Shown here one piece after another: positions 1 through 64,000 of a stretch of 64,000 nt of DNA. This DNA comes from Salinibacterium sp. G-O1 (lineage in GTDB: Bacteria > Actinomycetota > Actinomycetes > Actinomycetales > Microbacteriaceae): the NCBI RefSeq assembly GCF_030063305.1, contig NZ_JASISV010000001.1, positions 248,001 through 312,000 on the forward strand, written 5' to 3'. The translations under genes were made by a program, and so were the position numbers. The first letter of the stretch is position 1; the number at the start of each line of letters is the position of its first letter. The notes beneath the pieces are model-generated. The model had not been told where the DNA came from. It saw nothing but the letters and a program-made list of their open reading frames with translations, and searched no databases.

Positions 1-828
1 CCCGCGACCGCGTGGCTCGCCTACGGGCTTCAGGATGTGGTGCAGCAGCGCCGCATGATCGACCAGTCGGAGGGTGAACTCGCCCACCGCCGCAACCTCA
101 CGGCTCACCTCGACGCGATGCTCGCCCTGTGCGAGACGATCCAGTGCCGACGCGTGCAGTTGCTCGGCTATTTCGGTCAGCAGTCCAGCCCGTGCGGCAA
201 CTGCGACACCTGCCTCTCGCCGCCCGAAACCTGGGACGGCACGGTCCCGGCGCAGAAACTGCTGTCGACCATCGTGCGGCTCAAGCGCGAGCGCAACCAG
301 AGCTTCGGCGCCGGGCACCTGATCGACATCCTGGTGGGCAAGCAGACTCCACGCGTCGCGCAACATGGGCACGATGCGCTGGCGACGTGGGGCATCGGTC
401 AGGATGTGAGCGACCAGGAGTGGCGCGGCGTCGTGCGGCAGCTGCTCGCCCAGGGGTTGCTGGCCGTCGAAGGTGAGTACGGCATCCTGGTGCTGACCGA
501 GGCATCGGCGTCGGTGCTGGGCGGGTCGCGCACAGTGCTGCTGCGCCGCGAGGCTCCCAAGCGGTCGAAGGCGGCCAAGCGGGCGGTCGTTGCCCAGCTT
601 CCCGAGGCCGCGATCGGCCTGTTCGAGCAGCTGCGAACGTGGCGTTCGGCCGAGGCCCAGGCCCAGGGCGTGCCGGCCTACATTGTGTTCGGGGATGCCA
701 CGCTCCGCGGCATCTCGGTGACGAAGCCGTCGACCCTGGCCGAGCTCGGCACGATCAGCGGCGTCGGGGAGAAGAAGCTCGAGCAGTACGGCGAGGCGCT
801 GCTGAAGGTCGTGGCATCCGACGCCTGA
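1..828 (+). CDS. recQ: ATP-dependent DNA helicase RecQ, C-terminal part (5' end outside window)
   Basis: The reading frame is open from the first base, so the helicase motor lies outside the window. What remains is the zinc-binding and winged-helix (RQC) part followed by an HRDC domain. The zinc ligands are visible as CETIQCRR and CGNCDTC, within about the first 75 residues. The winged helix follows, and the last ~75 residues (IGLFEQLRTWRS to VGEKKLEQYGEALL) are a typical HRDC helical bundle with its GVGEKK turn. RecQ unwinds recombination and replication intermediates 3'-5'. A shared-tail convergent gene, thioredoxin, starts its stop codon only 7 bases downstream. Family identity is secure; whether the protein is full length cannot be judged. 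Confidence 0.93.
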   Translation, partial: PATAWLAYGLQDVVQQRRMIDQSEGELAHRRNLTAHLDAMLALCETIQCRRVQLLGYFGQQSSPCGNCDTCLSPPETWDGTVPAQKLLSTIVRLKRERNQSFGAGHLIDILVGKQTPRVAQHGHDALATWGIGQDVSDQEWRGVVRQLLAQGLLAVEGEYGILVLTEASASVLGGSRTVLLRREAPKRSKAAKRAVVAQLPEAAIGLFEQLRTWRSAEAQAQGVPAYIVFGDATLRGISVTKPSTLAELGTISGVGEKKLEQYGEALLKVVASDA

Positions 829-835
829 TGGCGTC

Positions 836-1219
836 CTACTGAGCGGCGGCTTCTGCTGCGGCCTGCTGCTCCGCGACCTTCTTGTGCACGTCGTCCATGT
901 CGAGCGCACGCACCGCGGCGATCACCTGGTCGAGCGCGGGAGCGGGAAGCGCCCCTGGCTGCGAGAAGACGAGCACTCCGTCGCGGAACGCCATGAGCGT
1001 CGGGATCGAGCTGATGCCGGCGGCGCTGGACAGTTCGCGCTCCGCCTCGGTGTCGACCTTTCCGAACGTGACGTCGGGGTTGGCCTCGCTTGCTGCCTCG
1101 AAGACGGGAGCGAACTGGCGGCACGGGCCGCACCATTCCGCCCAGAAATCCACGAGGGTGATGCCGGACTTCGCGACGGTGTCGCCGAATGCTTCAGAAG
1201 TAAGTGTGACGGTAGCCAT
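836..1219 (-). CDS. trxA: Thioredoxin
   Basis: This 127-residue protein has the thioredoxin fold with the redox-active motif WCGPC (Cys30 and Cys33) and the cis-proline loop SSIPT about 40 residues later. It would reduce cytoplasmic disulfides using thioredoxin reductase. It is slightly longer than the usual 105-110 residues because of an Ala/Gln-rich C-terminal tail after residue ~108 (KVAEQQAAAEAAAQ). The start follows a GGGTGG element at suitable spacing. It lies convergent to recQ and is followed upstream, on the same strand, by the cation antiporter gene across a 60-base gap, so the two may share transcription. Confidence 0.93.
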   Translation of the reverse strand: MATVTLTSEAFGDTVAKSGITLVDFWAEWCGPCRQFAPVFEAASEANPDVTFGKVDTEAERELSSAAGISSIPTLMAFRDGVLVFSQPGALPAPALDQVIAAVRALDMDDVHKKVAEQQAAAEAAAQ

Positions 1220-1279
1220 GAATCCACCCTACGTTGGCAATCGCGGCCACGTTTGGATGTTCGCTCCCCGCGATCCTCG

Positions 1280-2533
1280 TCACAGCCGTCGGCGGGTGGG
1301 CATCTCCTCGACTTCCCTCAACTCCGGTGCGGATGCCGGCGCTGAAGCCAGACGGCGGGCGAGGCGCGACGTCCACGGGCTGGCTGTCGCCCCGTGGGCG
1401 AAGACGCTGACCAGGATGGTCCACACCGCGACCGAGAACACCGTGTCTGCGACGGCCCCGCTCAACCGGTCGAAGACCAACAGAGCGAACAGGATGGATG
1501 CCAACCCTCGGGGACCGAACCAGCCGATATACAGGCGCGTCTCGAACCGGGTGCGCGACCACGCCAGCGCGATGAGCACGGGAACCATGCGCACGACGGT
1601 CAACGAGAGCGCCACGTACAGGGCGATCTGCCAGGTCAGCGATCCAAGCACTGGGGCCGCGAGGACTGCCCCGAAGATCAGGAAGGTGATCGAGCCGAGA
1701 AGCTCGCCCTCGTCTTCAGTGAAGTCCTGCACATTTCGGCATTCATCGCGCGCTACGTAGCTGAACGCGAGTCCGGCAGCGAACGCGGCGATGAACCCGT
1801 TGCCTCCCACCACCCCGGCGCTGGCGTATGCGGCGACGGCAATGGCGATGGTTGCGAGCTGGCGGTAGATGCCGTCCACGAACCCGGCCCGCGCAAAGTG
1901 ATTGAGCGCCCAGGCGCCGAGCGCTCCGACCAGCACGCCGAACAGAATTCCGAAGCCGATCTGCTGGGCCGCGAACACGCCCCAGTTGGTTGCTCCCGCC
2001 GCACCCGTTTCTGTCGCGGCGATGGCAAGGAACACCGTGACGACCGGGACCATAATGCCGTCGTTGAGGCCGCTTTCGACGTTCAACCCCTGTCTGAGCC
2101 GCACCGGCAATCGCTTGTCGCTCACTACTGCCTGCCCGAGAGCAGCATCGGTTGGCGCGAGGATGGCCGCGATGAGCGCCGCCTCGACGAGCGTGAGGTT
2201 GCCGAACAACACGGCGGCGGCCGCGGTACCAAGAACTATCGTCAGCGGCAAACCGATGCCGAGCAGCCTGGCGGGAAGCAGGATCTGCTTGCGGAGCGCC
2301 CGAAGGTCGATGCGAACGGCATCGGTGAACAGTACGAGCACGAGGGTCGCCTCCACCAGGACGGTGACCGCCTCGCTCTCCAGGTCGAGGAGAAAGAACT
2401 CGCCGCCGGCCACACCCAGCAAAACGCCTGCCGCGGTGAACACCATCGGAGCCGTGATCGGCGACAGCGCCAGCTTCCGGGATACCATCGCGAAGCCGAA
2501 CACCACCAGCGCGATGACCAGTAGCTCCGTCAT
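1280..2533 (-). CDS. CPA1-type cation:proton antiporter
   Basis: A 417-residue integral membrane protein with about 12 hydrophobic segments. CPA1/NhaP-family signatures are present: TDAVRIDL, LAPTDAALGQAVV, VESGLNDG and GPRGLAS. It is expected to exchange Na+ or K+ for protons across the cytoplasmic membrane. The start ATG at 2533 has an AAAGGCAG ribosome-binding element just upstream. It diverges from the acyl-CoA oxidase gene across 385 bases that contain a conspicuous cluster of inverted repeats. Ion specificity cannot be deduced. The C-terminal ~30 residues are polar and probably cytoplasmic. Confidence 0.9.
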   Translation of the reverse strand: MTELLVIALVVFGFAMVSRKLALSPITAPMVFTAAGVLLGVAGGEFFLLDLESEAVTVLVEATLVLVLFTDAVRIDLRALRKQILLPARLLGIGLPLTIVLGTAAAAVLFGNLTLVEAALIAAILAPTDAALGQAVVSDKRLPVRLRQGLNVESGLNDGIMVPVVTVFLAIAATETGAAGATNWGVFAAQQIGFGILFGVLVGALGAWALNHFARAGFVDGIYRQLATIAIAVAAYASAGVVGGNGFIAAFAAGLAFSYVARDECRNVQDFTEDEGELLGSITFLIFGAVLAAPVLGSLTWQIALYVALSLTVVRMVPVLIALAWSRTRFETRLYIGWFGPRGLASILFALLVFDRLSGAVADTVFSVAVWTILVSVFAHGATASPWTSRLARRLASAPASAPELREVEEMPTRRRL

Positions 2534-2918
2534 GACTGCCTTTCGCTATCCGTCCACCGGATCCGGCAGAACCGCGCGCGTGTGCACGACTGCCAGCCTA
2601 GGCGTTGGGTCGAATCGACCGGGAGGGCAGCCGATGCCGCGCCTCGTGGCGCCGGAAGTCCCGCGAACTGCGGCAAATCGCACGCGTGACTGCGCGCTCC
2701 GACAATATGGCGCGGTTCGCGGTTCGCGATCCCACCCTCTCCGGCGGCTCGACGCGCGGCCGGCGGCGGCCGCGGCGCTCGTGGCAGTCGCATCCCCACA
2801 AGTCGAGCGCCGCGAACTTGTGGGGTATCCACAACCCCCACGATGCCGTCCCGACGCCGGTTTGGTGCCTCCCTACCGACAAAGTGCGGCCTCCGAGGCT
2901 CAGACGTACCGTTGGATT
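2534..2918. other. Long divergent intergenic region without a gene
   Basis: The 385 bases between the divergent antiporter and acyl-CoA oxidase genes contain only short overlapping open frames with no ribosome-binding sites and no recognisable protein. The main structure is the inverted-repeat cluster at 2794-2834, listed separately. The region must carry the promoters of both genes, but I could not assign -35/-10 elements with confidence. Confidence 0.6.
2794..2834. promoter_or_regulatory. Three-arm inverted-repeat cluster (CCACAAG/CTTGTGG half-sites)
   Basis: CCCCACAAG at 2794-2802 is perfectly inverted as CTTGTGGGG at 2817-2825, with a 14-base loop. The second arm also pairs with a third: TTGTGG at 2818-2823 and CCACAA at 2829-2834, separated by 5 bases. 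The core half-site is therefore used three times in alternating orientation. It could be a regulator binding site for either divergent gene, or an alternative-hairpin leader. One end, GTATCCACA, is one base from a DnaA box. Function is not known. Confidence 0.5.
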
Positions 2919-5015
2919 ATGAGCCAGCTCACCGACAGCACCACGCCCTCAACCTCCTCGCCAGCCAATGCCGAGGACGCGCCGACGGAGTCAAGTGTGA
3001 CCCCCGCCGTCGACGTCGCTGCTCTCGGCGAGCAGCTGATGGGCAACTGGGCCGGCATCCGTCGCACGGCCCGCGCGCTCGCCGCGCAGCCGGCCATCAA
3101 GCGCATCGAAGGGCAGACGCTCACCGAGCACCGGGCGCGCACGATGGAGCAGCTTCACACCCTCGTCGCCGAGAAGGCGGTTCACCGCGCGTTCCCGAAG
3201 TCGGTCGGGGGTGAGGAGAACCACGGCGGCAACATCGCGGGCTTCGAAGAGCTGGTGCTCGCCGATCCTTCGCTTCAGATCAAGTCGGGCGTGCAGTGGG
3301 GCCTTTTCGGTGCCGCTGTGATGCACCTGGGCACCGAACGCCACCACGAGAAGTACCTCCCCGGCATCATGAACCTCGAGATCCCCGGGGCGTTTGCGAT
3401 GACCGAAACCGGGCATGGTTCGGATGTCGCGGCGGTGGGAACCACGGCGACCTTCGATTCCCACACCGGCGATTTCGTGCTCAACACCCCGTTCCGCGCC
3501 GCGTGGAAGGACTACCTCGGCAACGCCGCCGTCGACGGTCGGGCCGCTGTCGTCTTCGCGCAGCTCATCACCCAGGGCGTCAACCACGGCGTGCACGCCT
3601 TCTTCGTGCCGATCAGGGACGAAGAAGGATTCCTCCCCGGCATCGGTGGAGAGGATGACGGGCTCAAGGGTGGCCTCAACGGCATCGACAACGGCCGGCT
3701 GCACTTCACCGACGTGCGCATTCCGCGCGAAGACCTCCTCAACCGTTATGGGGATGTCGCGGAGGACGGCACATACACCTCGCCGATCGAGAGCCCGGGT
3801 CGCCGCTTCTTCACCATGCTCGGCACCCTCGTGCAGGGCCGGGTCTCACTCGACGGCGCGGCCGTCGTTGCGAGCAAGCTCGCCCTCACCATCGCCCTGA
3901 CCTACGGGTCTGAGCGCCGGCAGTTCACGGCCGGGAGTGAGTCGAACGAGGAGGTCATCCTCGACTACCAGCGCCACCAGCGCCGACTGCTGCCGCGACT
4001 GGCCACCACCTACGCGATGTCGTTCGCGCACGAGGTGTTTCTCGCCAAGTTCGACGATGTCTTCAGCGGTGCGCACGACACCGACGCCGACCGCCAGGAT
4101 CTGGAGACCATCGCCGCGGCGCTCAAGCCGCTGAGCACGTGGGCCGCGCTCGACATCCTGCAGGAGGCTCGCGAGGCGTGCGGCGGCCAGGGCTTCCTGG
4201 TCGAGAACCGTCTTACGTCGCTACGCGCCGACCTCGACATCTACGCGACATTCGAGGGTGACAACAACGTGCTGCTGCAGTTGGTGGCCAAGCGGCTGCT
4301 CACCGACTACAGCCGCAAGTTCGCGCACGCCGGCCCCGGGGTGATGGCCCAGTTCGTCGTCGACCAGGTCAATGAGGCCGCGATCAACCGCACCGGGCTC
4401 AGGGGGCTCGTGCAGAGCATGCGCGACTTCGGCTCCACCGCGCGTTCGGTGGGCTACATCCGGGATGAGGATTCCCAGCGCCAGCTGCTTACCGACCGGG
4501 TGCAGACCATGGTCGCCGAGATCGCTGGGCGCCTTCGCCCCGCATCCAAACTCTCGAAGATCGACGCGGCGGCGCTCTTCAACGCCCACCAGAACGCCCT
4601 CATCGAGGCGGCCCGTGCCCACGGGGAGCTGCTGCAGTGGGAGGCGTTCACCGACGGTGTGAATGCGGTTCAGGATGCCGGAACCAAGCAGGTGCTCACT
4701 TGGCTGCGCGACCTGTTCGGGCTGTCGCTGATCGAGAAGAACGCCGCGTGGTACCTCATTCACGGCCGGATCTCGGGCCAGCGGGCCCAGGCGATCACCT
4801 CGTACATCGACGACAGGCTGCTGCCGAGGTTGCGCGTTCACGCGCTCGACCTGGTCGCGGCGTTCGAGTTCATGCCCGAGCACATCGGTGCTCCGATCGC
4901 CCTGGGCGCGGAGAAGGCGCGCCAGGACGAGGCTCGCGATTACTATCGGGCACAGCGCGACGCGGGCACCGCGCCGGTGGAGGAGAAGAACATCGATAAG
5001 GGCAAGCGCACCTAG
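2919..5015 (+). CDS. Acyl-CoA oxidase / long acyl-CoA dehydrogenase family enzyme
   Basis: The 698-residue protein has the length and architecture of acyl-CoA oxidases rather than ~390-residue acyl-CoA dehydrogenases. An N-terminal helical domain is followed by the FAD-binding beta domain with the signature AMTETGHGSDVAAVGTTATF at about residue 160, then the C-terminal helical and ACOX domains. It would oxidise acyl-CoA to trans-2-enoyl-CoA, passing electrons to oxygen or to a flavoprotein. The frame is open far upstream, but that extension lies antisense to the antiporter. The ATG at 2919 is the first start beyond the intergenic region, although its ribosome-binding site is weak. plsC follows 10 bases downstream, suggesting a lipid-related transcription unit. 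Confidence 0.88.
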   Translation: MSQLTDSTTPSTSSPANAEDAPTESSVTPAVDVAALGEQLMGNWAGIRRTARALAAQPAIKRIEGQTLTEHRARTMEQLHTLVAEKAVHRAFPKSVGGEENHGGNIAGFEELVLADPSLQIKSGVQWGLFGAAVMHLGTERHHEKYLPGIMNLEIPGAFAMTETGHGSDVAAVGTTATFDSHTGDFVLNTPFRAAWKDYLGNAAVDGRAAVVFAQLITQGVNHGVHAFFVPIRDEEGFLPGIGGEDDGLKGGLNGIDNGRLHFTDVRIPREDLLNRYGDVAEDGTYTSPIESPGRRFFTMLGTLVQGRVSLDGAAVVASKLALTIALTYGSERRQFTAGSESNEEVILDYQRHQRRLLPRLATTYAMSFAHEVFLAKFDDVFSGAHDTDADRQDLETIAAALKPLSTWAALDILQEAREACGGQGFLVENRLTSLRADLDIYATFEGDNNVLLQLVAKRLLTDYSRKFAHAGPGVMAQFVVDQVNEAAINRTGLRGLVQSMRDFGSTARSVGYIRDEDSQRQLLTDRVQTMVAEIAGRLRPASKLSKIDAAALFNAHQNALIEAARAHGELLQWEAFTDGVNAVQDAGTKQVLTWLRDLFGLSLIEKNAAWYLIHGRISGQRAQAITSYIDDRLLPRLRVHALDLVAAFEFMPEHIGAPIALGAEKARQDEARDYYRAQRDAGTAPVEEKNIDKGKRT

Positions 5016-5025
5016 GCTTGACTCG

Positions 5026-5736
5026 ATGATCAAATTCTTTGCACGGGCGTTTTTCGCACCTGTTGCACGAGTGGTGTTCCGTCCGCGCATCCTGGGCAAA
5101 CAGAACGTTCCACCCACCGGTGCTGTGCTTCTTGCCAGCAACCACCTGTCGTTCATCGACAGCGTCGTGGTGACGCTCGTGGCACCCCGATCCATCTCGT
5201 TCCTCGCCAAGAGCGACTACTTCACCGGAACCGGCGTCAAAGGGTGGATGTCTCGTTCCTTCTTCACCGGCATCGGGGCGATCCCCGTCGAGCGCGGCGC
5301 CGGGCACGCTGCCCAGGACGCTCTCAACAGCGGTCTCGAGGTTCTTCAGGGTGGGGGCGCCTTCGCGATCTACCCTGAGGGCACCCGTTCACGCGACGGC
5401 AGGCTCTACCGGGGCCGCACCGGCGTGGCGTGGCTCGCGCTGACAGCGGGCTGTGTCGTCGTACCGGTCGCCCTGACCGGCACCGAGAATTTGCAGCCGC
5501 CAGGGTCGAAGTTCGTTCGGCTGGCACGAGTCACGGTCGAGTTCGGTGAGCCCATAGACCTGTCTGTCCACGGCCCGGCCGCCTCGGGGCGCGCCAGGCG
5601 CACGGCCACCGACGATGTCATGGAGGCGATCCAGCGCATGAGTGGCCAGGAATTTGCGGACGAGTACAACGAGCCGCCGCCCGCAAACGTCGCCGAGCGG
5701 GTGCGTCGCGTCTTCCGCAGGCGCGGCCGCCACTAG
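5026..5736 (+). CDS. plsC: 1-acyl-sn-glycerol-3-phosphate acyltransferase
   Basis: A 236-residue member of the PlsC acyltransferase family with the catalytic NHxxxxD box (NHLSFID, about residue 39) and the glycerol-phosphate-binding YPEGTRSRDG box (~residue 117). It acylates lysophosphatidic acid to phosphatidic acid at the membrane. The frame is open further upstream inside the preceding gene, but ATG 5026 fits both the family N-terminus and the 10-base spacing from the acyl-CoA oxidase stop codon. The C-terminus is strongly basic (RRVFRRRGRH), which suits membrane attachment. Its stop codon falls in a GCGGCCGC hairpin at 5723-5743. Confidence 0.9.
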   Translation: MIKFFARAFFAPVARVVFRPRILGKQNVPPTGAVLLASNHLSFIDSVVVTLVAPRSISFLAKSDYFTGTGVKGWMSRSFFTGIGAIPVERGAGHAAQDALNSGLEVLQGGGAFAIYPEGTRSRDGRLYRGRTGVAWLALTAGCVVVPVALTGTENLQPPGSKFVRLARVTVEFGEPIDLSVHGPAASGRARRTATDDVMEAIQRMSGQEFADEYNEPPPANVAERVRRVFRRRGRH

Positions 5737-5743
5737 CGGCCGC
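5723..5743. terminator. GC-rich hairpin straddling the plsC stop codon
   Basis: Two copies of the self-complementary octamer GCGGCCGC lie at 5723-5730 and 5736-5743, separated by 5 bases, and can form an 8-bp stem whose loop contains most of the TAG stop codon. It lies between convergent plsC and tspO-like genes, so it may end transcription from both sides. There is no strong T tract, so termination is an inference. Confidence 0.5.
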
Positions 5744-5756
5744 ATCCGTCCCTTAG

Positions 5757-6578
5757 TCAGGAGGCGGTAGCGCCGGGGTGCACCGCGCTCGAATGCAGGG
5801 GGCGCGATGAAACCAGCCTGATGATGGCGGTGACCACGATGATCAGCGCGGTGGCCACGATCGCCGCGATGCCTGCCGGGGTCGACATCAGCTCGCCGGT
5901 GAGCCGCCCGACGGCGACCCAGGCGATGCCCCAGCTGAGCGAGAGGGCGGGGGCGATGCGGCCATGGCCGATGATCGCGAGCATGATTCCGACGGCGGAT
6001 GCCACGGCCAGCACGACGACGGCCCACACATCCGGTGACAGCCCGAACCCCTCAAAGCCTGCCGCAGTGAAGACGGCCGCTGCGTTGGCGGCGGTCGCGA
6101 TGCTGACCCAGCCGAGGTAGAGGCCGATGGTGCCATCGGTCACGAGGGCGTCGATCGCCCCGCTCGGTCGGAATTTCAGGCACAGTACGAACGCCCAACC
6201 GAGCACGCCGAGCAGCGCGGCGATGATGGGCAGGCTGAGTGGCAGCAGGTCGAACTGCACGCTCAAAATCCAGGCCGCGTTCAGGATGAGGGATGCCGCG
6301 ACCCAGTACCCGAGGCGTCGGTGCCGCTCGGCACTCGACTGCTTGGGCAAGAACTGCCACACCGCATACGCGATCAGCCCGAGGTAAATGACGCTCCAGA
6401 TCGAGAACGCGGGAGAGTCTGGCGCGATCGGGGTCGAGGTCGCGCTGAGGGCTCCGCCAGCGGCATCCTGGATCGGAGTTCCGCCAGCGGCACCGGAACC
6501 GATGAACGATCCGACCACCGCGATGACGGCGCTGGCGCCGACGGTGACCTGGCGGACGATATCGCGCGTTTCTCTCAT
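5757..6578 (-). CDS. TspO/MBR-family membrane protein
   Basis: A hydrophobic protein of 273 residues with about seven to eight membrane segments. It resembles the tryptophan-rich TspO/MBR-like group, with segments such as AFSIWSVIYLGLIAYAVWQFLP and NAAWILSVQFDLLP. The proline/tryptophan-rich first helices (FSIWSVIY) are typical. Family members bind tetrapyrroles or act as sensors, but many long actinobacterial versions have no assigned role. The ATG at 6578 (MRETRDIV) was chosen because GGAGG lies 6-10 bases upstream. The open frame extends 37 codons further but without a site. It diverges from the metallopeptidase gene at 6770. Confidence 0.75.
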   Translation of the reverse strand: MRETRDIVRQVTVGASAVIAVVGSFIGSGAAGGTPIQDAAGGALSATSTPIAPDSPAFSIWSVIYLGLIAYAVWQFLPKQSSAERHRRLGYWVAASLILNAAWILSVQFDLLPLSLPIIAALLGVLGWAFVLCLKFRPSGAIDALVTDGTIGLYLGWVSIATAANAAAVFTAAGFEGFGLSPDVWAVVVLAVASAVGIMLAIIGHGRIAPALSLSWGIAWVAVGRLTGELMSTPAGIAAIVATALIIVVTAIIRLVSSRPLHSSAVHPGATAS

Positions 6579-6769
6579 GACGGCCTCCGGTGTCAGGAAC
6601 TGATGACCTGACTCACCAGCAACGGTAGTGCCGGAGAACACCGCCGTCCTGACCCCTTGACATCTGGATAAAGTGAAAAATGCTGGCAATTACGGCCCGG
6701 TTTACCGGGGGCACAACTGGGGCAGATTTCCATCGCTCATCGGAGCGTCGCTGGTAGTAGCGTCAGATT

Positions 6770-7648
6770 ATGACGTTCAACGACAACGCCCGAATCAACC
6801 CGAATAAGGTCTCGCGTCGCGGCCGCAACACCGGCATTGCCGTCGGTGGCGGAGGTGGCCTGCTCGTCATCGGGCTGTTCATCGCCTCCCAGTTTCTCGG
6901 AATCGATCTGACCGGACTCGCGGGTGGCGGTACCACCGGCGGAGGCGAGCCGCAGGGCGAGGCTCTCTCCGAGTGCACCACCGCCGAGGCCGCCAACTCC
7001 AGCATCGACTGCAGGATTGCCGGTGCCGCAGACTCGCTTGACACCTACTGGGCCGCCACACTGCCGGAACTCGGTCAGAGCTACCGCACCACCAATGTTG
7101 TGCTCTTCACCGACCAGACGAACACTGGATGCGGCGGCGCCACCAGCGCGGTTGGGCCGTTCTACTGCCCGCCCGACGAGACCATCTACGTCGACACCGT
7201 GTTCTACGACGACCTTCGGAACCGCTTCGGCTCGACGGGTGGGCCTCTCGCCGAGATGTACGTGATCGCCCACGAGTGGGGCCACCACATCCAGAACTCG
7301 ACGGGAATCATGGACGGGCTCGACCGCGAGACTACCGGACCGTCGTCGGACTCGGTGCGACTGGAACTGCAGGCCGACTGCTTCGCCGGAGCGTGGGTGG
7401 GAGCGGCATCCACCATCAAAAACGACGACGGCGTGACCTTCCTCGATCCGGTCACGGATGCCCAGATCGCCGACGCCCTGAGTGCCGCGTCTGCCGTCGG
7501 CGATGACCGCATCCAGGAGTCGACGCAGGGTCAGGTGACCCCGGAAACCTGGACACACGGCTCGAGCGAGAAGCGCCAGCAGTGGTTCACCACCGGACTG
7601 AACGGTGGAGCGGGCGCCTGCAACACCTTCGAGGTCGCCAACCCTTGA
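6770..7648 (+). CDS. YpfJ-type neutral zinc metallopeptidase
   Basis: A 292-residue protein with a basic cytoplasmic N-terminus, a single membrane segment after a polyglycine stretch (about residues 23-45), then a periplasmic or external domain. The zinc-binding motif HEWGHH is at residues 168-173, and a downstream LELQADCFAGAWVG segment carries the conserved third-ligand region of this family. Pairs of cysteines in the external domain suggest disulfides. The family (YpfJ, neutral zinc metallopeptidase) is common but its substrates are unknown. No strong ribosome-binding site precedes the ATG. The stop codon overlaps the TTG start of the MOSC gene, which indicates translational coupling. Confidence 0.88.
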   Translation: MTFNDNARINPNKVSRRGRNTGIAVGGGGGLLVIGLFIASQFLGIDLTGLAGGGTTGGGEPQGEALSECTTAEAANSSIDCRIAGAADSLDTYWAATLPELGQSYRTTNVVLFTDQTNTGCGGATSAVGPFYCPPDETIYVDTVFYDDLRNRFGSTGGPLAEMYVIAHEWGHHIQNSTGIMDGLDRETTGPSSDSVRLELQADCFAGAWVGAASTIKNDDGVTFLDPVTDAQIADALSAASAVGDDRIQESTQGQVTPETWTHGSSEKRQQWFTTGLNGGAGACNTFEVANP

Positions 7649-8316
7649 CCGCAGCGAGGGTCGAATCCGTAAACATCGGCACTGCCGAGCCGAATGCGCA
7701 CAAGGAGAACTACGCGACCGGAATCAACAAGGTTCCCCGTGAGGGGCGCTGGGAGGTGCGCGCGCCTGGGCCAAAGCAGGGTGGGCTGGGCAGCGGTCTG
7801 GTCGGCGACTTCATTGGGGATCATCGGCATCACGGCGGCGACCAGCAGGCGCTGTATGCCTTCGGTCGGGAGGATCTTGACGACTGGGAGTCGAGGCTCG
7901 ATCGGGAGCTGCTCAACGGGTTCTTCGGCGAGAATCTCACCACCTCCGGCATCGATGTCAACGGCGCGCGGCTGGGGGAGATCTGGCGAATCGGCGACAC
8001 GGTCGAGCTTCGGGTGACGTCACCGCGGCTGCCGTGCAACACCTTCCGGGGGTGGATGGACGAGCCCGGCTGGCTGAAGACGTTTACCGCCGCGGCGCGA
8101 CCCGGTGCGTACCTGGCCGTGGTCACACCCGGTTTCATCGGCGCTGGCGACGGCATCACCGTCATCCATCGTCCCGATCACAGGGTCACCGTGGAGATGA
8201 GCTATCGCGCGCTGACGCTCGAGCGCGAGCTTCTTCCCCGGCTGCTGGAGGCGGGCGACGACCTCGACCCCGAACTTCGCGAGTCGGCGGAGGCCACCGA
8301 CGGCACTACTTCGTGA
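7645..8316 (+). CDS. MOSC-domain protein (YiiM-like)
   Basis: A 223-residue protein with a MOSC domain. Family segments are visible: HHGGDQQALYAFGREDL near residue 65, GENLTTSGIDV near residue 95, and RLPCNTFRGWM near residue 128 with the single conserved cysteine of the domain. YiiM-like proteins take part in molybdenum-cofactor-dependent detoxification of N-hydroxylated bases and related sulfur transfer. The frame lacks an ATG near its beginning; TTG at 7645 overlaps the TGA of the preceding metallopeptidase (TTGA) and gives the usual family N-terminus. Read-through coupling of these two genes is probable. The C-terminal tail is acidic. Confidence 0.83.
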   Translation: MTAARVESVNIGTAEPNAHKENYATGINKVPREGRWEVRAPGPKQGGLGSGLVGDFIGDHRHHGGDQQALYAFGREDLDDWESRLDRELLNGFFGENLTTSGIDVNGARLGEIWRIGDTVELRVTSPRLPCNTFRGWMDEPGWLKTFTAAARPGAYLAVVTPGFIGAGDGITVIHRPDHRVTVEMSYRALTLERELLPRLLEAGDDLDPELRESAEATDGTTS

Positions 8317-8455
8317 GGATCGGCTCGTTCGAGAAGTTGGGCACCAGATCCGGGAACGCGATCGCTGCGATCAGCGTGAGAGCGGTCAAAATGACCACGA
8401 GTGCGATGCCGGAGAGGGCGACGAGGCCGAGCCCGCCGATTGTGCGTAAGAACAT
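8306..8455 (-). CDS. Small single-span membrane protein, 49 residues
   Basis: A short open frame beginning at ATG 8455 encodes a basic start (MFLRTIGG), one or two closely packed hydrophobic helices over residues 5-38, and a short polar tail. The longer open frame upstream of this ATG lies antisense to metH. The pattern and high coding-like hydrophobicity support a real small membrane protein of unknown function. Its last bases overlap the 3' end of the convergent MOSC gene by 11 bases, and it diverges from metH. Confidence 0.6.
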   Translation of the reverse strand: MFLRTIGGLGLVALSGIALVVILTALTLIAAIAFPDLVPNFSNEPILTK

Positions 8456-8519
8456 GGTTCCACGGTAGCGCTGATTCCTGAGTCTGGGGCAGCTGGAGGC
8501 GTGAGCGTTAAACTGGATC

Positions 8520-11500
8520 GTGCCATCGACTGCAGAAACATCGCCGGAGCCTTCGCTCGACGTCTCACACGCCGTTCGCCCTGCCCGATCAGAGGCAATC
8601 ATGGCAACGCTCACCGAGCGTGTCGTCATCGCCGACGGCGCGATGGGAACCATGTTGCAGAGCGCCGAGCTGACCCTCGACGACTTTTTGCAGCTTGAGG
8701 GCTGCAACGAGATCCTGAACGTGACCCGTCCTGATGTGCTCGAGGCGATCCATGGCGAATATCTCGAGACCGGCGTCGACGCGATCGAGACCAACACCTT
8801 CGGTGCGAACTGGTCGAACCTCTCTGACTACAACATCGAGGATCGCATCGAGGAGCTTGCCCGCGCGGGTGCCGAGATCGCCCGCAGGGCCGTCGAGTCG
8901 TTTGAGGCCCGGGATGGCAGGATGCGTTGGGTGCTCGGCTCGATGGGCCCAGGCACCAAGCTGCCCAGCCTCGGTCACACCACCTACGCGAACCTCAAGT
9001 CCACCTTCGCCGAGCAGGCGCTCGGACTCATCCGCGGTGGCAGCGACGCCCTGCTGATCGAGACGTCGCAGGACCTGCTGCAGACCAAGGCGGCGGTCAA
9101 CGGATGCAAGCAGGCCATCGCCGAGACGGGCATCCGGCTGCCGATTTTCGTGGAGGTGACGGTCGAGACGACGGGCACCATGCTCATGGGCAGCGAGATC
9201 GCCGCCGCGCTCACCACCCTCGAACCGCTCGGGATCGACATGATCGGGCTGAATTGCGCGACCGGCCCGACCGAGATGAGCGAGCACCTTCGCCACCTCT
9301 CCCGGTTCTCGCACATCCCCGTGATGTGCATGCCCAACGCCGGCATGCCGGTGCTCGGAGCCAACGGCGCCAGCTACCCGCTCACCCCCGACGAGCTCGC
9401 GACCGCGCACGAGCAGTTCGTGAAGGAGTTCGGCCTCGGTCTCGTCGGCGGATGCTGCGGCACGACGCCTGCCCACATGAAGGCGGTCGTCGACCGCATC
9501 GGCGGCACCCGCACCCTCACGCGCGCCATCGAGGAAGACCCGGGAGTCGCGAGCCTGTACCAGCACGTCGGGTTCAATCAGGAGGCCTCGTACCTCGCGA
9601 TCGGTGAACGCACCAACGCGAACGGCTCGATCGCGTTCCGTGAAGCGATGCTCGAGGAGCGCTGGGACGACTGCATCGACATCGCGCGCAATCAGATTCG
9701 GGAGGGCGCCCACCTCCTCGATGTGTGTATCGACTACGTCGGTCGCGATGGCGCCGCCGACATGCGCTCCCTCGTCTCGCGTCTCGCGAGTGCATCCACT
9801 CTCCCGCTGGTAGTCGACTCCACGGAGCCTGCCGTGCTGCAGGCGGGGATGGAGCTGATCGGCGGACGCCCGGTCGTCAACTCGGTGAACTTCGAGGATG
9901 GCGAGGGCCCGACGTCACGGTTCGGCCGCATCATGCCGCTCGTCAAGGAGCACGGCGCTGCGGTGATCGCCCTCACCATCGACGAGGAGGGCCAGGCGCG
10001 CACCGCCGAGCACAAGGTGCGCATCGCGACCAGGCTCATCGACACCCTCGTGGGCGAGTGGGGGATGCGTGTCGACGACATCATCGTCGATGCCCTCACC
10101 TTCCCCATCGCCACCGGCCAGGAAGAGACGCGACGCGACGCGATCGAAACCATCGATGCCATCCGCCAGATCAACGCGAAATACCCCGGCATCCACACCA
10201 CGCTGGGCGTCTCCAACGTGTCGTTCGGGTTGAATCCGGCGGCGCGCTCGGTGCTTAACTCCGTCTTCCTGCACGAAGCCGTCGAGGCGGGGCTCGATTC
10301 CGCCATCGTCAACGCTGCGAAGATCGTGCCGTTGGCATCGGTTCCGGATGACCGGCGCAAGGTCGCGATGGATCTGGTCTGGGACCGCCGCGAGTACGAC
10401 GTCGACGGCAACCTCACCTACGACCCACTGTCGGCCATGCTCGACCTCTTCGCCGGGGTGGACTCCGCGGCCCTCAAGGATGCCAGGGCCGCCGAGCTCG
10501 CCGGCCTTCCGGTGGGCGAGCGCCTCGAGCGCCGCATCATCGACGGCGAGGCGAAGGGCCTCGAGGCCGACCTCGACCTGGCTCGCGCCGGTGGCATGAG
10601 CGCGCTCGATATCGTCAACGTGCATCTGCTCGCGGGTATGCAGATCGTGGGTGCCCGCTTCGGCAGCGGCGAGATGCAGCTGCCGTTCGTGTTGCAGTCC
10701 GCCGAGGTGATGAAGGCCGCCGTCGCGCTGCTCGAGCCGCACATGGAGAAGTCGGAGGCCGCCGGCAAGGGCACCATCGTGATCGGCACCGTGCGTGGGG
10801 ATGTGCACGACATCGGCAAGAACCTGGTCGACATCATCCTCACCAACAATGGCTATGACGTCATCAATATCGGCATAAAGCAGCCCCTCAGCGAGTTCAT
10901 CCGGGCCGCGGAGGAGCACAACGCCGACGTGATCGGCATGAGTGGGCTGCTGGTGAAGTCGACGGTCGTCATGAAAGAGAATCTGCTCGAGCTCAACTCC
11001 CGCGGGCTCGGCACGAAGTGGCCTGTGCTGCTCGGCGGCGCCGCGCTCACCCGCACCTTCGTCGAGGATGACCTCGCGTCACTGTTCGACGGGCAGGTGC
11101 GCTACGCCAGGGACGCCTTCGAGGGTCTCGCCCTGATGGAGCCGCTCGTCGCGATTGCCCGGGGTGCCGCCCCCGACAGCGTCGGGCTGCCACCGCTGAA
11201 GAAGCGCATCCACGCAAAGTCGACGCTCGATCTGACCGAGCCAGAGAACATGCCAGCCCGTTCGGATGTCGCCAGCGACAACCCGGTGCCGTCGCCGCCG
11301 TTCTGGGGCACCCGCATCGTGAAGGGTGTCGCACTGGGCGACTATTCAGCGTTCCTCGACGAGCGCGCCACCTTCATGGGCCAGTGGGGGCTCAAGCCGA
11401 GTCGCGCCGAGGATGGCGCGAGCTATGACGACCTCGTCGCGACCGAGGGCCGCCCGCGCCTCAGGTACTGGCTCGACCGCATTCTCGCCGAGGGGATGCT

Positions 11501-12146
11501 GGACGCCTCGGTGGCCTACGGCTACTTCCCGGCGTATTCCGAGGGCGACGACATGGTCATCCTCCACCACGGTGACGATCCGACGGGCGTGCTCGGCACA
11601 CCGGGGCTGCTGGCCCCGGATGGCGGGTCGGGCGGCGTGCCCGGCACCGAACGGATGCGCTTCACCTTCCCGCGCCAGCGTCGCGATCGCCACCTCAACC
11701 TGGCCGACTTCGTGCGTTCGCGGGAATCCGGACAGATCGATGTCGTGGCCATGCAGCTCGTGACGGCGGGTTCTGCGGTCGATGCGGTCACCGCGAAGAT
11801 GTTCGCGGAGAACAAGTACCGCGACTACCTCGAGCTCAACGGCCTGACCATGCAGCTGACCGAGGCGCTCGCCGAGTACTGGCATTCGCGTGTCAGGGCC
11901 GAACTCGGCTTTGCCGCAGAAGACCCTGACGACCTGGCCGGGATGTTCAAGCTCCAGTATCGCGGAGCCCGGTTCTCGCTGGGCTACCCGGCCTGCCCCG
12001 AGATGGAGGACCGCCGCAAGGTCGTCGAGCTGCTCAAGCCCGAGCGGATGGGCGTGGTTCTGTCTGAGGAGCTGCAGCTTCATCCCGAGCAGTCGACTGA
12101 TGCGTTCGTGTTCCATCACCCCGAGGCGCGGTACTTCTCGGTGTGA
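8520..12146 (+). CDS. metH: Cobalamin-dependent methionine synthase
   Basis: A 1208-residue protein with the full four-module MetH order. The homocysteine domain starts near residue 30 (ADGAMGTMLQ), with zinc ligands Cys246 and Cys312/Cys313 in GGCCGT. The pterin-binding domain spans about 365-630, and the cap plus B12-binding domain about 660-900, with the cobalt-ligating His763 in DVHDIGKN. The C-terminal activation domain carries SAM-binding RYSxGYPxCP-like residues (SLGYPACP). It transfers a methyl group from 5-methyl-tetrahydrofolate to homocysteine. GTG 8520 gives the extended N-terminus common in relatives; ATG 8601 is an alternative. Only 64 bases separate it from the divergent small gene, leaving no room for a cobalamin riboswitch. 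Its 3' end overlaps the ECF S-component gene. Confidence 0.96.
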   Translation: MPSTAETSPEPSLDVSHAVRPARSEAIMATLTERVVIADGAMGTMLQSAELTLDDFLQLEGCNEILNVTRPDVLEAIHGEYLETGVDAIETNTFGANWSNLSDYNIEDRIEELARAGAEIARRAVESFEARDGRMRWVLGSMGPGTKLPSLGHTTYANLKSTFAEQALGLIRGGSDALLIETSQDLLQTKAAVNGCKQAIAETGIRLPIFVEVTVETTGTMLMGSEIAAALTTLEPLGIDMIGLNCATGPTEMSEHLRHLSRFSHIPVMCMPNAGMPVLGANGASYPLTPDELATAHEQFVKEFGLGLVGGCCGTTPAHMKAVVDRIGGTRTLTRAIEEDPGVASLYQHVGFNQEASYLAIGERTNANGSIAFREAMLEERWDDCIDIARNQIREGAHLLDVCIDYVGRDGAADMRSLVSRLASASTLPLVVDSTEPAVLQAGMELIGGRPVVNSVNFEDGEGPTSRFGRIMPLVKEHGAAVIALTIDEEGQARTAEHKVRIATRLIDTLVGEWGMRVDDIIVDALTFPIATGQEETRRDAIETIDAIRQINAKYPGIHTTLGVSNVSFGLNPAARSVLNSVFLHEAVEAGLDSAIVNAAKIVPLASVPDDRRKVAMDLVWDRREYDVDGNLTYDPLSAMLDLFAGVDSAALKDARAAELAGLPVGERLERRIIDGEAKGLEADLDLARAGGMSALDIVNVHLLAGMQIVGARFGSGEMQLPFVLQSAEVMKAAVALLEPHMEKSEAAGKGTIVIGTVRGDVHDIGKNLVDIILTNNGYDVINIGIKQPLSEFIRAAEEHNADVIGMSGLLVKSTVVMKENLLELNSRGLGTKWPVLLGGAALTRTFVEDDLASLFDGQVRYARDAFEGLALMEPLVAIARGAAPDSVGLPPLKKRIHAKSTLDLTEPENMPARSDVASDNPVPSPPFWGTRIVKGVALGDYSAFLDERATFMGQWGLKPSRAEDGASYDDLVATEGRPRLRYWLDRILAEGMLDASVAYGYFPAYSEGDDMVILHHGDDPTGVLGTPGLLAPDGGSGGVPGTERMRFTFPRQRRDRHLNLADFVRSRESGQIDVVAMQLVTAGSAVDAVTAKMFAENKYRDYLELNGLTMQLTEALAEYWHSRVRAELGFAAEDPDDLAGMFKLQYRGARFSLGYPACPEMEDRRKVVELLKPERMGVVLSEELQLHPEQSTDAFVFHHPEARYFSV

Positions 12147-12924
12147 CGTGCGCGTGGCCGAGCTTCGCGCGGCGGAGTGCCGCGAGGGTCGCCGGGCCGA
12201 CGAGCACGATGCCGACGGCGGTGGTGATCGCGCGCACAGTGTCCCAGGTGAGAGTGGATGTCGCGAGGGAGTAGAGCCCGAACGAGGCGAGATTCTCGCC
12301 CAGCGGGGCGCCCGCCTGGTATGAGATGCCGGTTCCCGAGCCCACCGCGAACGGCCAAAACCATAGGTTCATCACGAGACCAAACGCATAGGATGCCGCG
12401 ACGCCGTAGGCAACCAGCATCAGGATCTCGAGGCGCGCCGCCGTGCGCGGCGCACCCAGCGTGACGCGCGGCAGCAGCCCGGCGCCCGCGCCCACCCAGC
12501 CGCAGGCGAACAGCTGGAAGGGCGTCCACGGCCCGAACCCGCCCCACAACACCGACGACAGGGCGATGGTCAGCATGCCGAGCAGGAACCCGAACCGGGC
12601 GCCGTAGGCACGCCCGGCGAGGATCAGCAGGATGAAGACGGCCTCGACCCCGCCGACGCCGGTGCCGGCGATGCGGATCGCGGCCCCGACCGCGGCGAGC
12701 ACGCCGAGCAGCGCAACGGTCTTGGCGGTGTACGACTGCCGGTCAAGGGTCAGTGCCACGGCGACGGCGAGTGCTGGAACGACGGCGAGGGCGACGGCGG
12801 GTGCGGCGGCCCTGGCATCCGTCGGCAACGCAGAGGCGACGAGCGGCCATGCGAACCCGGCGGCCGCTGCTGCGCTCGCGACGACGAGCGACCACGACGA
12901 CCAGCGCTGGCGGATCGCGTTCAC
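12034..12924 (-). CDS. ECF transporter S component (substrate-binding membrane subunit)
   Basis: A 296-residue protein with about six membrane helices between residues 12 and 240 and the segment GGVEAVFILLILAGRAYGARFGFLLGMLTIALSS, typical of ECF S components. It begins with an ATG overlapping the stop codon of the ECF ATPase fusion gene by four bases (12921-12924), so both subunits should be made together. The last ~45 residues are a polar tail (from ~KLGHAHVTPR) that runs antisense into the final 113 bases of metH. That tail may be dispensable, or the native stop may have been lost. Adjacency to B12-dependent metH makes cobalamin a candidate substrate, by inference only. Confidence 0.82.
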   Translation of the reverse strand: MNAIRQRWSSWSLVVASAAAAAGFAWPLVASALPTDARAAAPAVALAVVPALAVAVALTLDRQSYTAKTVALLGVLAAVGAAIRIAGTGVGGVEAVFILLILAGRAYGARFGFLLGMLTIALSSVLWGGFGPWTPFQLFACGWVGAGAGLLPRVTLGAPRTAARLEILMLVAYGVAASYAFGLVMNLWFWPFAVGSGTGISYQAGAPLGENLASFGLYSLATSTLTWDTVRAITTAVGIVLVGPATLAALRRAKLGHAHVTPRSTAPRGDGTRTHQSTARDEAAAPQTEPRPSARA

Positions 12925-14816
12925 GATGCCACCGCCGGGCTCGGGCGGTCGACGCGGCCGGCCGCCATCGAGATGGTGCGCGTGGCGAAGCGGGCGGCGA
13001 AGTCGGCGTCGTGGGTTGCCACGACGACCGCGGTGCCTGACTCGGCGGCGCGAGCCAGCGCGGAACCCACGAGCTGTCGCGCGGCGGCATCGAGCCCGCG
13101 GGTTGGCTCATCCACCAGCAGCACCCGGGGCCTCGCCGATAGCTGGATCGCGATCACCAGGCAGAGCCTCTGGCCGGCCGACAGATCGCGTGGATGCCGC
13201 GACATCAGCCGCTCGGTGTCGCTCAGGAACCCCGCGAACACCTCGCGGGAGTGGGCGCCTGCGCGCCGCAACTCGTCGTCGACCGTGGTCGCGAACAGCA
13301 GGTCGTCGAACTCCTCTGGCACCAGCGCGACGGCACGGCGCCTGAGGCGCGGCTTCAGAGTACTCACGTCCAGCCCGCCCACATCGACGCTGCCAACTTT
13401 GGTGGGTCGGGCGACGGCATGCAGGAGGCTGCTTTTGCCGGCGCCGTTCGGCCCGCACAGGGCGACGAACTCGCCGGCGGCCAGGTCGAGGGACACATCG
13501 TCGACGGCGAGCCGATCGCCGTGGGCGACACGGAGGTGGCGCAACTGTGCGACAACCGATCCCGCCTCGGTGGCGGGGACGCGGGGCGTGACGGGGGCAT
13601 CCGCGTCTGCATCGGCCGGATGCACCGTGCCATCGCGAAGCTCGAGTCGGGCATCCACGACCCCGTCCCAGGCGGCGATGTTGTGCTCGGCGACGACCAC
13701 GCAGACCCCTGCCTCGTGCGCGAGGCGGTTGAGCGTCTGGACGATTCGACTGCGCGCCGCGGTGTCGAGGTCGGCCAGCGGCTCGTCGACCAGCAGAAGA
13801 ACGGGGTGCGAAACCAGCGCGGCGCCGATCGCCACGAGGCAGGCCTCGCCGGCGGACAGCGCCTCCACCGGGCGACCCAACAGGTGCGCGATGAGGAGGC
13901 GTTCGGCGATCTCCTCCGCGCGCGCCCGCACGATCACCGGGGCGACGCCGCGCACGGCGAGGGTGAAGCCGAGCTCGTCGGCGACGGTCGCAGCGACAAA
14001 GGAGAGGCGTACAGACTGCGACACCACCCCGACGAAACCGGCAGTCTCGCGCGGCGGGGTGGAGGCGCGGTCGGCGCCCGCAACCTCGATGCTGCCGCGC
14101 TGCTCGCCCTCGGAATAGTGCTGCAACAGGCCGCTCATGGCGTGCAGCAACGTGGACTTACCGGAGCCGGTCGGGCCGGTGATGAGGGTGAGGGTGCCGG
14201 GGGCGAGGTTGAGGCTGATGCCGCTGAGGGTGTGTTCGCCGGCGAAGCCGAGGGCGGCATCCTGAATCACCACCGGTCGTTCGCAATCCGGTTCGGCGCT
14301 GCGGGTGGCCGCGAAACCGCGCACCTCCATGGATGCCCCGAGCGCGAGCGCGCGCTCGACGGTGTGCTCGAGCACGGGCACGATGAGCGACTGCAGTGAG
14401 CGTTCACCGCGCAGTTCGCGAGCCACCCGCACGCGGAGCACCGAATCCCTGAGGGCGGGCAGCGTCGCCCAGGCGATGGCGAGGGCGCGGGAGATGGTGC
14501 GCACCGGGCCCCTCACGGCACCTTTGGTGAGCAGCGCGCGCACGTTCACAGCGGATCCGAGCACGCCGAAGGCGAGGATGACCCCGGCGAATGGCAGGGC
14601 GCTGAGTGCCGCCGCTCCCAAACCGCCGGTCGTGATCGGGCCGAGGATGCCGATGTGGGAGAAGGGCCCTTCGAGCTGGATGCGCGGCAGATCGGCGAGC
14701 GTCACGCCGGAGCCGGCCGCGCCCCCGAACATCACGCGGTAGACGACTCGCAGCAGCACGAAAGCACCCGCGATGAGTGCCGCCGTTCTCAGCGGTGCGA
14801 GTCGCCCGTGCAGCAT
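12921..14816 (-). CDS. ECF transporter T-A-A fusion (membrane T part plus two ATPase domains)
   Basis: One 631-residue polypeptide contains the whole energy-coupling module. Residues 1-~175 form the membrane T component, with its coupling helix around RVRVARELRGERS. The first ABC ATPase spans ~178-400 (Walker A GPTGSGKST, signature LSAGEACL, Walker B LLLVDEPLADLD), and the second ~420-620 (GPNGAGKSS, LSAGQRLCL, VLLVDEPTRGLD). Both ATPases look catalytically intact. ECF modules normally use separate T, A and A' proteins; fusions like this are known in actinobacteria. Its start shares a base with the stop of the lipoprotein gene and its end overlaps the S-component start. Confidence 0.9.
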   Translation of the reverse strand: MLHGRLAPLRTAALIAGAFVLLRVVYRVMFGGAAGSGVTLADLPRIQLEGPFSHIGILGPITTGGLGAAALSALPFAGVILAFGVLGSAVNVRALLTKGAVRGPVRTISRALAIAWATLPALRDSVLRVRVARELRGERSLQSLIVPVLEHTVERALALGASMEVRGFAATRSAEPDCERPVVIQDAALGFAGEHTLSGISLNLAPGTLTLITGPTGSGKSTLLHAMSGLLQHYSEGEQRGSIEVAGADRASTPPRETAGFVGVVSQSVRLSFVAATVADELGFTLAVRGVAPVIVRARAEEIAERLLIAHLLGRPVEALSAGEACLVAIGAALVSHPVLLLVDEPLADLDTAARSRIVQTLNRLAHEAGVCVVVAEHNIAAWDGVVDARLELRDGTVHPADADADAPVTPRVPATEAGSVVAQLRHLRVAHGDRLAVDDVSLDLAAGEFVALCGPNGAGKSSLLHAVARPTKVGSVDVGGLDVSTLKPRLRRRAVALVPEEFDDLLFATTVDDELRRAGAHSREVFAGFLSDTERLMSRHPRDLSAGQRLCLVIAIQLSARPRVLLVDEPTRGLDAAARQLVGSALARAAESGTAVVVATHDADFAARFATRTISMAAGRVDRPSPAVAS

Positions 14817-15316
14817 CAGCTGGAGGGTGGAGTGGACTCGGTGCCCGCGGTGTAGACGAGTCCGATGGATTCACCGTCGGCGAGCTGAAGGGTGCCGAGG
14901 CCCTCCTGTGCGTACTCCCACTCCGCGTCGGGGGAGGCCTTTACCCACAGCGCCCAGTAGGCGCTCGCGGAGGGCATTGACTGGCACGCTTCGACAAACT
15001 CGGGCTGGCCCTCGAGCGTGACGGTTTCGTCTGCGGCGGGCCGGTCGTTGACGCGGCACACGACCTGGTCACCGAAGTCGACGGTTCCCTCGGTCGTGAT
15101 GCCGGCGGCTTCCACCGCGTCTGCGGCCGCTCCGGCTGCCCCGCACTCCTCGATCTGCGGGGCATCCAGCACGCCGAAATCGACCACGATGGAGACCTCG
15201 CAGGGTGCGGCTGATTCAGCGGCAGTCGGGCTCGAAGAGTCTGCGGGCGCGGCAGTCGCGCAACCGGCGAGGGCGATGACGACGAGAAGGGGGATGGCAG
15301 CAAAGGTCAATTTCAC
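14816..15316 (-). CDS. Lipoprotein with transcobalamin/DUF4430-like features
   Basis: A 166-residue secreted protein with a short signal peptide ending in the lipobox LAGC (lipidated Cys19), an Ala/Ser linker, then a ~125-residue domain with conserved-looking cysteines (CEVSIVVDFG, EECG, CRVND, EACQ). The pattern VSIVVDFG...WALWVK...WEYAQEGLG resembles the DUF4430/transcobalamin C-terminal-like family. That family often neighbours ECF cobalamin systems in actinobacteria; this resemblance is from memory and moderate. It leads the ECF genes in the same operon and could capture the substrate at the cell surface. It sits 30 bases downstream of the hydrolase gene. Confidence 0.7.
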   Translation of the reverse strand: MKLTFAAIPLLVVIALAGCATAAPADSSSPTAAESAAPCEVSIVVDFGVLDAPQIEECGAAGAAADAVEAAGITTEGTVDFGDQVVCRVNDRPAADETVTLEGQPEFVEACQSMPSASAYWALWVKASPDAEWEYAQEGLGTLQLADGESIGLVYTAGTESTPPSS

Positions 15317-15346
15317 TTCGTAAGCCTACCGAGGAGCCCTGTTGTG

Positions 15347-16141
15347 TTACGTCGTGCTGCGCGGTGCTTCCGGGCGAAGAAAACCCGCGAGTTCCGCGAC
15401 GATGGCGGCCTGATCCCAGCTGTGGTTGGCGCCAGCGATCTGTCGCACCGTGGCATGGGGCAGGTGGGTACCGAGGGTGTCGGCCGCTGCCTCAAAGATC
15501 GGCAGCGGTTGCTCGCCGACCAGCACGAGCGTCGGCTGCGAGATCCGTGAGAAGAGTTCGGCGGGAGGTGCCGACTGGGCCCAGGCGAGTGCCTCGGCGT
15601 CACCCTCGAGGCTCGCTGACATGGCCGTCATGACGGGCCAGGCCGGGCTATTTTTGGCGCCCTCGAGCCACTGGGGCGGCATGTCTTTCATGAAGTAGGC
15701 CTGGGTCGCGTCGCCGTCGCCTGCGGCGATCCGCACCCGCAACCCGGCGAGGAACTCGGCCCCACCGGCTCGCGACAGGGGCGCTTCCCACAGCGCAAGC
15801 TTCGTGGCGGGCAGCCCGGCGGATGCCGCAGCCAGTGCGATGGCCGCGCCGGAGGAACTGCCGAACAGTGCGGCGCTCCCGCCAGCAACGTCGATCAAGG
15901 CGCGGATGTCGTCGAGATCCCGACTGAGCCCGAGCGATGTCGCTGGGCTCTCGCCGCGACCGCGGCGGTCGTAGTTGATAACGGTAAAGCCTTCATCGGC
16001 CAGCGCTGCCGACAGCGCGACCGTGGCCGGATCGAAGGCACGGAACTGCATTGCGGCGGCGACCATGATGACCGCGGGGCCATCGCCCAGACGATCGAAG
16101 GCGATGCGGGTTCCGTCAGCTGAGGTGGCGTATTGGCTCAT
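15347..16141 (-). CDS. Alpha/beta-fold hydrolase
   Basis: A 264-residue alpha/beta hydrolase. The nucleophile elbow is FGSSSGA (catalytic Ser about residue 93), the early oxyanion region is ATSADGTRIAFDRLGDGPAV, and the acid and histidine lie toward the C-terminus (LVLVGEQPLPIF and GANHSWDQ). The class includes esterases, lipases and epoxide hydrolases, and the substrate cannot be assigned. ATG 16141 is preceded by AAGGAG at good spacing; the upstream 15 in-frame codons lack a site. It lies at the head of the strand carrying the ECF operon with only 30 bases between, so co-transcription is possible but functional linkage is uncertain. Confidence 0.85.
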   Translation of the reverse strand: MSQYATSADGTRIAFDRLGDGPAVIMVAAAMQFRAFDPATVALSAALADEGFTVINYDRRGRGESPATSLGLSRDLDDIRALIDVAGGSAALFGSSSGAAIALAAASAGLPATKLALWEAPLSRAGGAEFLAGLRVRIAAGDGDATQAYFMKDMPPQWLEGAKNSPAWPVMTAMSASLEGDAEALAWAQSAPPAELFSRISQPTLVLVGEQPLPIFEAAADTLGTHLPHATVRQIAGANHSWDQAAIVAELAGFLRPEAPRSTT

Positions 16142-16220
16142 GCGATTCACTCCTTGCCACGAGTGTAGAGGCGCGCGGCGTCGCATGGTTGAGACAATTT
16201 GTGGCTTGTGGCTCGGTGGC

Positions 16221-17312
16221 TCAGCGGCTCACGTGTGCCGATCCTCCATCGACGAGGGTCAGGACCTCACGGAGACTCGCCATCGAGTTGTCGCCCGGTG
16301 TGGTCATCGCGAGAGCACCGTGTGCTGCTCCGATCTCCAGGGATTCCGAGGCGCTGCGCCCGTCGAGAAGCCCGTAGACCAGTCCGGCCAGGAACCCGTC
16401 GCCTCCCCCGACCCGATCCATGATGTTCAGGTTGTCGTAGCGGGTCGACGCCAGCGCACCCCCGCCGCGGGTGCGCGCAACGACGCTCCAGTCATTGACT
16501 GACGCGGAATGCACCACACGCTGAGTAGCGGCCACCAACGACAGCTGCGGAAACTTGTCGAGCACTTCAGCAGCGAGTTCGCTGACGGGAATCGACTGCC
16601 CGTCATCCGTCGCCTTCGCGCTCACGCCGAGTCTGACCACGAAGTCGGTCGCGCCGCCCACGAGCACGTCCGCGACCTCGGCGAGTCTCGTGAATACCTC
16701 TCGTGAGCGCTGGGCACCATCGGCGCCGGACCAGAGGCTGGGCCTGAAATTCAGATCGACCGATACCGCGGTGCCGTTGGCCCTGGCGGCGGTCGCGGCG
16801 GCAAGCGTTGTCTCGAGCGCGGAGTCAGACAGTCCGGCGAAGACGCCTCCCACGTGAAACCAGCGCACTCCGCGCGTTCCGAAGAGATGATTCCAGTCGA
16901 TTTCGGCGGGAGCGAGCAGGGATGCCGCACTGTGCCCGCGATCGGAGACTCCGATGGCACCGCGAATGCCGAAACCACGCTCGGTGAAGTTCAGTGCGTT
17001 CCTGGCCGCGCGCCCGATCCCGTCAAACGGCCGCCACAGGATCAGGGACGTGTCGACACCGCCCGAAAGGATCAGGCTTTCGACGAGTCGTCCGACCTCG
17101 TTGTCGACGAGCGAGGTGGCGACCGAGGTGCGCAGCCCGAAGGTGCGGGACAGCGCGCGGCTGACGTTGTATTCGCCGCCGCCCTCCCAAACGGTGAAGC
17201 TGCGCGCGGTGCGGATGCGCCCCTCGCCCGGGTCAAGGCGAAGCATCACTTCGCCCAACGAGACAGCATCGAACTCACACTCAGCGACAGGCCGAAGTTT
17301 CAGGAACGTCAT
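16221..17312 (-). CDS. PfkB-family sugar kinase, 2-keto-3-deoxygluconate-kinase-like
   Basis: A 363-residue ribokinase/PfkB-family kinase. It shows the N-terminal substrate motif GGEYNVSRALSRTFG (near residue 45) and the C-terminal anion-hole and catalytic-base motif DRVGGGDGFLAGLVYGLL, whose GGGD variant is characteristic of 2-keto-3-deoxygluconate kinases rather than the GAGD of most ribokinases. It would phosphorylate a keto-deoxy sugar acid or ketose with ATP. It is the last gene of the IclR-regulated operon and overlaps the fumarylacetoacetase-family gene by four bases. The predicted pathway is uptake, oxidation or hydrolysis, and kinase step; the actual sugar acid is unknown. Confidence 0.85.
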   Translation of the reverse strand: MTFLKLRPVAECEFDAVSLGEVMLRLDPGEGRIRTARSFTVWEGGGEYNVSRALSRTFGLRTSVATSLVDNEVGRLVESLILSGGVDTSLILWRPFDGIGRAARNALNFTERGFGIRGAIGVSDRGHSAASLLAPAEIDWNHLFGTRGVRWFHVGGVFAGLSDSALETTLAAATAARANGTAVSVDLNFRPSLWSGADGAQRSREVFTRLAEVADVLVGGATDFVVRLGVSAKATDDGQSIPVSELAAEVLDKFPQLSLVAATQRVVHSASVNDWSVVARTRGGGALASTRYDNLNIMDRVGGGDGFLAGLVYGLLDGRSASESLEIGAAHGALAMTTPGDNSMASLREVLTLVDGGSAHVSR

Positions 17313-18100
17313 CGCAGAGCCACCTTTGCCTCATGCATCGCCATCGGATCCTTTCGTAAGCTCGCAACAGGATTGGTCAGTACTCCCAGGCCATCCAGCG
17401 CGATCGAAACCTCATCGCCGTCGCTGATGGGCGTCATCGTGCCTGGCGCCCCGGTGAGCACCACGTCTCCGGGCCCGAGGGTCATGATCGAGGTCAGGTA
17501 CACGATCAGCTCGACGACTCCGTAGCTCAGGTCTGATGTCGAGCCGCTCACGCGACGCTCGCCATTGACGATGACGTCGATGGCCACATCGTGGGGGTCG
17601 AGGCCGCGGTGGATCCATGGCCCCAGCGGTGTGAATCCGTCACCGTTCTTGGCCTGGGTCATCATGCTGTCGAGACTCACCTGCTCGATCGCCGTCACGT
17701 CGTTCGCGACGGTGAAGCCGAGGATTGCCTCCGCGACATCGTCGGCGGCGAGGTGCCGGGATGAGCGACGCATGACGACCGCGAGTTCACCCTCCGCGTT
17801 TACTATCCCGGCTGCACTGTCGAGAAGGATTGCTTCTCCCGGCCCCACTGCGGTGCGCGCTGATTTGGTGAATGCCTGGGGAGGAAGATGACGATCTCCC
17901 GGGCCGTTGTGCGCCATCCCGAGGATCACCCGCGGTTCACATGGCGCGAGAAACTCGACATCCATGCCGAATCGCTCACCGGTCAGGGTCAGTCGATCCG
18001 CATAAGGATCGTGGATGCCTGCCCATTCGCCGTCGGAGAAGGCGACGGCGACGGGGCCGCTTCGCGTCGCGATTCTGGCGACGCGATCAATAGAACTCAA
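17309..18100 (-). CDS. Fumarylacetoacetate hydrolase-family enzyme
   Basis: A 263-residue protein of the FAH fold. It begins with a short N-terminal domain and contains the metal-binding segment NAEGELAVVM (about residues 112-121), the NDVTA motif and the C-terminal DVVLTGAPGTMTPISDGDEVSI region that closes the active site. Family members cleave or isomerise beta-diketo acids, including 2,4-diketo-3-deoxy sugar acids. In this operon the latter class fits better than aromatic catabolism, because a KDG-kinase-like gene and a D-2-hydroxyacid dehydrogenase are adjacent; that is inference. It overlaps the dehydrogenase gene by 14 bases and the kinase gene by four. Confidence 0.85.
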   Translation of the reverse strand: MSSIDRVARIATRSGPVAVAFSDGEWAGIHDPYADRLTLTGERFGMDVEFLAPCEPRVILGMAHNGPGDRHLPPQAFTKSARTAVGPGEAILLDSAAGIVNAEGELAVVMRRSSRHLAADDVAEAILGFTVANDVTAIEQVSLDSMMTQAKNGDGFTPLGPWIHRGLDPHDVAIDVIVNGERRVSGSTSDLSYGVVELIVYLTSIMTLGPGDVVLTGAPGTMTPISDGDEVSIALDGLGVLTNPVASLRKDPMAMHEAKVALR

Positions 18101-19145
18101 CGGTGTTCACCACATTCTTGAGAGGTCGGCCATCGAGAAGGCTGGCCGCGTTGTGCGCGAACAGGTCGATGATGAGGTCTGGTTCGTTGCCTGAGGCGGC
18201 AGCGGTGTGGGGGCTGATCAGGACGTTGGGCATGTCCCAGAGGGCACTTGCCGTCTCGAGTGGTTCCCGCTCGAACACGTCCAGAGCCGCGAATCCGACG
18301 CGTCCCGAGCGCAGCGCGGCCGTCAGCGCCGTCTCGTCAACCACAGAACCACGCCCGACATTGACGAAGGTCGCTCCCGGTTTGAGGGCGGCGAAGAAGC
18401 CTTCGCCGATCAGGCCGGCCGTCGCATCCGTGCCGGGCAGGGTCACAACGACGGCGTCCGCACGCGCGACGACGCTGTCCAGTTCGTCGGGATGCACAAG
18501 CTCATCCACCCCGTCCACGGGCAGGCCGGTACGGCTGGTGCCGATCACGCGGCATCCGAGGGCCTTCACCAGACGCACGAGCGCGCTGCCGATGCCGCCG
18601 AGGCCGATCACCACGATCGTCTGTTGGCTGAGCTGGTTCATTTCCCAGCCCGCCCAGGCGTGTTCCGCCTGCTGGGAGCGCAGCCGGGGCAGGTTCTTGG
18701 CTCCGGCGAGCAACCCCAGCAGGGCGAATTCCGAGAGCGGGCCGCCATGCACACCCGCCGACGTCGTGAAGACGACACGTTCGAGCTCGTGGGCATCGAG
18801 ACCGGCCACTCTCACTTGCGCGCCACCACCGGCCGCCATTGTCTGAACCCACCTCAGCCGCGGATTCGCCCGCACCGCGCGCCGAAGGGCGTCGGGGCTC
18901 AGATCGGGGATGCCGAACAGGGCATCAGCGGAGTCGAGCAGCCGCTCGAACGCCGTCGTCTGGGCAGGCGTCCGGGCAAAGTCCGGGTCTCCGCGGTAGT
19001 CAGTCGCGTGCCGCATGGCGGGCATGAGTGAGGGATCCCACAGCAGGTCGATCCGTGGTTCCAGCTGCAGCAGTCGATCACACTGAGGCTTGCCCAACGG
19101 GGTCGCCATCGCGACGCGCAGTCGCTCGGGTGTTGCCGCAGACAT
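18087..19145 (-). CDS. D-2-hydroxyacid dehydrogenase, NAD(P)-dependent
   Basis: A 352-residue D-isomer-specific 2-hydroxyacid dehydrogenase. The Rossmann motif GLGGIGSALVRLVKALG lies near residue 185, followed by the family signature VNVGRGSVVDE, the catalytic-glutamate region DVFEREPL and the catalytic histidine in ISPHTAA. It would reduce a 2-keto acid to a D-2-hydroxy acid or the reverse. Its N-terminal 100 residues are longer and less conserved than in glycerate dehydrogenases. The start codon overlaps the stop of the upstream ABC ATPase by one base, so it belongs to the transport operon and is likely to act on the imported compound. Confidence 0.88.
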   Translation of the reverse strand: MSAATPERLRVAMATPLGKPQCDRLLQLEPRIDLLWDPSLMPAMRHATDYRGDPDFARTPAQTTAFERLLDSADALFGIPDLSPDALRRAVRANPRLRWVQTMAAGGGAQVRVAGLDAHELERVVFTTSAGVHGGPLSEFALLGLLAGAKNLPRLRSQQAEHAWAGWEMNQLSQQTIVVIGLGGIGSALVRLVKALGCRVIGTSRTGLPVDGVDELVHPDELDSVVARADAVVVTLPGTDATAGLIGEGFFAALKPGATFVNVGRGSVVDETALTAALRSGRVGFAALDVFEREPLETASALWDMPNVLISPHTAAASGNEPDLIIDLFAHNAASLLDGRPLKNVVNTVEFY

Positions 19146-19870
19146 CAGATCATCTTGCTGAGGAATGCCTTGGTGCGCTCGTGTTGCGGCGCCCCGAACA
19201 GCTCGGCGGGTGTGCCTTCCTCAACGACGACTCCGCCATCCATGAACATCACTCGGTCTGACACCTCGCGTGCGAAACCCATCTCGTGGGTGACAACCAC
19301 CATCGTCATCCCCTCTTCGGCGAGTTTCTTCATCACGCCAAGAACCTCGCCCACAGTTTCGGGGTCAAGCGCCGAGGTGGGCTCGTCGAAGAGCATGACC
19401 TTGGGCTCCATGGCGAGCGCCCTGGCGATCGCGACTCGCTGCATTTGACCGCCCGAGAGTGTGCGCGGGTATACGTCGGCCTTGTCGGTCAGGCCGACTT
19501 TCTCGAGCAGCGCCATGCCACGCGTGCGCGCCTCCGCCTTGCTCACTTTCGTCACCTTCATTGGCGCGAGCATGATGTTTTCGATCACGGTCTTGTGAGG
19601 GAAGACGTTGAACGACTGGAACACCATGCCGACGTCGCGGCGCACGAGGTTCAGGTTGGTTTTCGACTTCGTGAGGTCGTGGCCGCAGATGGTGACTGTG
19701 CCGACGTTGAACGTCTCGAGGAAGTTCAGGCAGCGCAGGAACGTGCTCTTCCCCGACCCGGATGGGCCGATGATGCACAGCACCTCGCTCTGGGTCACGG
19801 TGCAGTCGATGCCCTTAAGAACCTCGAGCTGGCCGTACTTCTTGTGCAGTCCTTCAACTGAAATGATCAT
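19145..19870 (-). CDS. Polar-amino-acid-type ABC transporter ATP-binding protein
   Basis: A 241-residue ABC ATPase of the GlnQ/HisP group with Walker [11 protein letters not shown]-loop [10 protein letters not shown], signature LSGGQMQR and Walker [13 protein letters not shown], followed by the switch histidine in [10 protein letters not shown]. It energises import by the two permeases encoded immediately upstream. The 40 bases before the next gene upstream contain no other feature. Despite the amino-acid family label, the operon's catabolic genes point to an acidic carbohydrate or related keto acid as substrate. Confidence 0.93.
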
Positions 19871-19910
19871 GCGATGACTCCGTTTGCGTGGATCGACAGG
19901 GGGATGGTGT

Positions 19911-20555
19911 TCATGCGAGTTTCCGTTCTGCCCATGACCCGAAAAGGGAGATGGGGAACGAGATGATGAAGTAGAGCAGCGCTACGACGAGGAATGTCGT
20001 CAGCGGCTCCTGGTTGATGGTCGTCACGATGCGGCCGGCTCGGGTGAGATCGACGAAGCCGATCACCGAGACGAGAGAAGACGCCTTCACCAGCGCGATG
20101 AGGAAGCCGATTCCCGGGGGCACGGCCATCTTGAGCGCTTGTGGCATTACCACCCAGATCAGCGACGTGAAGTAGTTCAGGCCCAGGGCCGTTGCCGCCT
20201 CGGACTGACCCTTCGGCACCGCCTGGATGCCGCCGCGCATGATCTCTGCCATGTACGCGCCCGAATAGATCGAGAGTGCGACCACGGCGGTGGCGCCACG
20301 ATCGAGCGTGAGCGACGGAACGATCAGGGGCAGCGCGAAGTAGGTGAACAGCAGGATGATGAGGATCGGCACACCGCGGATGAAGTTCACGTAGAGCGAG
20401 CTGACCCAGCGGGCGATCCGGCTCGGCGACGCCTTCGCGGTGCCGAACACGATGCCGAGGATGCTGCCGAGAATTCCGGATGCCGTGCAGATCACAATCG
20501 TCAGCCCGGCCCCGACCAGCAGCGGCGGGAGGTATTCGATGAAGTCGAAGTTCAT
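19911..20555 (-). CDS. Polar-amino-acid-type ABC transporter permease 2
   Basis: A 214-residue permease of the HisMQ/GlnP class with about five membrane helices and the cytoplasmic coupling loop [23 protein letters not shown] (EAA motif). ATG 20555 was preferred over the in-frame ATG four codons upstream because an AAGGA element ends five bases before it. The upstream ATG would overlap the stop codon of the preceding permease. It pairs with the permease at 20561-21214. Confidence 0.9.
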
Positions 20556-20560
20556 GGTCC

Positions 20561-21214
20561 TTACCATTTGAATGCCACCTTCTCGATGGCGCGGGCGCCG
20601 TAGGCGATCGCAGCCGAGGTGAGGAAGTACAACAGCGCGCCGATAGTGAAGATCTCGAAGGTGCGCAGCGTCTGGGAGTTCAGGTTCTCGAGCACGGCCG
20701 TCAGCTCATCGAGCGAGATGACCGACCCGATCGACGAGAACAGGAACAGGATGATGAATTGGTTGGTGAGGGCTGGCAGCACATTCCGGATGCCGGGCAT
20801 GAGCACGACGTGCCGGAAGGTCTGGTCGTAGCGCATCCCGAGCGCACGACCCGCTTCACGGAGCCCGTTCGGCACGGCGTTGATGCCGGCTCGGAAGATT
20901 TCCGCGGTGTATGCGGCGTTATTGAGGCTCATACCGATCAGCACCGACCACAGCGGGTTGAAGTTGATGCCCACTTGGCCGAGGCCGAAGTAGATCAGAT
21001 ACAGCTGCACCAGCAACGGGGTGTTGCGGATGACCTCGACGTAGCCGCGGCCGAACCAGCGCAGGGCGCGGAACCTGCTGGCGCGTGCCAGGTAGATGAA
21101 CAGTCCGAGGAAGCTGCCTACGACGAAGCTCAGCGCCGTGACGTAGATGCTCACCCACAGTGCCTCGAGCATGATGGGGAGATACGGAAAGATGTCTCCG
21201 AAGTAGAGGGTCAT
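20561..21214 (-). CDS. Polar-amino-acid-type ABC transporter permease 1
   Basis: A 217-residue HisMQ-class permease with about five membrane segments and the EAA-type loop EAGRALGMRYDQTFRHVVLMP. It forms a heterodimer with the next gene product in related transporters. It lies 80 bases downstream of the solute-binding lipoprotein gene, and its start is followed by MTLYFGDIFPYLP, a typical N-terminus for the family. Confidence 0.9.
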   Translation of the reverse strand: MTLYFGDIFPYLPIMLEALWVSIYVTALSFVVGSFLGLFIYLARASRFRALRWFGRGYVEVIRNTPLLVQLYLIYFGLGQVGINFNPLWSVLIGMSLNNAAYTAEIFRAGINAVPNGLREAGRALGMRYDQTFRHVVLMPGIRNVLPALTNQFIILFLFSSIGSVISLDELTAVLENLNSQTLRTFEIFTIGALLYFLTSAAIAYGARAIEKVAFKW

Positions 21215-21294
21215 GCATGGCCTTTCTCGTTCACCATGTCAGCAGGGGGTGGTGCCCGGCGGCGGCCGATTGACCGCCGCCGGGTCGATCAGGG

Positions 21295-22113
21295 CTAGCC
21301 CACGATGGCGGGAAGTTCGCCGTCGCTCCACTTCTGGTAGATCTCGGCGTTTGCGCCGGAGGCGTTGAGGTTGCGGATGAAGTTGTTGAGGTAGTTCAGC
21401 CACACCTGGTCGGCGGGCAGCACGCCCATCGACACGAGGGAGGGGTTCAACTCATCGCCGTCGACGACGGCGAGCTTGTCGTTCTCCGCAGCCATGTTGC
21501 TCACAGTGGAGGCACCCTCGACGAGAGCGTCAACCTTGCCGGCGAGCAGCGCCGCCGCCGCGTCGGCGATTGTCTCGAAACGCTCGACATTGGTGTCGGG
21601 GAAGTACTTCGTCATGATGCTGTCGTTGGTGCTGCCGCGGGCGACCGAGACGGACTTGCCGGCGAGGTCTTCGTAACCGTTGACCGGGTTCTCAACGCGG
21701 AACAGAACGCGCGCTCCGTGCGCAACGTAAGGAATGGTGAATCCGGCTTCCTTCGCGCGCTCGTCCGTGGCGGTCCACTCCGAGATGTTCACGTCGACGC
21801 GGTCGGCCTTCAGCAGGGGCAGGCGCCCGGTTCCGTCTGTCGCGACCAGTTCGAGCTCAACACCGAGGGCTTCAGCGAGCTTGGTGGCGATGTCGATGTC
21901 GTATCCCTCGAACTCGCCCGATGGCGTCTGCACGCTCCACGGCGGGTAGTCCGGGAGAACGGCAACGCGAAGCGTGCCGGACTTGATGACCTTGTCGAGC
22001 TGGCTCTGCGAGCTCGCACCCGCTGAGGCGCCGGTGGGTGATGTGCACCCGGTGAGCAGGAGCGCGACGGCGAGGGCCGGGATGAGGGCGAGTTTCAGAT
22101 TGAACTTGCGCAT
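21295..22113 (-). CDS. ABC transporter substrate-binding lipoprotein (polar-amino-acid type)
   Basis: A 272-residue family 3 solute-binding protein. Its signal peptide (MRKFNLKLALIPALAVALLLTGC) ends in the lipobox LTGC, so it should be anchored on the outer face of the membrane by Cys23. The binding fold is recognisable from GTLRVAVLPDYPPWS, GYDIDIATKLAEALG and the DVNISEWTATDERAK region. ATG 22113 is preceded by TGGAG at correct spacing; an open frame continues 85 codons upstream through the promoter region but is not translated. It is the first gene of the IclR-region operon. Confidence 0.92.
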   Translation of the reverse strand: MRKFNLKLALIPALAVALLLTGCTSPTGASAGASSQSQLDKVIKSGTLRVAVLPDYPPWSVQTPSGEFEGYDIDIATKLAEALGVELELVATDGTGRLPLLKADRVDVNISEWTATDERAKEAGFTIPYVAHGARVLFRVENPVNGYEDLAGKSVSVARGSTNDSIMTKYFPDTNVERFETIADAAAALLAGKVDALVEGASTVSNMAAENDKLAVVDGDELNPSLVSMGVLPADQVWLNYLNNFIRNLNASGANAEIYQKWSDGELPAIVG

Positions 22114-22156
22114 GTGTAAATCTCCAGAGGTAGCTTCATTGGTATCTGCGGGATGT

Positions 22157-22171
22157 TCCCATATGATGGGA
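22157..22171. promoter_or_regulatory. Perfect 6-3-6 palindrome, candidate IclR-type operator
   Basis: TCCCAT at 22157-22162 and ATGGGA at 22166-22171 are exact inverse complements with a three-base spacer. The site lies 44 bases upstream of the binding-protein start and about 100 bases upstream of the divergent regulator gene, a standard position for autoregulation plus operon control. Assignment to the neighbouring IclR protein is inferred from position. Confidence 0.55.
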
Positions 22172-22272
22172 GCAGTTCTTGCTGTGTGAGAGCATAGCAG
22201 TGCAAGGGTACGTTGTGTCCACCACCAATTTCCGGATGTTCCGATGCAGCACCCTCGACGACGAAGTGAAGG

Positions 22273-23055
22273 ATGATGACCGACGCAACCGACAATGGAG
22301 CCGGCCGCACGCAAGACATGGTGGGCAAGGCTCTGTCCCTGCTGACACTGCTGGGCGAGCATCCCCACGGCGCTGTGGCGTCAGCGCTCGCCCGTGAGTC
22401 CGGCTTTCCGCTCAGCACCGCTCACCGGCTTCTCGGCATCCTGGTGCGCGAGGGGTTCGCCAAGTTCGAACAGACGACGCGTCAGTATGCTGTCGGCATC
22501 CGCATCTTCGAACTCGCGCAGAGCGTGTCTGTGGCGTACGGCTTTGCCGGAATGACGCGTCCCATTCTCGAGGAGCTGTCTGCGATAACGAAGGAAGCAT
22601 CCCTGCTCACCGTGCGCGACAACGATCGTCAGTTGTACGTTCAGACAATCGCGGGCCCCCAGCAGGTCAGCGTCAACGGTGAACCCGGTAGGCACGGACC
22701 CCTGCACTGCACCGCCGTGGGCAAAGTTCTCACCGCCTTCGCGGTCGACAGCGTGAGGGAGCAGTTGCTCGCCTCAATTTCCCTCGACGCCTGCAGCCCC
22801 AACTCCATCACTGACCGCGCGGCATTCCGCGTCGAGATCGAGAAGGTACGTCGGCTCGGCTACGCGATTGCCGACGAGGAGCACGAGCTCGGCATCCGCG
22901 CGATTGCGGTTCCCGTCTTCGTGCACGGCGAGGTGGTGGCGGCGTTGGCCACCGCAGCCCCGGCCTACCGCGCGTCTGTTGAGCGACTCGAGGAGTACGT
23001 GCCCCACCTGCACGAGACGGCACGCTCTCTCGCGACGGTCATGGCGCTGCAGTAG
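22273..23055 (+). CDS. IclR-family transcriptional regulator
   Basis: A 260-residue regulator with an N-terminal winged helix-turn-helix (about residues 15-75, containing SALARESGFPLSTAHRLLGILVREG) and a C-terminal effector-binding GAF-like IclR domain. Family hallmarks CTAVGKVLTAF and IADEEHELGIRAIAVPVF are present. It diverges from the transporter-catabolic operon and probably controls it in response to a pathway metabolite. The start is one of two adjacent ATG codons just after GAAGG; the second cannot be excluded. Confidence 0.92.
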   Translation: MMTDATDNGAGRTQDMVGKALSLLTLLGEHPHGAVASALARESGFPLSTAHRLLGILVREGFAKFEQTTRQYAVGIRIFELAQSVSVAYGFAGMTRPILEELSAITKEASLLTVRDNDRQLYVQTIAGPQQVSVNGEPGRHGPLHCTAVGKVLTAFAVDSVREQLLASISLDACSPNSITDRAAFRVEIEKVRRLGYAIADEEHELGIRAIAVPVFVHGEVVAALATAAPAYRASVERLEEYVPHLHETARSLATVMALQ

Positions 23056-23061
23056 CCCCGG

Positions 23062-24225
23062 TCAGAGCCCGAACGAACGGGCGATCAGCATGAGCTGCAC
23101 CTCCGTGGTGCCCTCGCCGATCTCCAGGATCTTGCTGTCGCGGTAGTGCCGGGCGACGACGTAGTCGTTCATGAAGCCGTAGCCGCCGTGGATCTGGGTC
23201 GCGTCGCGCGCGTTGTCCATTGCGGCTTCCGATGCCACGAGCTTGGCGATGGATGCCTCGGTCTTGAAGGGCTTGCCGGCGAGCATGAGGGCGGCGGCGT
23301 CGTAGTACGCGGTGCGTGCGACATGGGCCCTGGCCTGCATCCGGGCGATCTTGAACGCGATGCCCTGGTTCTTGCCGATCGGCTGGCCGAAGGTCTCGCG
23401 TTCCTTCGCGTACTTCACGCTCTCGTCAACGCAGCCTTGTGCCGCGCCGACGCTGAGTGCGGCGATGGCGATGCGCCCCTCATCGAGGATCTGCAGGAAA
23501 TTGGCGTAGCCACGGCCGCGCTGGCCGAGCAGATTCTCCTCGGGAACCCGCACATCGACCATCGTCAGCGGGTGGGTGTCTGAGGCGTTCCACCCGACCT
23601 TGTTGTAGGCGGGCTCAGCCGTGAACCCCGGCGTGGGCGTCGGCACGAGGATGGTCGAGATCTCCTTGGCACCGTTGGCCGCCGTCCCGGTCACGGCGGT
23701 GACGGTCACCAGCGACGTGATGTCGGTGCCGGAGTTGGTGATGAACTGCTTCGATCCGTTGATGACCCAGTGGTCGCCATCCAGAACAGCGCGCGTTCTG
23801 GTGCCACCCGCGTCGCTGCCGGCACCTGATTCGGTGAGTCCAAAGGCGGCCAGGTTCTCGCCACTGACGAGCCGCGGCAACCACTGATGTTTTTGCTCGT
23901 CGCTGCCGAAGCGAAACACCGGCATGGCGCCGAGAGATACCCCGGCCTCCAGCGTGATGGCGACGCTTTGGTCAACCTTGGCGAGTTCCTCGAGAGCGAG
24001 ACACAGTGCGAAGTAGTCGCCACCCATTCCTCCATACTCTTCCGGGAAGGGCAGCCCGAACAGGCCCATCTCGCCCATCTGGGCGACGACCTCATAAGGG
24101 AAGCTGTGCTGCGCGTCGTGCTCAGCGGAGACCGGAGCCACGACGGTTCGCGCGAAGTCCGCGACGGTATCGGCGAGCTCTTTGTACTCGTCGGGCAGAT
24201 TGCCGGTGGCGAGGTATTCGACCAT
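23062..24225 (-). CDS. Acyl-CoA dehydrogenase (FadE19-like)
   Basis: A 387-residue acyl-CoA dehydrogenase. FAD-binding segments FGLTESGAGSDAGG and WVINGSKQFITN, and the C-terminal QIHGGYGFMNDY, are all present. The catalytic glutamate appears at the usual C-terminal position, in EIGEGTTEV, whereas classical isovaleryl-CoA dehydrogenases keep their base elsewhere. It probably oxidises a short branched acyl-CoA from leucine, isoleucine or valine. It follows the TetR gene by 28 bases on the same strand and so should be co-regulated with the divergent carboxylase operon. The M. tuberculosis counterpart in the same gene neighbourhood is FadE19. ATG 24225 follows CAGGA. Confidence 0.9.
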   Translation of the reverse strand: MVEYLATGNLPDEYKELADTVADFARTVVAPVSAEHDAQHSFPYEVVAQMGEMGLFGLPFPEEYGGMGGDYFALCLALEELAKVDQSVAITLEAGVSLGAMPVFRFGSDEQKHQWLPRLVSGENLAAFGLTESGAGSDAGGTRTRAVLDGDHWVINGSKQFITNSGTDITSLVTVTAVTGTAANGAKEISTILVPTPTPGFTAEPAYNKVGWNASDTHPLTMVDVRVPEENLLGQRGRGYANFLQILDEGRIAIAALSVGAAQGCVDESVKYAKERETFGQPIGKNQGIAFKIARMQARAHVARTAYYDAAALMLAGKPFKTEASIAKLVASEAAMDNARDATQIHGGYGFMNDYVVARHYRDSKILEIGEGTTEVQLMLIARSFGL

Positions 24226-24253
24226 GGTGGTTCCTGTCTGTGGCGCGTTGTGA

Positions 24254-24886
24254 CTAGCTCTGTTTGGCGTGGAGGGAGGCGTGACCGAAGATCGCGCCGA
24301 GCGCGGCGTCGGTGAGCACGGCCCGCACGTTTGTCGCGGCATCCTGATCCGCGCTGTATGGCGTGGAGTTGAGGATGCCGAAGATGGCGTGCATGCGCAC
24401 CGCGAGGTCGGCGTCAGACAGCTCGGGCCGCAACCGGCCGGCGATCTGCTGCCATCCCTCGAGATAGGTGCGCTGGAGTCGTCGCACCTGTTGGTTTGCT
24501 TCGGGGGGAAGGTTGGCCAGTTCGCGATCCTGGATGCGGATGATGTCGCGCTCTTTGACGGCGAAGTCGGCGTGGAACGCGATCAGGTCTACGAAGGTGG
24601 CCAGGTCGTCGCGGCCCTCGGCGATGGTGGCCTCGAACCCGGCGAGAAGCCGTTCGCTCGCCCCGACGAGAAGCTCGATGAGCATCGCCTCCTTGCTCTG
24701 GAAGTGCCGATACAGCGCCGGACCGCTCACCCCGACCGCCGCGCCGAGGTCGTCGATAGACACCGCGTGATAACCCCGTTGGGCGAACAAATGGCCGGCT
24801 GCGCTCAGGTAGCGCTCGCGTCGATGCGCCTTCGCTTCAGCCCGCCAGGTCTCTGCCACAGAACAACCATAGCCATTGATGGACAT
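24254..24886 (-). CDS. TetR-family regulator of the branched-chain acyl-CoA genes
   Basis: A 210-residue TetR-type repressor with the DNA-binding helices at residues ~20-65 (AGHLFAQRGYHAVSIDDLGAAVGVSGPALYRHFQSK) and a helical ligand domain. It lies between the divergent carboxylase operon and the acyl-CoA dehydrogenase, and the 52-base gap in front of it holds two 16-bp palindromes that are almost certainly its operators. The ATG at 24886 starts only four bases from the first operator, so the mRNA may have little or no leader; a GTG nine codons later is an alternative start. Ligands of similar regulators are acyl-CoA esters. Confidence 0.9.
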   Translation of the reverse strand: MSINGYGCSVAETWRAEAKAHRRERYLSAAGHLFAQRGYHAVSIDDLGAAVGVSGPALYRHFQSKEAMLIELLVGASERLLAGFEATIAEGRDDLATFVDLIAFHADFAVKERDIIRIQDRELANLPPEANQQVRRLQRTYLEGWQQIAGRLRPELSDADLAVRMHAIFGILNSTPYSADQDAATNVRAVLTDAALGAIFGHASLHAKQS

Positions 24887-24890
24887 TTCA

Positions 24891-24906
24891 GTTAGGGATC
24901 GCTAAC
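24891..24906. promoter_or_regulatory. TetR operator copy 1
   Basis: GTTAGGGATCGCTAAC has inverted arms GTTAG and CTAAC around a GATC centre. It shares the pattern GTTAGnGATCnCTAAC with the second copy, whose centre is 24 bases away. It lies four bases before the regulator's start codon, so binding should repress the regulator and dehydrogenase genes. Confidence 0.8.
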
Positions 24907-24914
24907 CTATTTTT

Positions 24915-24930
24915 GTTAGCGATCACTAAC
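24915..24930. promoter_or_regulatory. TetR operator copy 2
   Basis: GTTAGCGATCACTAAC repeats the 16-bp operator pattern GTTAGnGATCnCTAAC. It lies eight bases before the first candidate start of the carboxylase beta gene. The two copies together occupy most of the 52-base divergent promoter, which implies simultaneous control of both transcripts. Confidence 0.8.
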
Positions 24931-24938
24931 CGAAATGG

Positions 24939-26552
24939 ATGATCATGCAGCCCCTCTCGAGTCAGGCGCGACCCGCCAGTGCGGAGTTCCAGGGCAACGA
25001 TGCCGCACAGCGTGCGGCGGTCGCAGAGCTTCGGGCGAAACTCGCCTCGACAGCGCTCGGCGGCACGGCCGCGGCCCGTGAACGGCACGTCTCGCGCGGC
25101 AAACTCCTGCCGCGCGATCGCATCGATGTGCTGCTCGACCGCGGAAGCGCCTTCCTCGAGATCGCGCCGTTGGCCGCGGACGGCATGTACAACGACGATG
25201 CGCCCGGCGCTGGCGTCATCGCGGGCATCGGCTTCATCCATTCACGACCGGTGATGATCGTCTGCAACGACGCGACGGTCAAGGGCGGCACCTACTTTCC
25301 GATGACGGTGAAGAAGCATCTGAGGGCCCAGGAGATCGCGGCCGAAAATGAGCTGCCGTGCGTCTACCTCGTCGATTCAGGTGGCGCGTTCCTGCCCCTG
25401 CAGGACGAGGTCTTCCCCGATCGGGATCATTTCGGGCGCATCTTCTACAACCAGGCGCGCATGTCGTCGCGGGGGATCGCCCAGATCGCGGCGGTCCTGG
25501 GATCGAGCACAGCGGGCGGCGCATACGTGCCCGCGATGAGCGACGAAACCATCATCGTGCGCAATCAGGGCACCATCTTCCTGGGCGGTCCGCCGCTCGT
25601 GCGGGCGGCCACGGGCGAGGTCGTCACGGCCGAGGATCTCGGTGGCGGGGTCACCCACACCAGGCACTCGGGCGTCGCCGACCACCTCGCCGACAACGAT
25701 GAGCATGCACTGCAGATCGTGCGAGACATCGTCGCCCAGCTGCCCCCGGCACGGGAGCGAGCGTGGGCAGTCTCGGCGCCCGCGGATCCAGTGGTCGACC
25801 CCGGACAGTTGTACGGCGTCGTCCCGACCGAGTTGACCGTGCCCTATGACGCCCGCGAGATCATCGCCCGCATCGTCGACGGCAGCGAGTTCCACGAATT
25901 CAAGCACGACTTCGGCGCGACCCTGGTGACGGGTTTCGCGAAAATCGACGGGCATCCGGTGGGCATCATCGCCAACAACGGGGTGCTGTTCTCCGAGTCG
26001 GCGCTCAAGGGCGCGCACTTCATAGAGCTGTGCGACAAACGGAAGATCCCGCTGCTCTTCCTGCAGAACATCACCGGATTCATGGTCGGCAAGGAATACG
26101 AGATGGGCGGCATCGCCAAGCACGGCGCCAAGATGGTCAACGCCGTCGCGTGTGCACGCGTGCCCAAACTCACCGTGATCGTGGGCGGGTCGTTCGGAGC
26201 GGGCAACTACTCCATGAGCGGGCGTGCCTACTCGCCGCGCTTCCTCTGGTCGTGGCCGGCCAGCCGCATCTCGGTGATGGGCGGACCGCAGGCCGCCTCC
26301 GTACTGGCGACGGTGCGACGCGCGCAGCTTGAGGATGCCGGCGAGACATGGTCTGAGTCCGACGAGACGGCGTTCAAGGCCCCGGTGCTCGACCAGTACG
26401 AGCGCGAGGGCAATCCGTATCACGCCACGGCCCGGCTGTGGGATGACGGCATCATCGACCCGGCCGACACCCGCACGGTCGTGAGCCTGGCGCTCGAGGT
26501 CTGCTCGCGCGCCCCGATGGAGGACGTCTCCTATGGCGTCTTCAGGATGTGA
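24939..26552 (+). CDS. accD1: Methylcrotonyl-CoA carboxylase-type carboxyltransferase beta subunit
   Basis: A 537-residue biotin-dependent acyl-CoA carboxyltransferase. The two crotonase-like halves are visible, with oxyanion-type glycines in [20 protein letters not shown] (first half) and [19 protein letters not shown] (second half). Segments such as [16 protein letters not shown] match methylcrotonyl-CoA carboxylases better than propionyl-CoA carboxylases. It transfers CO2 from carboxybiotin to 3-methylcrotonyl-CoA in leucine breakdown. Two start codons, 24939 and 24945, are possible and neither has a ribosome-binding site, consistent with a leaderless transcript. The alpha-subunit gene follows immediately. 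Confidence 0.9.
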
Positions 26553-26557
26553 CGGGC

Positions 26558-28576
26558 ATGTTCGAGACAGTTCTCATTGCCAACCGCGGCGAGATCGCCT
26601 GCCGCGTGATCGACACCCTGCGCGCGCTGGGCATCCGCTCCGTCGCCGTCTTCAGCGATGCGGATGCCGGCGCCCGGCACGTGCAGATGGCGGATGTAGC
26701 CGTGCGGCTCGGTGCCGCGGCCGCCGCCGACAGCTACCTCCACATCGACAAGATCGTGCGGGCCGCGCTCGACCACGGCGCCCAGGCGATCCATCCCGGC
26801 TACGGGTTCCTCGCTGAGAATGCGGCCTTCGCCCAGGCGTGTTCCGCGGCGGGCATCGTGTTCATCGGCCCGAGCGTCGAGGCGCTGACGGTGATGGGCG
26901 ACAAGATCAGCGCGAAGGCGCAGGTCACGAAGCGAGGCGTTCCGGTGGTGCCGGGCGTCGCCGAGCCCGGAATGACCGATCAGCAGCTCATCGACGCAGC
27001 GCCGGGCATCGGATTCCCCGTGCTCATCAAACCGTCTGCGGGTGGCGGCGGTAAGGGCATGCACCTGGTCGAGGAGGCCTCCGCGCTGCCTCAGGCGGTG
27101 GCCGCCGCGCGCCGCGAAGCTGCGTCGTCGTTCGGGGACGACTCCCTCTTCATCGAACGCTTCATCTCCCGCCCCCGCCACATCGAGGTGCAAGTTCTCG
27201 CCGACGCGGATGGCACTACCGTGCATCTGGGCGAGCGCGAATGCTCGCTGCAACGCCGCCACCAGAAGGTCATCGAGGAGGCGCCGTCACCGCTGCTCGA
27301 CGACGAGACGCGCCAACGGATCGGGCAGGCCGCCGTCGACACCGCCCTGAGCGTGGGCTACCTCGGCGCGGGCACTGTCGAGTTCATCGTCTCCGCCGAC
27401 GCTCCTGACGAGTTCTTTTTCATGGAGATGAACACACGACTGCAGGTGGAGCATCCCGTCACCGAGATGGTGACCGGCATCGACCTGGTCGAGTGGCAGT
27501 TGCGCATCGCGGCCGGGGAGCGTCTCGACTTCGACCAGTCGGCGGTGCGCCTCACCGGTCACGCGATCGAGGCCCGAGTGTACGCCGAGGATCCGCAGCA
27601 CGGCTTCCTGCCGACGGGCGGTCACGTGCTGGCGCTGCAGCAGCCCGAGGGCGAGGGTATCCGCGTCGACAGTGCGCTTGTCGACGGGCCGGCCGTGGCA
27701 TCCGACTACGATCCGATGCTCGCGAAGGTCATCGCGTGGGCACCCAGCCGGGGCGCCGCCCTGCGACGCCTTCGGCGGGCGCTCGCCGACACCGTGACGC
27801 TGGGCGTCACCACCAACGTCGAGTTTCTGCAGCTGCTGATCGACGACCCCGATGTCATCGCGGGTGACCTCGACACCGAGCTCATCGCGCGCCGACTTGA
27901 CGGCCTTGCCTTCAGGCCGGTGGATGCCACCATCGCAGCCGCGGGGGCGCTCGTGCTGCACGCGCTCAGCTTCGCGCAGGCCGGCCCAGCCGCGTGGCAG
28001 CAGCCCGCCGGTTGGCGGCTCGGGGATGCCGCGGCCGCCGTGTATCGCCTGGCGGCCGCCGACGCCGAGCCGCTCGTCGTGCGTGTCACGGGCACCCCGT
28101 CCGCGGCATCCATCACCGTTGACGCGGGCTCGCCACTGCCCGCCTCGGTCACGCTGGATTCGAGCCAGGGCATCGCCGTCGCCCGTGTTCGTCTCGACGG
28201 GGTGGTGACGACGTTCCGTTTCGCACGGGACGGCGACGTGCTTCACCTCGAGCAGGGCGGCGCCGTCTGGTCGCTGACCGACACCGGTCTGGTGCGTGCC
28301 GCCGCGCACGGGTCTGTGGAGTCCCCGACGCTGCGCTCCCCGATGCCGGGGGCCGTGGTCGCCGTCTTCGTCAGCGACGGTCAGAGAGTCGACGAAGGCG
28401 ACCCGGTGCTGAGCATCGAGGCAATGAAGATGGAGCACGTGCTGCGCGCCCCGCACGCGGGAACTGTGGCACTGGGAGTAGAACTGGGTGCACAGGTCGC
28501 CGCCAACGAGGTCGTGGCGACCATCGAGGCAGAGCAAGAGTCAGACCCGGCCGACGATGAGGATGGCACACCATGA
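26558..28576 (+). CDS. accA1: Acyl-CoA carboxylase alpha subunit (biotin carboxylase plus biotin carrier)
   Basis: A 672-residue protein. Residues 1-~445 are the biotin carboxylase domain, starting [17 protein letters not shown], with the ATP-grasp glycine loop [11 protein letters not shown] and the catalytic segment [17 protein letters not shown] middle linker domain follows, and the C-terminal biotinyl domain has the biotin-accepting lysine in EAMKMEH (about residue 624). ATG 26558 has AGGA at a 10-base spacing; a GTG at 26549 overlaps the upstream stop codon but is too close to that element. With the beta subunit it forms the methylcrotonyl-CoA carboxylase-type complex. Confidence 0.92.
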
Positions 28577-29058
28577 CCGAGAAGCGCATCGTGCAGCGTG
28601 GGCTGTATTTCGAGGAGTTCGAGGATGGCGTCGTATACGTGCACAGCCCCGGCCGCACGGTCACCGAGACCGACAACGTGCTCTTCACCACCCTCACGAT
28701 GAACACCCAGTCGCTGCACCTCGATGCGGAATGGTCGAGCCACACCGAGTTCGGCGAGCGCCTCATCAACAGCATGTTCACGCTGTCGACGATGGTCGGT
28801 GCCTCTGTGGCACAGCTCACCCAGGGCACGATCGTGGCGAATCTCGGCTTCACCGACATCGCTTTTCCGCACCCCATGCGGGCCGGTGACACCATGACGA
28901 GCGAGACCCGGCTGCTGTCGAAGCGACTGTCGAGCAGCCGCCCCGGCCAGGGCATCGTGCAGCTGGAGCACCTCGCGCACAACCAACGCGGCGACATCGT
29001 GGCCAAGGCCGTGCGCTCGGTGCTCATGTTGTGCCGTCCGGCGGAGGATGCCGCGTGA
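28573..29058 (+). CDS. MaoC-family enoyl-CoA hydratase
   Basis: A 161-residue hot-dog-fold MaoC-type protein that overlaps the carboxylase alpha gene by four bases (ATGA). The family segment [21 protein letters not shown], with the hydratase-like GDT motif, is clear. In M. tuberculosis the gene in this position (Rv2499c) acts as an itaconyl-CoA hydratase and sits with citE. The same role, or hydration of methylglutaconyl-CoA in leucine breakdown, is the natural prediction here. It is itself overlapped by the GTG start of citE. Confidence 0.85.
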
Positions 29059-29855
29059 ACCTCGGCCCGGCGCTGCTGTTCTGCCCTGCCGACCGCCCAG
29101 ACCGCTACGGGAAGGCGGCCGCCGCGGGCGACGCGGTGATCATCGATCTTGAGGATGCCGTCGGCCCCGACAACAAGGCCAGCGCACGCGAGGCGTTGGC
29201 AGCGTCTGCCCTCGACCCAGCGACCACGATTGTGCGGGTCAATCCCGCCACCAGCGCGCACTTCGACGCCGATCTGGCCGCCCTGCGTCGCACCGACTAC
29301 ACGATGGTCATGCTCCCCAAGGCAGAGAGGAAGGACGATCTCGCCGCCCTTGACGGCTTCGACGTGATCGCGCTGTGCGAGAGCCCGCTGGGGGTGCGCA
29401 ATGCCGAGGCGCTGGCCGAGCATCCCTCCGTCGTCGCCCTGACCTGGGGTGCGGAAGACCTCGTCGCCGCACTTGGGGGCAGCTCCAGTCGGGCGGCCGA
29501 CGGCGGCTACCGTGAGGTCGCGCGGTACGCCCGATCCCGGGTGCTGATCGCGGCGGCGAGTGCAGGCAAACCCGCGTTCGACACTGTGCACCTCGACATC
29601 GCCGACGTGGCAGGGCTGCGCTCCGAGGCCGAGGATGCTTCCGGCTCCGGTTTCGCCGGCTCGATGTGCATCCACCCGTCCCAGGTCGCCGTGATCCGGG
29701 CCGCCTTCGCGCCCTCAGAGGAGTCGGTGCAGTGGGCGACAGCCGTGCTTGCTCAGGCCGCCGCAACTCCCGGCGTCTTCGCCTTCGCGGGCTCGATGAT
29801 TGACGAGCCGCTGCTGCGACAGGCACGCCACATCATCGCCGCGCGACGACACTAG
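29055..29855 (+). CDS. citE: CitE-like beta-hydroxyacyl-CoA lyase
   Basis: A 266-residue HpcH/HpaI aldolase or citrate-lyase-beta-like TIM barrel. It carries FCPADRPDRYGKAAAAGDAVIIDLEDAVGP at the N-terminus (metal and CoA binding), the ALCESPLGVRNAEAL segment, the WGAEDL motif and the FAGSMCIHPSQV loop. The GTG at 29055 overlaps the preceding stop codon. The M. tuberculosis relative Rv2498c splits citramalyl-CoA and HMG-CoA-type substrates, linking leucine catabolism to itaconate breakdown. By position and family the same double use is plausible here. It ends the first catabolic transcript; a weak hairpin follows. Confidence 0.87.
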   Translation: MNLGPALLFCPADRPDRYGKAAAAGDAVIIDLEDAVGPDNKASAREALAASALDPATTIVRVNPATSAHFDADLAALRRTDYTMVMLPKAERKDDLAALDGFDVIALCESPLGVRNAEALAEHPSVVALTWGAEDLVAALGGSSSRAADGGYREVARYARSRVLIAAASAGKPAFDTVHLDIADVAGLRSEAEDASGSGFAGSMCIHPSQVAVIRAAFAPSEESVQWATAVLAQAAATPGVFAFAGSMIDEPLLRQARHIIAARRH

Positions 29856-29868
29856 AGCGGGCCCGGTC

Positions 29869-29885
29869 GGCGAGAGGGCTTCGCC
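29869..29885. terminator. Weak hairpin between convergent citE and Lrp genes
   Basis: GGCGA at 29869-29873 pairs with TCGCC at 29881-29885 across a 7-base loop in the 31-base convergent gap. The stem is short and has no T tract, so its role as a terminator is tentative. Confidence 0.3.
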
Positions 29886-29886
29886 G

Positions 29887-30360
29887 CTATAGTTCGCGAG
29901 CAGCCTCGCGGATGAGGGGCGCGATTCTGTAGGGCACGAGTTCGCTGATCGCCAGCGCCGTTTCGGTGCGTTCCACTCCGGGGATCGCCAGCAGCTGGGC
30001 GTTGACCTCGAACAGCTCCTCGGCCGAGCGGCAGACGATCTTCGCCATGATGTCTGACGGGCCGCTCAGCCCGTGCGCCTGGACGACCTGCGGGATCTCA
30101 AGCAGCGCGTGGGTGATCGTGGCGAGTTGCTGCTGGTGAGCGTGAATGGTCGTGAAGGCGGTGAGCGGGTACCCCAGGGCGGCCTGGTCGATGCATCGCT
30201 CGAACGAGAGAAAGGCGCCGGATGCCTCGAGGCTGGCCAGTCGCGCCTGCACGGTATTGCGGCTCAGCTTCAGCTGCTCGGCGAGCGCGACGGTCGTCGC
30301 TCGCGGGCTGGCGGTGAGGGCGAGCAGCAGCCGCAGATCGGTCGAATCGAGGGTACGCAT
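29887..30360 (-). CDS. Lrp/AsnC-family regulator
   Basis: A 157-residue Lrp-type regulator with an N-terminal helix-turn-helix (LAEQLKLSRNTVQARLASLEASG, about residues 23-45) and a C-terminal RAM ligand domain (AKIVCRSAEELFEVNAQLLAIPGVERTETALAIS). It diverges from the bkd operon and, like BkdR regulators elsewhere, probably senses branched-chain amino acids. ATG 30360 gives the usual family start (RTLDSTDLRLLLAL); an in-frame ATG 18 codons upstream is less likely. Its start codon sits inside a short palindrome (30356-30366). Confidence 0.88.
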   Translation of the reverse strand: MRTLDSTDLRLLLALTASPRATTVALAEQLKLSRNTVQARLASLEASGAFLSFERCIDQAALGYPLTAFTTIHAHQQQLATITHALLEIPQVVQAHGLSGPSDIMAKIVCRSAEELFEVNAQLLAIPGVERTETALAISELVPYRIAPLIREAAREL

Positions 30361-30366
30361 AATGCG
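30356..30366. promoter_or_regulatory. Palindrome over the Lrp start codon
   Basis: CGCAT and ATGCG flank a single A, forming an exact 11-base palindrome that includes the regulator's start codon. It may be an autoregulatory site, but it is short and such matches arise by chance. Confidence 0.3.
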
Positions 30367-30518
30367 CAACGTTAGCCCTCTTCCCTCCGCCAGTCCAGAG
30401 GCCTGAGTTGTCATAATGCTCAGTCACAGTGCGAGGTATTGCGCTATCTGACCCGCGGTTCTTAGCATTGAAAGACAATCTGGACAACGCCGTGCGGATT
30501 GAAACGGATGAGGGCCCC

Positions 30519-31664
30519 ATGCCTCAGCAAGAAGTCACCACATCACCATCGGCCGCGATGCCGGACGATGCCGCGGAGTTCGTGCAACTCATCACGGCCG
30601 ACGGTTCGCGCCCATCCACCTCCCTCTTCGAGGCGTGGGTCACCGATATTGACGACGCGCAACTGGTCGCCCGCTACGAGGACATGGTCGTTGTGCGGCG
30701 CATCGATGTCGAAGCGACAGCCCTGCAACGCCAGGGCCAGCTGGCCCTCTGGCCGCCGCTGCTCGGTCAGGAGGCCGCCCAGGTCGGATCCGCCCGTGCG
30801 CTCGAAGACAAAGACTTCGTCTTCGCGAGCTATCGCGAGAACGGCGTCGCCTACTGCCGCGGAATTCCCGCAGTCGATCTGCTCAAAGTCTGGCGGGGCA
30901 CGTCCCAGTCCGGCTGGAACCCATACGACTTCGGTATGGCAACCCCGCAAATCATCATCGGCGCACAGACCCTGCATGCCACCGGCTACGCGCTCGGCAT
31001 GCAGAACGACCGGTCGGATGTCGTGTCGGTCACCTACTTCGGCGACGGCGCCACGAGCGAGGGCGACGTCAGTGAGGCGATGGTCTTCGCATCCACCTTC
31101 AAGGCTCCCGTCGTGTTCTTCTGCCAGAACAATCACTGGGCCATCTCTGAGCCTGTGGGCCTGCAGAGCAAGGAGCAGCTGGTGAACCGGGCTGCCGGCT
31201 TCGGGATGCCCGGGGTGCGGGTCGACGGCAACGACGTGCTGGCCGTGCTCGCTGTCACCCGCGAGGCACTGGAGCGGGCGCGCCGCGGTGACGGCCCGAC
31301 GTTCATCGAGGCGGTCACCTACCGGATGGGGCCGCACACCACCGCAGACGACCCCACTCGTTACCGCGAGCCGGCCGAGCTAGCCGAGTGGGCACAGCGC
31401 GACCCGATCGCGCGTCTCGGCGCGTACCTTCGCAGCACGGGGGCTCTCACCGACGAGGTGGCCGGAACGATCGACGAGACCGCCGACCGGGTTGCGGCAG
31501 AACTGCGCGCCGGATGCCTCGCCCTGCCCGATCCCGAGCCGCTGAGCCTCTTCGAGCACGTCTACAGTGAGCCGCACCGCGGTCTTGACCGGCAACGCGA
31601 CCACTACGCGCGGTACCTCGCCATGTTCGAGACCGCCCCGACCCGACCGGCGGTGCAGTCATGA
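30519..31664 (+). CDS. bkdA: Branched-chain 2-oxoacid dehydrogenase E1 alpha subunit
   Basis: A 381-residue thiamine-diphosphate enzyme subunit. The TPP motif runs from GDGATSEGDVSEA to QNNHWAIS (the GDG to NN motif), and the phosphorylation-loop-like RMGPHTTADDPTRY region follows. It decarboxylates branched-chain 2-oxo acids as the heterotetrameric E1 with the next gene product. ATG 30519 has GAGGG five bases upstream; the open frame extends 30 codons further with no site. The ORF overlaps the E1 beta gene by four bases. The window has no E3 gene for the complex. Confidence 0.92.
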   Translation: MPQQEVTTSPSAAMPDDAAEFVQLITADGSRPSTSLFEAWVTDIDDAQLVARYEDMVVVRRIDVEATALQRQGQLALWPPLLGQEAAQVGSARALEDKDFVFASYRENGVAYCRGIPAVDLLKVWRGTSQSGWNPYDFGMATPQIIIGAQTLHATGYALGMQNDRSDVVSVTYFGDGATSEGDVSEAMVFASTFKAPVVFFCQNNHWAISEPVGLQSKEQLVNRAAGFGMPGVRVDGNDVLAVLAVTREALERARRGDGPTFIEAVTYRMGPHTTADDPTRYREPAELAEWAQRDPIARLGAYLRSTGALTDEVAGTIDETADRVAAELRAGCLALPDPEPLSLFEHVYSEPHRGLDRQRDHYARYLAMFETAPTRPAVQS

Positions 31665-32680
31665 CTTCCCAGGTGATGACGCTCAGCAAGGCGATCAACG
31701 CGGGACTGCGCCAGGCGATGACGGATGACGACCGCGTCATCCTGATGGGTGAAGACATCGGAAAACTCGGCGGTGTCTATCGCATCACCGAGGGGCTGCA
31801 GGATTCGTTCGGCGAGCGTCGGGTGATGGACACCCCGCTGGCCGAATCCGCCATCCTCGGCACCGCCGTGGGGCTCGCCTACGCCGGCTTCCGGCCGGTC
31901 TGCGAGATCCAGTTCGACGGTTTCATCTACCCGGCCTTCGACCAGATCGTCAGTCAGGTCGCCCGCATGCACGCGCGCACCGCCGGCGCGGTGACGATGC
32001 CGATCACCATCCGGGTGCCGTTCGGCGGCGGCATTGGTGCGGCCGAACACCACTCCGATTCCCCGGAGGCCTACTTCATGCACGCCTCGGGGCTGCGGGT
32101 GGTGAGCGTGTCGAATCCGCAGGACGCGTACACGGTCATCCAGGAGGCAATCGCCAGCAACGACCCCGTGCTGTTCTTCGAACCGAAACGCCGCTATCAC
32201 GTGAAGGGCGACGTGGAGCTTGAGAGCAGTGGCCAGGGCCGGAACGCCATGGACACCGCACGCGTGGTGTCTGAGGGGCGTGACGTGACGATCGTCAGCT
32301 ACGGCGGGCTCGTGCAGGTTGCCGTCGAGGCGGCGCAGGTGGCGAGCACGGAAGGCGTGTCGGTCGAGGTCATCGACCTGCGCTCGCTCGCACCCATCGA
32401 TTTCGAGGCCGTCGCCAACTCGGTGCGCAAGACCGGGCGGGTGGTGATCGTGCACGAGGCTGCGGAGTCCGGCGGGCTCGGCGCGGAGATCGCCGCCGGC
32501 ATCACAGAACGGTGCTTCTACTCGCTTAACCACGCTCCGGTGCGGGTGACCGGCTTCGACATCCCCTTCCCTCCGGCGAAACTCGAGAAGTACCACCTTC
32601 CCGACCTTGATCGGGTGCTCGACGGTCTCGACCGCGCGCTCGACCGCCCCAACTCGCTCAGTGGCCTGGAGATCTCATGA
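31661..32680 (+). CDS. bkdB: Branched-chain 2-oxoacid dehydrogenase E1 beta subunit
   Basis: A 339-residue transketolase-like subunit. It carries LMGEDIGKLGGVYRITEGL at the N-terminus with the TPP-contacting glutamate region, RVMDTPLAESAILGTAVG, and a C-terminal domain with DLRSLAPIDFEAV. It pairs with BkdA in the E1 component that hands the acyl group to the E2 lipoyl arm. Both ends overlap the neighbouring genes by four bases (ATGA), so the three subunits are translationally coupled. Confidence 0.93.
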   Translation: MTSQVMTLSKAINAGLRQAMTDDDRVILMGEDIGKLGGVYRITEGLQDSFGERRVMDTPLAESAILGTAVGLAYAGFRPVCEIQFDGFIYPAFDQIVSQVARMHARTAGAVTMPITIRVPFGGGIGAAEHHSDSPEAYFMHASGLRVVSVSNPQDAYTVIQEAIASNDPVLFFEPKRRYHVKGDVELESSGQGRNAMDTARVVSEGRDVTIVSYGGLVQVAVEAAQVASTEGVSVEVIDLRSLAPIDFEAVANSVRKTGRVVIVHEAAESGGLGAEIAAGITERCFYSLNHAPVRVTGFDIPFPPAKLEKYHLPDLDRVLDGLDRALDRPNSLSGLEIS

Positions 32681-33942
32681 CCGTCAAGGATTTTGCGCTG
32701 CCCGACCTCGGAGAGGGCCTGACCGAGTCAGAGATCGTGGCATGGCATGTCGCCGAGGGCGACATGGTCGCCCTCAACCAGGTCATCGCCGATGTCGAGA
32801 CCGCGAAGGCCATGGTCGAACTGCCCTCGCCCTACGCCGGGCGCATCGCCCGGTTGCACGTGACGGAGGGCACCACGGTCGCGGTCGGCAACACCATCGT
32901 CTCGTTCGAGGTGGATGCCGCAGATGCCGCCCCCGCGTCACCGGAGCCCGTCCCGGGACCGGAGGCCGACCCCGAGGAGGCCCCGCCTAACCTCGTCGGG
33001 TATGGCGCTGCCCCGCAGGCGGCGGGCCAGCCCGTGCGGCGTGCCCGGAACCTGCCGACGGCGGAGCCGTCGCCGAGCATGGCGGCCACCGTGCCGCAGC
33101 GCCGCGCCGCGCCGCCGGTGCGCAAGCTCGCCGAGTCGCTCGGAGTCGACCTCACGAACGTGCACGGCAGCGGCGAGGCCGGACTGATCACGCGCGCGGA
33201 TGTGGAGGCAGCGGCGGGGGACCACTCGCCGACCCCTGACGCACAGTCGCCCGACGGCACGACGGTGCCGGTTGCGGGCATCCGCAAGCTCACCGCTGAG
33301 GCTGTGACACGCAGTGCTTTCACCGCCCCGCACGTCACGGTCTTTCTCACAGTGGATGTCACGCGCACCGTCGAGCTGCTCGACGAGTTGCGCTCGACAG
33401 CGCCGTTCCGCGAGCTGCGCCTGACGTTCCTTGCCGCGGTCGCCAAAGCAGTCTGCAGTTCGATGCAGCGCTCGCCGCAGGTGAATTCGCGCTGGGACGA
33501 CCAGGGCATCACCCGGTTCGATCACGTCAATCTGGGGATCGCGGCGGCGACGCCGCGCGGCCTGCTCGTTCCGGTGGTGAAGGGTGCGCACACCCTCGAC
33601 CTGGCGGGGCTCGCCTCCGCCCTCACGCAGCTCGCCCGCACCGCGAAGGCCGGCGAGACTCGCCCGCCCGACCTCACCGGTGGCACCTTCACCATCACCA
33701 ACGTGGGGGTCTTCGGCGTGGATGCCGGCACGCCGATCCTCAACAACGGCGAAGCCGCCATCCTTGCGGTCGGGGCTGTCGCCCGACGCCCGTGGGAGTG
33801 GCGCGGCAAGGTGGCGCTGCGGGACGTGGTGACGCTCAGCCTGTCGTTCGACCACCGAGTGCTCGACGGCGAGCAGGGGTCGAGATTCCTGGCAGACGTG
33901 GGTCGCCTGCTGAACAACCCTGCCGGCGCTTTCGCGCTGTAA
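32677..33942 (+). CDS. bkdC: Branched-chain 2-oxoacid dehydrogenase E2 (dihydrolipoamide acyltransferase)
   Basis: A 421-residue E2. It has a single lipoyl domain at residues ~1-80 with the lipoylated Lys44 in DVETAKAMVELP, an Ala/Pro-rich linker, a peripheral-subunit-binding domain around 150-185 (RKLAESLGVDLTNVHGSGEAGLITRADVE pattern), and the catalytic domain ending in SFDHRVLDGEQG, with the active-site His393 and Asp397. It moves the branched acyl group from E1 to CoA. The partner E3 lipoamide dehydrogenase must come from elsewhere. A small membrane-protein gene follows 10 bases downstream. Confidence 0.93.
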   Translation: MTVKDFALPDLGEGLTESEIVAWHVAEGDMVALNQVIADVETAKAMVELPSPYAGRIARLHVTEGTTVAVGNTIVSFEVDAADAAPASPEPVPGPEADPEEAPPNLVGYGAAPQAAGQPVRRARNLPTAEPSPSMAATVPQRRAAPPVRKLAESLGVDLTNVHGSGEAGLITRADVEAAAGDHSPTPDAQSPDGTTVPVAGIRKLTAEAVTRSAFTAPHVTVFLTVDVTRTVELLDELRSTAPFRELRLTFLAAVAKAVCSSMQRSPQVNSRWDDQGITRFDHVNLGIAAATPRGLLVPVVKGAHTLDLAGLASALTQLARTAKAGETRPPDLTGGTFTITNVGVFGVDAGTPILNNGEAAILAVGAVARRPWEWRGKVALRDVVTLSLSFDHRVLDGEQGSRFLADVGRLLNNPAGAFAL

Positions 33943-33952
33943 CGTTCACGAC

Positions 33953-34207
33953 ATGGCTACCTTCGCGCAGATTCTCGGCGCCCTTCTCATTCTTGCCGCG
34001 TTCACGCTCACTCAACGTGGAGTGGTCACCCCGCGATCGCTTACGGCATTGCTGCTCAACCTCGCGGGCTCGGCGATCCTCGCGGTTGTCGCGCTGGGCG
34101 GTTTGCAGTGGGGCTTCCTGATCCTCAACACCGTGTGGTTCATCGTCGCCGCGTGGGGCATGATCGGGTGGATCAAGACGCGCAGGGCGGCCCCAGCCGT
34201 TCCCTAA
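33953..34207 (+). CDS. Small two-to-three-span membrane protein
   Basis: An 84-residue protein with hydrophobic stretches at about residues 5-19, 31-49 and 53-72 and a basic C-terminus (WIKTRRAAPAVP). It resembles short conserved membrane proteins of the CBU_0592-like group seen in actinobacteria, function unknown. It starts 10 bases after bkdC and its stop codon overlaps that of the convergent aldehyde dehydrogenase gene by four bases. Confidence 0.75.
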   Translation: MATFAQILGALLILAAFTLTQRGVVTPRSLTALLLNLAGSAILAVVALGGLQWGFLILNTVWFIVAAWGMIGWIKTRRAAPAVP

Positions 34208-35571
34208 CCGGCGATGCGGATCATCTTCTTGTTGACGAACTCTTCGGCGCCGAGACGGCCGAGCTCGCGCCCGGAGCCCGATCGCTTCACGCCACCGAAG
34301 GGCAGCTCGGCACCGTCGGCGAGCACGATGTTGACCCAGACCATGCCCGCGTCGATGCGGTCGGCCACCCGCATCGCCTGCTCCTTGTCGGTGGTGAAAA
34401 GGTATGAGCCCAGGCCGAACGGCGTGTCGTTGGCGAGCGTAATGGCCTCCTCCTCGGAGCTCACCCGGTAGACCGCCGCCACCGGGCCGAAGAACTCCTC
34501 GTGGTAGGCATCCATTCCCGGTTTTACGTCTGTGAGCACTGCCGCCGGGAAGAACGCGCCGTCACGCGTGCCGCCGGAAGCCAGGGTCGCGCCCTGCTCC
34601 ACCGCCCGATCGAGCTGGCTCTGCAGCCCCTCCGCGGCGGCAAGTGACGACAGCGGGCCCAGCACGGTGTCGGCCAAGGTGGGGTCGTTCGGGGCTTCGG
34701 CCGTCAGTGACGCTGTGAACTTCGACAGGAACTCCTCATAGAGCGAGTCGATCACGATGAAGCGCTTCGCCCCGTTGCAGGACTGGCCGCTGTTGTCGAG
34801 ACGGGCGCCGACCGCGGCCTCGACCGTGGCATCCATGTCGTCGGTGCTCAGCAGGATGAACGGATCGGAGCCGCCCAGCTCGAGCACGACCTTCGTCAGA
34901 TACTTGCCGGCGAGCGCGGCAACCGATGCACCGGCCGCCTCGGAACCGGTGAGCGAGACGCCCTGCACGCGCGGGTCTGCGATGACCTGCTCCATCTGGC
35001 TCGATGCCGCGAAGACGTTGACGTAGGCACCCTCGGGGAATCCGGCGTCCTGGAAGATCTGCTGGATCGCTGCGGCCGACTCGGGGCACTGCGACGCGTG
35101 CTTGAGGATGATCGTGTTGCCGATCATCAGGTTCGGGCCCGCGAAGCGCGCCACCTGGTAGTACGGGAAGTTCCACGGCATGATGCCCAGCAGCACGCCC
35201 AGCGAGTTGCGGCGGATGAAGGCGGAGCCGTCGCCGTCGAGCAGCTCGATCGGCTCGTCCTTGAGGAACTCGGGCCCGTTGGTGGCGTAGTACTCGTAGA
35301 TCGCTGCGGCAAAGTCGACCTCGCCGAGGGCCTGCTCGATGGGCTTGCCCATCTCCCGCACGATGAGGTCGGCGAGTGCCTCTCTACGCTCAATGTGCAG
35401 GTCGGCGACCTTCTGCAGCAGCGCCGCGCGTTCGGCGGGCGTTGACGAGCGGGACCAGTCGCTGTGGGCGGCGGCGGCGGTATCGACGGCGGCGGCCAGG
35501 TCGGCATCCGAGATCGTGGCGTAGGTGGCGACGGATTCTCCGGTCGCGGGGTTGACGACGGCGTAGCTCAT
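34204..35571 (-). CDS. NAD(P)-dependent semialdehyde dehydrogenase (GabD-like)
   Basis: A 455-residue aldehyde dehydrogenase. The cofactor segment PWNFPYYQVARFAGPNLMIGN, the catalytic glutamate motif ELGGSDPFI and the catalytic cysteine in NSGQSCNGAKRF are in the expected order. The sequence starts like short succinate-semialdehyde dehydrogenases (YAVVNPATGE). ATG 35571 fits the family; the frame stays open upstream through most of the CoA-transferase terminus region without a start site. Together with the adjacent CaiB and glutaryl-CoA-dehydrogenase-like genes it could oxidise glutarate or succinate semialdehyde, by inference. Confidence 0.88.
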   Translation of the reverse strand: MSYAVVNPATGESVATYATISDADLAAAVDTAAAAHSDWSRSSTPAERAALLQKVADLHIERREALADLIVREMGKPIEQALGEVDFAAAIYEYYATNGPEFLKDEPIELLDGDGSAFIRRNSLGVLLGIMPWNFPYYQVARFAGPNLMIGNTIILKHASQCPESAAAIQQIFQDAGFPEGAYVNVFAASSQMEQVIADPRVQGVSLTGSEAAGASVAALAGKYLTKVVLELGGSDPFILLSTDDMDATVEAAVGARLDNSGQSCNGAKRFIVIDSLYEEFLSKFTASLTAEAPNDPTLADTVLGPLSSLAAAEGLQSQLDRAVEQGATLASGGTRDGAFFPAAVLTDVKPGMDAYHEEFFGPVAAVYRVSSEEEAITLANDTPFGLGSYLFTTDKEQAMRVADRIDAGMVWVNIVLADGAELPFGGVKRSGSGRELGRLGAEEFVNKKMIRIAG

Positions 35572-35632
35572 GGTGTTCCTCACGATCGGGTGTGTTTCGA
35601 CGATAGGAGCGTCGGTCGGGGTCTGTCCAGAG

Positions 35633-36790
35633 CTAGGCCGGTTTCGGGGGTGCAGCCAGCCACTCCCGCAACTCGGCGCCGTGCTGGTCGAGCGCGGGTG
35701 GCGCGGTTGGTGTTGTGGGCTCGAAGGCGGAGTATCGCACCGGATGCCGGATCTGATCCGGATGCCCCGCATCCACCCCGATGCGCGGACTGAGCCCGAG
35801 TCGCTCGGCCAGCGCCAGTGCCTCGCCGATGTCGTTGACCTTGCCGGCGGGGATGCCGACCCCGCGCATCCGCTCGGTCCAGGTCGCGACGCCGGCGGAG
35901 GCGAGCCCGGCCTCGAGGCGGGCCAGCATCGCCGCGTGGTTTTCGACCCGCGCCGAGTTGGTCGAGAACTGTGGGTCGTCGGCCAGCTCGGGCTCACCGA
36001 TCAGGGCAGCGAGGGCCGCCCACTGCCTGTCGTTGCCGACCGCGAGCGCGAGGTAGCCGTCGCTGCAGCGCACAGTCTCGTAGGGGGCGATTGACGGATG
36101 CCGGTTTCCCATGCGCTGCGGCACCTCGCCAGTCGCCAGGTACGCCGATGCCTGATTCGCGAGCGACGCGACCGCGCTCGACATGAGGTTCACCTCGACG
36201 TGCTGGCCCTCGCCGGTGCGCGCCCGGTGGATGACGGCGGCAAGGATCCCCATCACCGCGTCTTTCGCGGCCAGCAGGTCGATCATCGCGACCCCAACCT
36301 TGGTCGGCTCGCCGTCCGGCTGGCCGGTGACGCTCATGAGACCGCCGACCGCCTGCAGGAGGAAGTCGTAGCCGAGTTCGCCAGCACCGTCGCCGCTGCC
36401 GAAGCCGGTGATGGAGGCGTAGATCACGCTGGGGTTGCGGGCGCGAACGCTCGCCTCGTCGAGCCCGAACCGGGCGAGGGCGCCGGTGCGGTAGTTCTCG
36501 ACCACGATGTCGGCCCGATCGGTGAGTTCGCGGGCCAGGGCCGCATCCGTCTCGTCAGAGAAGTCGAGGGCGATCGACTGCTTGCTGCGGTTCGCGCTCT
36601 CGAAGTAGCTGCTGGAGGAGCCGGCCCACGGCGGCCCGAAGCGGCGGGTGTCGTCGCCGAGGCCGGGTCGCTCGACCTTGATGACGCGGGCGCCCAGGTC
36701 GGCGAGCATCATGGTGGCGGTGGGGCCGGCGAGCACCCGGGTGAGGTCGGCGACGAGAAACCCGTCGAGGGGCCGCGCGGGGATGACCAT
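35633..36790 (-). CDS. CaiB/BaiF-family CoA transferase
   Basis: A 385-residue family III CoA transferase. The N-terminal LDGFLVADLTRVLAGPTATMMLADLGARVIKVERPG, the NRSKQSIALDFSDE segment and the YDFLLQAVGGLMSVTG region (with the acyl-accepting aspartate) are hallmarks of the family. It exchanges CoA between carboxylic acids. It diverges from a glutaryl-CoA-dehydrogenase-like gene across 82 bases; that pairing is common in glutarate utilisation, where the enzyme activates glutarate using succinyl-CoA. The substrate is inferred, not read from the sequence. Confidence 0.88.
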   Translation of the reverse strand: MVIPARPLDGFLVADLTRVLAGPTATMMLADLGARVIKVERPGLGDDTRRFGPPWAGSSSSYFESANRSKQSIALDFSDETDAALARELTDRADIVVENYRTGALARFGLDEASVRARNPSVIYASITGFGSGDGAGELGYDFLLQAVGGLMSVTGQPDGEPTKVGVAMIDLLAAKDAVMGILAAVIHRARTGEGQHVEVNLMSSAVASLANQASAYLATGEVPQRMGNRHPSIAPYETVRCSDGYLALAVGNDRQWAALAALIGEPELADDPQFSTNSARVENHAAMLARLEAGLASAGVATWTERMRGVGIPAGKVNDIGEALALAERLGLSPRIGVDAGHPDQIRHPVRYSAFEPTTPTAPPALDQHGAELREWLAAPPKPA

Positions 36791-36872
36791 CGTTGGCCCT
36801 TCTGCTGGATATCCAGAGCTTACCGAGGCTGTTCGCTATCACTATCGTGCCTGCGGTTCGTAGAGTGAGGGA

Positions 36873-38033
36873 ATGGCCGACCCCTATGACTTGCTGTCGA
36901 TTGATTCACTGCTGACGGCCGAGGAGCTCGCGCTGCGAGACACGGTGCGCTCGTTCGTCGACGAGGAGGTTCGCCCGCGCATCGCCGAATGGTACGAGAA
37001 CGCGGTGTTCCCGGTCGAGCTGGTGCCGCGGTTTGCCGAGCTCGGCCTGCTGGGGATGCATATTCAGGGGCACGGATGCGCGGGCCGTTCCGCGGTTGAG
37101 TACGGTCTTGCCGCGGCCGAACTGGAGGCCGGTGACTCGGGGCTGCGCACGTTCGTGTCGGTGCAGGGGTCGCTCGCGATGAGCGCGATCGCCAAGCACG
37201 GCAGCGAGCAGCAAAAAGCCGAGTGGCTGCCGCGCATGGCAAAAGGCGAGGTGATCGGATGCTTCGCTCTGACGGAGCCCGGCTCCGGCTCCGACCCGAG
37301 CAGCATGACCACCTTCGCCCGGCGTGACGGCGACGACTGGGTGCTCACCGGCGCAAAACGGTGGATCGGGCTGGCGAGCATCGCGCATGTTGCCGTGATT
37401 TGGGCCCAGACGGATGACGGCATCCGGGGCTTTCTCGTGCCGACCGACACACAAGGTTTCGTCGCGACGCCGATCACCCCCAAGCTGTCAATGCGGGCGA
37501 GCATCCAGTGCGACATCGAACTGACCGACGTGCGCGTCCCCGGTGATGCGCTCCTGCCCGGCGCCGAGGGGCTCGGCGGCCCGTTCGCCTGCCTGAACGA
37601 AGCCAGGTACGGGATCGCGTGGGGTGTGATCGGCGCGGCCCGCGACAGCTACCGCGCGGCGCTGGAGTACTCGCTGCAGCGCACCCAGTTCGGCAAGCCG
37701 CTGGCCGCGTTCCAGCTGACCCAGGCGAAGCTCGTCGACATGGCGCTCGAGATTGAGAAGGGGATGCTGCTTGCGCTTCACCTGGGCCGACTCAAAGACA
37801 GGGGAGAGCTGAAGTCGCACCAGATCTCGATGGGCAAGCTCAACAACACGAGGGTCGCGATCGACGTCGCCCGCTCGGCGCGGGCGATGCTCGGCGGCAA
37901 CGGCATCACGCTGGACTACTCACCGTTACGGCACGCGAACAACCTGGAATCGGTGCGCACCTACGAGGGCACCGACGAGGTCCACACGCTCGTGCTGGGC
38001 AACGCGATCACGGGGATCGCCGCGTTCCGCTGA
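36873..38033 (+). CDS. Glutaryl-CoA dehydrogenase-like acyl-CoA dehydrogenase
   Basis: A 386-residue acyl-CoA dehydrogenase. The FAD and substrate segments CFALTEPGSGSDPSSM, WVLTGAKRWIGLAS and LGGNGITLDYSPLRHANNLESV are present, and the catalytic glutamate lies in RTYEGTDEVH. The motif order and SGLRTFVSVQGSLAM are close to glutaryl-CoA dehydrogenases, which oxidise and decarboxylate glutaryl-CoA to crotonyl-CoA. Its divergent neighbour is a CoA transferase. The start ATG has the AGAGTGAGGG element upstream. The exact substrate remains inferred. Confidence 0.88.
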   Translation: MADPYDLLSIDSLLTAEELALRDTVRSFVDEEVRPRIAEWYENAVFPVELVPRFAELGLLGMHIQGHGCAGRSAVEYGLAAAELEAGDSGLRTFVSVQGSLAMSAIAKHGSEQQKAEWLPRMAKGEVIGCFALTEPGSGSDPSSMTTFARRDGDDWVLTGAKRWIGLASIAHVAVIWAQTDDGIRGFLVPTDTQGFVATPITPKLSMRASIQCDIELTDVRVPGDALLPGAEGLGGPFACLNEARYGIAWGVIGAARDSYRAALEYSLQRTQFGKPLAAFQLTQAKLVDMALEIEKGMLLALHLGRLKDRGELKSHQISMGKLNNTRVAIDVARSARAMLGGNGITLDYSPLRHANNLESVRTYEGTDEVHTLVLGNAITGIAAFR

Positions 38034-38198
38034 GGCCCGCTTTCCCTCTGGACGAAGGGACATGAGCAGGTGGATAATGCGCTTATGCACCGGACCCAGC
38101 GGTGATTCACGAGACGGTCGAGAGTGATCTCGTCCAGGTTCCTCACCCACCCGCCGTATGGCCTTAGGCCAGCTCCACCGGAAGTAACGGAGAGGCAA

Positions 38199-41100
38199 AT
38201 GCAACCCAGCATCGCATCCCTCATCCCGCTGAATATTGCGGGGGATGCGCCTCCCCCGGACTCGCGGAAACCCGCGTTCAACCGGTCCCTCCGAGTAGCC
38301 CTGGCGATGAAGGGCGGCATCAGTTTGGCAGTCTGGATCGGTGGTGCGGTGGCCGAACTCGATCTGCTTCGCCGGGTGCGCGTACTCGGCGCCCCCGAGC
38401 ACCCGGCAGCGTATCTCGTGCATCTTGGAGTCGACGAGTCAGACGAGGTGATTGCGCGCGCAAGGATCTATGCCGATTTGATGATTGGCGCCAAATTCGA
38501 TCAGGTCGAGTTTGACGTGCTCGCGGGTGCGAGTGCCGGTGGCCTCAATGCCGTTTTGTTTGGGGTTTCGCAGCGCGCCGGAGTGTCATTCGACACAGTG
38601 CTGCGGACCTGGCTAGATGCCGGTGCAGTGTGGAACTTGCTCAGGAAGCCCTGGGCGAAGAAGTACACATCGCTTCTTGACGGTGACCACTACTTCGCCG
38701 GGCAGGCAAGGAGGGCGATCAACGAGCTACTTGAGGCGCCGGCATCCGAGGATCATCAGGCCCGGGCAGTCTCGGTGGAACTGTCCGGAACCGTTGTGGA
38801 CGCCGACGCCCAACCGGAGTGGGGATTCCAGGAGGGCCGCGCCCATTTCCGGTTCACCGGCAGCCAATCGCCGGCGCACGAATCCACCGTGCCCGGTGCG
38901 CCGATATCACCAGCAGGGCGCGAGATTCCGTCTGGGGACGCCCCGAACGACGTCGCGTTCGATCGTCTTGCCTACGCCGCCCGCACGACCTCCTCCTTCC
39001 CGGGCGCGTTCGAACCGGCGCGAATACTCTCACGTCCCGTCGGTGGCCTTGAGCGCATTGATCCATCCACTCCGCACATCGATTTCGACTTCGCGTTTAG
39101 CCATCACCGGGCACAGGCGAATCGGGCGGAGGTTGAGGCCGGCCGGATGCGCCCGTTCCGCGTGATCGACGGCGGTGTGGCCGACAATGTCCCGATAGAC
39201 CGGGCATTGCGGTCCGTTCAGCGGATGCCCGCCGAGGACTTCGTCTCGCGGTCGATCCTCTACCTTGAACCCGACCCGACGAAGCTGCTGGTGCGCGACC
39301 CCACGCCGTCCGCTTTGGTGCCACCCTCCCCTGAGGCACCGCCACCGCCGAAGATCATCAGGATGATCGACAACATCCGCAATGCGATGAGTCTGCGCGG
39401 CGTTCGTGAGTCCGGAGATGAGGAGATCAACCAGCTTGAGCGGTTCCGGCGTGAGCGGATTCTCTGGCAGGGGCGCCGCGAGTCGTTCGCGTCGCTAGGC
39501 GTGAGCTACGACGCGAAAAAGGCACGACCTGGATACGCGCGTTATCGTTCAACCGCCGACTTGTCGCTGCTGAGCGATGCCCTCACCGATCCTGCTGTCT
39601 GGCAGCTCGGCACGGACCTGCCGACCCGCACGGCGGTACCGCCCGCATCTCGAGAGCTCATCGTTGCCCTCGAGACACAGATCTTTAAGTGCTACGACCC
39701 CGATCGGGTCGAGACCTCGGCGCTCGACAACGAGCAGATCGCCGCGGCCATCCTGCTCGGGCCACAGGCAGTTCTCGACGCCGCGGCGTGCGCGATCGCC
39801 TGGCTCCGCGAGCTGGAGTCAAACCTGTTCGACAGAGACCAATGGTTTTCCGAGGAGAGCGAGCGCCAGCGCATCGATGCCCGCCGCCGGGTAAATGACA
39901 TAGCCGCCGCGGTCAGAGCCAACCGCGATCTCGCCCTGAACGCAGCGCTGATATCGACCTGCATTGATGATCACCTGGGTGCGGTCGGAGCCGCCAGGCT
40001 CGTCGTTGCGACGTGGATAGACGGCAACCACGACTGGAACGGTGACATCTACTGGTCCGAACTCGGCAAGGCCGTGGCACTCATCAAACAACTCTCAGAT
40101 CGACTGCCGGAGGCGATGACACGCGACGTGCCGTGGACGGTCTTCGCGGCAATCGATGGCGCAGAGGCCATCGATCTCGCCCCGTTCACCGCGGTAATCG
40201 GCATCCCAACGCCGGTGTCGTCTCTACGATTCGATGTGATTTCGGCAAACGAGCGCTGCAGCCTTGACGAAGATTTTCGCAGCCTGCAACTCGCGCAGTC
40301 CGTTGATCTGGCTGAGCAATGGATGCACCTTGACGATGACGAACTCTTTGCGGCGCGAACTCATTTCGACGACGCGAGGGATATTGACGCCGCCGGGCAC
40401 CGGAGACTTCAGCCGTTTACCAAGCTTGCAGGCACCACACTCTGGAGCTTCGGCGCCTTCTTCTCGAGCTGGTGGCGCACCAACGACTGGTGGTGGGGGC
40501 GACTTGACGGGGCCGCAGGGGTGGTGCGGATTCTCGGCGACCATGCCTCTGCCGATGCGACCTCTGCGGCCGCTGACGCTCGCGCAGCTCAATCTTCGAT
40601 TCTGTCTCAGGCCGCACGGTCAGACGAGCGTGAACGGCCATTCGTGGGGGACTGCAATGACGTTGATCCGATTGCCGTTGCCGGTCGGATGTCCGCTGGC
40701 GCGCACAGTCTGCGCAACCTCTCCGACGGATATCTCGTCGCGGTTGCGTCACGCGCCGCACGCGCCGCGCTACGCGCAGCCCGCACGGGTCGGGGGACTA
40801 TCGCCCGACTCGCGATCACCGCATTTCTGCCTCCGCTGCTTGTGAATCTCCCCTTTGTCGTCGCCCCAGCGCGAGCGGCGCTTCTCGCACTCGTCGTCGC
40901 AGCAGTCGTCGCTATCCTCGCGTCGGGCCCCGCAACTCTGCAGCCGTACCCGGAGTTCGGGTTCGTGGTGGGGGTTGCCGGTTTGGTGATTGTGGCCATT
41001 GTGCTTTCGGCCGCGCTGGTGCGGGGCGCGATAGAGCTTCACCAACTGGATCGTCGGCGCCCCGCCGTAATCAGAGAAGTAACGGCACCCCACGACCAGC

Positions 41101-41756
41101 TGGGAGGAGAATTGCGAGGGCTGCTTGACACACGTGGCGCGAGCAGCCGCAGTTGGTCCTGGGGAATGTGGATCGGTTCGGTTGCGTTCTTCGCAGCCGC
41201 GATTATCGCGACCATCGTGTACAGGGGAGCACAGCCGGTGGCGGTGTGTCTGACGCTGCTTGCGGTAGCGTCCCTGATTGCATCATTGAGAAAGGCGCGA
41301 CGGCTCGACATGCCCCGGCCGGATGGCTCCACTCGCCGATGGCTGCTGGCGGGAATTGCGCCGACGGTAGTCATCGTGTTCTCACATCTGATCGCTGAAG
41401 CGACTTCCGGGTGGGCCAGGGAGTTGCTCGTCCCCTTATTGGTCGCGGCGGTGGGGTTGGTCGCCGCGTTTGTCCTGACGCAAGGTTGGCTGCCAGCACG
41501 GCGCTCAGCGCGCGAACAGGGCGTCCAGGAATCCCGCGGCGTCCTGTGGTGGCTGCTGACATTGTTCGCGACCGCCGCCGCAGCAGGTCTGGCCGCATGG
41601 CTGGTCATGGTTTCGTTCCAGGGAAGCTCTCTTCTCGCTCAACCTGCTGCGGCGGGGTTGTTCGCATGGTTCCTCGGCGCACACGTGTTTTGGTGGCTGA
41701 GCGAGCGAGCCTCGGGCGATAGCGCTCTAGATGCTGACGACACACCAATCGACTGA
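38199..41756 (+). CDS. Very long patatin-like phospholipase with membrane C-terminus
   Basis: A 1185-residue protein. The patatin catalytic module spans about residues 30-400, with the oxyanion loop MKGGISLAVWIGG, nucleophile Ser112 in GASAGG, and the acid Asp324 in DGGVADN. The central ~450 residues are a helical region seen in TIGR03607-type patatin-related proteins. The last ~300 residues contain roughly seven hydrophobic segments, then a short acidic end. It would be a membrane-attached lipid acyl hydrolase. ATG 38199 is preceded by GGAGAGG. Neighbours give no pathway. Confidence 0.85.
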   Translation: MQPSIASLIPLNIAGDAPPPDSRKPAFNRSLRVALAMKGGISLAVWIGGAVAELDLLRRVRVLGAPEHPAAYLVHLGVDESDEVIARARIYADLMIGAKFDQVEFDVLAGASAGGLNAVLFGVSQRAGVSFDTVLRTWLDAGAVWNLLRKPWAKKYTSLLDGDHYFAGQARRAINELLEAPASEDHQARAVSVELSGTVVDADAQPEWGFQEGRAHFRFTGSQSPAHESTVPGAPISPAGREIPSGDAPNDVAFDRLAYAARTTSSFPGAFEPARILSRPVGGLERIDPSTPHIDFDFAFSHHRAQANRAEVEAGRMRPFRVIDGGVADNVPIDRALRSVQRMPAEDFVSRSILYLEPDPTKLLVRDPTPSALVPPSPEAPPPPKIIRMIDNIRNAMSLRGVRESGDEEINQLERFRRERILWQGRRESFASLGVSYDAKKARPGYARYRSTADLSLLSDALTDPAVWQLGTDLPTRTAVPPASRELIVALETQIFKCYDPDRVETSALDNEQIAAAILLGPQAVLDAAACAIAWLRELESNLFDRDQWFSEESERQRIDARRRVNDIAAAVRANRDLALNAALISTCIDDHLGAVGAARLVVATWIDGNHDWNGDIYWSELGKAVALIKQLSDRLPEAMTRDVPWTVFAAIDGAEAIDLAPFTAVIGIPTPVSSLRFDVISANERCSLDEDFRSLQLAQSVDLAEQWMHLDDDELFAARTHFDDARDIDAAGHRRLQPFTKLAGTTLWSFGAFFSSWWRTNDWWWGRLDGAAGVVRILGDHASADATSAAADARAAQSSILSQAARSDERERPFVGDCNDVDPIAVAGRMSAGAHSLRNLSDGYLVAVASRAARAALRAARTGRGTIARLAITAFLPPLLVNLPFVVAPARAALLALVVAAVVAILASGPATLQPYPEFGFVVGVAGLVIVAIVLSAALVRGAIELHQLDRRRPAVIREVTAPHDQLGGELRGLLDTRGASSRSWSWGMWIGSVAFFAAAIIATIVYRGAQPVAVCLTLLAVASLIASLRKARRLDMPRPDGSTRRWLLAGIAPTVVIVFSHLIAEATSGWARELLVPLLVAAVGLVAAFVLTQGWLPARRSAREQGVQESRGVLWWLLTLFATAAAAGLAAWLVMVSFQGSSLLAQPAAAGLFAWFLGAHVFWWLSERASGDSALDADDTPID

Positions 41757-41774
41757 AAACCAGGCCGGCCTCTC

Positions 41775-43517
41775 TCAGGCGGTCGCGGGCAGCAGCTCGG
41801 CGAGCAGCTCTTCGATCCGTCGTTTGATGTCATCGCGGATGGGGCGCACATCTTCGATGCTCTTGCCTCGGGGGTCGACCAGCGCCCAGTCTTCGTAGCG
41901 CTTGCCGGGGAAGATCGGGCAGACGTCGCCGCACCCCATCGTGATGACCACGTCGGAGTCGCGCACCTGCTCGGTGGTCATAAGTTGGGGCACGCCCTGC
42001 GAGATGTCGATTCCCTCTTCGGCCATGGCCTGGATCGCGATCGGGTTGATCTGGTCGCCGGGTTCTGAGCCGCCCGAGCGCACCTCCACGGCCCCGCCGG
42101 AGAGCGCGGTCATGAATCCGGCGGCCATCTGGGAGCGGCCGGCGTTGTGGATGCAGACGAACAGGACTGTGGGCTTATCGGTAGTCACATCCAAAAGCAT
42201 AGGCTCGGCGGGCGAGCTTGCCCCCGGGTCGGTGCAGCACACCCCGGTCGCAGGCAACACCAGCTCGACGTTGCTCGCGGCGGCCAGGTCGCCCGCGAGG
42301 TAGGCGGCAATGGAGCGCACCTGCTCGTGCCCGGTGGCGAGCAGGAACGTTGGGGCCCGCCCGTAGCTCTTCATTCCGGCGATGAAGAAGTTCGGTTCGG
42401 GCTGCTCGAGTTCGGCGAATCCGTGAGGCTCGACAGTGCCGCAGGTGTGCAGGTTCGGGTCGATCAGGGGAGCGAGCCTGACCGGAGCCTCGACGACCTC
42501 ATCGAGGTCGAGGCGGATCTCGCGAAGGATGTCGAGGTTCGGCCGGAATCCGGTGGCGTTGACCACGATGTCTGTGGTGATGTGTTCCACATTTCCGTGG
42601 CGCAGCCCCGAGATGTCCACCTGGTTCCCGGTCTTCGCGAGACCGGTGATCTCGAAGCCGTCGACGATCTCGACAACGCCGAAGTCCATCAGCTTCTTCA
42701 CTTTCGCGCCGAGCGACGCGCGGCGGGTCAGCTCGTCATCCTCAGAGGTGAACACCCGCTCTGCCCGCTTGTTGCGAATCACCCAGGTGACGCGGGTGTC
42801 TGGCTCGGTCTGGATGAGCGTGGCGAGGTTGATCAAAGTGTTCGCTGCCGAGTGCCCGGCACCGACGACGGTGATGTGCTTGCCTGCGAAGCGCACGCGG
42901 TCACGACCCAGCACGTTGGGCAGCGCGTGGGTGACGTGGTCTGCGACCTCCGCCAGGCCCAGCGGTTCTAGCCCGTTCGATCCGAGGCTGTTCGTGGTTG
43001 TGTAGGTTCCGGATGCATCGATCACGGCCCGCGCGGTAACCTCGCGGATGGCGCCGTCGCTGTCCGTGATGCGGAGGGCGAACGGGGTGGTGGCGCGGTT
43101 TGTGGAACGGGTGCGGTCCATGCCCTGCCGGGTGACGGCATCCACTCGAACTCCCGTATGGATGCGCGAGGCAATCTGCGGCAGCGCGGCCAGCGGGGCG
43201 AGGTACTTCTCGATCAGCTCGGCACCGGTCGGCGCGGTCTGCATGTTGTGGGGCTGAATCCACCCCGAAGCCTCGAGCAGGGTGCGGGCGGCGGGGTCGA
43301 TGAGATGCCTCCACGGCGAGAACAGCCGGATGTGACCCCACGACGCCATGCTCTCGGCGATCGACTGCCCGGCCTCATAGATGACGAAGTCCACCTCGCG
43401 CGCGGCCAAGTGCGCGGCCGCGGCCAGGCCGATGGGACCGGCACCGATGATCGCCACCGGCAGGCCGTCGAGACGGTCTTCGCGGACCATGGGCGAGGTG
43501 AGGTCGATGAGCGTCAC
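41775..43517 (-). CDS. Flavin monooxygenase fused to arsenate reductase (ArsO-ArsC)
   Basis: A 580-residue two-enzyme fusion. Residues ~10-430 are a flavin-dependent monooxygenase/oxidoreductase, with AIIGAGPIGLAAAAHLAA near the start, a second dinucleotide motif VVGAGHSAANTL and ATGFRPN. Residues ~447-580 are a complete low-molecular-weight-phosphatase-type arsenate reductase, with P-loop Cys455 in VCIHNAGRSQ and resolving cysteines Cys529 and Cys533 in MGCGDVCP. It overlaps no neighbour and diverges from arsR. The GTG start at 43517 follows AAAGGAG by six bases. ArsC reduces arsenate; the monooxygenase part is like ArsO proteins of arsenic operons, whose chemistry is unsettled. A linker with a CC pair (residues ~430-446) joins them. 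Confidence 0.88.
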   Translation of the reverse strand: MTLIDLTSPMVREDRLDGLPVAIIGAGPIGLAAAAHLAAREVDFVIYEAGQSIAESMASWGHIRLFSPWRHLIDPAARTLLEASGWIQPHNMQTAPTGAELIEKYLAPLAALPQIASRIHTGVRVDAVTRQGMDRTRSTNRATTPFALRITDSDGAIREVTARAVIDASGTYTTTNSLGSNGLEPLGLAEVADHVTHALPNVLGRDRVRFAGKHITVVGAGHSAANTLINLATLIQTEPDTRVTWVIRNKRAERVFTSEDDELTRRASLGAKVKKLMDFGVVEIVDGFEITGLAKTGNQVDISGLRHGNVEHITTDIVVNATGFRPNLDILREIRLDLDEVVEAPVRLAPLIDPNLHTCGTVEPHGFAELEQPEPNFFIAGMKSYGRAPTFLLATGHEQVRSIAAYLAGDLAAASNVELVLPATGVCCTDPGASSPAEPMLLDVTTDKPTVLFVCIHNAGRSQMAAGFMTALSGGAVEVRSGGSEPGDQINPIAIQAMAEEGIDISQGVPQLMTTEQVRDSDVVITMGCGDVCPIFPGKRYEDWALVDPRGKSIEDVRPIRDDIKRRIEELLAELLPATA

Positions 43518-43532
43518 GGGAACTCCTTTAAT

Positions 43533-43548
43533 ATCGACTCCTGTCGAT
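43533..43548. promoter_or_regulatory. Candidate ArsR operator
   Basis: ATCGAC at 43533-43538 and GTCGAT at 43543-43548 are exact inverse complements around a four-base spacer in the 89-base divergent ars promoter, 15 bases from the monooxygenase-ArsC start. A second, imperfect element with ATCGA-like arms lies nearer the arsR start. Confidence 0.55.
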
Positions 43549-43606
43549 GCATCCAGTGTTCCGCAGAACATCGATGAATGTCAATATTCGAGATAGGGTG
43601 GAAACT

Positions 43607-43957
43607 ATGAGCACGATGACCCTGCTGCCCGTGATCGACGCCGCGGCCTGCTGCGCACCGTTGACGCGTGACCCGCTGACCCAGGCGCAGGCCGACGACC
43701 TCGCCCGGTCACTGAAGGCGATCGCCGACCCGGCGCGGTTGCGGCTCATCTCGATCATCGCCGCCTCCGAAGGCCAGGAGGCGTGCGTGTGCGACCTGAC
43801 CGAGCCGCTGAACATCGGCCAGCCGACGGTGTCGCACCACCTGAAGGTGCTCACCGAAGCCGGATTTGTCACGCGCTCCAAGCGCGGAACCTGGGCCTAC
43901 TTCAAGCTCGTGCCCGGCGCCCTCGACTCTGTCGCCCGACTGCTCGTCACCGCGTGA
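43607..43957 (+). CDS. arsR: Arsenical-responsive repressor
   Basis: A 116-residue ArsR/SmtB winged-helix repressor with DNA-recognition region PLNIGQPTVSHHLKVLTEAG and the classic metalloid motif ACVCDL (Cys60 and Cys62). With this start the protein also has adjacent cysteines at positions 15 and 16, the arrangement used for arsenite sensing by the Corynebacterium glutamicum-type ArsR. That agreement supports ATG 43607 over more upstream starts. It lies divergent to the fusion gene, and its last bases overlap the GTG start of the aquaporin gene. Confidence 0.93.
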   Translation: MSTMTLLPVIDAAACCAPLTRDPLTQAQADDLARSLKAIADPARLRLISIIAASEGQEACVCDLTEPLNIGQPTVSHHLKVLTEAGFVTRSKRGTWAYFKLVPGALDSVARLLVTA

Positions 43958-44631
43958 ACCTCGCACTCACCCGGCGGATGACCGCCGAGTTTCTCGGCAG
44001 CGCCCTCCTCGCGGCCCTCGTCATCGGCTCCGGAATTGCCGCCCAACGGCTCTCGCCGTCCGACACCGGGCTGCAACTGCTCGAGAATGCCCTCGTCACT
44101 GCCATGGGACTGCCGGTGCTCATCCTCATCTTCGGTCCGATCAGTGGCGCCCACTTCAACCCGGCAGTCTCGCTCGTCGACTCGGTCACCGGGCTGCGAT
44201 CGTGGCGCGACACTGCCGCCTACATCCCCAGCCAGGTCGTGGGATGCATCGCGGGAGCCGCCCTCGCCAACCTCATGTTCGGCGACCCCGCCATCACCAT
44301 CAGCACCACCGACAGGCTCACCCCTGGCCACTTCCTCGCCGAGATCGTCGCCACCACCGGGCTGCTGCTGACCATCTTCGTGCTCGCCAAAACCGATCGC
44401 GCCAGCGTCACCCCCTGGGCGGTCGGCGCCTACATCGGGGCTGCCTATTTCTTCACCAGCTCCGCCAGTTTCGCTAACCCCGCCATCACGGTCGGGCGCA
44501 TGTTCAGCGACACCTTCGCCGGCATCGCGCCAACCTCAGCGCCCGGCTACATCGCGGCCCAGCTCGTCGGAGTCGTGGTCGCCCTCGGCCTGCTGCGCTG
44601 GTTCTACCCGCGGGCGAAGTCCCGCCGGTAA
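43954..44631 (+). CDS. Aquaglyceroporin, probable arsenite channel (AqpS-like)
   Basis: A 225-residue MIP-family channel with six membrane segments and both NPA half-helices, HFNPAVSL (first) and FANPAITVGR (second). It overlaps arsR by four bases (GTGA), so it is translated from the same mRNA. In the AqpS-type design the arsenite made by ArsC leaves the cell down its gradient through this channel, replacing a pump. No ArsB or Acr3 transporter is present in the cassette. The GTG start gives the N-terminus MNLALTRRMTAEFLGSALLAA. Confidence 0.9.
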   Translation: MNLALTRRMTAEFLGSALLAALVIGSGIAAQRLSPSDTGLQLLENALVTAMGLPVLILIFGPISGAHFNPAVSLVDSVTGLRSWRDTAAYIPSQVVGCIAGAALANLMFGDPAITISTTDRLTPGHFLAEIVATTGLLLTIFVLAKTDRASVTPWAVGAYIGAAYFFTSSASFANPAITVGRMFSDTFAGIAPTSAPGYIAAQLVGVVVALGLLRWFYPRAKSRR

Positions 44632-44714
44632 TCCAACGCCTCGGGACCAACGGCACTGTCGTCGCCCGCGCCTTCGGGGTGGGATGGGGGCACCGACGCA
44701 CACGAGGGAGAATC

Positions 44715-45227
44715 ATGCGGGTTCTAGTCGTTCACGAATCGCTCTGGGGCAACACGAGGAAGGTGGCCGAGGCCGTCGCCCGGGCGCTGGAACCGATCGC
44801 GACAGTGGACGTGGTGGACACCGACTCCGCACCGGACGTGGTGGAGGGGTACGACCTGCTGATCGTCGGCGGCCCGACCCACGCCTTCTCGATGAGCAGG
44901 AAGTCGACGCGTGAGGGCGCCCGGCAGCAGGATGCTGACGTGCATGTGCCGGCACGCGGCATCCGGGAATGGCTGGATGACCTCACCCCCGTCACGGTGC
45001 CGATTCCGTCCGCAGCATTCGACACGAGGGTGAACTCGCCCCGCCTGCCGGGATCGGCCGCGAAGGCAGCGCGGCACGAGTTGCGATCGCGAGGGTTCGA
45101 TGTCGCCATCAAGCCGGTGTCGTTCCGTGTTCATGGCTATCAAGGGCCGCTGGTAGACGGGGAACTCGAACGAGCCGCTGCGTGGGCCCGGGGTCTCGTC
45201 AGCGGCCTTGCCGTGCCGGCACTCTGA
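44715..45227 (+). CDS. Flavodoxin family protein
   Basis: A 170-residue flavodoxin-like protein with the phosphate-binding loop in HESLWGNTRKVAEAVA at the N-terminus and the flavin-contacting segments LLIVGGPTHAFSM and FDTRVNSPRLPGSAA. It would carry electrons or reduce small molecules with bound FMN. ATG 44715 is preceded by GAGGGAG. It ends upstream of a good intrinsic terminator (45244-45266). No electron-transfer partner lies beside it, so its role is open. Confidence 0.85.
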   Translation: MRVLVVHESLWGNTRKVAEAVARALEPIATVDVVDTDSAPDVVEGYDLLIVGGPTHAFSMSRKSTREGARQQDADVHVPARGIREWLDDLTPVTVPIPSAAFDTRVNSPRLPGSAAKAARHELRSRGFDVAIKPVSFRVHGYQGPLVDGELERAAAWARGLVSGLAVPAL

Positions 45228-45243
45228 GCCCTAACCACGACTT

Positions 45244-45266
45244 GGGGGATTGATCAACCCCCTTTT
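45244..45266 (+). terminator. Rho-independent terminator after the flavodoxin gene
   Basis: Five Gs at 45244-45248 pair with five Cs at 45258-45262 around a 9-base loop that is itself a TTGATCAA palindrome, followed directly by TTTT. It starts 17 bases after the flavodoxin stop codon. Confidence 0.8.
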
Positions 45267-45297
45267 CGTTCCCCAAAGCCTCCGTAAGCTCGTAAGC

Positions 45298-45311
45298 ACG
45301 ATACGTATCGT
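45298..45311. promoter_or_regulatory. Perfect 14-bp palindrome in an orphan promoter region
   Basis: ACGATACGTATCGT is fully self-complementary. It is preceded by a direct repeat CGTAAGC-T-CGTAAGC. It lies between a terminator and a small candidate gene, so it looks like an operator of a TetR-type or other dimeric repressor, but no regulator gene is adjacent. Confidence 0.55.
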
Positions 45312-45393
45312 TCCGGTCCAGGCCGCGCTCGCGTAACCCCCGATCCGCGGGCGGGGCCTGGCGCCCGGGACGAAATCGGGAAGGGCGAATATC

Positions 45394-45588
45394 ATGCGCG
45401 CCGCGACAAGCCTGGTCTGGCCCAAGACGGCTGAGGAATCTCGACCGTGGTTGCGATTCCTGCAATTGTTTCGCTCCAAACGCCGCACTCCCGCGCGTCG
45501 GTCTACCTACGTACCGCTCGAATCGGCGGTCGGCGATGCGCCCAGAGCGACTCGCTCCAAGGCACTGGAGCGGCCGAGCCCGGAGTAG
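45394..45588 (+). CDS. Candidate small basic protein, 64 residues
   Basis: ATG 45394 follows a strong GGGAAGGG site by eight bases and opens a 64-codon frame. The product is basic, starts with a short amphipathic part (SLVWPKTAEESRPWLRFLQL) and then has many Arg and Ser residues; no family is recognised. Independent support is context: a clear terminator ends the previous gene, a perfect palindrome lies 80 bases upstream, and a GC-rich hairpin straddles the stop codon, so this looks like its own transcription unit. Most conceptual antisense reading is rejected. Confidence 0.45.
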   Translation: MRAATSLVWPKTAEESRPWLRFLQLFRSKRRTPARRSTYVPLESAVGDAPRATRSKALERPSPE

Positions 45589-45597
45589 CCCGGCCGC
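45570..45597. terminator. Hairpin straddling the small gene's stop codon
   Basis: GCGGCCG at 45570-45576 and CGGCCGC at 45591-45597 form a perfect 7-bp stem with the TAG stop codon in the loop. It has no strong T tract. It sits between this gene and the convergent SDR gene and resembles the hairpin at the plsC end. Confidence 0.45.
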
Positions 45598-45607
45598 TGC
45601 TGTGATG

Positions 45608-46495
45608 TCAGTGCCCGGGCTCGCCGCCGTTGACGATGATAGTCTCGCCGCTCGTGTAGCTGGACTCCTGCGAGGCCAAATACACGAAGGTTGATGCAAG
45701 CTCGGCTGGCTGGCCGGGTCGACCATACGGGACTTGCTCCCCGAAATGCTCGAGCTTCTCCGTAGGTGCGGTGGCCGGTTGCAGCGGGGTCCAGAACGGT
45801 CCTGGGGCGACACCGTTAACGCGAACACCGCGCTCGGCAAGCTGCTGCGCCATGGCCCGGGTGAAGTTGGCGATCGCGCCCTTCGACGTCGCGTACTCGA
45901 CCAGCTGAGGGGACGGGTGGAACGCTTGAATTGACGAGGTGGTGATGATGGCCGCGCCGGGCTGGAAGTGCTCCATCGCGGCCTTGGAGAGCCAGAATAA
46001 CGAGTACACGTTGGTCTTCATGATCCGGTCGAGAGTCTCGGTCTCGAGGTCGTCGATGCTGTCGACGGTGGCCTGCGCCCCCGCAACCATCACCAGCAGA
46101 TCGAGCCCGCCTAGCCCCTCCACCGCCGCTGAGACCAGGGCGCGGCACTGCTCCTCGTCGCCGATGTCGGCCTGCGCCAGCACCGCGTTGCGACCGGCGT
46201 CGCGAACAAGGGCCTCGGTCTGCTTCGCGTCGTCCTCCTGGGTGTGGTATCCGATCGCGACATCCGCCCCCTCACGCGCGAACGCGATCGCAACGGCCCG
46301 GCCAATGCCGGAGTCCGCCCCAGTGATGAGTGCGCGGCGGCCAGCGAGGCGTCCGTGACCGACGTAGCTCTGCTCGCCGTGATCCGGCACCGGATCCATC
46401 TTCTCGGTGTCGCCCGAGCCCGACTGCTGCTGCGGCGGGAACGGCGGGCGGGGGTATGCGGTCAGTGGGTCTCGGGGCGTGTAGATATCAGACAT
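45608..46495 (-). CDS. Short-chain dehydrogenase/reductase of the YghA/YhdF type
   Basis: A 295-residue NAD(P)-dependent oxidoreductase. The N-terminal extension with PFPPQQQ is typical of general-stress SDRs. The cofactor motif is TGADSGIGRAVAIAFA, the catalytic Tyr/Lys pair lies in YATSKGA, and the family end SGETIIVNGGEPGH is present. The substrate of this group is uncertain; relatives are linked to osmotic or oxidative stress. A perfect hairpin (46498-46517) lies two bases upstream of the ATG and overlaps its GGAG element, which may control translation. Confidence 0.88.
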   Translation of the reverse strand: MSDIYTPRDPLTAYPRPPFPPQQQSGSGDTEKMDPVPDHGEQSYVGHGRLAGRRALITGADSGIGRAVAIAFAREGADVAIGYHTQEDDAKQTEALVRDAGRNAVLAQADIGDEEQCRALVSAAVEGLGGLDLLVMVAGAQATVDSIDDLETETLDRIMKTNVYSLFWLSKAAMEHFQPGAAIITTSSIQAFHPSPQLVEYATSKGAIANFTRAMAQQLAERGVRVNGVAPGPFWTPLQPATAPTEKLEHFGEQVPYGRPGQPAELASTFVYLASQESSYTSGETIIVNGGEPGH

Positions 46496-46497
46496 AA

Positions 46498-46517
46498 CTC
46501 CGGTCTACCTGCCGGAG
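46498..46517 (-). promoter_or_regulatory. Hairpin at the SDR translation start
   Basis: CTCCGG at 46498-46503 and CCGGAG at 46512-46517 pair around an 8-base loop. On the minus-strand mRNA the stem ends two bases before the ATG and contains the only GGAG. It may mask the initiation region, or be a coincidence of GC-rich sequence. Confidence 0.4.
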
Positions 46518-46606
46518 GAGCTTCGTTGAAGCGGTTGACTGCGGCGGTCAGGCGAGCTACGAGTGAGGATCGTGATGTCGCTCTCAAGCGACGCTCGCGA
46601 CTCCAG

Positions 46607-47818
46607 CTAGAACGGCGGCGGGTCGGCTTCGCGGCTATGACCAGTGGGGCTGGTCCATACCGCTCTTTGCGCGCGCGGTGGTTTTTCGACGTGCCACTTT
46701 GTTTGGTGCTTCATCGTGTGGTGTTTTCGGCAGCGATGAGCAAGGTTCCCGGCCGTGGTGGGGCCGCCCTCGGCCCACGCTGTGGAGTGATCGAGGTCGC
46801 ATTGCGCGGCCCGTCGCCCGCAGCCGGGGAAGTCGCAGGTGACCTGGGTTATTGCGAGCCACCGCCGCAGCGCGGCGGATGGACGGTATTGGCGAGGATC
46901 CATGTGGAGCACGGTGCCGCTGACCGGGTCGGTGAGCAGCCGGGTGAAGGTCGGGGCCGTCGCGCACAGCCGGCGGGCGGTGTCAATGTCGATTGGACCA
47001 ATTCCCTCGAGGACGGCCGGCTGGTTGTCGTGCCCAAGCAGAGTGAGGACGGGAATCGTGAGCGCGACTGTGACCCCGACGCTCGACTGTTCACCTGTGC
47101 CAATCATCAGGTCGCTGAGCACGTCCGCGCGCAGTTGCGTCATGGTGCGCTTCTCGTCGGCTTCGGTGAACAACCCGAACGCGAGCGACTCGAGCTGAGC
47201 GCCGACCATCGCCAGCTTCTCGGCCGGCAGGTAGGCGTGCAGCCAGCCCATTCCGTCGCGATCGAGTTCGGTCCATGCGCCTCGGCGGGACTCCGCCGCC
47301 GCGTGGCGCTCATCGATTGAGCTGGCCTGCAGCCGCTCTGCGACGGCCTGCGCGCGTGCGCGGAAGCGGGCGGGAGCGAGGGTGCGGGCGGCATCCACCA
47401 GCTGGCTCTCGAAGTGGGCCCAGGAATCGGCGGGCAATTCGATGACGATCGAGGCGGCCTCACGGGCGTTCTGAGTGTGAATCTCGCCCTCGGCGAACCA
47501 GGCCCACAGAATGGGGAGCCGCTCGCGCAGCGTCCTGGCGACGTGGCCCTGGGCACGGACCGTAGCTTCGGCGATGTTGAGTCGCACGGCCAAATCCGCG
47601 GCGGCCGCTCGCTCGGCGAACTCGACAGCATCGCCCCTCAGCATTGCCGCGTCGATGAACACCTCAGGATGCGCGGCCGCCTCGCGCAGAGTCGCGTCGA
47701 TCGCGCGGAACACCTCCGCCGATGCCCGCCACTGGGTGCGCTGGGCGAACTCGGCCTCGGCCATGCCGAACTCGACGCGGATATCTGCATTCGCCGGGTC
47801 GAGTAGGAGGGGTTCCAT
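46607..47818 (-). CDS. DUF222/HNH endonuclease domain protein
   Basis: A 403-residue actinobacterial 13E12-type protein. The N-terminal ~280 residues form the DUF222 helical domain. The C-terminal HNH nuclease fold carries DFPGCGRRAAQCDLDHSTAWAEGG, the TTAGNL loop and a CRKHHTMKH end, with the zinc-coordinating cysteines and histidines. Proteins of this type are abundant and divergent in high-GC actinobacteria, but their function is not established. Start codons at 47818 (ATG) and four codons upstream (TTG) are both possible; neither has a good ribosome-binding site. Confidence 0.85.
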   Translation of the reverse strand: MEPLLLDPANADIRVEFGMAEAEFAQRTQWRASAEVFRAIDATLREAAAHPEVFIDAAMLRGDAVEFAERAAAADLAVRLNIAEATVRAQGHVARTLRERLPILWAWFAEGEIHTQNAREAASIVIELPADSWAHFESQLVDAARTLAPARFRARAQAVAERLQASSIDERHAAAESRRGAWTELDRDGMGWLHAYLPAEKLAMVGAQLESLAFGLFTEADEKRTMTQLRADVLSDLMIGTGEQSSVGVTVALTIPVLTLLGHDNQPAVLEGIGPIDIDTARRLCATAPTFTRLLTDPVSGTVLHMDPRQYRPSAALRRWLAITQVTCDFPGCGRRAAQCDLDHSTAWAEGGPTTAGNLAHRCRKHHTMKHQTKWHVEKPPRAQRAVWTSPTGHSREADPPPF

Positions 47819-47971
47819 AGACACAGTCAAGCAGCGACCCCCGACATCTGAGGAGCGCGGAAAGTGCAGTTCAAGAGGCAGTTATGGGCGCCTTCCGCAA
47901 CGCGGCCGGACCCCGACCGCCTGTGCTGCTCGAGGCTCGCGATCTTCAGCACGGATCGTGGCATCTGAAAT

Positions 47972-48559
47972 CTAGCTGACCGCATCTCGCCAGAGCGAGG
48001 CAATCAGTGAGTGGCCGTACGGCGTGGGGTGCACACCGTCGTACGCGATCGCCGCCGGTCCCTGGCCTGATGCTGCAGCACTTAAGGGTGCTTGCAGCGC
48101 GACGTGGGTCGCCCCGTACTCCGAGGCGATGGATGCGACGACGGCCCTCTTGAGGTCGACGTCGTCGGTGAACGCTTCCTGAGCCGCCGTGAGAGGCAGA
48201 AGAAACGGTTCCATAAGCACGAGTCGCGGATGCCCGCTCGCGAGTGCTCGATCAAGCAGATCACGGTACGCCCGAGCGAACTCGTCGGGGGAAGTGTGCT
48301 CACCTGGCTCGGCGCGGCGCCAGGTGTCGTTGATTCCGATGTACACCGAGAGAAGGGTGGGCGCGTGGGTCATGGCGTCCGCAGACCACCGCTGTTGCAG
48401 ATCTGCGATGCGGTTGCCGCCGATCCCGCGGTTGATGACTGTGGTCTCCGGCCCCAGGTGGTCAGCGAGAAGACGCACATACCCGCGGCCGAGAGGTGCG
48501 TCTGCTTCGTCGAAGCGGCCGGTCTCGGTGATGCTATCGCCGATGAACACGACCCTCAT
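47972..48559 (-). CDS. SGNH/GDSL-type esterase
   Basis: A 195-residue SGNH hydrolase with block I VFIGDSITETG (nucleophile Ser9), the glycine in RGIGGNRIADL, block III GINDTWR, and the catalytic Asp and His in DGVHPTPYGH. It lacks a signal peptide, so it acts in the cytoplasm. It overlaps the GH130 gene by four bases. Enzymes of this kind remove acetyl or other acyl groups from carbohydrates, so it probably deacylates an imported sugar of the locus. Substrate is inferred. Confidence 0.87.
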   Translation of the reverse strand: MRVVFIGDSITETGRFDEADAPLGRGYVRLLADHLGPETTVINRGIGGNRIADLQQRWSADAMTHAPTLLSVYIGINDTWRRAEPGEHTSPDEFARAYRDLLDRALASGHPRLVLMEPFLLPLTAAQEAFTDDVDLKRAVVASIASEYGATHVALQAPLSAAASGQGPAAIAYDGVHPTPYGHSLIASLWRDAVS

Positions 48560-49656
48560 GCCGACGCCCCCCGCCAGGTGAGATGTGCCGCACCGATCCG
48601 GGTGTCAGCCATGCCGTAGAAGAAATCAAAGCCTCCAGCCCTCGACTCGATTGCGGTGGGGAAGACCACGTTGTTCACGATCCCTTCGCGCTCGTCGGAA
48701 GTCTCCGGAAGCAGAATGGGCAGGGCCGTGCGCCCAATGAGCTTCGTGACATCCGTCGCATCAAACAGCATCGCGCCCGCGCTGTAGAAGACGTTCTCCT
48801 GCTGATCGACTCCCTTCACCCATTCCCCGCGAACCCCGTGGTGAATCGTGAGCCAGCCCTCCGGTACGCGGACGGGCGGAGTGCCGCCCCCGATCTTGAG
48901 CTGCTCCCACTCGTGCTCTGGCATAGCGACCAGGGTGTGCTGCTCCCAGGAGCGCAGCCAGGCGAGGGATTCGCGGCGCCGGGAGATCGGCAGGAAGGAC
49001 ATCCAAATGCCCAGCCGCGGGTCCTCGATGCCAGCGGGGAGCGGCTCGCCGGCACCCGAGATGATCTCGTCGAGATCCCAAATGGGCCGGTGGAGCATTG
49101 CCAGGGCGGGCTGACCATCTGGCGCGGTTACGACCTCGGGAAACAGCAACGCGTCCTTGTTGCGATAGAGGTTGAAGTCGGTGGACCACCGCGACTCGAA
49201 CGCGAAGTCGACGACGCCGAGCCGCTCCCAGTTGAGCAGGTCGGATGACGCGGCGAGAGCGATCCGCGGCCCGAACGGCCCGTATGCGGCGTACGTCATG
49301 ACCCACATGTTGATGGCGTCGATGCGGGTAATGCGTGGATCCTCGGTGCCGGCGGTGCGCGCATTCTTCTCAAAGGGCAGCTGGGGTTCGAGCGCGAACC
49401 CGTCGCGTGCAACCGATGTGGGCACGCCGTCCGTCTCGATGAGGCGCGCTCGACCTATGCGTGAGTAGTTGCCCCCCCCGACCACCCTCGGAAAGAGCCA
49501 GGTCGTCCCTTCTGCGTCCCGTGCGGATGCTGGGTTGAGTACGCCCTCAGCTTCGCGGGGGTCGTCAGGGTCAGGCGTCATGACCGCCCCGAGTCGCTCA
49601 ACCTCGATCCAATCGCTAAGTCGATCGCCGATCTGAAGTGTCGCGGACTCTGTCAT
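48556..49656 (-). CDS. Glycoside hydrolase family 130 phosphorylase
   Basis: A 366-residue five-bladed-propeller protein of GH130-type. The active-site segments are GTEDPRI (acid Asp), STDFNLYRNKDALLFPE and the phosphate-binding GGGTPPVRVPEGWLTIHHG. Characterised members phosphorolyse beta-mannosides, giving mannose 1-phosphate and a shorter sugar. It lacks a signal peptide, so it works on imported oligosaccharides. ATG 49656 has GGAG eight bases upstream and fits the alternative ATGs. It is divergent to the LacI gene and overlaps the SGNH gene, which suggests one unit. Confidence 0.88.
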   Translation of the reverse strand: MTESATLQIGDRLSDWIEVERLGAVMTPDPDDPREAEGVLNPASARDAEGTTWLFPRVVGGGNYSRIGRARLIETDGVPTSVARDGFALEPQLPFEKNARTAGTEDPRITRIDAINMWVMTYAAYGPFGPRIALAASSDLLNWERLGVVDFAFESRWSTDFNLYRNKDALLFPEVVTAPDGQPALAMLHRPIWDLDEIISGAGEPLPAGIEDPRLGIWMSFLPISRRRESLAWLRSWEQHTLVAMPEHEWEQLKIGGGTPPVRVPEGWLTIHHGVRGEWVKGVDQQENVFYSAGAMLFDATDVTKLIGRTALPILLPETSDEREGIVNNVVFPTAIESRAGGFDFFYGMADTRIGAAHLTWRGASA

Positions 49657-49691
49657 GTCATTCTCCATTGAACTGTTTGTGTTGCGTATTT

Positions 49692-49706
49692 CAAGAAAAT
49701 CTCTTG
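49692..49706. promoter_or_regulatory. Candidate LacI-family operator
   Basis: CAAGA at 49692-49696 and TCTTG at 49702-49706 are exact inverse complements with a five-base AT-rich spacer in the divergent GH130-LacI promoter. The whole 130-base gap is much more AT-rich than the flanking genes. No reliable -35/-10 pair could be assigned. Confidence 0.45.
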
Positions 49707-49789
49707 CAATGTCAATAATCATGCTACGGTATTTATACGCATTACAAAACCGGCCGGGATACTTCTCGGCGAACGCACGAGGAGGTGCC

Positions 49790-50878
49790 ATGGAGAAGAA
49801 CGCCAACGCGTCAACGCGACGCGTAACGCAGGCTGACGTCGCCCGGCTCGCCGGGGTGAGCCAGGCAACGGTGTCGCATGTCATCGCGAGCCTCGAATCC
49901 GGCACGTCACGCGTCAGCGACAAGCTGCGCACGAAGGTCACCGAGGCCATCGACCTGACGGGATACGTTGTCAATCCGATCGCCCAGCGCCTCGCCGGCG
50001 GTCGCAGCGGCTTCGTGGGTGTGTTCACCTACGAGCCCATCTTCGCGGGGGAGGCCGACAGCTTCTACCACCCGTTTCTCGTGGGTGTCGAGCGTGCTGC
50101 CGAAACCGCAGGCTGGAACCTGGTGCTCTTCACGGGTGCCGCCAAAACCGAGGGTCGGCGACGCATGCTCGCCGACGGTGCGCGCTCACTGTCGGTAGCC
50201 GATGGATGCATCCTCCTCGGCTTGCACTACGACGCTCGCGACCTCGAAGCCCTGCTCAACGAGCGCTTCCCATTCGTATTCATCGGCGCTCGCCATTCCG
50301 ACGCCGGAACCGTGCCGTATGTAGCGCCGGACTATGAGCCTGCGACTCGCGACGTGCTCGATCTCATGTTCGCCTACGGACACGGACGCATTGGATACGT
50401 CGGCGATCTCAATCCCGAGCAGGTTAACAATGTGCGCTTGCGCGTCTACCGGGATGTCATGAGATCGATGGGCGATCAACCCGGCGTCTTCATCGACTCG
50501 ACAACGACGCCGTCAATCGTTCTCCAACAAGTTCTCGACAACAGGCTCACAGCGGTCGTGACCGACAACACGGGCATCGCGGGCATGTTGCGCGCAGAGG
50601 CCCAGGAACGCGGCATCCGAGTACCGGAAGACTTGTCAATCGCCCAGCTGGGTGACGCCGAGATAGCCGACGAAGTGGACTGGACCGGATTCCACATCCC
50701 TCGCGATGAACTCGGTTTTGAGGCCGTGAGGCTGCTCGCCGAACTTATCGACGGTACTTCGAGCCCCGACGATTTGCAACGCCTTTTCCCCTGCGCCGTC
50801 ATCGACGGCACCACCGCGGGCCCCGCGCCCCGAACGCCGTCGAGCGAGACCAGCAGCTCTCGAGGGGTGGAGCTGTGA
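49790..50878 (+). CDS. LacI-family transcriptional regulator
   Basis: A 362-residue regulator with the N-terminal HTH TQADVARLAGVSQATVSHVI (residues ~14-33), a hinge helix and a periplasmic-binding-protein-like sugar domain (from ~residue 75: GFVGVFTYEPIFAGEADSFYHPFL). The last ~20 residues are a polar tail. ATG 49790 follows GAGGAGG. It is the first gene of a plus-strand unit with the FAD oxidoreductases and sugar importer, and divergent to the GH130/SGNH pair, so it is the obvious local regulator. Its stop overlaps the next gene's GTG start. Confidence 0.92.
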   Translation: MEKNANASTRRVTQADVARLAGVSQATVSHVIASLESGTSRVSDKLRTKVTEAIDLTGYVVNPIAQRLAGGRSGFVGVFTYEPIFAGEADSFYHPFLVGVERAAETAGWNLVLFTGAAKTEGRRRMLADGARSLSVADGCILLGLHYDARDLEALLNERFPFVFIGARHSDAGTVPYVAPDYEPATRDVLDLMFAYGHGRIGYVGDLNPEQVNNVRLRVYRDVMRSMGDQPGVFIDSTTTPSIVLQQVLDNRLTAVVTDNTGIAGMLRAEAQERGIRVPEDLSIAQLGDAEIADEVDWTGFHIPRDELGFEAVRLLAELIDGTSSPDDLQRLFPCAVIDGTTAGPAPRTPSSETSSSRGVEL

Positions 50879-52485
50879 CGTCATATCGTGCAGACGTCGC
50901 AGTGATCGGCGGCGGACTCGGCGGGGTTGCGGCGGCGATTGCGGCCGTCCGGCGCGGAGCGACCGTAGTGCTGAGCTGCGAAGAGCCCTGGCTGGGCGGG
51001 CAATTGACCTCCCAGGCGGTGCCGCCCGATGAGCATCCCTGGATTGAGGACATCGGCGCCACTGCGACCTACCGAGCGTTGCGAGACGGGATTCGTGCGT
51101 ACTACCGCCGAAGTTTTCCCCTCGACTCACGGGCGCGGGACCGTGGCGATCTTAACCCCGGAGCGGGGTGGGTCAGCAAGCTGTGCCACGAGCCCAAGGT
51201 CGCTGTCGCCGTTATCGAAGAAATGCTCGCGCCATGGGTCTCTGGCGGCCAGCTCACGATTGTGCGATTGGCCAAGCCAGTCGCGGCGGAGGTCAACGGC
51301 GCACGAGTGACCAGCGTGCGGTTGCTGAGCCAGACAGCGGGTGACGTTGAGGTCGTCGCAAACTATGTGGTCGATGCGACCGAACTCGGCGACCTGCTGC
51401 CCCTGACCGGTACCGAGTATGTGACGGGATTCGAGTCGCGCGACGACACGGGAGAACCACACGCGCCTGCCGTTGCGCAACCAGACAATATTCAGGCCCT
51501 CACCGTCTGCTTTGCCCTCGACCACGTCGACGGCGACCACACGATCGACAAACCTGAGCAGTACGAACACTGGCGCGCGGCGGCTCCCGCCGCCTGGGGT
51601 GGGCCGTTGCTCAGTCTCGAGGCGCCGCATCCCCGAACTGGCGAGAAAGAATATAAGGTCTTCCAGCCGAACCCTGGCGACGACGCCCTTGCCGTGGACG
51701 CCGATCAGAGTGTGGTGGCCGGTCACGACAACCTGTGGCTGTTCCGCCGCATCGCGGCCCGAGACATGTTCGAACCCGGAGCCTATGCCAGCGACATTTC
51801 GCTTGTGAACTGGGGCATGATCGACTACCTCGAAGAGCATGTCATTGATGTGGATGACGCGACGATGGCATCCCGGATCGGCGATGCACGGCAGCTCAGC
51901 CTCTCGCTCCTGTACTGGCTGCAAACCGAGGTTCCGAGGCTCGACGGTGGTCACGGTTGGCCGGGACTGCGCCTGCGCCCCGATGTGACTGGTACCGACG
52001 ATGGCCTGGCGCAGGCTCCGTACCACCGTGAGGGTCGGCGCATCCGCCCGCTCCGCCGCGTTGTGGAGCAAGACCTGTCGCTTGCCGTGCGCGGCGGCCA
52101 TGGAGCTGTGCACTATCCAGACAGCATCGGTATCGGCATGTATCGCATCGACCTGCATCCCTCGACGGGTGGCGATGGATACATCGACGTGGCATCGTCG
52201 CCGTTCGAGATCCCGCTTGGAGCTCTCATCCCCGAGCGCATGGAGAATCTGCTGGCGGGCGCCAAGAACATCGGCACAACCCATGTGACGAATGGTTGCT
52301 ACCGCCTACACCCGGTTGAGTGGAACGCCGGCGAAGTCGCCGGCCTTCTTGCAGCCGACTGCGCGCTTTCGGGCCGCACCCCACACCAGGTCTGGCACGA
52401 CGGTCGCCTCCTCGGCGACTTCCAGGGCCTCACAGAACGCTTCGGCATTCCTCGCAGATGGCCAGAAGGAGTTTCGGGCTATTAG
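50875..52485 (+). CDS. FAD-dependent oxidoreductase, glycan-locus paralog 1
   Basis: A 536-residue cytoplasmic flavoprotein. The FAD dinucleotide motif is AVIGGGLGGVAAAIAAVRRG, and the following GGQLTSQAVPPDEHPW is typical of a family often mislabelled xanthan lyase. The C-terminal half carries PFEIPLGALIP, AGAKNIGTTHVTNGCYRLHP and HPVEW, likely flavin- and substrate-lining. It has no signal peptide and no golvesin domain of its own. It begins with a GTG that overlaps the LacI stop codon. The substrate is unknown; a carbohydrate oxidation is the simplest guess. Confidence 0.8.
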   Translation: MTSYRADVAVIGGGLGGVAAAIAAVRRGATVVLSCEEPWLGGQLTSQAVPPDEHPWIEDIGATATYRALRDGIRAYYRRSFPLDSRARDRGDLNPGAGWVSKLCHEPKVAVAVIEEMLAPWVSGGQLTIVRLAKPVAAEVNGARVTSVRLLSQTAGDVEVVANYVVDATELGDLLPLTGTEYVTGFESRDDTGEPHAPAVAQPDNIQALTVCFALDHVDGDHTIDKPEQYEHWRAAAPAAWGGPLLSLEAPHPRTGEKEYKVFQPNPGDDALAVDADQSVVAGHDNLWLFRRIAARDMFEPGAYASDISLVNWGMIDYLEEHVIDVDDATMASRIGDARQLSLSLLYWLQTEVPRLDGGHGWPGLRLRPDVTGTDDGLAQAPYHREGRRIRPLRRVVEQDLSLAVRGGHGAVHYPDSIGIGMYRIDLHPSTGGDGYIDVASSPFEIPLGALIPERMENLLAGAKNIGTTHVTNGCYRLHPVEWNAGEVAGLLAADCALSGRTPHQVWHDGRLLGDFQGLTERFGIPRRWPEGVSGY

Positions 52486-52501
52486 CAACGCCGGAGTGAG
52501 A

Positions 52502-52534
52502 CCCCGCGACGGCATGCAGGCCGCGCGGGGGTTT
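52502..52534 (+). terminator. GC-rich hairpin between the oxidoreductase and binding-protein genes
   Basis: CCCCGCG at 52502-52508 pairs with CGCGGGG at 52524-52530 around a 15-base loop, followed by GTTT. It may partly terminate transcription or protect the downstream mRNA, raising the binding protein relative to the enzymes. No independent promoter was identified after it. Confidence 0.5.
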
Positions 52535-52581
52535 ACACACAGCACCAGAACCGCAAAACAACCACAGCAAAGGAGCTGCAC

Positions 52582-53874
52582 ATGAATACTAACCACACCA
52601 AACACGCTCGCCGGATCGGCGCCGCGTTCACTTCGATGCTCATGGTGGGCGCCCTCGCGGCCTGTTCTACCGAGCCAGCACTGCCCGACGAACCGGTAGA
52701 CCTCACCGTCGCCCTCTGGTCGGCAAACGAGGCACACCTTGCCCTGTTCAACGAGATCGGCGCCGCGTACGTGGAGGCGAATCCCGACCTCGTTTCGTCC
52801 ATCACGTTCGAGACCATCCCCTTCGACGCCTATACAAGCACGCTGACTACCCGTATCGCGGCGGGTGACCCGCCCGACCTTGCCTGGATGTTCGAAAGCT
52901 CGGCACCAGAGTTCGTAGATGCTGGCGCACTTGTTGACCTCACAGAGACCCTCAGTGCGACCGAGGGTTACGACTTCGAAGACCTGAATCCGAGCGCGAT
53001 GAAGCTGTGGACCGAAAGCGACTCGACCTACGCATACCCGTTCTCGACGACGCCCCAGATTTTCATGGTCAATAACGACCTCTTCCACGCGGCAGGAATC
53101 CCGACCGCGCGCGAAATGTTGGAGGCAGGTGACTGGACGTGGGACGGCATTCGTGATTCCAGTGCCGCCATCCTCGCCGCCACGGGAAAGCCCGGCTTCC
53201 CTGTGCGGCTCGACCCGGCAGTGTGGCAGTACCTTGCCTTGATCTGGGAGGGATTCGGCGCATCCCCATGGAGCGAGGACGGCACGGAGTGCACGTTCGA
53301 CTCGCCTGAGATGGTGGAGGCTCTCGAGTTCATCCGCGACGGAGTCTATGTCGACGCTGCCTTCCCGAAGCCCGGCAGCAACTTCGACTTCTTCAGCGGA
53401 GGAGCTGCCATGGATGCCGGCGGTATCAGCCAGGCCAATAAGCTCGACGGCAGCTTCGACTGGGACGTGCTTCCGCTTCCCGAAGGGCCGGCAGGGCAAG
53501 TCAACATCATCGGTCAGGCAGGCATCGGCGTGCTGAAAGCAGGCGATAACCACGCGCAGGCGGCCGGATTCCTCGCCTACTACAGCAACCCCGAGAACGC
53601 CGCCAAACTGGCACAGTTCTTCCCGGCGCCGCGACTGTCACTCACTAACGTCGACGTGCTCGGTCCGGTGAACCCGGTACTCAGCGCTGACCAGCTGCAG
53701 GAAATCGTCGTAGATACGGTGACAGACGCCCAGACGTTCCCGTCGCACGCGAACTTCGCGGCAATCAGCAACGCAGTGCAGCCACTGTTCGACGGAATCT
53801 GGACGGCAGACTCCGACATCCCGAGTATCGCGGCTGACGTTTGTGGCGTGATGAAACCCCTTCTGGAGCGCTAA
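52582..53874 (+). CDS. Sugar ABC transporter substrate-binding lipoprotein
   Basis: A 430-residue family 1 solute-binding protein. The signal peptide ends in the lipobox ALAAC (Cys28), followed by an acidic linker and the binding fold (LTVALWSANEAHLALFNEIGAAYVEANP, SFDWDVLPLPEGPAG). It should be anchored outside the membrane and deliver an oligosaccharide to the two permeases that follow. The start has AAAGGAG at good spacing. The operon has no ATPase gene, as is common when a shared MsmK-type ATPase is used. Confidence 0.92.
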   Translation: MNTNHTKHARRIGAAFTSMLMVGALAACSTEPALPDEPVDLTVALWSANEAHLALFNEIGAAYVEANPDLVSSITFETIPFDAYTSTLTTRIAAGDPPDLAWMFESSAPEFVDAGALVDLTETLSATEGYDFEDLNPSAMKLWTESDSTYAYPFSTTPQIFMVNNDLFHAAGIPTAREMLEAGDWTWDGIRDSSAAILAATGKPGFPVRLDPAVWQYLALIWEGFGASPWSEDGTECTFDSPEMVEALEFIRDGVYVDAAFPKPGSNFDFFSGGAAMDAGGISQANKLDGSFDWDVLPLPEGPAGQVNIIGQAGIGVLKAGDNHAQAAGFLAYYSNPENAAKLAQFFPAPRLSLTNVDVLGPVNPVLSADQLQEIVVDTVTDAQTFPSHANFAAISNAVQPLFDGIWTADSDIPSIAADVCGVMKPLLER

Positions 53875-53877
53875 ACC

Positions 53878-54825
53878 TTGTCAACTGTACGTCCACTACT
53901 GTTGGGGAGCGCCCGGCGCGGCGCTCCCCAACGGGGACCGAAGCTTTCACGTCAACGCAAGAACGACATCTCGACGGCGTACGCGATGATCGCACCATCT
54001 ATTCTCGGTGCCGCCGTGTTCGTGGTGTACCCGCTTGTCGCGCTGTTCTGGTACTCGGTGCAGGATTGGCGACCGCTCGCAGGTGGTCCCGAGTTTTCCG
54101 GGCTGGACAACTACATTCGGCTGCTCTCTGACACCACTCTGCGGGACTCGCTTATTGCCAGCGGAATCTTCTCCGTCGGGCTGGTCGCCCTGAACATGTC
54201 GATCGCTCTTGTGCTCGCCGTGCTGCTCAATCAGAAGCTCGCTGGCACAACCGTCTTTCGCACGATCTTTTTCTCGCCAGTGGTGGTTTCGCTTGTCGCG
54301 TGGACCCTGGTGTGGACCTTCCTGCTGCAAAACAATGGCGGCATCAACGCCCTCTTTTCGCTGGTGGGCCTTGAGGGCCCCAACTGGCTCAAAGACACAG
54401 GGTGGGCGATGCTCTCGGTGATTGTGGTTCAGGTGTTCAAGGGCGTCGGGCTCAACATGATCCTGCTCCTGGCTGCGTTGCAGGACGTACCGGAAGAGCT
54501 CGTTGAGGCCTCTCGGATTGACGGCGCGAGTCGTTTCAGAGTGTTCCGTTCGATCACGATGCCGCTCATCAGCCCGACCTTGCTCCTCGTGTCGATTGTG
54601 ACAGTGATCGGATCGCTGCAAGTCTTCGCGCAGATACGCATCATGACCGGTGGTGGTCCGTCGAATTCGACCAACGTGCTGGCCAACTATCTGTATCAAG
54701 TCGCCTTTGAGGTGAAGGAGTTCGGCTACGGCAGCACAGTCGGAGTCGTCATGTTCGTCGTCGTCCTCGGCCTGACTCTCGTGCAATGGCTCGCCAGAAC
54801 GAAGTGGGTTCACAATGAAAACTAG
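53878..54825 (+). CDS. Sugar ABC transporter permease (MalF type)
   Basis: A 315-residue permease with about six membrane helices and the EAA-type loop EASRIDGASRFRVFRSITMPLISP. The N-terminus is basic and polar (residues 1-~38). The TTG at 53878 lies three bases after the binding-protein stop codon, with GGAG about 12 bases upstream; other starts would be inside the family domain. It overlaps the second permease by 11 bases. Confidence 0.9.
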   Translation: MSTVRPLLLGSARRGAPQRGPKLSRQRKNDISTAYAMIAPSILGAAVFVVYPLVALFWYSVQDWRPLAGGPEFSGLDNYIRLLSDTTLRDSLIASGIFSVGLVALNMSIALVLAVLLNQKLAGTTVFRTIFFSPVVVSLVAWTLVWTFLLQNNGGINALFSLVGLEGPNWLKDTGWAMLSVIVVQVFKGVGLNMILLLAALQDVPEELVEASRIDGASRFRVFRSITMPLISPTLLLVSIVTVIGSLQVFAQIRIMTGGGPSNSTNVLANYLYQVAFEVKEFGYGSTVGVVMFVVVLGLTLVQWLARTKWVHNEN

Positions 54826-55675
54826 CCGCACGCTCACCGCCTCGAAGAAGTGGCGCGGATCCGTTATCGCCCTCTACTCGGCGCTCATCCTTCTGACGAT
54901 TCCCTTCCTGTTTCCGGCATGGTGGATGGTGTCGTCCAGCTTCAAGCCGCTCAGCCAGATCATGGAGTATCCGCCCACGCTGCTGCCGCGTGATCCGACC
55001 CTGGATGCGTACGTTGCGGTGTTCGAGCAGCCGTTCCTGTTGCAGTACTGGAACAGCCTTTACATCGCAGTGCTGGTGACTCTTGGCACACTCGCGGTAT
55101 CCGCGATGGCCGGCTATGCGTTCGCTCGAATCCGGTTCCCAGGCGTCAACGCGCTCTTCCTGGTGGTGTTGCTTGGGCTCATGCTGCCAGCCGAAGTGAC
55201 GATCATCCCGCTCTTCCAACTCTTCACAGCACTCGACCTCAACAACACGCATTGGCCGCTCATCATCATGCCGATCTTCGGAGCCTCCAGCGTGATGGGT
55301 ACATTCGTGATGCGGCAGTTCTTCCTCGGGATTCCACAAGAGCTCGAAGACGCGGGATCCATGGATGGCCTGAACCGCTTCGGAATATTCCGCCGAATTG
55401 CGCTCCCGCTCGCGCGCCCGTCACTTGCGGCCGTCGCTATCCTCAGCTTCCTTGCGTCGTGGAACGCCTTTCTCGAGCCACTCGTCTTTCTCTCGAGTCG
55501 CGACAAGTTCACGCTGCCGCTTGCCCTCACCCAATACACGGACTCGGTCGGACTCCCGATCTGGAACGTGCAACAGGCGGCAGCCACCCTCACCGTGCGG
55601 CCAGTACTGCTGGTCTTTGTCTTCATGCAACGTTATTTCGTACAGGGCCTTGCCCAGACTGGAGTTAAGGGATGA
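54815..55675 (+). CDS. Sugar ABC transporter permease (MalG type)
   Basis: A 286-residue permease with six membrane segments and the EAA loop EDAGSMDGLNRFGIFRRIALPLARP. Segments such as IPFLFPAWWMVSSSFKP at the N-terminus are typical of the MalG side. It forms the importer channel with the MalF-type permease. Its stop overlaps the start of the second FAD oxidoreductase gene (ATGA), so enzyme and transporter are translated together. Confidence 0.92.
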   Translation: MKTSRTLTASKKWRGSVIALYSALILLTIPFLFPAWWMVSSSFKPLSQIMEYPPTLLPRDPTLDAYVAVFEQPFLLQYWNSLYIAVLVTLGTLAVSAMAGYAFARIRFPGVNALFLVVLLGLMLPAEVTIIPLFQLFTALDLNNTHWPLIIMPIFGASSVMGTFVMRQFFLGIPQELEDAGSMDGLNRFGIFRRIALPLARPSLAAVAILSFLASWNAFLEPLVFLSSRDKFTLPLALTQYTDSVGLPIWNVQQAAATLTVRPVLLVFVFMQRYFVQGLAQTGVKG

Positions 55676-57267
55676 CCGAGCTCAATGCCGATGTCATCGT
55701 GCTGGGTGCTGGCGTGGGTGGCGTTGCGGCCGCTCTGGCGGCGCTCGACGGCGGAAGCAGCGTCATCCTCACCGAGGAGACCGACTGGATAGGCGGGCAA
55801 CTTACCTCCCAGGCTGTGCCGCCCGATGAGCACCCGTGGATCGAGCAGTTCGGCGCCACGCGCGAGTACAGCCGATTTCGAGCCGGGGTGCGCGACTACT
55901 ACCGCCGCAACTACCCGCTGACCGCCGTCGCCGCCTCCCAGGCCGCGCTCAACCCCGGCGCGGGTCGTGTGTCCGGGCTCACCCATGAGCCGCGAGTCGC
56001 GCTCGCGGTTCTCGAGGCGATGCTGGCACCCTGGGTCGCGAGCGGAAAGCTCACGATCCTGATGAGGAACCGACTGGTGCGCGCCCATGTTGACGGCGAC
56101 CGTGTTACCGAGGTTGAGGTGCTCGACCTTATCGATGGGGGCACGACGCGCCTCCGCTCTGGAATGTTCGTCGACGCGACGGAGATCGGCGAACTGCTGC
56201 CCCTGGCTGGCATTGAGTATGTGACTGGTGCCGAGTCCCAAACTGACACCGGGGAGCTTCATGCCCCCCAGATCGCCGCGCCGCAGAATATGCAGTCGGT
56301 GAGCGTCTGCTTCGCGATGTCGCACCATCCCGGCGAAGACAACACGATTGAGCGCCCGCGGGACTATGAGTACTGGCGCGACTATCGGCCGGGCGCCTGG
56401 GGCGGATTGCCTCAACTCGGGTTCACCGCACCGCATCGCATTACCCACGAGCTCGTAACAATGAAGTTCGATCCGAACCCCGAGTTCGACCCTGCCGTCG
56501 GGCCAACGAGCGTTGACGACGATCTCCCGGCGCGCACGAATGCCTGGCTATTCCGGCGCGTGCTCGCCCGTGGACACCTCACCACGCCGGGAGTGAGTGA
56601 TATCACCCTCGTCAACTGGCCATCAATCGACTATCTGGGCGGCAACCTCTTCGAGAATTCTGCCGAGGAGGCCGCGGCTCACCTCGAGGCGGCGCGACAG
56701 CAAAGCCTCTCACTCATGTATTGGTTGCAGACCGAGGCAGGCTATCCGGGTCTGAAGCTTCGAGGTGACGTGGTGGGCACCCGCGACGGCCTCGCCAAGG
56801 CGGCCTATCACCGCGAATCGCGCCGCATCCTTGGCCTTGAAAGAGTCGTGGAGCAGGATGTCTCGGCGCTCGATCGCGACGGCCTGGGGGTGCGGGGCTG
56901 GCGTTCGTCGGTCGGCATCGGCAGTTACCGCATCGATCTGCATCCCTCAACGGGCGGCGACAACTACATCGATATTGCCGCGTATCCCTTCGAGATCCCG
57001 CTCGGAGCGCTCATTCCGCAACGGGTGCGCAACGTGATTGCGGGGGCGAAGAACATCGCCACAACCCACATCACCAATGGCTGTTACCGACTGCATCCTG
57101 TCGAGTGGAACATCGGAGAGGCGGCAGGTCGACTTGCGGCCTTCTGCCTTCGGGCAGGTACTGAACCGCACGCGGTTCTCTCGACAGATGAGACTCTTTC
57201 CGACTATCAGCGCACCCTGGAAACGACTGGTGTGCAGCTCCATTGGCCGAGGTTGCATAGCTACTAG
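55672..57267 (+). CDS. FAD-dependent oxidoreductase, glycan-locus paralog 2
   Basis: A 531-residue paralog of the enzyme at 50875. The FAD motif is IVLGAGVGGVAAALAALDGG, followed by the same GGQLTSQAVPPDEHPW. Conserved blocks include YWLQTE, PFEIPLGALIP, AGAKNIATTHITNGCYRLHP and HPVEW, but the middle portions differ, so the two may handle different linkages or steps. It lacks a signal peptide. A tandem duplication followed by divergence is the simplest origin, although the two copies are separated by three transporter genes. Confidence 0.8.
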   Translation: MTELNADVIVLGAGVGGVAAALAALDGGSSVILTEETDWIGGQLTSQAVPPDEHPWIEQFGATREYSRFRAGVRDYYRRNYPLTAVAASQAALNPGAGRVSGLTHEPRVALAVLEAMLAPWVASGKLTILMRNRLVRAHVDGDRVTEVEVLDLIDGGTTRLRSGMFVDATEIGELLPLAGIEYVTGAESQTDTGELHAPQIAAPQNMQSVSVCFAMSHHPGEDNTIERPRDYEYWRDYRPGAWGGLPQLGFTAPHRITHELVTMKFDPNPEFDPAVGPTSVDDDLPARTNAWLFRRVLARGHLTTPGVSDITLVNWPSIDYLGGNLFENSAEEAAAHLEAARQQSLSLMYWLQTEAGYPGLKLRGDVVGTRDGLAKAAYHRESRRILGLERVVEQDVSALDRDGLGVRGWRSSVGIGSYRIDLHPSTGGDNYIDIAAYPFEIPLGALIPQRVRNVIAGAKNIATTHITNGCYRLHPVEWNIGEAAGRLAAFCLRAGTEPHAVLSTDETLSDYQRTLETTGVQLHWPRLHSY

Positions 57268-57313
57268 GACGTCTCGCGTCTCGCGTCTGACATGAATCAA
57301 GGGAGATTTGTTG

Positions 57314-60300
57314 ATGAGTAATACATCTGGCCGTCGTGGTCTCGTGCGCTCGCGCGCGACCGCATTTGCTGTATTCGCCGTTCTGGTGATCGGAGCCGTG
57401 GTGTCACCTCACACGTCTGTCGCGTACGGTGTTGACCCGGTGAGCGGGGTTCTCCTGCGAATTGCGACCGTAACAGAGACAGCGGGGCAACCCCGAGTAG
57501 GGGCCTCGATTCGGCTTCCTCTCGTGGTTGATGCTGCCGAGCAGATCACTGCCGACGCTCTGTTCGTCGTTCGGGAGGGCGAATCGGATCCACTGCCCAC
57601 CCAGGTGGGAGGGCAGCGAGTCGAGGCTGGGCGAATGGTTGCCGCTGATGTCTACGTTGTGGATGACGTGGACGCGTTCGAGAAGGTGACGTATGAGCTG
57701 CGCCTTGCAGCGACATCCGTACCCACAGTCATCGCACCAATCGACGTAGTGGATGTACCGAGCGGGGTCACGATTGAGACAGCCGACCTTGAGGTCACCA
57801 TTCCTCGGACGGGTTCACAGGCTGGGACGATATCGACCTTGTCGGCGCCCGCTCTCGGCGTGAGCGGGACCGACCTGCTTGCCAGGGCGACCCTGCGTGA
57901 AGAGCGGATGATGAACGGCGACATCAATGCGGATGCCGAGGTTGAAGACAATGGCAGCGCGGCCGGTTGGCAGGGGGCGGCAGCCTCAGGTCCTGAGGTG
58001 CTGAGCTGGTCGAGTGACCGGTTTGCGAGCGGGGCGCATTCGCTAGCGATCGATACGACGCCGGCGGAAGCCGTCCAACTCGACCTCAACCCCAACGCTC
58101 TCATTATCGATTTCACCTCTCGGGGCTACGTGGAGACTGGGACGTGGCGCAACAGTGCGCTCGCTGGGTACCAGCAGCCCAGCCACCGGTACAGCACAAC
58201 GGCAGGGTCGACGGCGACGTTCTCCTTTACTGTCGCAACTGGCGATTACGACGTGTACGTCTGGATCCCTGGGAGCGTCTCGTCCGCACAGAACAATCCC
58301 GCTGCCGCGCCGTACACAGTGCAGGCTGTGGGCGGCCCGCAAGCGGTGACTCACAACCAACGCGAGGGCATTGGCACGTTCGCGCCGCTGGGCAGCTGGG
58401 CGCTCGACGGCGCAACAACCCTCGCCCTTGCGGCAGGCGGCACGAGCACCACCCGTGCAGACGCAATTCTCGTGCTCCCGGCCGGGCAACCCCTCATGCC
58501 ACGATCGTTCGCCGCCGACACAGGCTCTGCCGGCTATGTGGAGACGGGCACGTGGGCCACGAGCAACTACCCCGGAAATACTGCCAGCGCACATCGGTAC
58601 AGCATCACCCCAGGATCGAGAGCCACCTGGTCGTTTACCGGAATGGAACCAAGGGACTATGACGTCTACGTCTGGGTTCCTGCCGCTGGCACCAGCAACG
58701 GCTCCAATTCGTCCACCGCGAGCTACGAGATTGCGCACTCGGCCGGCACCTCGACAGTCGTGCTCAACCAAAAGTTGTCCACGAACTCATTCCAGCTCCT
58801 CGGCACTTTTACTATGGGTGCAGCAGGCAGTGTGGCTTTGACTCTGGATGACACAGCGCGTCACCGGGCCGATGCTGTCGTGCTCGTGCCGCACGGCGTG
58901 CCAGTGCCAGACCCCTTGCCACTGTCAGCCTCGCCAGGTGGTTCCTGGACTTCGGAGGCGGAAGCTGTCGCGCCGGGTGAGCGCCTTGCCGTTCACGCCT
59001 GGGGCGCTCGAGAAAATGCGGACCCTGGAGCCATTGTTTCCACTTCCGCACGGTTTCTCGACGGGAGCGGCACCGAGATTGGCCTGGTGCAGATTGGCGC
59101 TTTCGTCGATGCTTCATGGACTCGAGTGACCGGGGCCCTGACCGTCCCCGCAGCCGCGGCGTCGGTTCAGATCGTTCACGGTGTGGAGGGTCGGGCGAAG
59201 GCGTGGTTCGACAACGTCACCCTGTACAAGGCGGCTGCATCGGCAGCGGCTCTCTCTGCCGCGTCGTCTCGGCAGAACGTCAGCGTCGCGGTCGAGACGG
59301 GGGTTGCCGTCGTCATTGTCACCGTGGTGAACCAGCTCGTCGTCAGCGGTACTCCCAGGCAGGCTTATCAACTCGTTCAGTACCGAATTCCTCGAAACGG
59401 CAGCAGCATTTCTCAGACCGTGGAATATCGCGGAACGTCCGATGTGTCCGATGCCCCGGAATCAGTTGCTGCGACCTCCCTCGTCGTTCTGGATGGACAG
59501 TGGACGCTGCCTGGCGGCGGTGCGCTGAGCACCACTGATTTCTCCATAGCTCTGGGCGACTCCGATTCGGGTCTGGATACCGCAACGGCGGTCGTTTCCA
59601 CCGTAGGATCCTCGGCCGTAATCGTCGTAGGGTCGAACGTCGATACCGTCACGTCGGTCGGGGTCAACGGCGCGCGCGCGACATTTAGTGGCCCGACGCG
59701 CAAATCGACAGGTGTAGCGACGTTTGCCGAGCGCTACCTGCGGCAGGACCGCACTTGGTCAACGCTCGCCATTCTCGGCAATGATGATCCAGAAAGCTTG
59801 AGAGAGCGCTACCTCGTTGAGGCCAACCCGTTGGTTGCAAGCGTGGACGACCCCGGCGTTACCTTCGAGGATGACCTCGTTCCGCTGATCCGCGAACTCA
59901 ACGACACTATCCTCACGACCACCAATTCCAGCCTCGCTGAACGGGCCTGGACTGCTCGCGCGCTCGCGGCATACGTGAATGCGGATATCACTGCAGACCC
60001 CGCATACACAGCCATCGGTGATGCCATCATCGATGCCAATATTCGGCCTGAATACCTCACAGTGGCCTATCACGCTTCTCGATTCCAAAACGATGCGGCA
60101 CTGATCGACGAAGACTTGCAGCAGTTGCCTTTTCTCTACTACTTCAGTGGCGACGAGCGGTTGCCGCAGTATGCAGAAGCGATTGGTCTAGCCGCACTTC
60201 AGGAACTCGCTTTCGATGACAACAACGGCGACCGTGCTCTGGCGGGCTCGAAAACGGAGTTCGCTGCCCTCGAAGACCGTTCCTCGGTCAAGAACATGGC

Positions 60301-60976
60301 AGCAACCGCCGGCATGGTTTTCGTGTGGGGAATGAATCAGCGCGGGAACGTCGCTGGGCTTGAAGAGCTGCGAGAGATCTTCGAGGCTCCGCAGTTCGCG
60401 CAATGGGTTGGCGCGGGCGAGACTGCGTACATCGCGGTATCCAACGGCGACCAGGTAGCTGTGCGAGGTGACGCTGAACCGTACTACAGCAGCGTCGTCG
60501 CAGGCGTTATCCCCTTCATCGAGGAGGCTTCGGGCGGGGCAATAGACATGAGCGACAGTGGGGCGCACTCGATCTGGGCGTCCATATCCATCGACACGAA
60601 TGGCTTGGGGGAGGACGCGAGTGGGTGGCCCCAGTCCGACTATGTTCAAACCCACAGTCACCGCCTGGCCTGGAACCCCAGCGCACTGTGGCGGATGATT
60701 CCCGACCTAGCCGAGACCGATGGAGTGACCTTCGTCACTACGACAGCCAGAATCCTCGGTCGGTACGTTCAACTCACCCGCGAACCGGTCTCAGCAGATA
60801 CAGCAGAGTTGCAACTGCCGAACCTGTCTGACCCCGATTTTGGGCGACAGTTCAATCGGAATTGGTACAGCTCAGACGGGCTCACTCGAGAGACCAACCC
60901 CGGCGTGACGCAGAGCGTGGCGAAAGTGGTGAATATGATCTACTTCCACCATTTCTATCCCGGCGAACTCGGTTAG
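57314..60976 (+). CDS. Large secreted protein with two golvesin-like repeats and a split CBM4/9-like domain
   Basis: A 1220-residue protein with a signal peptide (basic start, hydrophobic AFAVFAVLVIGAVV). Residues ~40-190 are a beta domain like RIFT-barrel domains of polysaccharide lyases (weak). Residues ~198-245 look like the first half of a CBM4/9-type sandwich (NGDINAD...FASGAHSLAID), and ~540-645 like its second half (GSWTSEAEAVAPGE...AWFDNVTLYK). Between them lie two golvesin/Xly-like repeats, ~263-390 and ~400-526, each with YVETGTW, YDVYVW and a closing RADAxxxxP. A beta region and an all-helical C-terminal domain (~840-1130) of unknown function follow. ATG 57314 follows GGGAG; there is no C-terminal anchor. 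It probably binds or cuts the external glycan; catalysis is not shown. Confidence 0.75.
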   Translation: MSNTSGRRGLVRSRATAFAVFAVLVIGAVVSPHTSVAYGVDPVSGVLLRIATVTETAGQPRVGASIRLPLVVDAAEQITADALFVVREGESDPLPTQVGGQRVEAGRMVAADVYVVDDVDAFEKVTYELRLAATSVPTVIAPIDVVDVPSGVTIETADLEVTIPRTGSQAGTISTLSAPALGVSGTDLLARATLREERMMNGDINADAEVEDNGSAAGWQGAAASGPEVLSWSSDRFASGAHSLAIDTTPAEAVQLDLNPNALIIDFTSRGYVETGTWRNSALAGYQQPSHRYSTTAGSTATFSFTVATGDYDVYVWIPGSVSSAQNNPAAAPYTVQAVGGPQAVTHNQREGIGTFAPLGSWALDGATTLALAAGGTSTTRADAILVLPAGQPLMPRSFAADTGSAGYVETGTWATSNYPGNTASAHRYSITPGSRATWSFTGMEPRDYDVYVWVPAAGTSNGSNSSTASYEIAHSAGTSTVVLNQKLSTNSFQLLGTFTMGAAGSVALTLDDTARHRADAVVLVPHGVPVPDPLPLSASPGGSWTSEAEAVAPGERLAVHAWGARENADPGAIVSTSARFLDGSGTEIGLVQIGAFVDASWTRVTGALTVPAAAASVQIVHGVEGRAKAWFDNVTLYKAAASAAALSAASSRQNVSVAVETGVAVVIVTVVNQLVVSGTPRQAYQLVQYRIPRNGSSISQTVEYRGTSDVSDAPESVAATSLVVLDGQWTLPGGGALSTTDFSIALGDSDSGLDTATAVVSTVGSSAVIVVGSNVDTVTSVGVNGARATFSGPTRKSTGVATFAERYLRQDRTWSTLAILGNDDPESLRERYLVEANPLVASVDDPGVTFEDDLVPLIRELNDTILTTTNSSLAERAWTARALAAYVNADITADPAYTAIGDAIIDANIRPEYLTVAYHASRFQNDAALIDEDLQQLPFLYYFSGDERLPQYAEAIGLAALQELAFDDNNGDRALAGSKTEFAALEDRSSVKNMAATAGMVFVWGMNQRGNVAGLEELREIFEAPQFAQWVGAGETAYIAVSNGDQVAVRGDAEPYYSSVVAGVIPFIEEASGGAIDMSDSGAHSIWASISIDTNGLGEDASGWPQSDYVQTHSHRLAWNPSALWRMIPDLAETDGVTFVTTTARILGRYVQLTREPVSADTAELQLPNLSDPDFGRQFNRNWYSSDGLTRETNPGVTQSVAKVVNMIYFHHFYPGELG

Positions 60977-61043
60977 ACGCATAAAAGCAGGTCCTGGCCT
61001 GGTTCGTTCAATGGTGACTCGTGCCGACCCCTTTGGTCGAGAG

Positions 61044-62096
61044 CTAACTCGCGCCTTGTAGCTGCCAGAGAAGTAGAGCTGTCGCGACACGCTGGCGGTC
61101 GAGGCCCGATCTCACCGACAGGCCGAAACGGCGTTCAATTGTCGCCAGTCGTGACTGAATGCTGCTGTGATGGAAATTCGCGTCGCGCGCCGCCGAGCGA
61201 AGTGAATCTGAGTGCAGCACGGTGTCGAGTATCCGGATGGATTCATCCCCACCCGGAGATGCGGCGAGGGACTCGATCTTGCGGACGTCTGGATCGTCGC
61301 GGACTAGGGCCGGCTCTAGTTTCGCAAGCGCGCCAAGTACTCCAACCTGGGTGGCCTCGAGTTGGCGGGGCCAGGAGCGGCCTAGTCCGGCAAAGCGGAG
61401 CGCGCTGCGCGCTTGGTTCCAGGCGACGGGCGCAGCGAGTACCTCGACGACGCCGCTACTTGCCGCCCGCAAGTCAATCGATACTCCGCTCCAGCTGATG
61501 GGCATTCGACCGGTCGTGACGACGATGATGATCTCTCGCGACAATTGAGCAGTAAATGCGGGACGCTGCCACGCGTCGCGAAGGCTCACTCCGAGTCTTT
61601 CGACTTGGGTTGAGTCGGAGAACTCGCCCTGGATTGCGATCAACTGCACGTGACTCGACGGGTCAATTCCCATCAGCCGGGCCGCGCGAGACCGCTCTGC
61701 CTCGTTGGCCTTTTCGTTGACGAGCAGTTGAGCCAGAGCGGGGTCCGCCAGTCCAGCGGCCAAATCCGCTTCGCCGCTGGGGGCCGATCGATTAACCACC
61801 GCGCTGACCGTGATCGCCATTCGCTCAAGAATGAAGTCGTCCAGGTCGCCACGAGTACCGCTACGGTCCAACCAGACCGAGCCGCCTGCACTGTCTTCAT
61901 GACCATCAATTTCTAGCCGCACAAAAGACTCTGACGGTGTTGCCCCTCGGACTTCGAACCCGTCCGGACCAAATACAACTCGAAGTCCAAGATGAGGCAG
62001 AGCGAGCCCGGCGGGGCAGTCTGCAATAATTGCGCTCGCTCTGACTACCGATTCGAGGCCCGGTTGGTGAATCAAGAGTTGGTCGAAATAGGACAC
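61044..62096 (-). CDS. PucR-type transcriptional regulator
   Basis: A 350-residue protein with a C-terminal PucR helix-turn-helix domain (LDTVLHSDSLRSAARDANFHHSSIQSRLATIERRFG) and an N-terminal sensor region with no clear family. PucR regulators control diverse catabolic genes. It lies directly downstream of the secreted glycan-locus protein, convergent with it, and divergent to hipB. Whether it regulates the glycan locus is unknown. A short alternative start cannot be excluded. Confidence 0.8.
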   Translation of the reverse strand: MSYFDQLLIHQPGLESVVRASAIIADCPAGLALPHLGLRVVFGPDGFEVRGATPSESFVRLEIDGHEDSAGGSVWLDRSGTRGDLDDFILERMAITVSAVVNRSAPSGEADLAAGLADPALAQLLVNEKANEAERSRAARLMGIDPSSHVQLIAIQGEFSDSTQVERLGVSLRDAWQRPAFTAQLSREIIIVVTTGRMPISWSGVSIDLRAASSGVVEVLAAPVAWNQARSALRFAGLGRSWPRQLEATQVGVLGALAKLEPALVRDDPDVRKIESLAASPGGDESIRILDTVLHSDSLRSAARDANFHHSSIQSRLATIERRFGLSVRSGLDRQRVATALLLWQLQGAS

Positions 62097-62181
62097 GACC
62101 CTCAGCGCTCGCTCGCCTGCAGCGTTGGCCCAGATATCTGCAGATTTGTCTGATGTATGTGTTATTTTTCGTTTGTACGGT

Positions 62182-62192
62182 ATGTATTACAT
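62182..62192. promoter_or_regulatory. Candidate HipB operator, site 1
   Basis: ATGTA and TACAT flank one T, forming an exact 11-base palindrome 58 bases before the hipB start, in an AT-rich region. Confidence 0.5.
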
Positions 62193-62200
62193 CGCGTCAG

Positions 62201-62209
62201 ATGTAACAT
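62201..62209. promoter_or_regulatory. Candidate HipB operator, site 2
   Basis: ATGT and ACAT flank a single A, repeating the core of site 1 eighteen bases away (centre to centre). Two such sites fit dimeric repressor binding as in hipBA promoters. Confidence 0.45.
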
Positions 62210-62249
62210 GAGTGTGACAAGAGTATGCCTTGGAGCTAAGAAGGGTCAG

Positions 62250-62606
62250 ATGCGCATTCGAACACCTACCGACTTCGGTGCTATCGCGCGACAGCGGAGG
62301 CGCGATCTAAAGCTCTCCCAGAACGCCCTAGCGGAGCGTTCGGGCGTGACTCGTCAGTGGTTGGTGCGGTTCGAGAAGGGCGGTAGCGAAGTCGCCTTGT
62401 CCAAAGCCTTTGCAGTGCTCGCGGAACTCGATCTAGTCGTGCGGGTCGACGCGCTCAGGTCGGGTGGCGACGCAATTCCGCGGTTACTGATTCCCAACAT
62501 GACCGTGTCCGAGTTGCGCATGGACTCAGCGAAGCTTTCGAAGGTCCGCGAGGCGATCCATTTCATCGACCGAGATTCATCGAACTCAGCGGTGCGGAAT
62601 GACTGA
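62250..62606 (+). CDS. hipB: HipB-type antitoxin, HTH regulator
   Basis: A 118-residue Cro/C1-type helix-turn-helix protein (RQRRRDLKLSQNALAERSGVTRQWLVRFEKG) with a C-terminal tail that ends in polar residues. It binds its own promoter and the toxin HipA. ATG 62250 follows AAGG by six bases; a longer frame upstream runs through the promoter region. It overlaps hipA by eight bases. Its AT content and codon use are less GC-biased than most neighbours, which fits horizontal gain, though this is only an impression. Confidence 0.87.
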   Translation: MRIRTPTDFGAIARQRRRDLKLSQNALAERSGVTRQWLVRFEKGGSEVALSKAFAVLAELDLVVRVDALRSGGDAIPRLLIPNMTVSELRMDSAKLSKVREAIHFIDRDSSNSAVRND

Positions 62607-63903
62607 AGATCTAGACGTCCATATGTATGGCTATCGTGTTGGGACTCTGACCCGAATCGCGACCGAGGACTATTTGCTCGTTTACGACGAAAATTGGTCG
62701 AGCGCCGACGAATCTGTGCCCCTATCCATTTCTCTTCCTCTGTCTCAAAAAGAACACCGTGGACGAGGGTTGACCAACTTCATCGACAACCTCCTTCCGG
62801 ACAATCCGGATGTGCGCCAACGATGGGCCACCGATGCGGGGCTCGACAGCGTTGAGCCGTTTCTTCTCCTTCGCGAATACGGGCAGGACGTAGCGGGTGC
62901 CGCATCCTTTCGGTCTTCGGGAGCGTCCGTGACCTCGACGAGGCGCATGATTACAGGTGCCGAGATCGCGGACCGCATTCGCGAGATCCGTAGTGACGAC
63001 ACCGCATGGCACGACGACCGACAACCGGCGCCCGGGCAATTCTCACTCGGCGGCGCCCAGAGGAAGTTTTCGCTTGCTCGACATGGCGAAGACTGGTTCG
63101 AGACCTCCGGCGATGATGCCTCAACACACTTGTTCAAGCCACAAGTCGAGGGCGTCCCAGACGGCGAGCTAGTCGAATACCTAGTCATGCGTACGGCCTA
63201 CTTGTTGGGGATTCCGACCGCGAGGGTGGAACTCTTCACAAGCGGCGGTCAGCATTCCCTCGTTGTCGAGAGATTTGACCGGCGCGTCGAGCACGGCCAA
63301 ACCATTCGGCTGCACCAAGAAGACTTACTCCAGGCGCTCGGCCAGCCGAAGCTGCGCAAGTACGAGAAACATGGGGGTCCCGGCATCGACTCGATTGCCG
63401 CGATGCTCTCCCAGCATGCAGATGCTGAGTCCCTCAGACGTTACGCAGCCATGCTGTTCTTCTCGTGGATCGTTCTTTCGACGGACGCGCACGCGAAGAA
63501 CTACTCGATCTTCCTGGGACCGGAAGGAGCAAGTCTGACACCGATGTACGACGCTTCTTCGGTGCTTCCATATCTCGGTCGCGATCCAGCACTCGACCAC
63601 CCCTCTCTCCGGCAACGTGCGAGCGAGATTGAACTATCGGTTCGCTTCGGGGCAAGCAATCTTGCGGGCGACGTAGCTCGATTCGAGCTTGAGACAGTAG
63701 CGCGCCAATGTCGAATGGCTAGCGATGACCTGCTGTCAGTTGTAGCACTGCAAATCCTTGAGATCGGGGACGTCATGTCTGACGCTGCCTCGGACATGCC
63801 CGCCGAGCTCCAAACGGACACGATCGCGCGCGTTGTGGATTGGATGCCGGTTCGCGCTAAGCAGGCGGCAGAAGCGATTGGTGTTGCGGGTCTTTTAGCC
63901 TGA
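62599..63903 (+). CDS. hipA: HipA-type serine/threonine kinase toxin
   Basis: A 434-residue kinase. The N-terminal subdomain (residues 1-~110) resembles HipA N1 (SISLPLSQ, LTNFIDNLLPDNPDVRQRW). The kinase core has FSLGGAQRKFSL (P-loop region), the catalytic segment STDAHAKNYSIFL (DxHxKN) and MYDASSVLP (metal-binding DxxS). HipA kinases phosphorylate glutamyl-tRNA synthetase or related targets and stop growth until HipB binds. The start overlaps hipB. Both motifs look intact, so the toxin is probably active. Confidence 0.9.
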   Translation: MTEDLDVHMYGYRVGTLTRIATEDYLLVYDENWSSADESVPLSISLPLSQKEHRGRGLTNFIDNLLPDNPDVRQRWATDAGLDSVEPFLLLREYGQDVAGAASFRSSGASVTSTRRMITGAEIADRIREIRSDDTAWHDDRQPAPGQFSLGGAQRKFSLARHGEDWFETSGDDASTHLFKPQVEGVPDGELVEYLVMRTAYLLGIPTARVELFTSGGQHSLVVERFDRRVEHGQTIRLHQEDLLQALGQPKLRKYEKHGGPGIDSIAAMLSQHADAESLRRYAAMLFFSWIVLSTDAHAKNYSIFLGPEGASLTPMYDASSVLPYLGRDPALDHPSLRQRASEIELSVRFGASNLAGDVARFELETVARQCRMASDDLLSVVALQILEIGDVMSDAASDMPAELQTDTIARVVDWMPVRAKQAAEAIGVAGLLA

Positions 63904-63938
63904 CCGCGCTAACCTGACCGCGATCTCACACGGCGAAC

Positions 63939-64000
63939 CTAGTCGATGACATCAGCTTCGCTCAGGGCTCCTTCGAGAACGGCCTGAACCTCCTTCGCGT
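63939..64000 (-). CDS. C-terminal end of an unidentified minus-strand gene
   Basis: Reading the complement from the window end gives an uninterrupted frame ending AKEVQAVLEGALSEADVID and then a TAG stop at 63939-63941. Charged, helix-like composition and the absence of an in-frame stop support a real gene tail, but only about 20 codons are visible. Confidence 0.4.
   Translation of the reverse strand, partial: AKEVQAVLEGALSEADVID

Follow-up and report, generated by a model that had tools for sequence, protein, structure and literature searches.

Between positions 47,972 and 60,976 of the window, the 64,000-nucleotide stretch of DNA analysed here, nine genes form a LacI-regulated block that we read as a glycan-uptake locus. 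In this reading, which we hold with about even confidence, a common flavoenzyme cassette (named type A here) was extended in this lineage by a second flavoenzyme (FAD2), an orphan secreted protein and a divergent GH130-SGNH pair. The exact gene combination looks like a local extension of the cassette, and it is the common cassette, not the full combination, that deserves follow-up.

The window corresponds to positions 248001-312000 of contig C1 in a source genome of 3.14 Mb and 6 contigs. The nine genes are arranged as two divergent operons (Table 1). The minus-strand operon consists of GH130 and SGNH, whose coding sequences overlap by 4 bp, and the plus-strand operon has the order LacI-FAD1-solute-binding protein (SBP)-permease-permease-FAD2-secreted protein, with gaps of -4, 96, 3, -11, -4 and 40 bp between successive coding sequences. 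Because of these overlaps and short gaps, the two operons are well supported. The listed reading frame of GH130 is too long and its likely start is the ATG at 49668, which leaves 121 bp before LacI. The LacI start codon is preceded by GGAGG, and no operator-like palindrome was found in the 121-bp intergenic region.

Table 1. Features of the two divergent operons, in window coordinates.
Feature	Position	Strand	Basis
SGNH/GDSL hydrolase, 195 aa, likely deacylase	47972..48559	-	PF13472, 91 bits; GDS, GIND and DGVH blocks by eye, which we take to be SGNH motifs
GH130 protein, 370 aa, putative beta-mannoside phosphorylase type	48556..49668	-	PF04041, 105 bits
Intergenic region, 121 bp, presumed promoter and operator region	49669..49789	.	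between the divergent operons
LacI-family regulator, 362 aa	49790..50878	+	PF00356, PF13377
FAD1 oxidoreductase, 536 aa	50875..52485	+	PF12831, 311 bits; type A cassette member
Sugar-type SBP of ABC importer	52582..53874	+	PF01547 (SBP_bac_1), 103 bits
ABC permease 1 (UgpA/MalF type)	53878..54825	+	PF00528 (BPD_transp_1)
ABC permease 2 (UgpE/MalG type)	54815..55675	+	PF00528 (BPD_transp_1)
FAD2 oxidoreductase, 531 aa	55672..57267	+	PF12831, 312 bits; overlaps permease 2 by 4 bp
Secreted protein, 1222 aa, orphan	57308..60976	+	signal peptide by eye; PF25275 (Golvesin_C) twice

Ten proteins in and beside the block were scanned against Pfam at curated cut-offs, and the main family assignments all exceeded these. 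The genes named in an earlier note on this DNA (SGNH, GH130, LacI, two PF12831 enzymes, importer and secreted protein) are therefore all present, and LacI, the sugar-type importer, both PF12831 enzymes, the phosphorylase-type GH130 and the esterase do lie in one compact block. The secreted protein is there as described, with a length of 1222 rather than 1220 residues. The note's statement that ordinary endo-glycosidases are missing holds for Pfam matches; the secreted protein is largely without a family assignment, and this family-less part may hide a catalytic domain. The block unites a regulator, an SBP, permeases and at least one carbohydrate-active enzyme, as expected of a Gram-positive glycan-uptake locus. 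The importer ATP-binding subunit that such a locus would also hold was not found among the ten proteins scanned; in actinobacteria, the importer ATPase is usually shared and encoded elsewhere. LacI, a FAD gene, the SBP and two permeases stand adjacent, as in the type A cassette.

A search for FAD2 relatives at an E-value of 1e-60 in the family sample was positive for 27 of the 298 other genomes. We compared 120 FAD loci, scored alike in three sets: the best 80 of 590 confirmed relatives in named genomes, the 30 places in the 27 FAD-bearing same-family genomes, and 10 of 37 matching plasmid records. An SBP and both permeases were found near the FAD gene at 60 of the 120 loci (40 of the best 80 of 590, 13/30 same-family and 7/10 plasmid). 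This type A cassette, mostly ordered LacI-FAD-SBP-permease-permease, spans Actinomycetota, Pseudomonadota and Deinococcota. LacI lay near FAD at 70 of the best 80 of 590 loci, 20/30 same-family and 7/10 plasmid loci. The window SBP is 38-52% identical to the partners beside FAD relatives (one outlier, 28%), and its permeases 1 and 2 share 49-67% and 54-68% identity, respectively, with type A partners. A further 27 loci (24 of the best 80 of 590, 2/30 and 1/10) showed a setting that we call type B, where a hydantoinase/oxoprolinase-type protein, an unknown protein of ~200 residues and a DctM-type transporter replace the SBP and permeases. The hydantoinase-like protein weakly resembles caprolactamase alpha, scoring 87 bits where the cut-off is 1000. 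The other 33 of the 120 loci (the best 80 of 590 included) were neither type A nor type B. Operon type tracks the FAD phylogeny, with 11 changes in the larger tree of 122 rows versus 53 in shuffles.

None of the 120 FAD loci, which include the best 80 of 590, had a GH130 or SGNH of the window's type, the secreted protein or another close FAD gene nearby, so the only tie of these parts to the cassette is the gene order of this genome. The five-part combination proposed by the earlier note thus did not recur, and the co-occurrence test set beforehand gave a split answer: FAD and importer recur together (60 of these 120), with GH130 and the secreted protein never beside them. A different SGNH type stands beside the cassette, divergent to LacI, at five of the 120 loci, all alphaproteobacterial (3 of the best 80 of 590, 0/30 same-family, 2/10 plasmid). 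FAD1 relatives occurred in 3 of 26 other same-genus genomes. In one of them, the 20 kb fetched contain a five-gene type A cassette and no other part of the window's block.

The neighbours of FAD relatives point to carbohydrates. Among the best 80 of 590 and the 30 same-family loci, respectively, we found PL8 at 3 and 2, an AXE1 esterase at 8 and 7, NanE at 7 and 2, ROK at 8 and 1, GH38 at 0 and 5, and a secreted propeller weakly similar to GH43/GH117 at 28 and 6; DUF4127 also occurred. Over all 120 loci, the best 80 of 590 included, the propeller was near 20 of the 27 type B and 14 of the 60 type A loci. Some settings point to substrates that do not need a glycosidase. The Rhodococcus opacus FAD gene is set beside an MFS transporter and a shikimate dehydrogenase, and within 12 kb of the cassettes on Rhizobium, Allomeiothermus, Thalassospira and Agrobacterium plasmids, where annotation is incomplete, there was no annotated glycosidase.

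Both flavoenzymes match PF12831 (FAD_oxidored) far above its cut-off of 27 bits, over profile positions 1-407 (FAD1) and 1-408 (FAD2) of 416, and have the FAD-binding fold. At 56% identity they are paralogous, as the earlier note had stated. As the nucleotide-binding motif lies within the first residues of both and no signal peptide is visible by eye, they should be cytosolic, judging from sequence. A FAD relative from Parabacteroides carries an N-terminal extension that by eye resembles a lipoprotein or Tat-type signal. The AlphaFold2 model of FAD1 is confident (pLDDT 92.9), yet solved relatives are uninformative: structural matches reflect the general FAD fold only, and by sequence solved chains matched only the nucleotide-binding part or a short stretch. 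No characterised close member of these PF12831 enzymes was found in the literature searched. We infer that FAD1 and FAD2 oxidise sugars.

The nearest solved chains to the GH130 protein are 9fj8 and 7fip, from beta-1,2-oligomannan and mannobiose phosphorylases; it also matches a beta-1,2-mannosidase model and putative glycosidases. The PF04041 cut-off is 26 bits. EDPR, K258 and H276/H277 are invariant across 17/17 rows (the window and 16 relatives), and the EDPR and basic residues are presumably functional. These EDPR, Lys and His positions align with those of 9fj8 and 7fip, to which similarity is low, with the central ~50 residues unaligned. Family membership predicts a beta-mannoside phosphorylase type that would act by phosphorolysis. 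Counting the window's genome, 69 of 299 family genomes have GH130 relatives (48-59% identity), and the window's genome has a second GH130 copy without importer genes beside it. In other genomes there are 69 GH130 places; at all 15 loci fetched from these, LacI and two permeases stood beside GH130. These same-family rows share GH130 (51-56% identity), LacI and a sugar-type importer with the window; their permeases are only ~29-36% identical to the window's, and the fetched stretches held no FAD relative. A secreted-looking protein of ~670 residues was present at 12 of 16 GH130 loci (the 15 fetched and the second copy in the window's genome), and the one member scanned had no family match.

SGNH relatives were found in 37 of 299 family genomes. 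GH130 and SGNH relatives were both present in 13 other genomes, in one of which SGNH lies 1.1 kb beyond an SBP-permease-permease-GH130 row. FAD and GH130 relatives co-occurred in 13 of the 27 FAD-bearing genomes (window's excluded) versus 6.2 expected (one-sided Fisher p 0.002), and FAD and SGNH relatives in 9 of the 27 versus 3.3 expected (p 0.002). In these genomes, FAD and GH130 were never less than ~27 kb apart and thus not linked, and FAD and SGNH showed no linkage either. Lifestyle or genome size could explain the genome-level co-occurrence of FAD and GH130.

In the secreted protein, two Golvesin_C domains span residues about 266-387 and 407-527 (94 bits in all), and the remainder had no other credible family match. 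Of 397 other family genomes, one matched the protein, in the Golvesin region only, and its C-terminal 537 residues matched none of 393 other class genomes. It was also absent from a scan of 84,980 species, which reaches close relatives only. On plasmids, the only match was between the Golvesin-covering stretch and part of a Haloarcula protein that carries a PL8 annotation (29% identity). The protein thus appears to be an orphan, with no full-length relative in the searches made; a single-sequence structure model of it was unusable.

A plasmid-borne xanthan utilization region has been described in Paenarthrobacter ilicis 6C (PMC12772297). Its listed order is PL8, N-acetylglucosamine kinase, manA, LacI, permease, permease, solute-binding protein, FAD-dependent oxidoreductase and LacI, and the second LacI is followed by GH38, GH3, a second importer and GH9 (PMC12772297). 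Proteomics detected 15 proteins of the region, of which 13 were significantly more abundant on xanthan at OD 1.0; in the parts of the report used here, the proteomics section does not name the FAD protein, and the pathway section assigns it no role and states that no enzyme has been identified for the glucuronic acid step (PMC12772297). By listed gene order, the region resembles the window in having permeases, SBP, FAD oxidoreductase and LacI in type A order, and in the mannose-related enzymes nearby. PL8, GH38, GH3, GH9, ManA and a kinase are present there and absent from the window's block. Paenarthrobacter was not represented among the plasmid records that gave a FAD match (37 in all). To the extent of the sections used here, this region is the strongest outside evidence for the cassette's function.

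Given this likeness, the block might be a locus for xanthan-type utilization, with the orphan secreted protein in place of the PL8 lyase. The shared gene order, again as listed in those sections, the Haloarcula similarity of the Golvesin-covering stretch and the PL8 genes near five of the 120 FAD relatives (the best 80 of 590 included) all fit, but catalysis by the secreted protein is putative and the Pfam scan found neither GH38 nor GH3 in the block. As PL8 (PF08124) was not found in the window's genome in a search that was positive for 3/3 other genomes, the block does not correspond to the published type of xanthan locus, and the variant with a replaced lyase seems improbable. Tandem duplication, by which FAD1 and FAD2 would have one function and give more enzyme or broader specificity, with nothing else new, is also unlikely. 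It agrees with their identity to each other, with their long branches in both the 122-row tree and a thinned tree of 85 rows, and with an AU test on the latter, in which a sister relationship could not be rejected (p 0.32). However, FAD1 and FAD2 are both closer to a relative elsewhere (66% and 59% identity) than to each other, and the 122-row tree places FAD1 within a set of 61 rows, 55 of them type A, and FAD2 with the FADs of two Streptosporangiaceae outside the type A clade (SH-aLRT 95 each). Neither placement is starred in the 85-row tree, where the type A set round FAD1 loses its 95% support, and FAD2 is not firmly placed outside the clade.

It is possible, if doubtful, that the block is a composite by chance. 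The type A cassette would then have a small-molecule substrate of its own (a sugar acid, polyol, cyclitol or similar), and the GH130-SGNH and FAD2-secreted protein pairs would have been acquired independently, with no common substrate. This would account for the bare cassette of the same-genus genome, the plasmid cassettes that lack annotated glycosidases, the absence of the extra parts from all 120 loci (the best 80 of 590 included), the separate LacI-ABC rows of GH130 relatives (15/15 fetched) and the separation of FAD2 from FAD1 in the 122-row tree. It is harder to reconcile with the 4-bp overlaps between permease 2 and FAD2 and between SGNH and GH130, with the single 121-bp region that serves both operons, and with the above-expectation co-occurrence of FAD and GH130 relatives in genomes.

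In the extended glycan-uptake locus that we prefer, the most likely function is uptake of a mannose-type glycan, and the flavoenzymes would oxidise the imported sugar in the cytosol. The secreted protein would bind, and perhaps cleave, an extracellular polysaccharide, and the importer, driven by an ATPase probably encoded elsewhere, would take up a small decorated, probably mannose-containing saccharide. Judging by their families, SGNH would strip acyl groups and GH130 would split a beta-mannosidic bond using phosphate. The sugar would then be oxidised by cytosolic FAD1 and FAD2, with some acceptor taking up the electrons. We lean to mannose and acidic exopolysaccharides because of the neighbours of FAD relatives (GH38, PL8, acetyl esterase, NanE, ROK) and, by its listed genes, the Paenarthrobacter region. 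Uptake followed by oxidation, as the earlier note had it, is thus plausible, and the combination on which it was built was not seen in the other genomes examined.

A bolder generalisation, which we think unlikely, is that glycan catabolism has a general oxidative step, so far unrecognised, that the PF12831 enzymes of this cassette carry out. Their substrates would be sugars whose breakdown hydrolases cannot complete, such as pyruvylated or acylated mannose released by PL8 lyases, and their action would allow kinases, lactam- or lactone-opening enzymes or GH130 to take over. In the window, two flavoenzymes would then deal with two residues that differ in decoration, and the secreted protein would be a depolymerase of a new class that supplies the substrate. 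The flavoenzyme cassette is a recurring part of sugar-import operons in several phyla. Polysaccharide lyases, mannosidases and esterases accompany it in some cases, and, by the gene order listed in the sections used here, it is also present in a xanthan-induced region. To this, the window contributes a two-enzyme case and an orphan secreted protein. As the gene order is conserved, the function is directly testable with the five-gene cassette alone.

The genome of Salinibacterium sp. G-O1 encodes a third strong PF12831 protein besides the two FAD oxidoreductases of the locus, in an ORF of 752 aa that has two ABC-permease matches upstream. The closest precedent seen for the flavoenzyme pair of the locus is a tandem of an FAD2 relative and a distant FAD-type gene.

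The relatives of the FAD gene also occur in a second conserved operon type, found at 27 of the 120 loci examined around them, with the order LacI, FAD gene, hydantoinase/caprolactamase-like protein, a protein of ~200 aa and a DctM-type transporter. No Pfam family was found for the ~200-aa protein in the two members scanned. A frequent companion of this operon is a secreted beta-propeller protein, whose family (a cluster of 28 members) is present at 34 of the 120 loci, next to FAD genes of either operon type. Its similarity to GH43/GH117 is only weak. A secreted-looking protein of ~670 aa lies inside or close to GH130 operons at 12 of the loci fetched around GH130 relatives (L194-L207); the one member scanned had no Pfam or NCBIfam matches.

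Features in the window and at related loci (L-numbers, stretches fetched around relatives of the locus genes)
Feature	Location	Remark
Third PF12831 protein	L069:8306-10564 (G000:C1 near 59-61 kb)	295 bits
Flavoenzyme tandem	L053:7505-10726
~670-aa protein	L197:7536-9557	11 more loci in L194-L207
Second operon type	L046, L110, L115, L120, L148	22 more
Beta-propeller	L148:15843-16931, L039:2301-4016	26 more
NanE, ROK and/or DUF4127	L143, L157, L166, L184, L186, L187, L068
PucR-type regulator, HipA-like gene	window 61044-63903	G+C reduced, 0.58-0.61
LacI-operator-like inverted pair	window 24893-24928	36-bp span

A PucR-type regulator (weak PF13556 match) and a gene that looks HipA-like by eye lie next to the locus. 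Elsewhere in the window, the inverted pair of LacI-operator-like matches upstream of the ORF at 24939 is a weak candidate operator, as the whole window holds four such matches against 3.4 expected by chance.

At the seven loci listed, the FAD gene is adjoined by NanE epimerase, ROK kinase and/or DUF4127 (PF13552), a family of which no mention was found in the literature searched by that name. These neighbours suggest that the product at these loci is an amino sugar or mannose.
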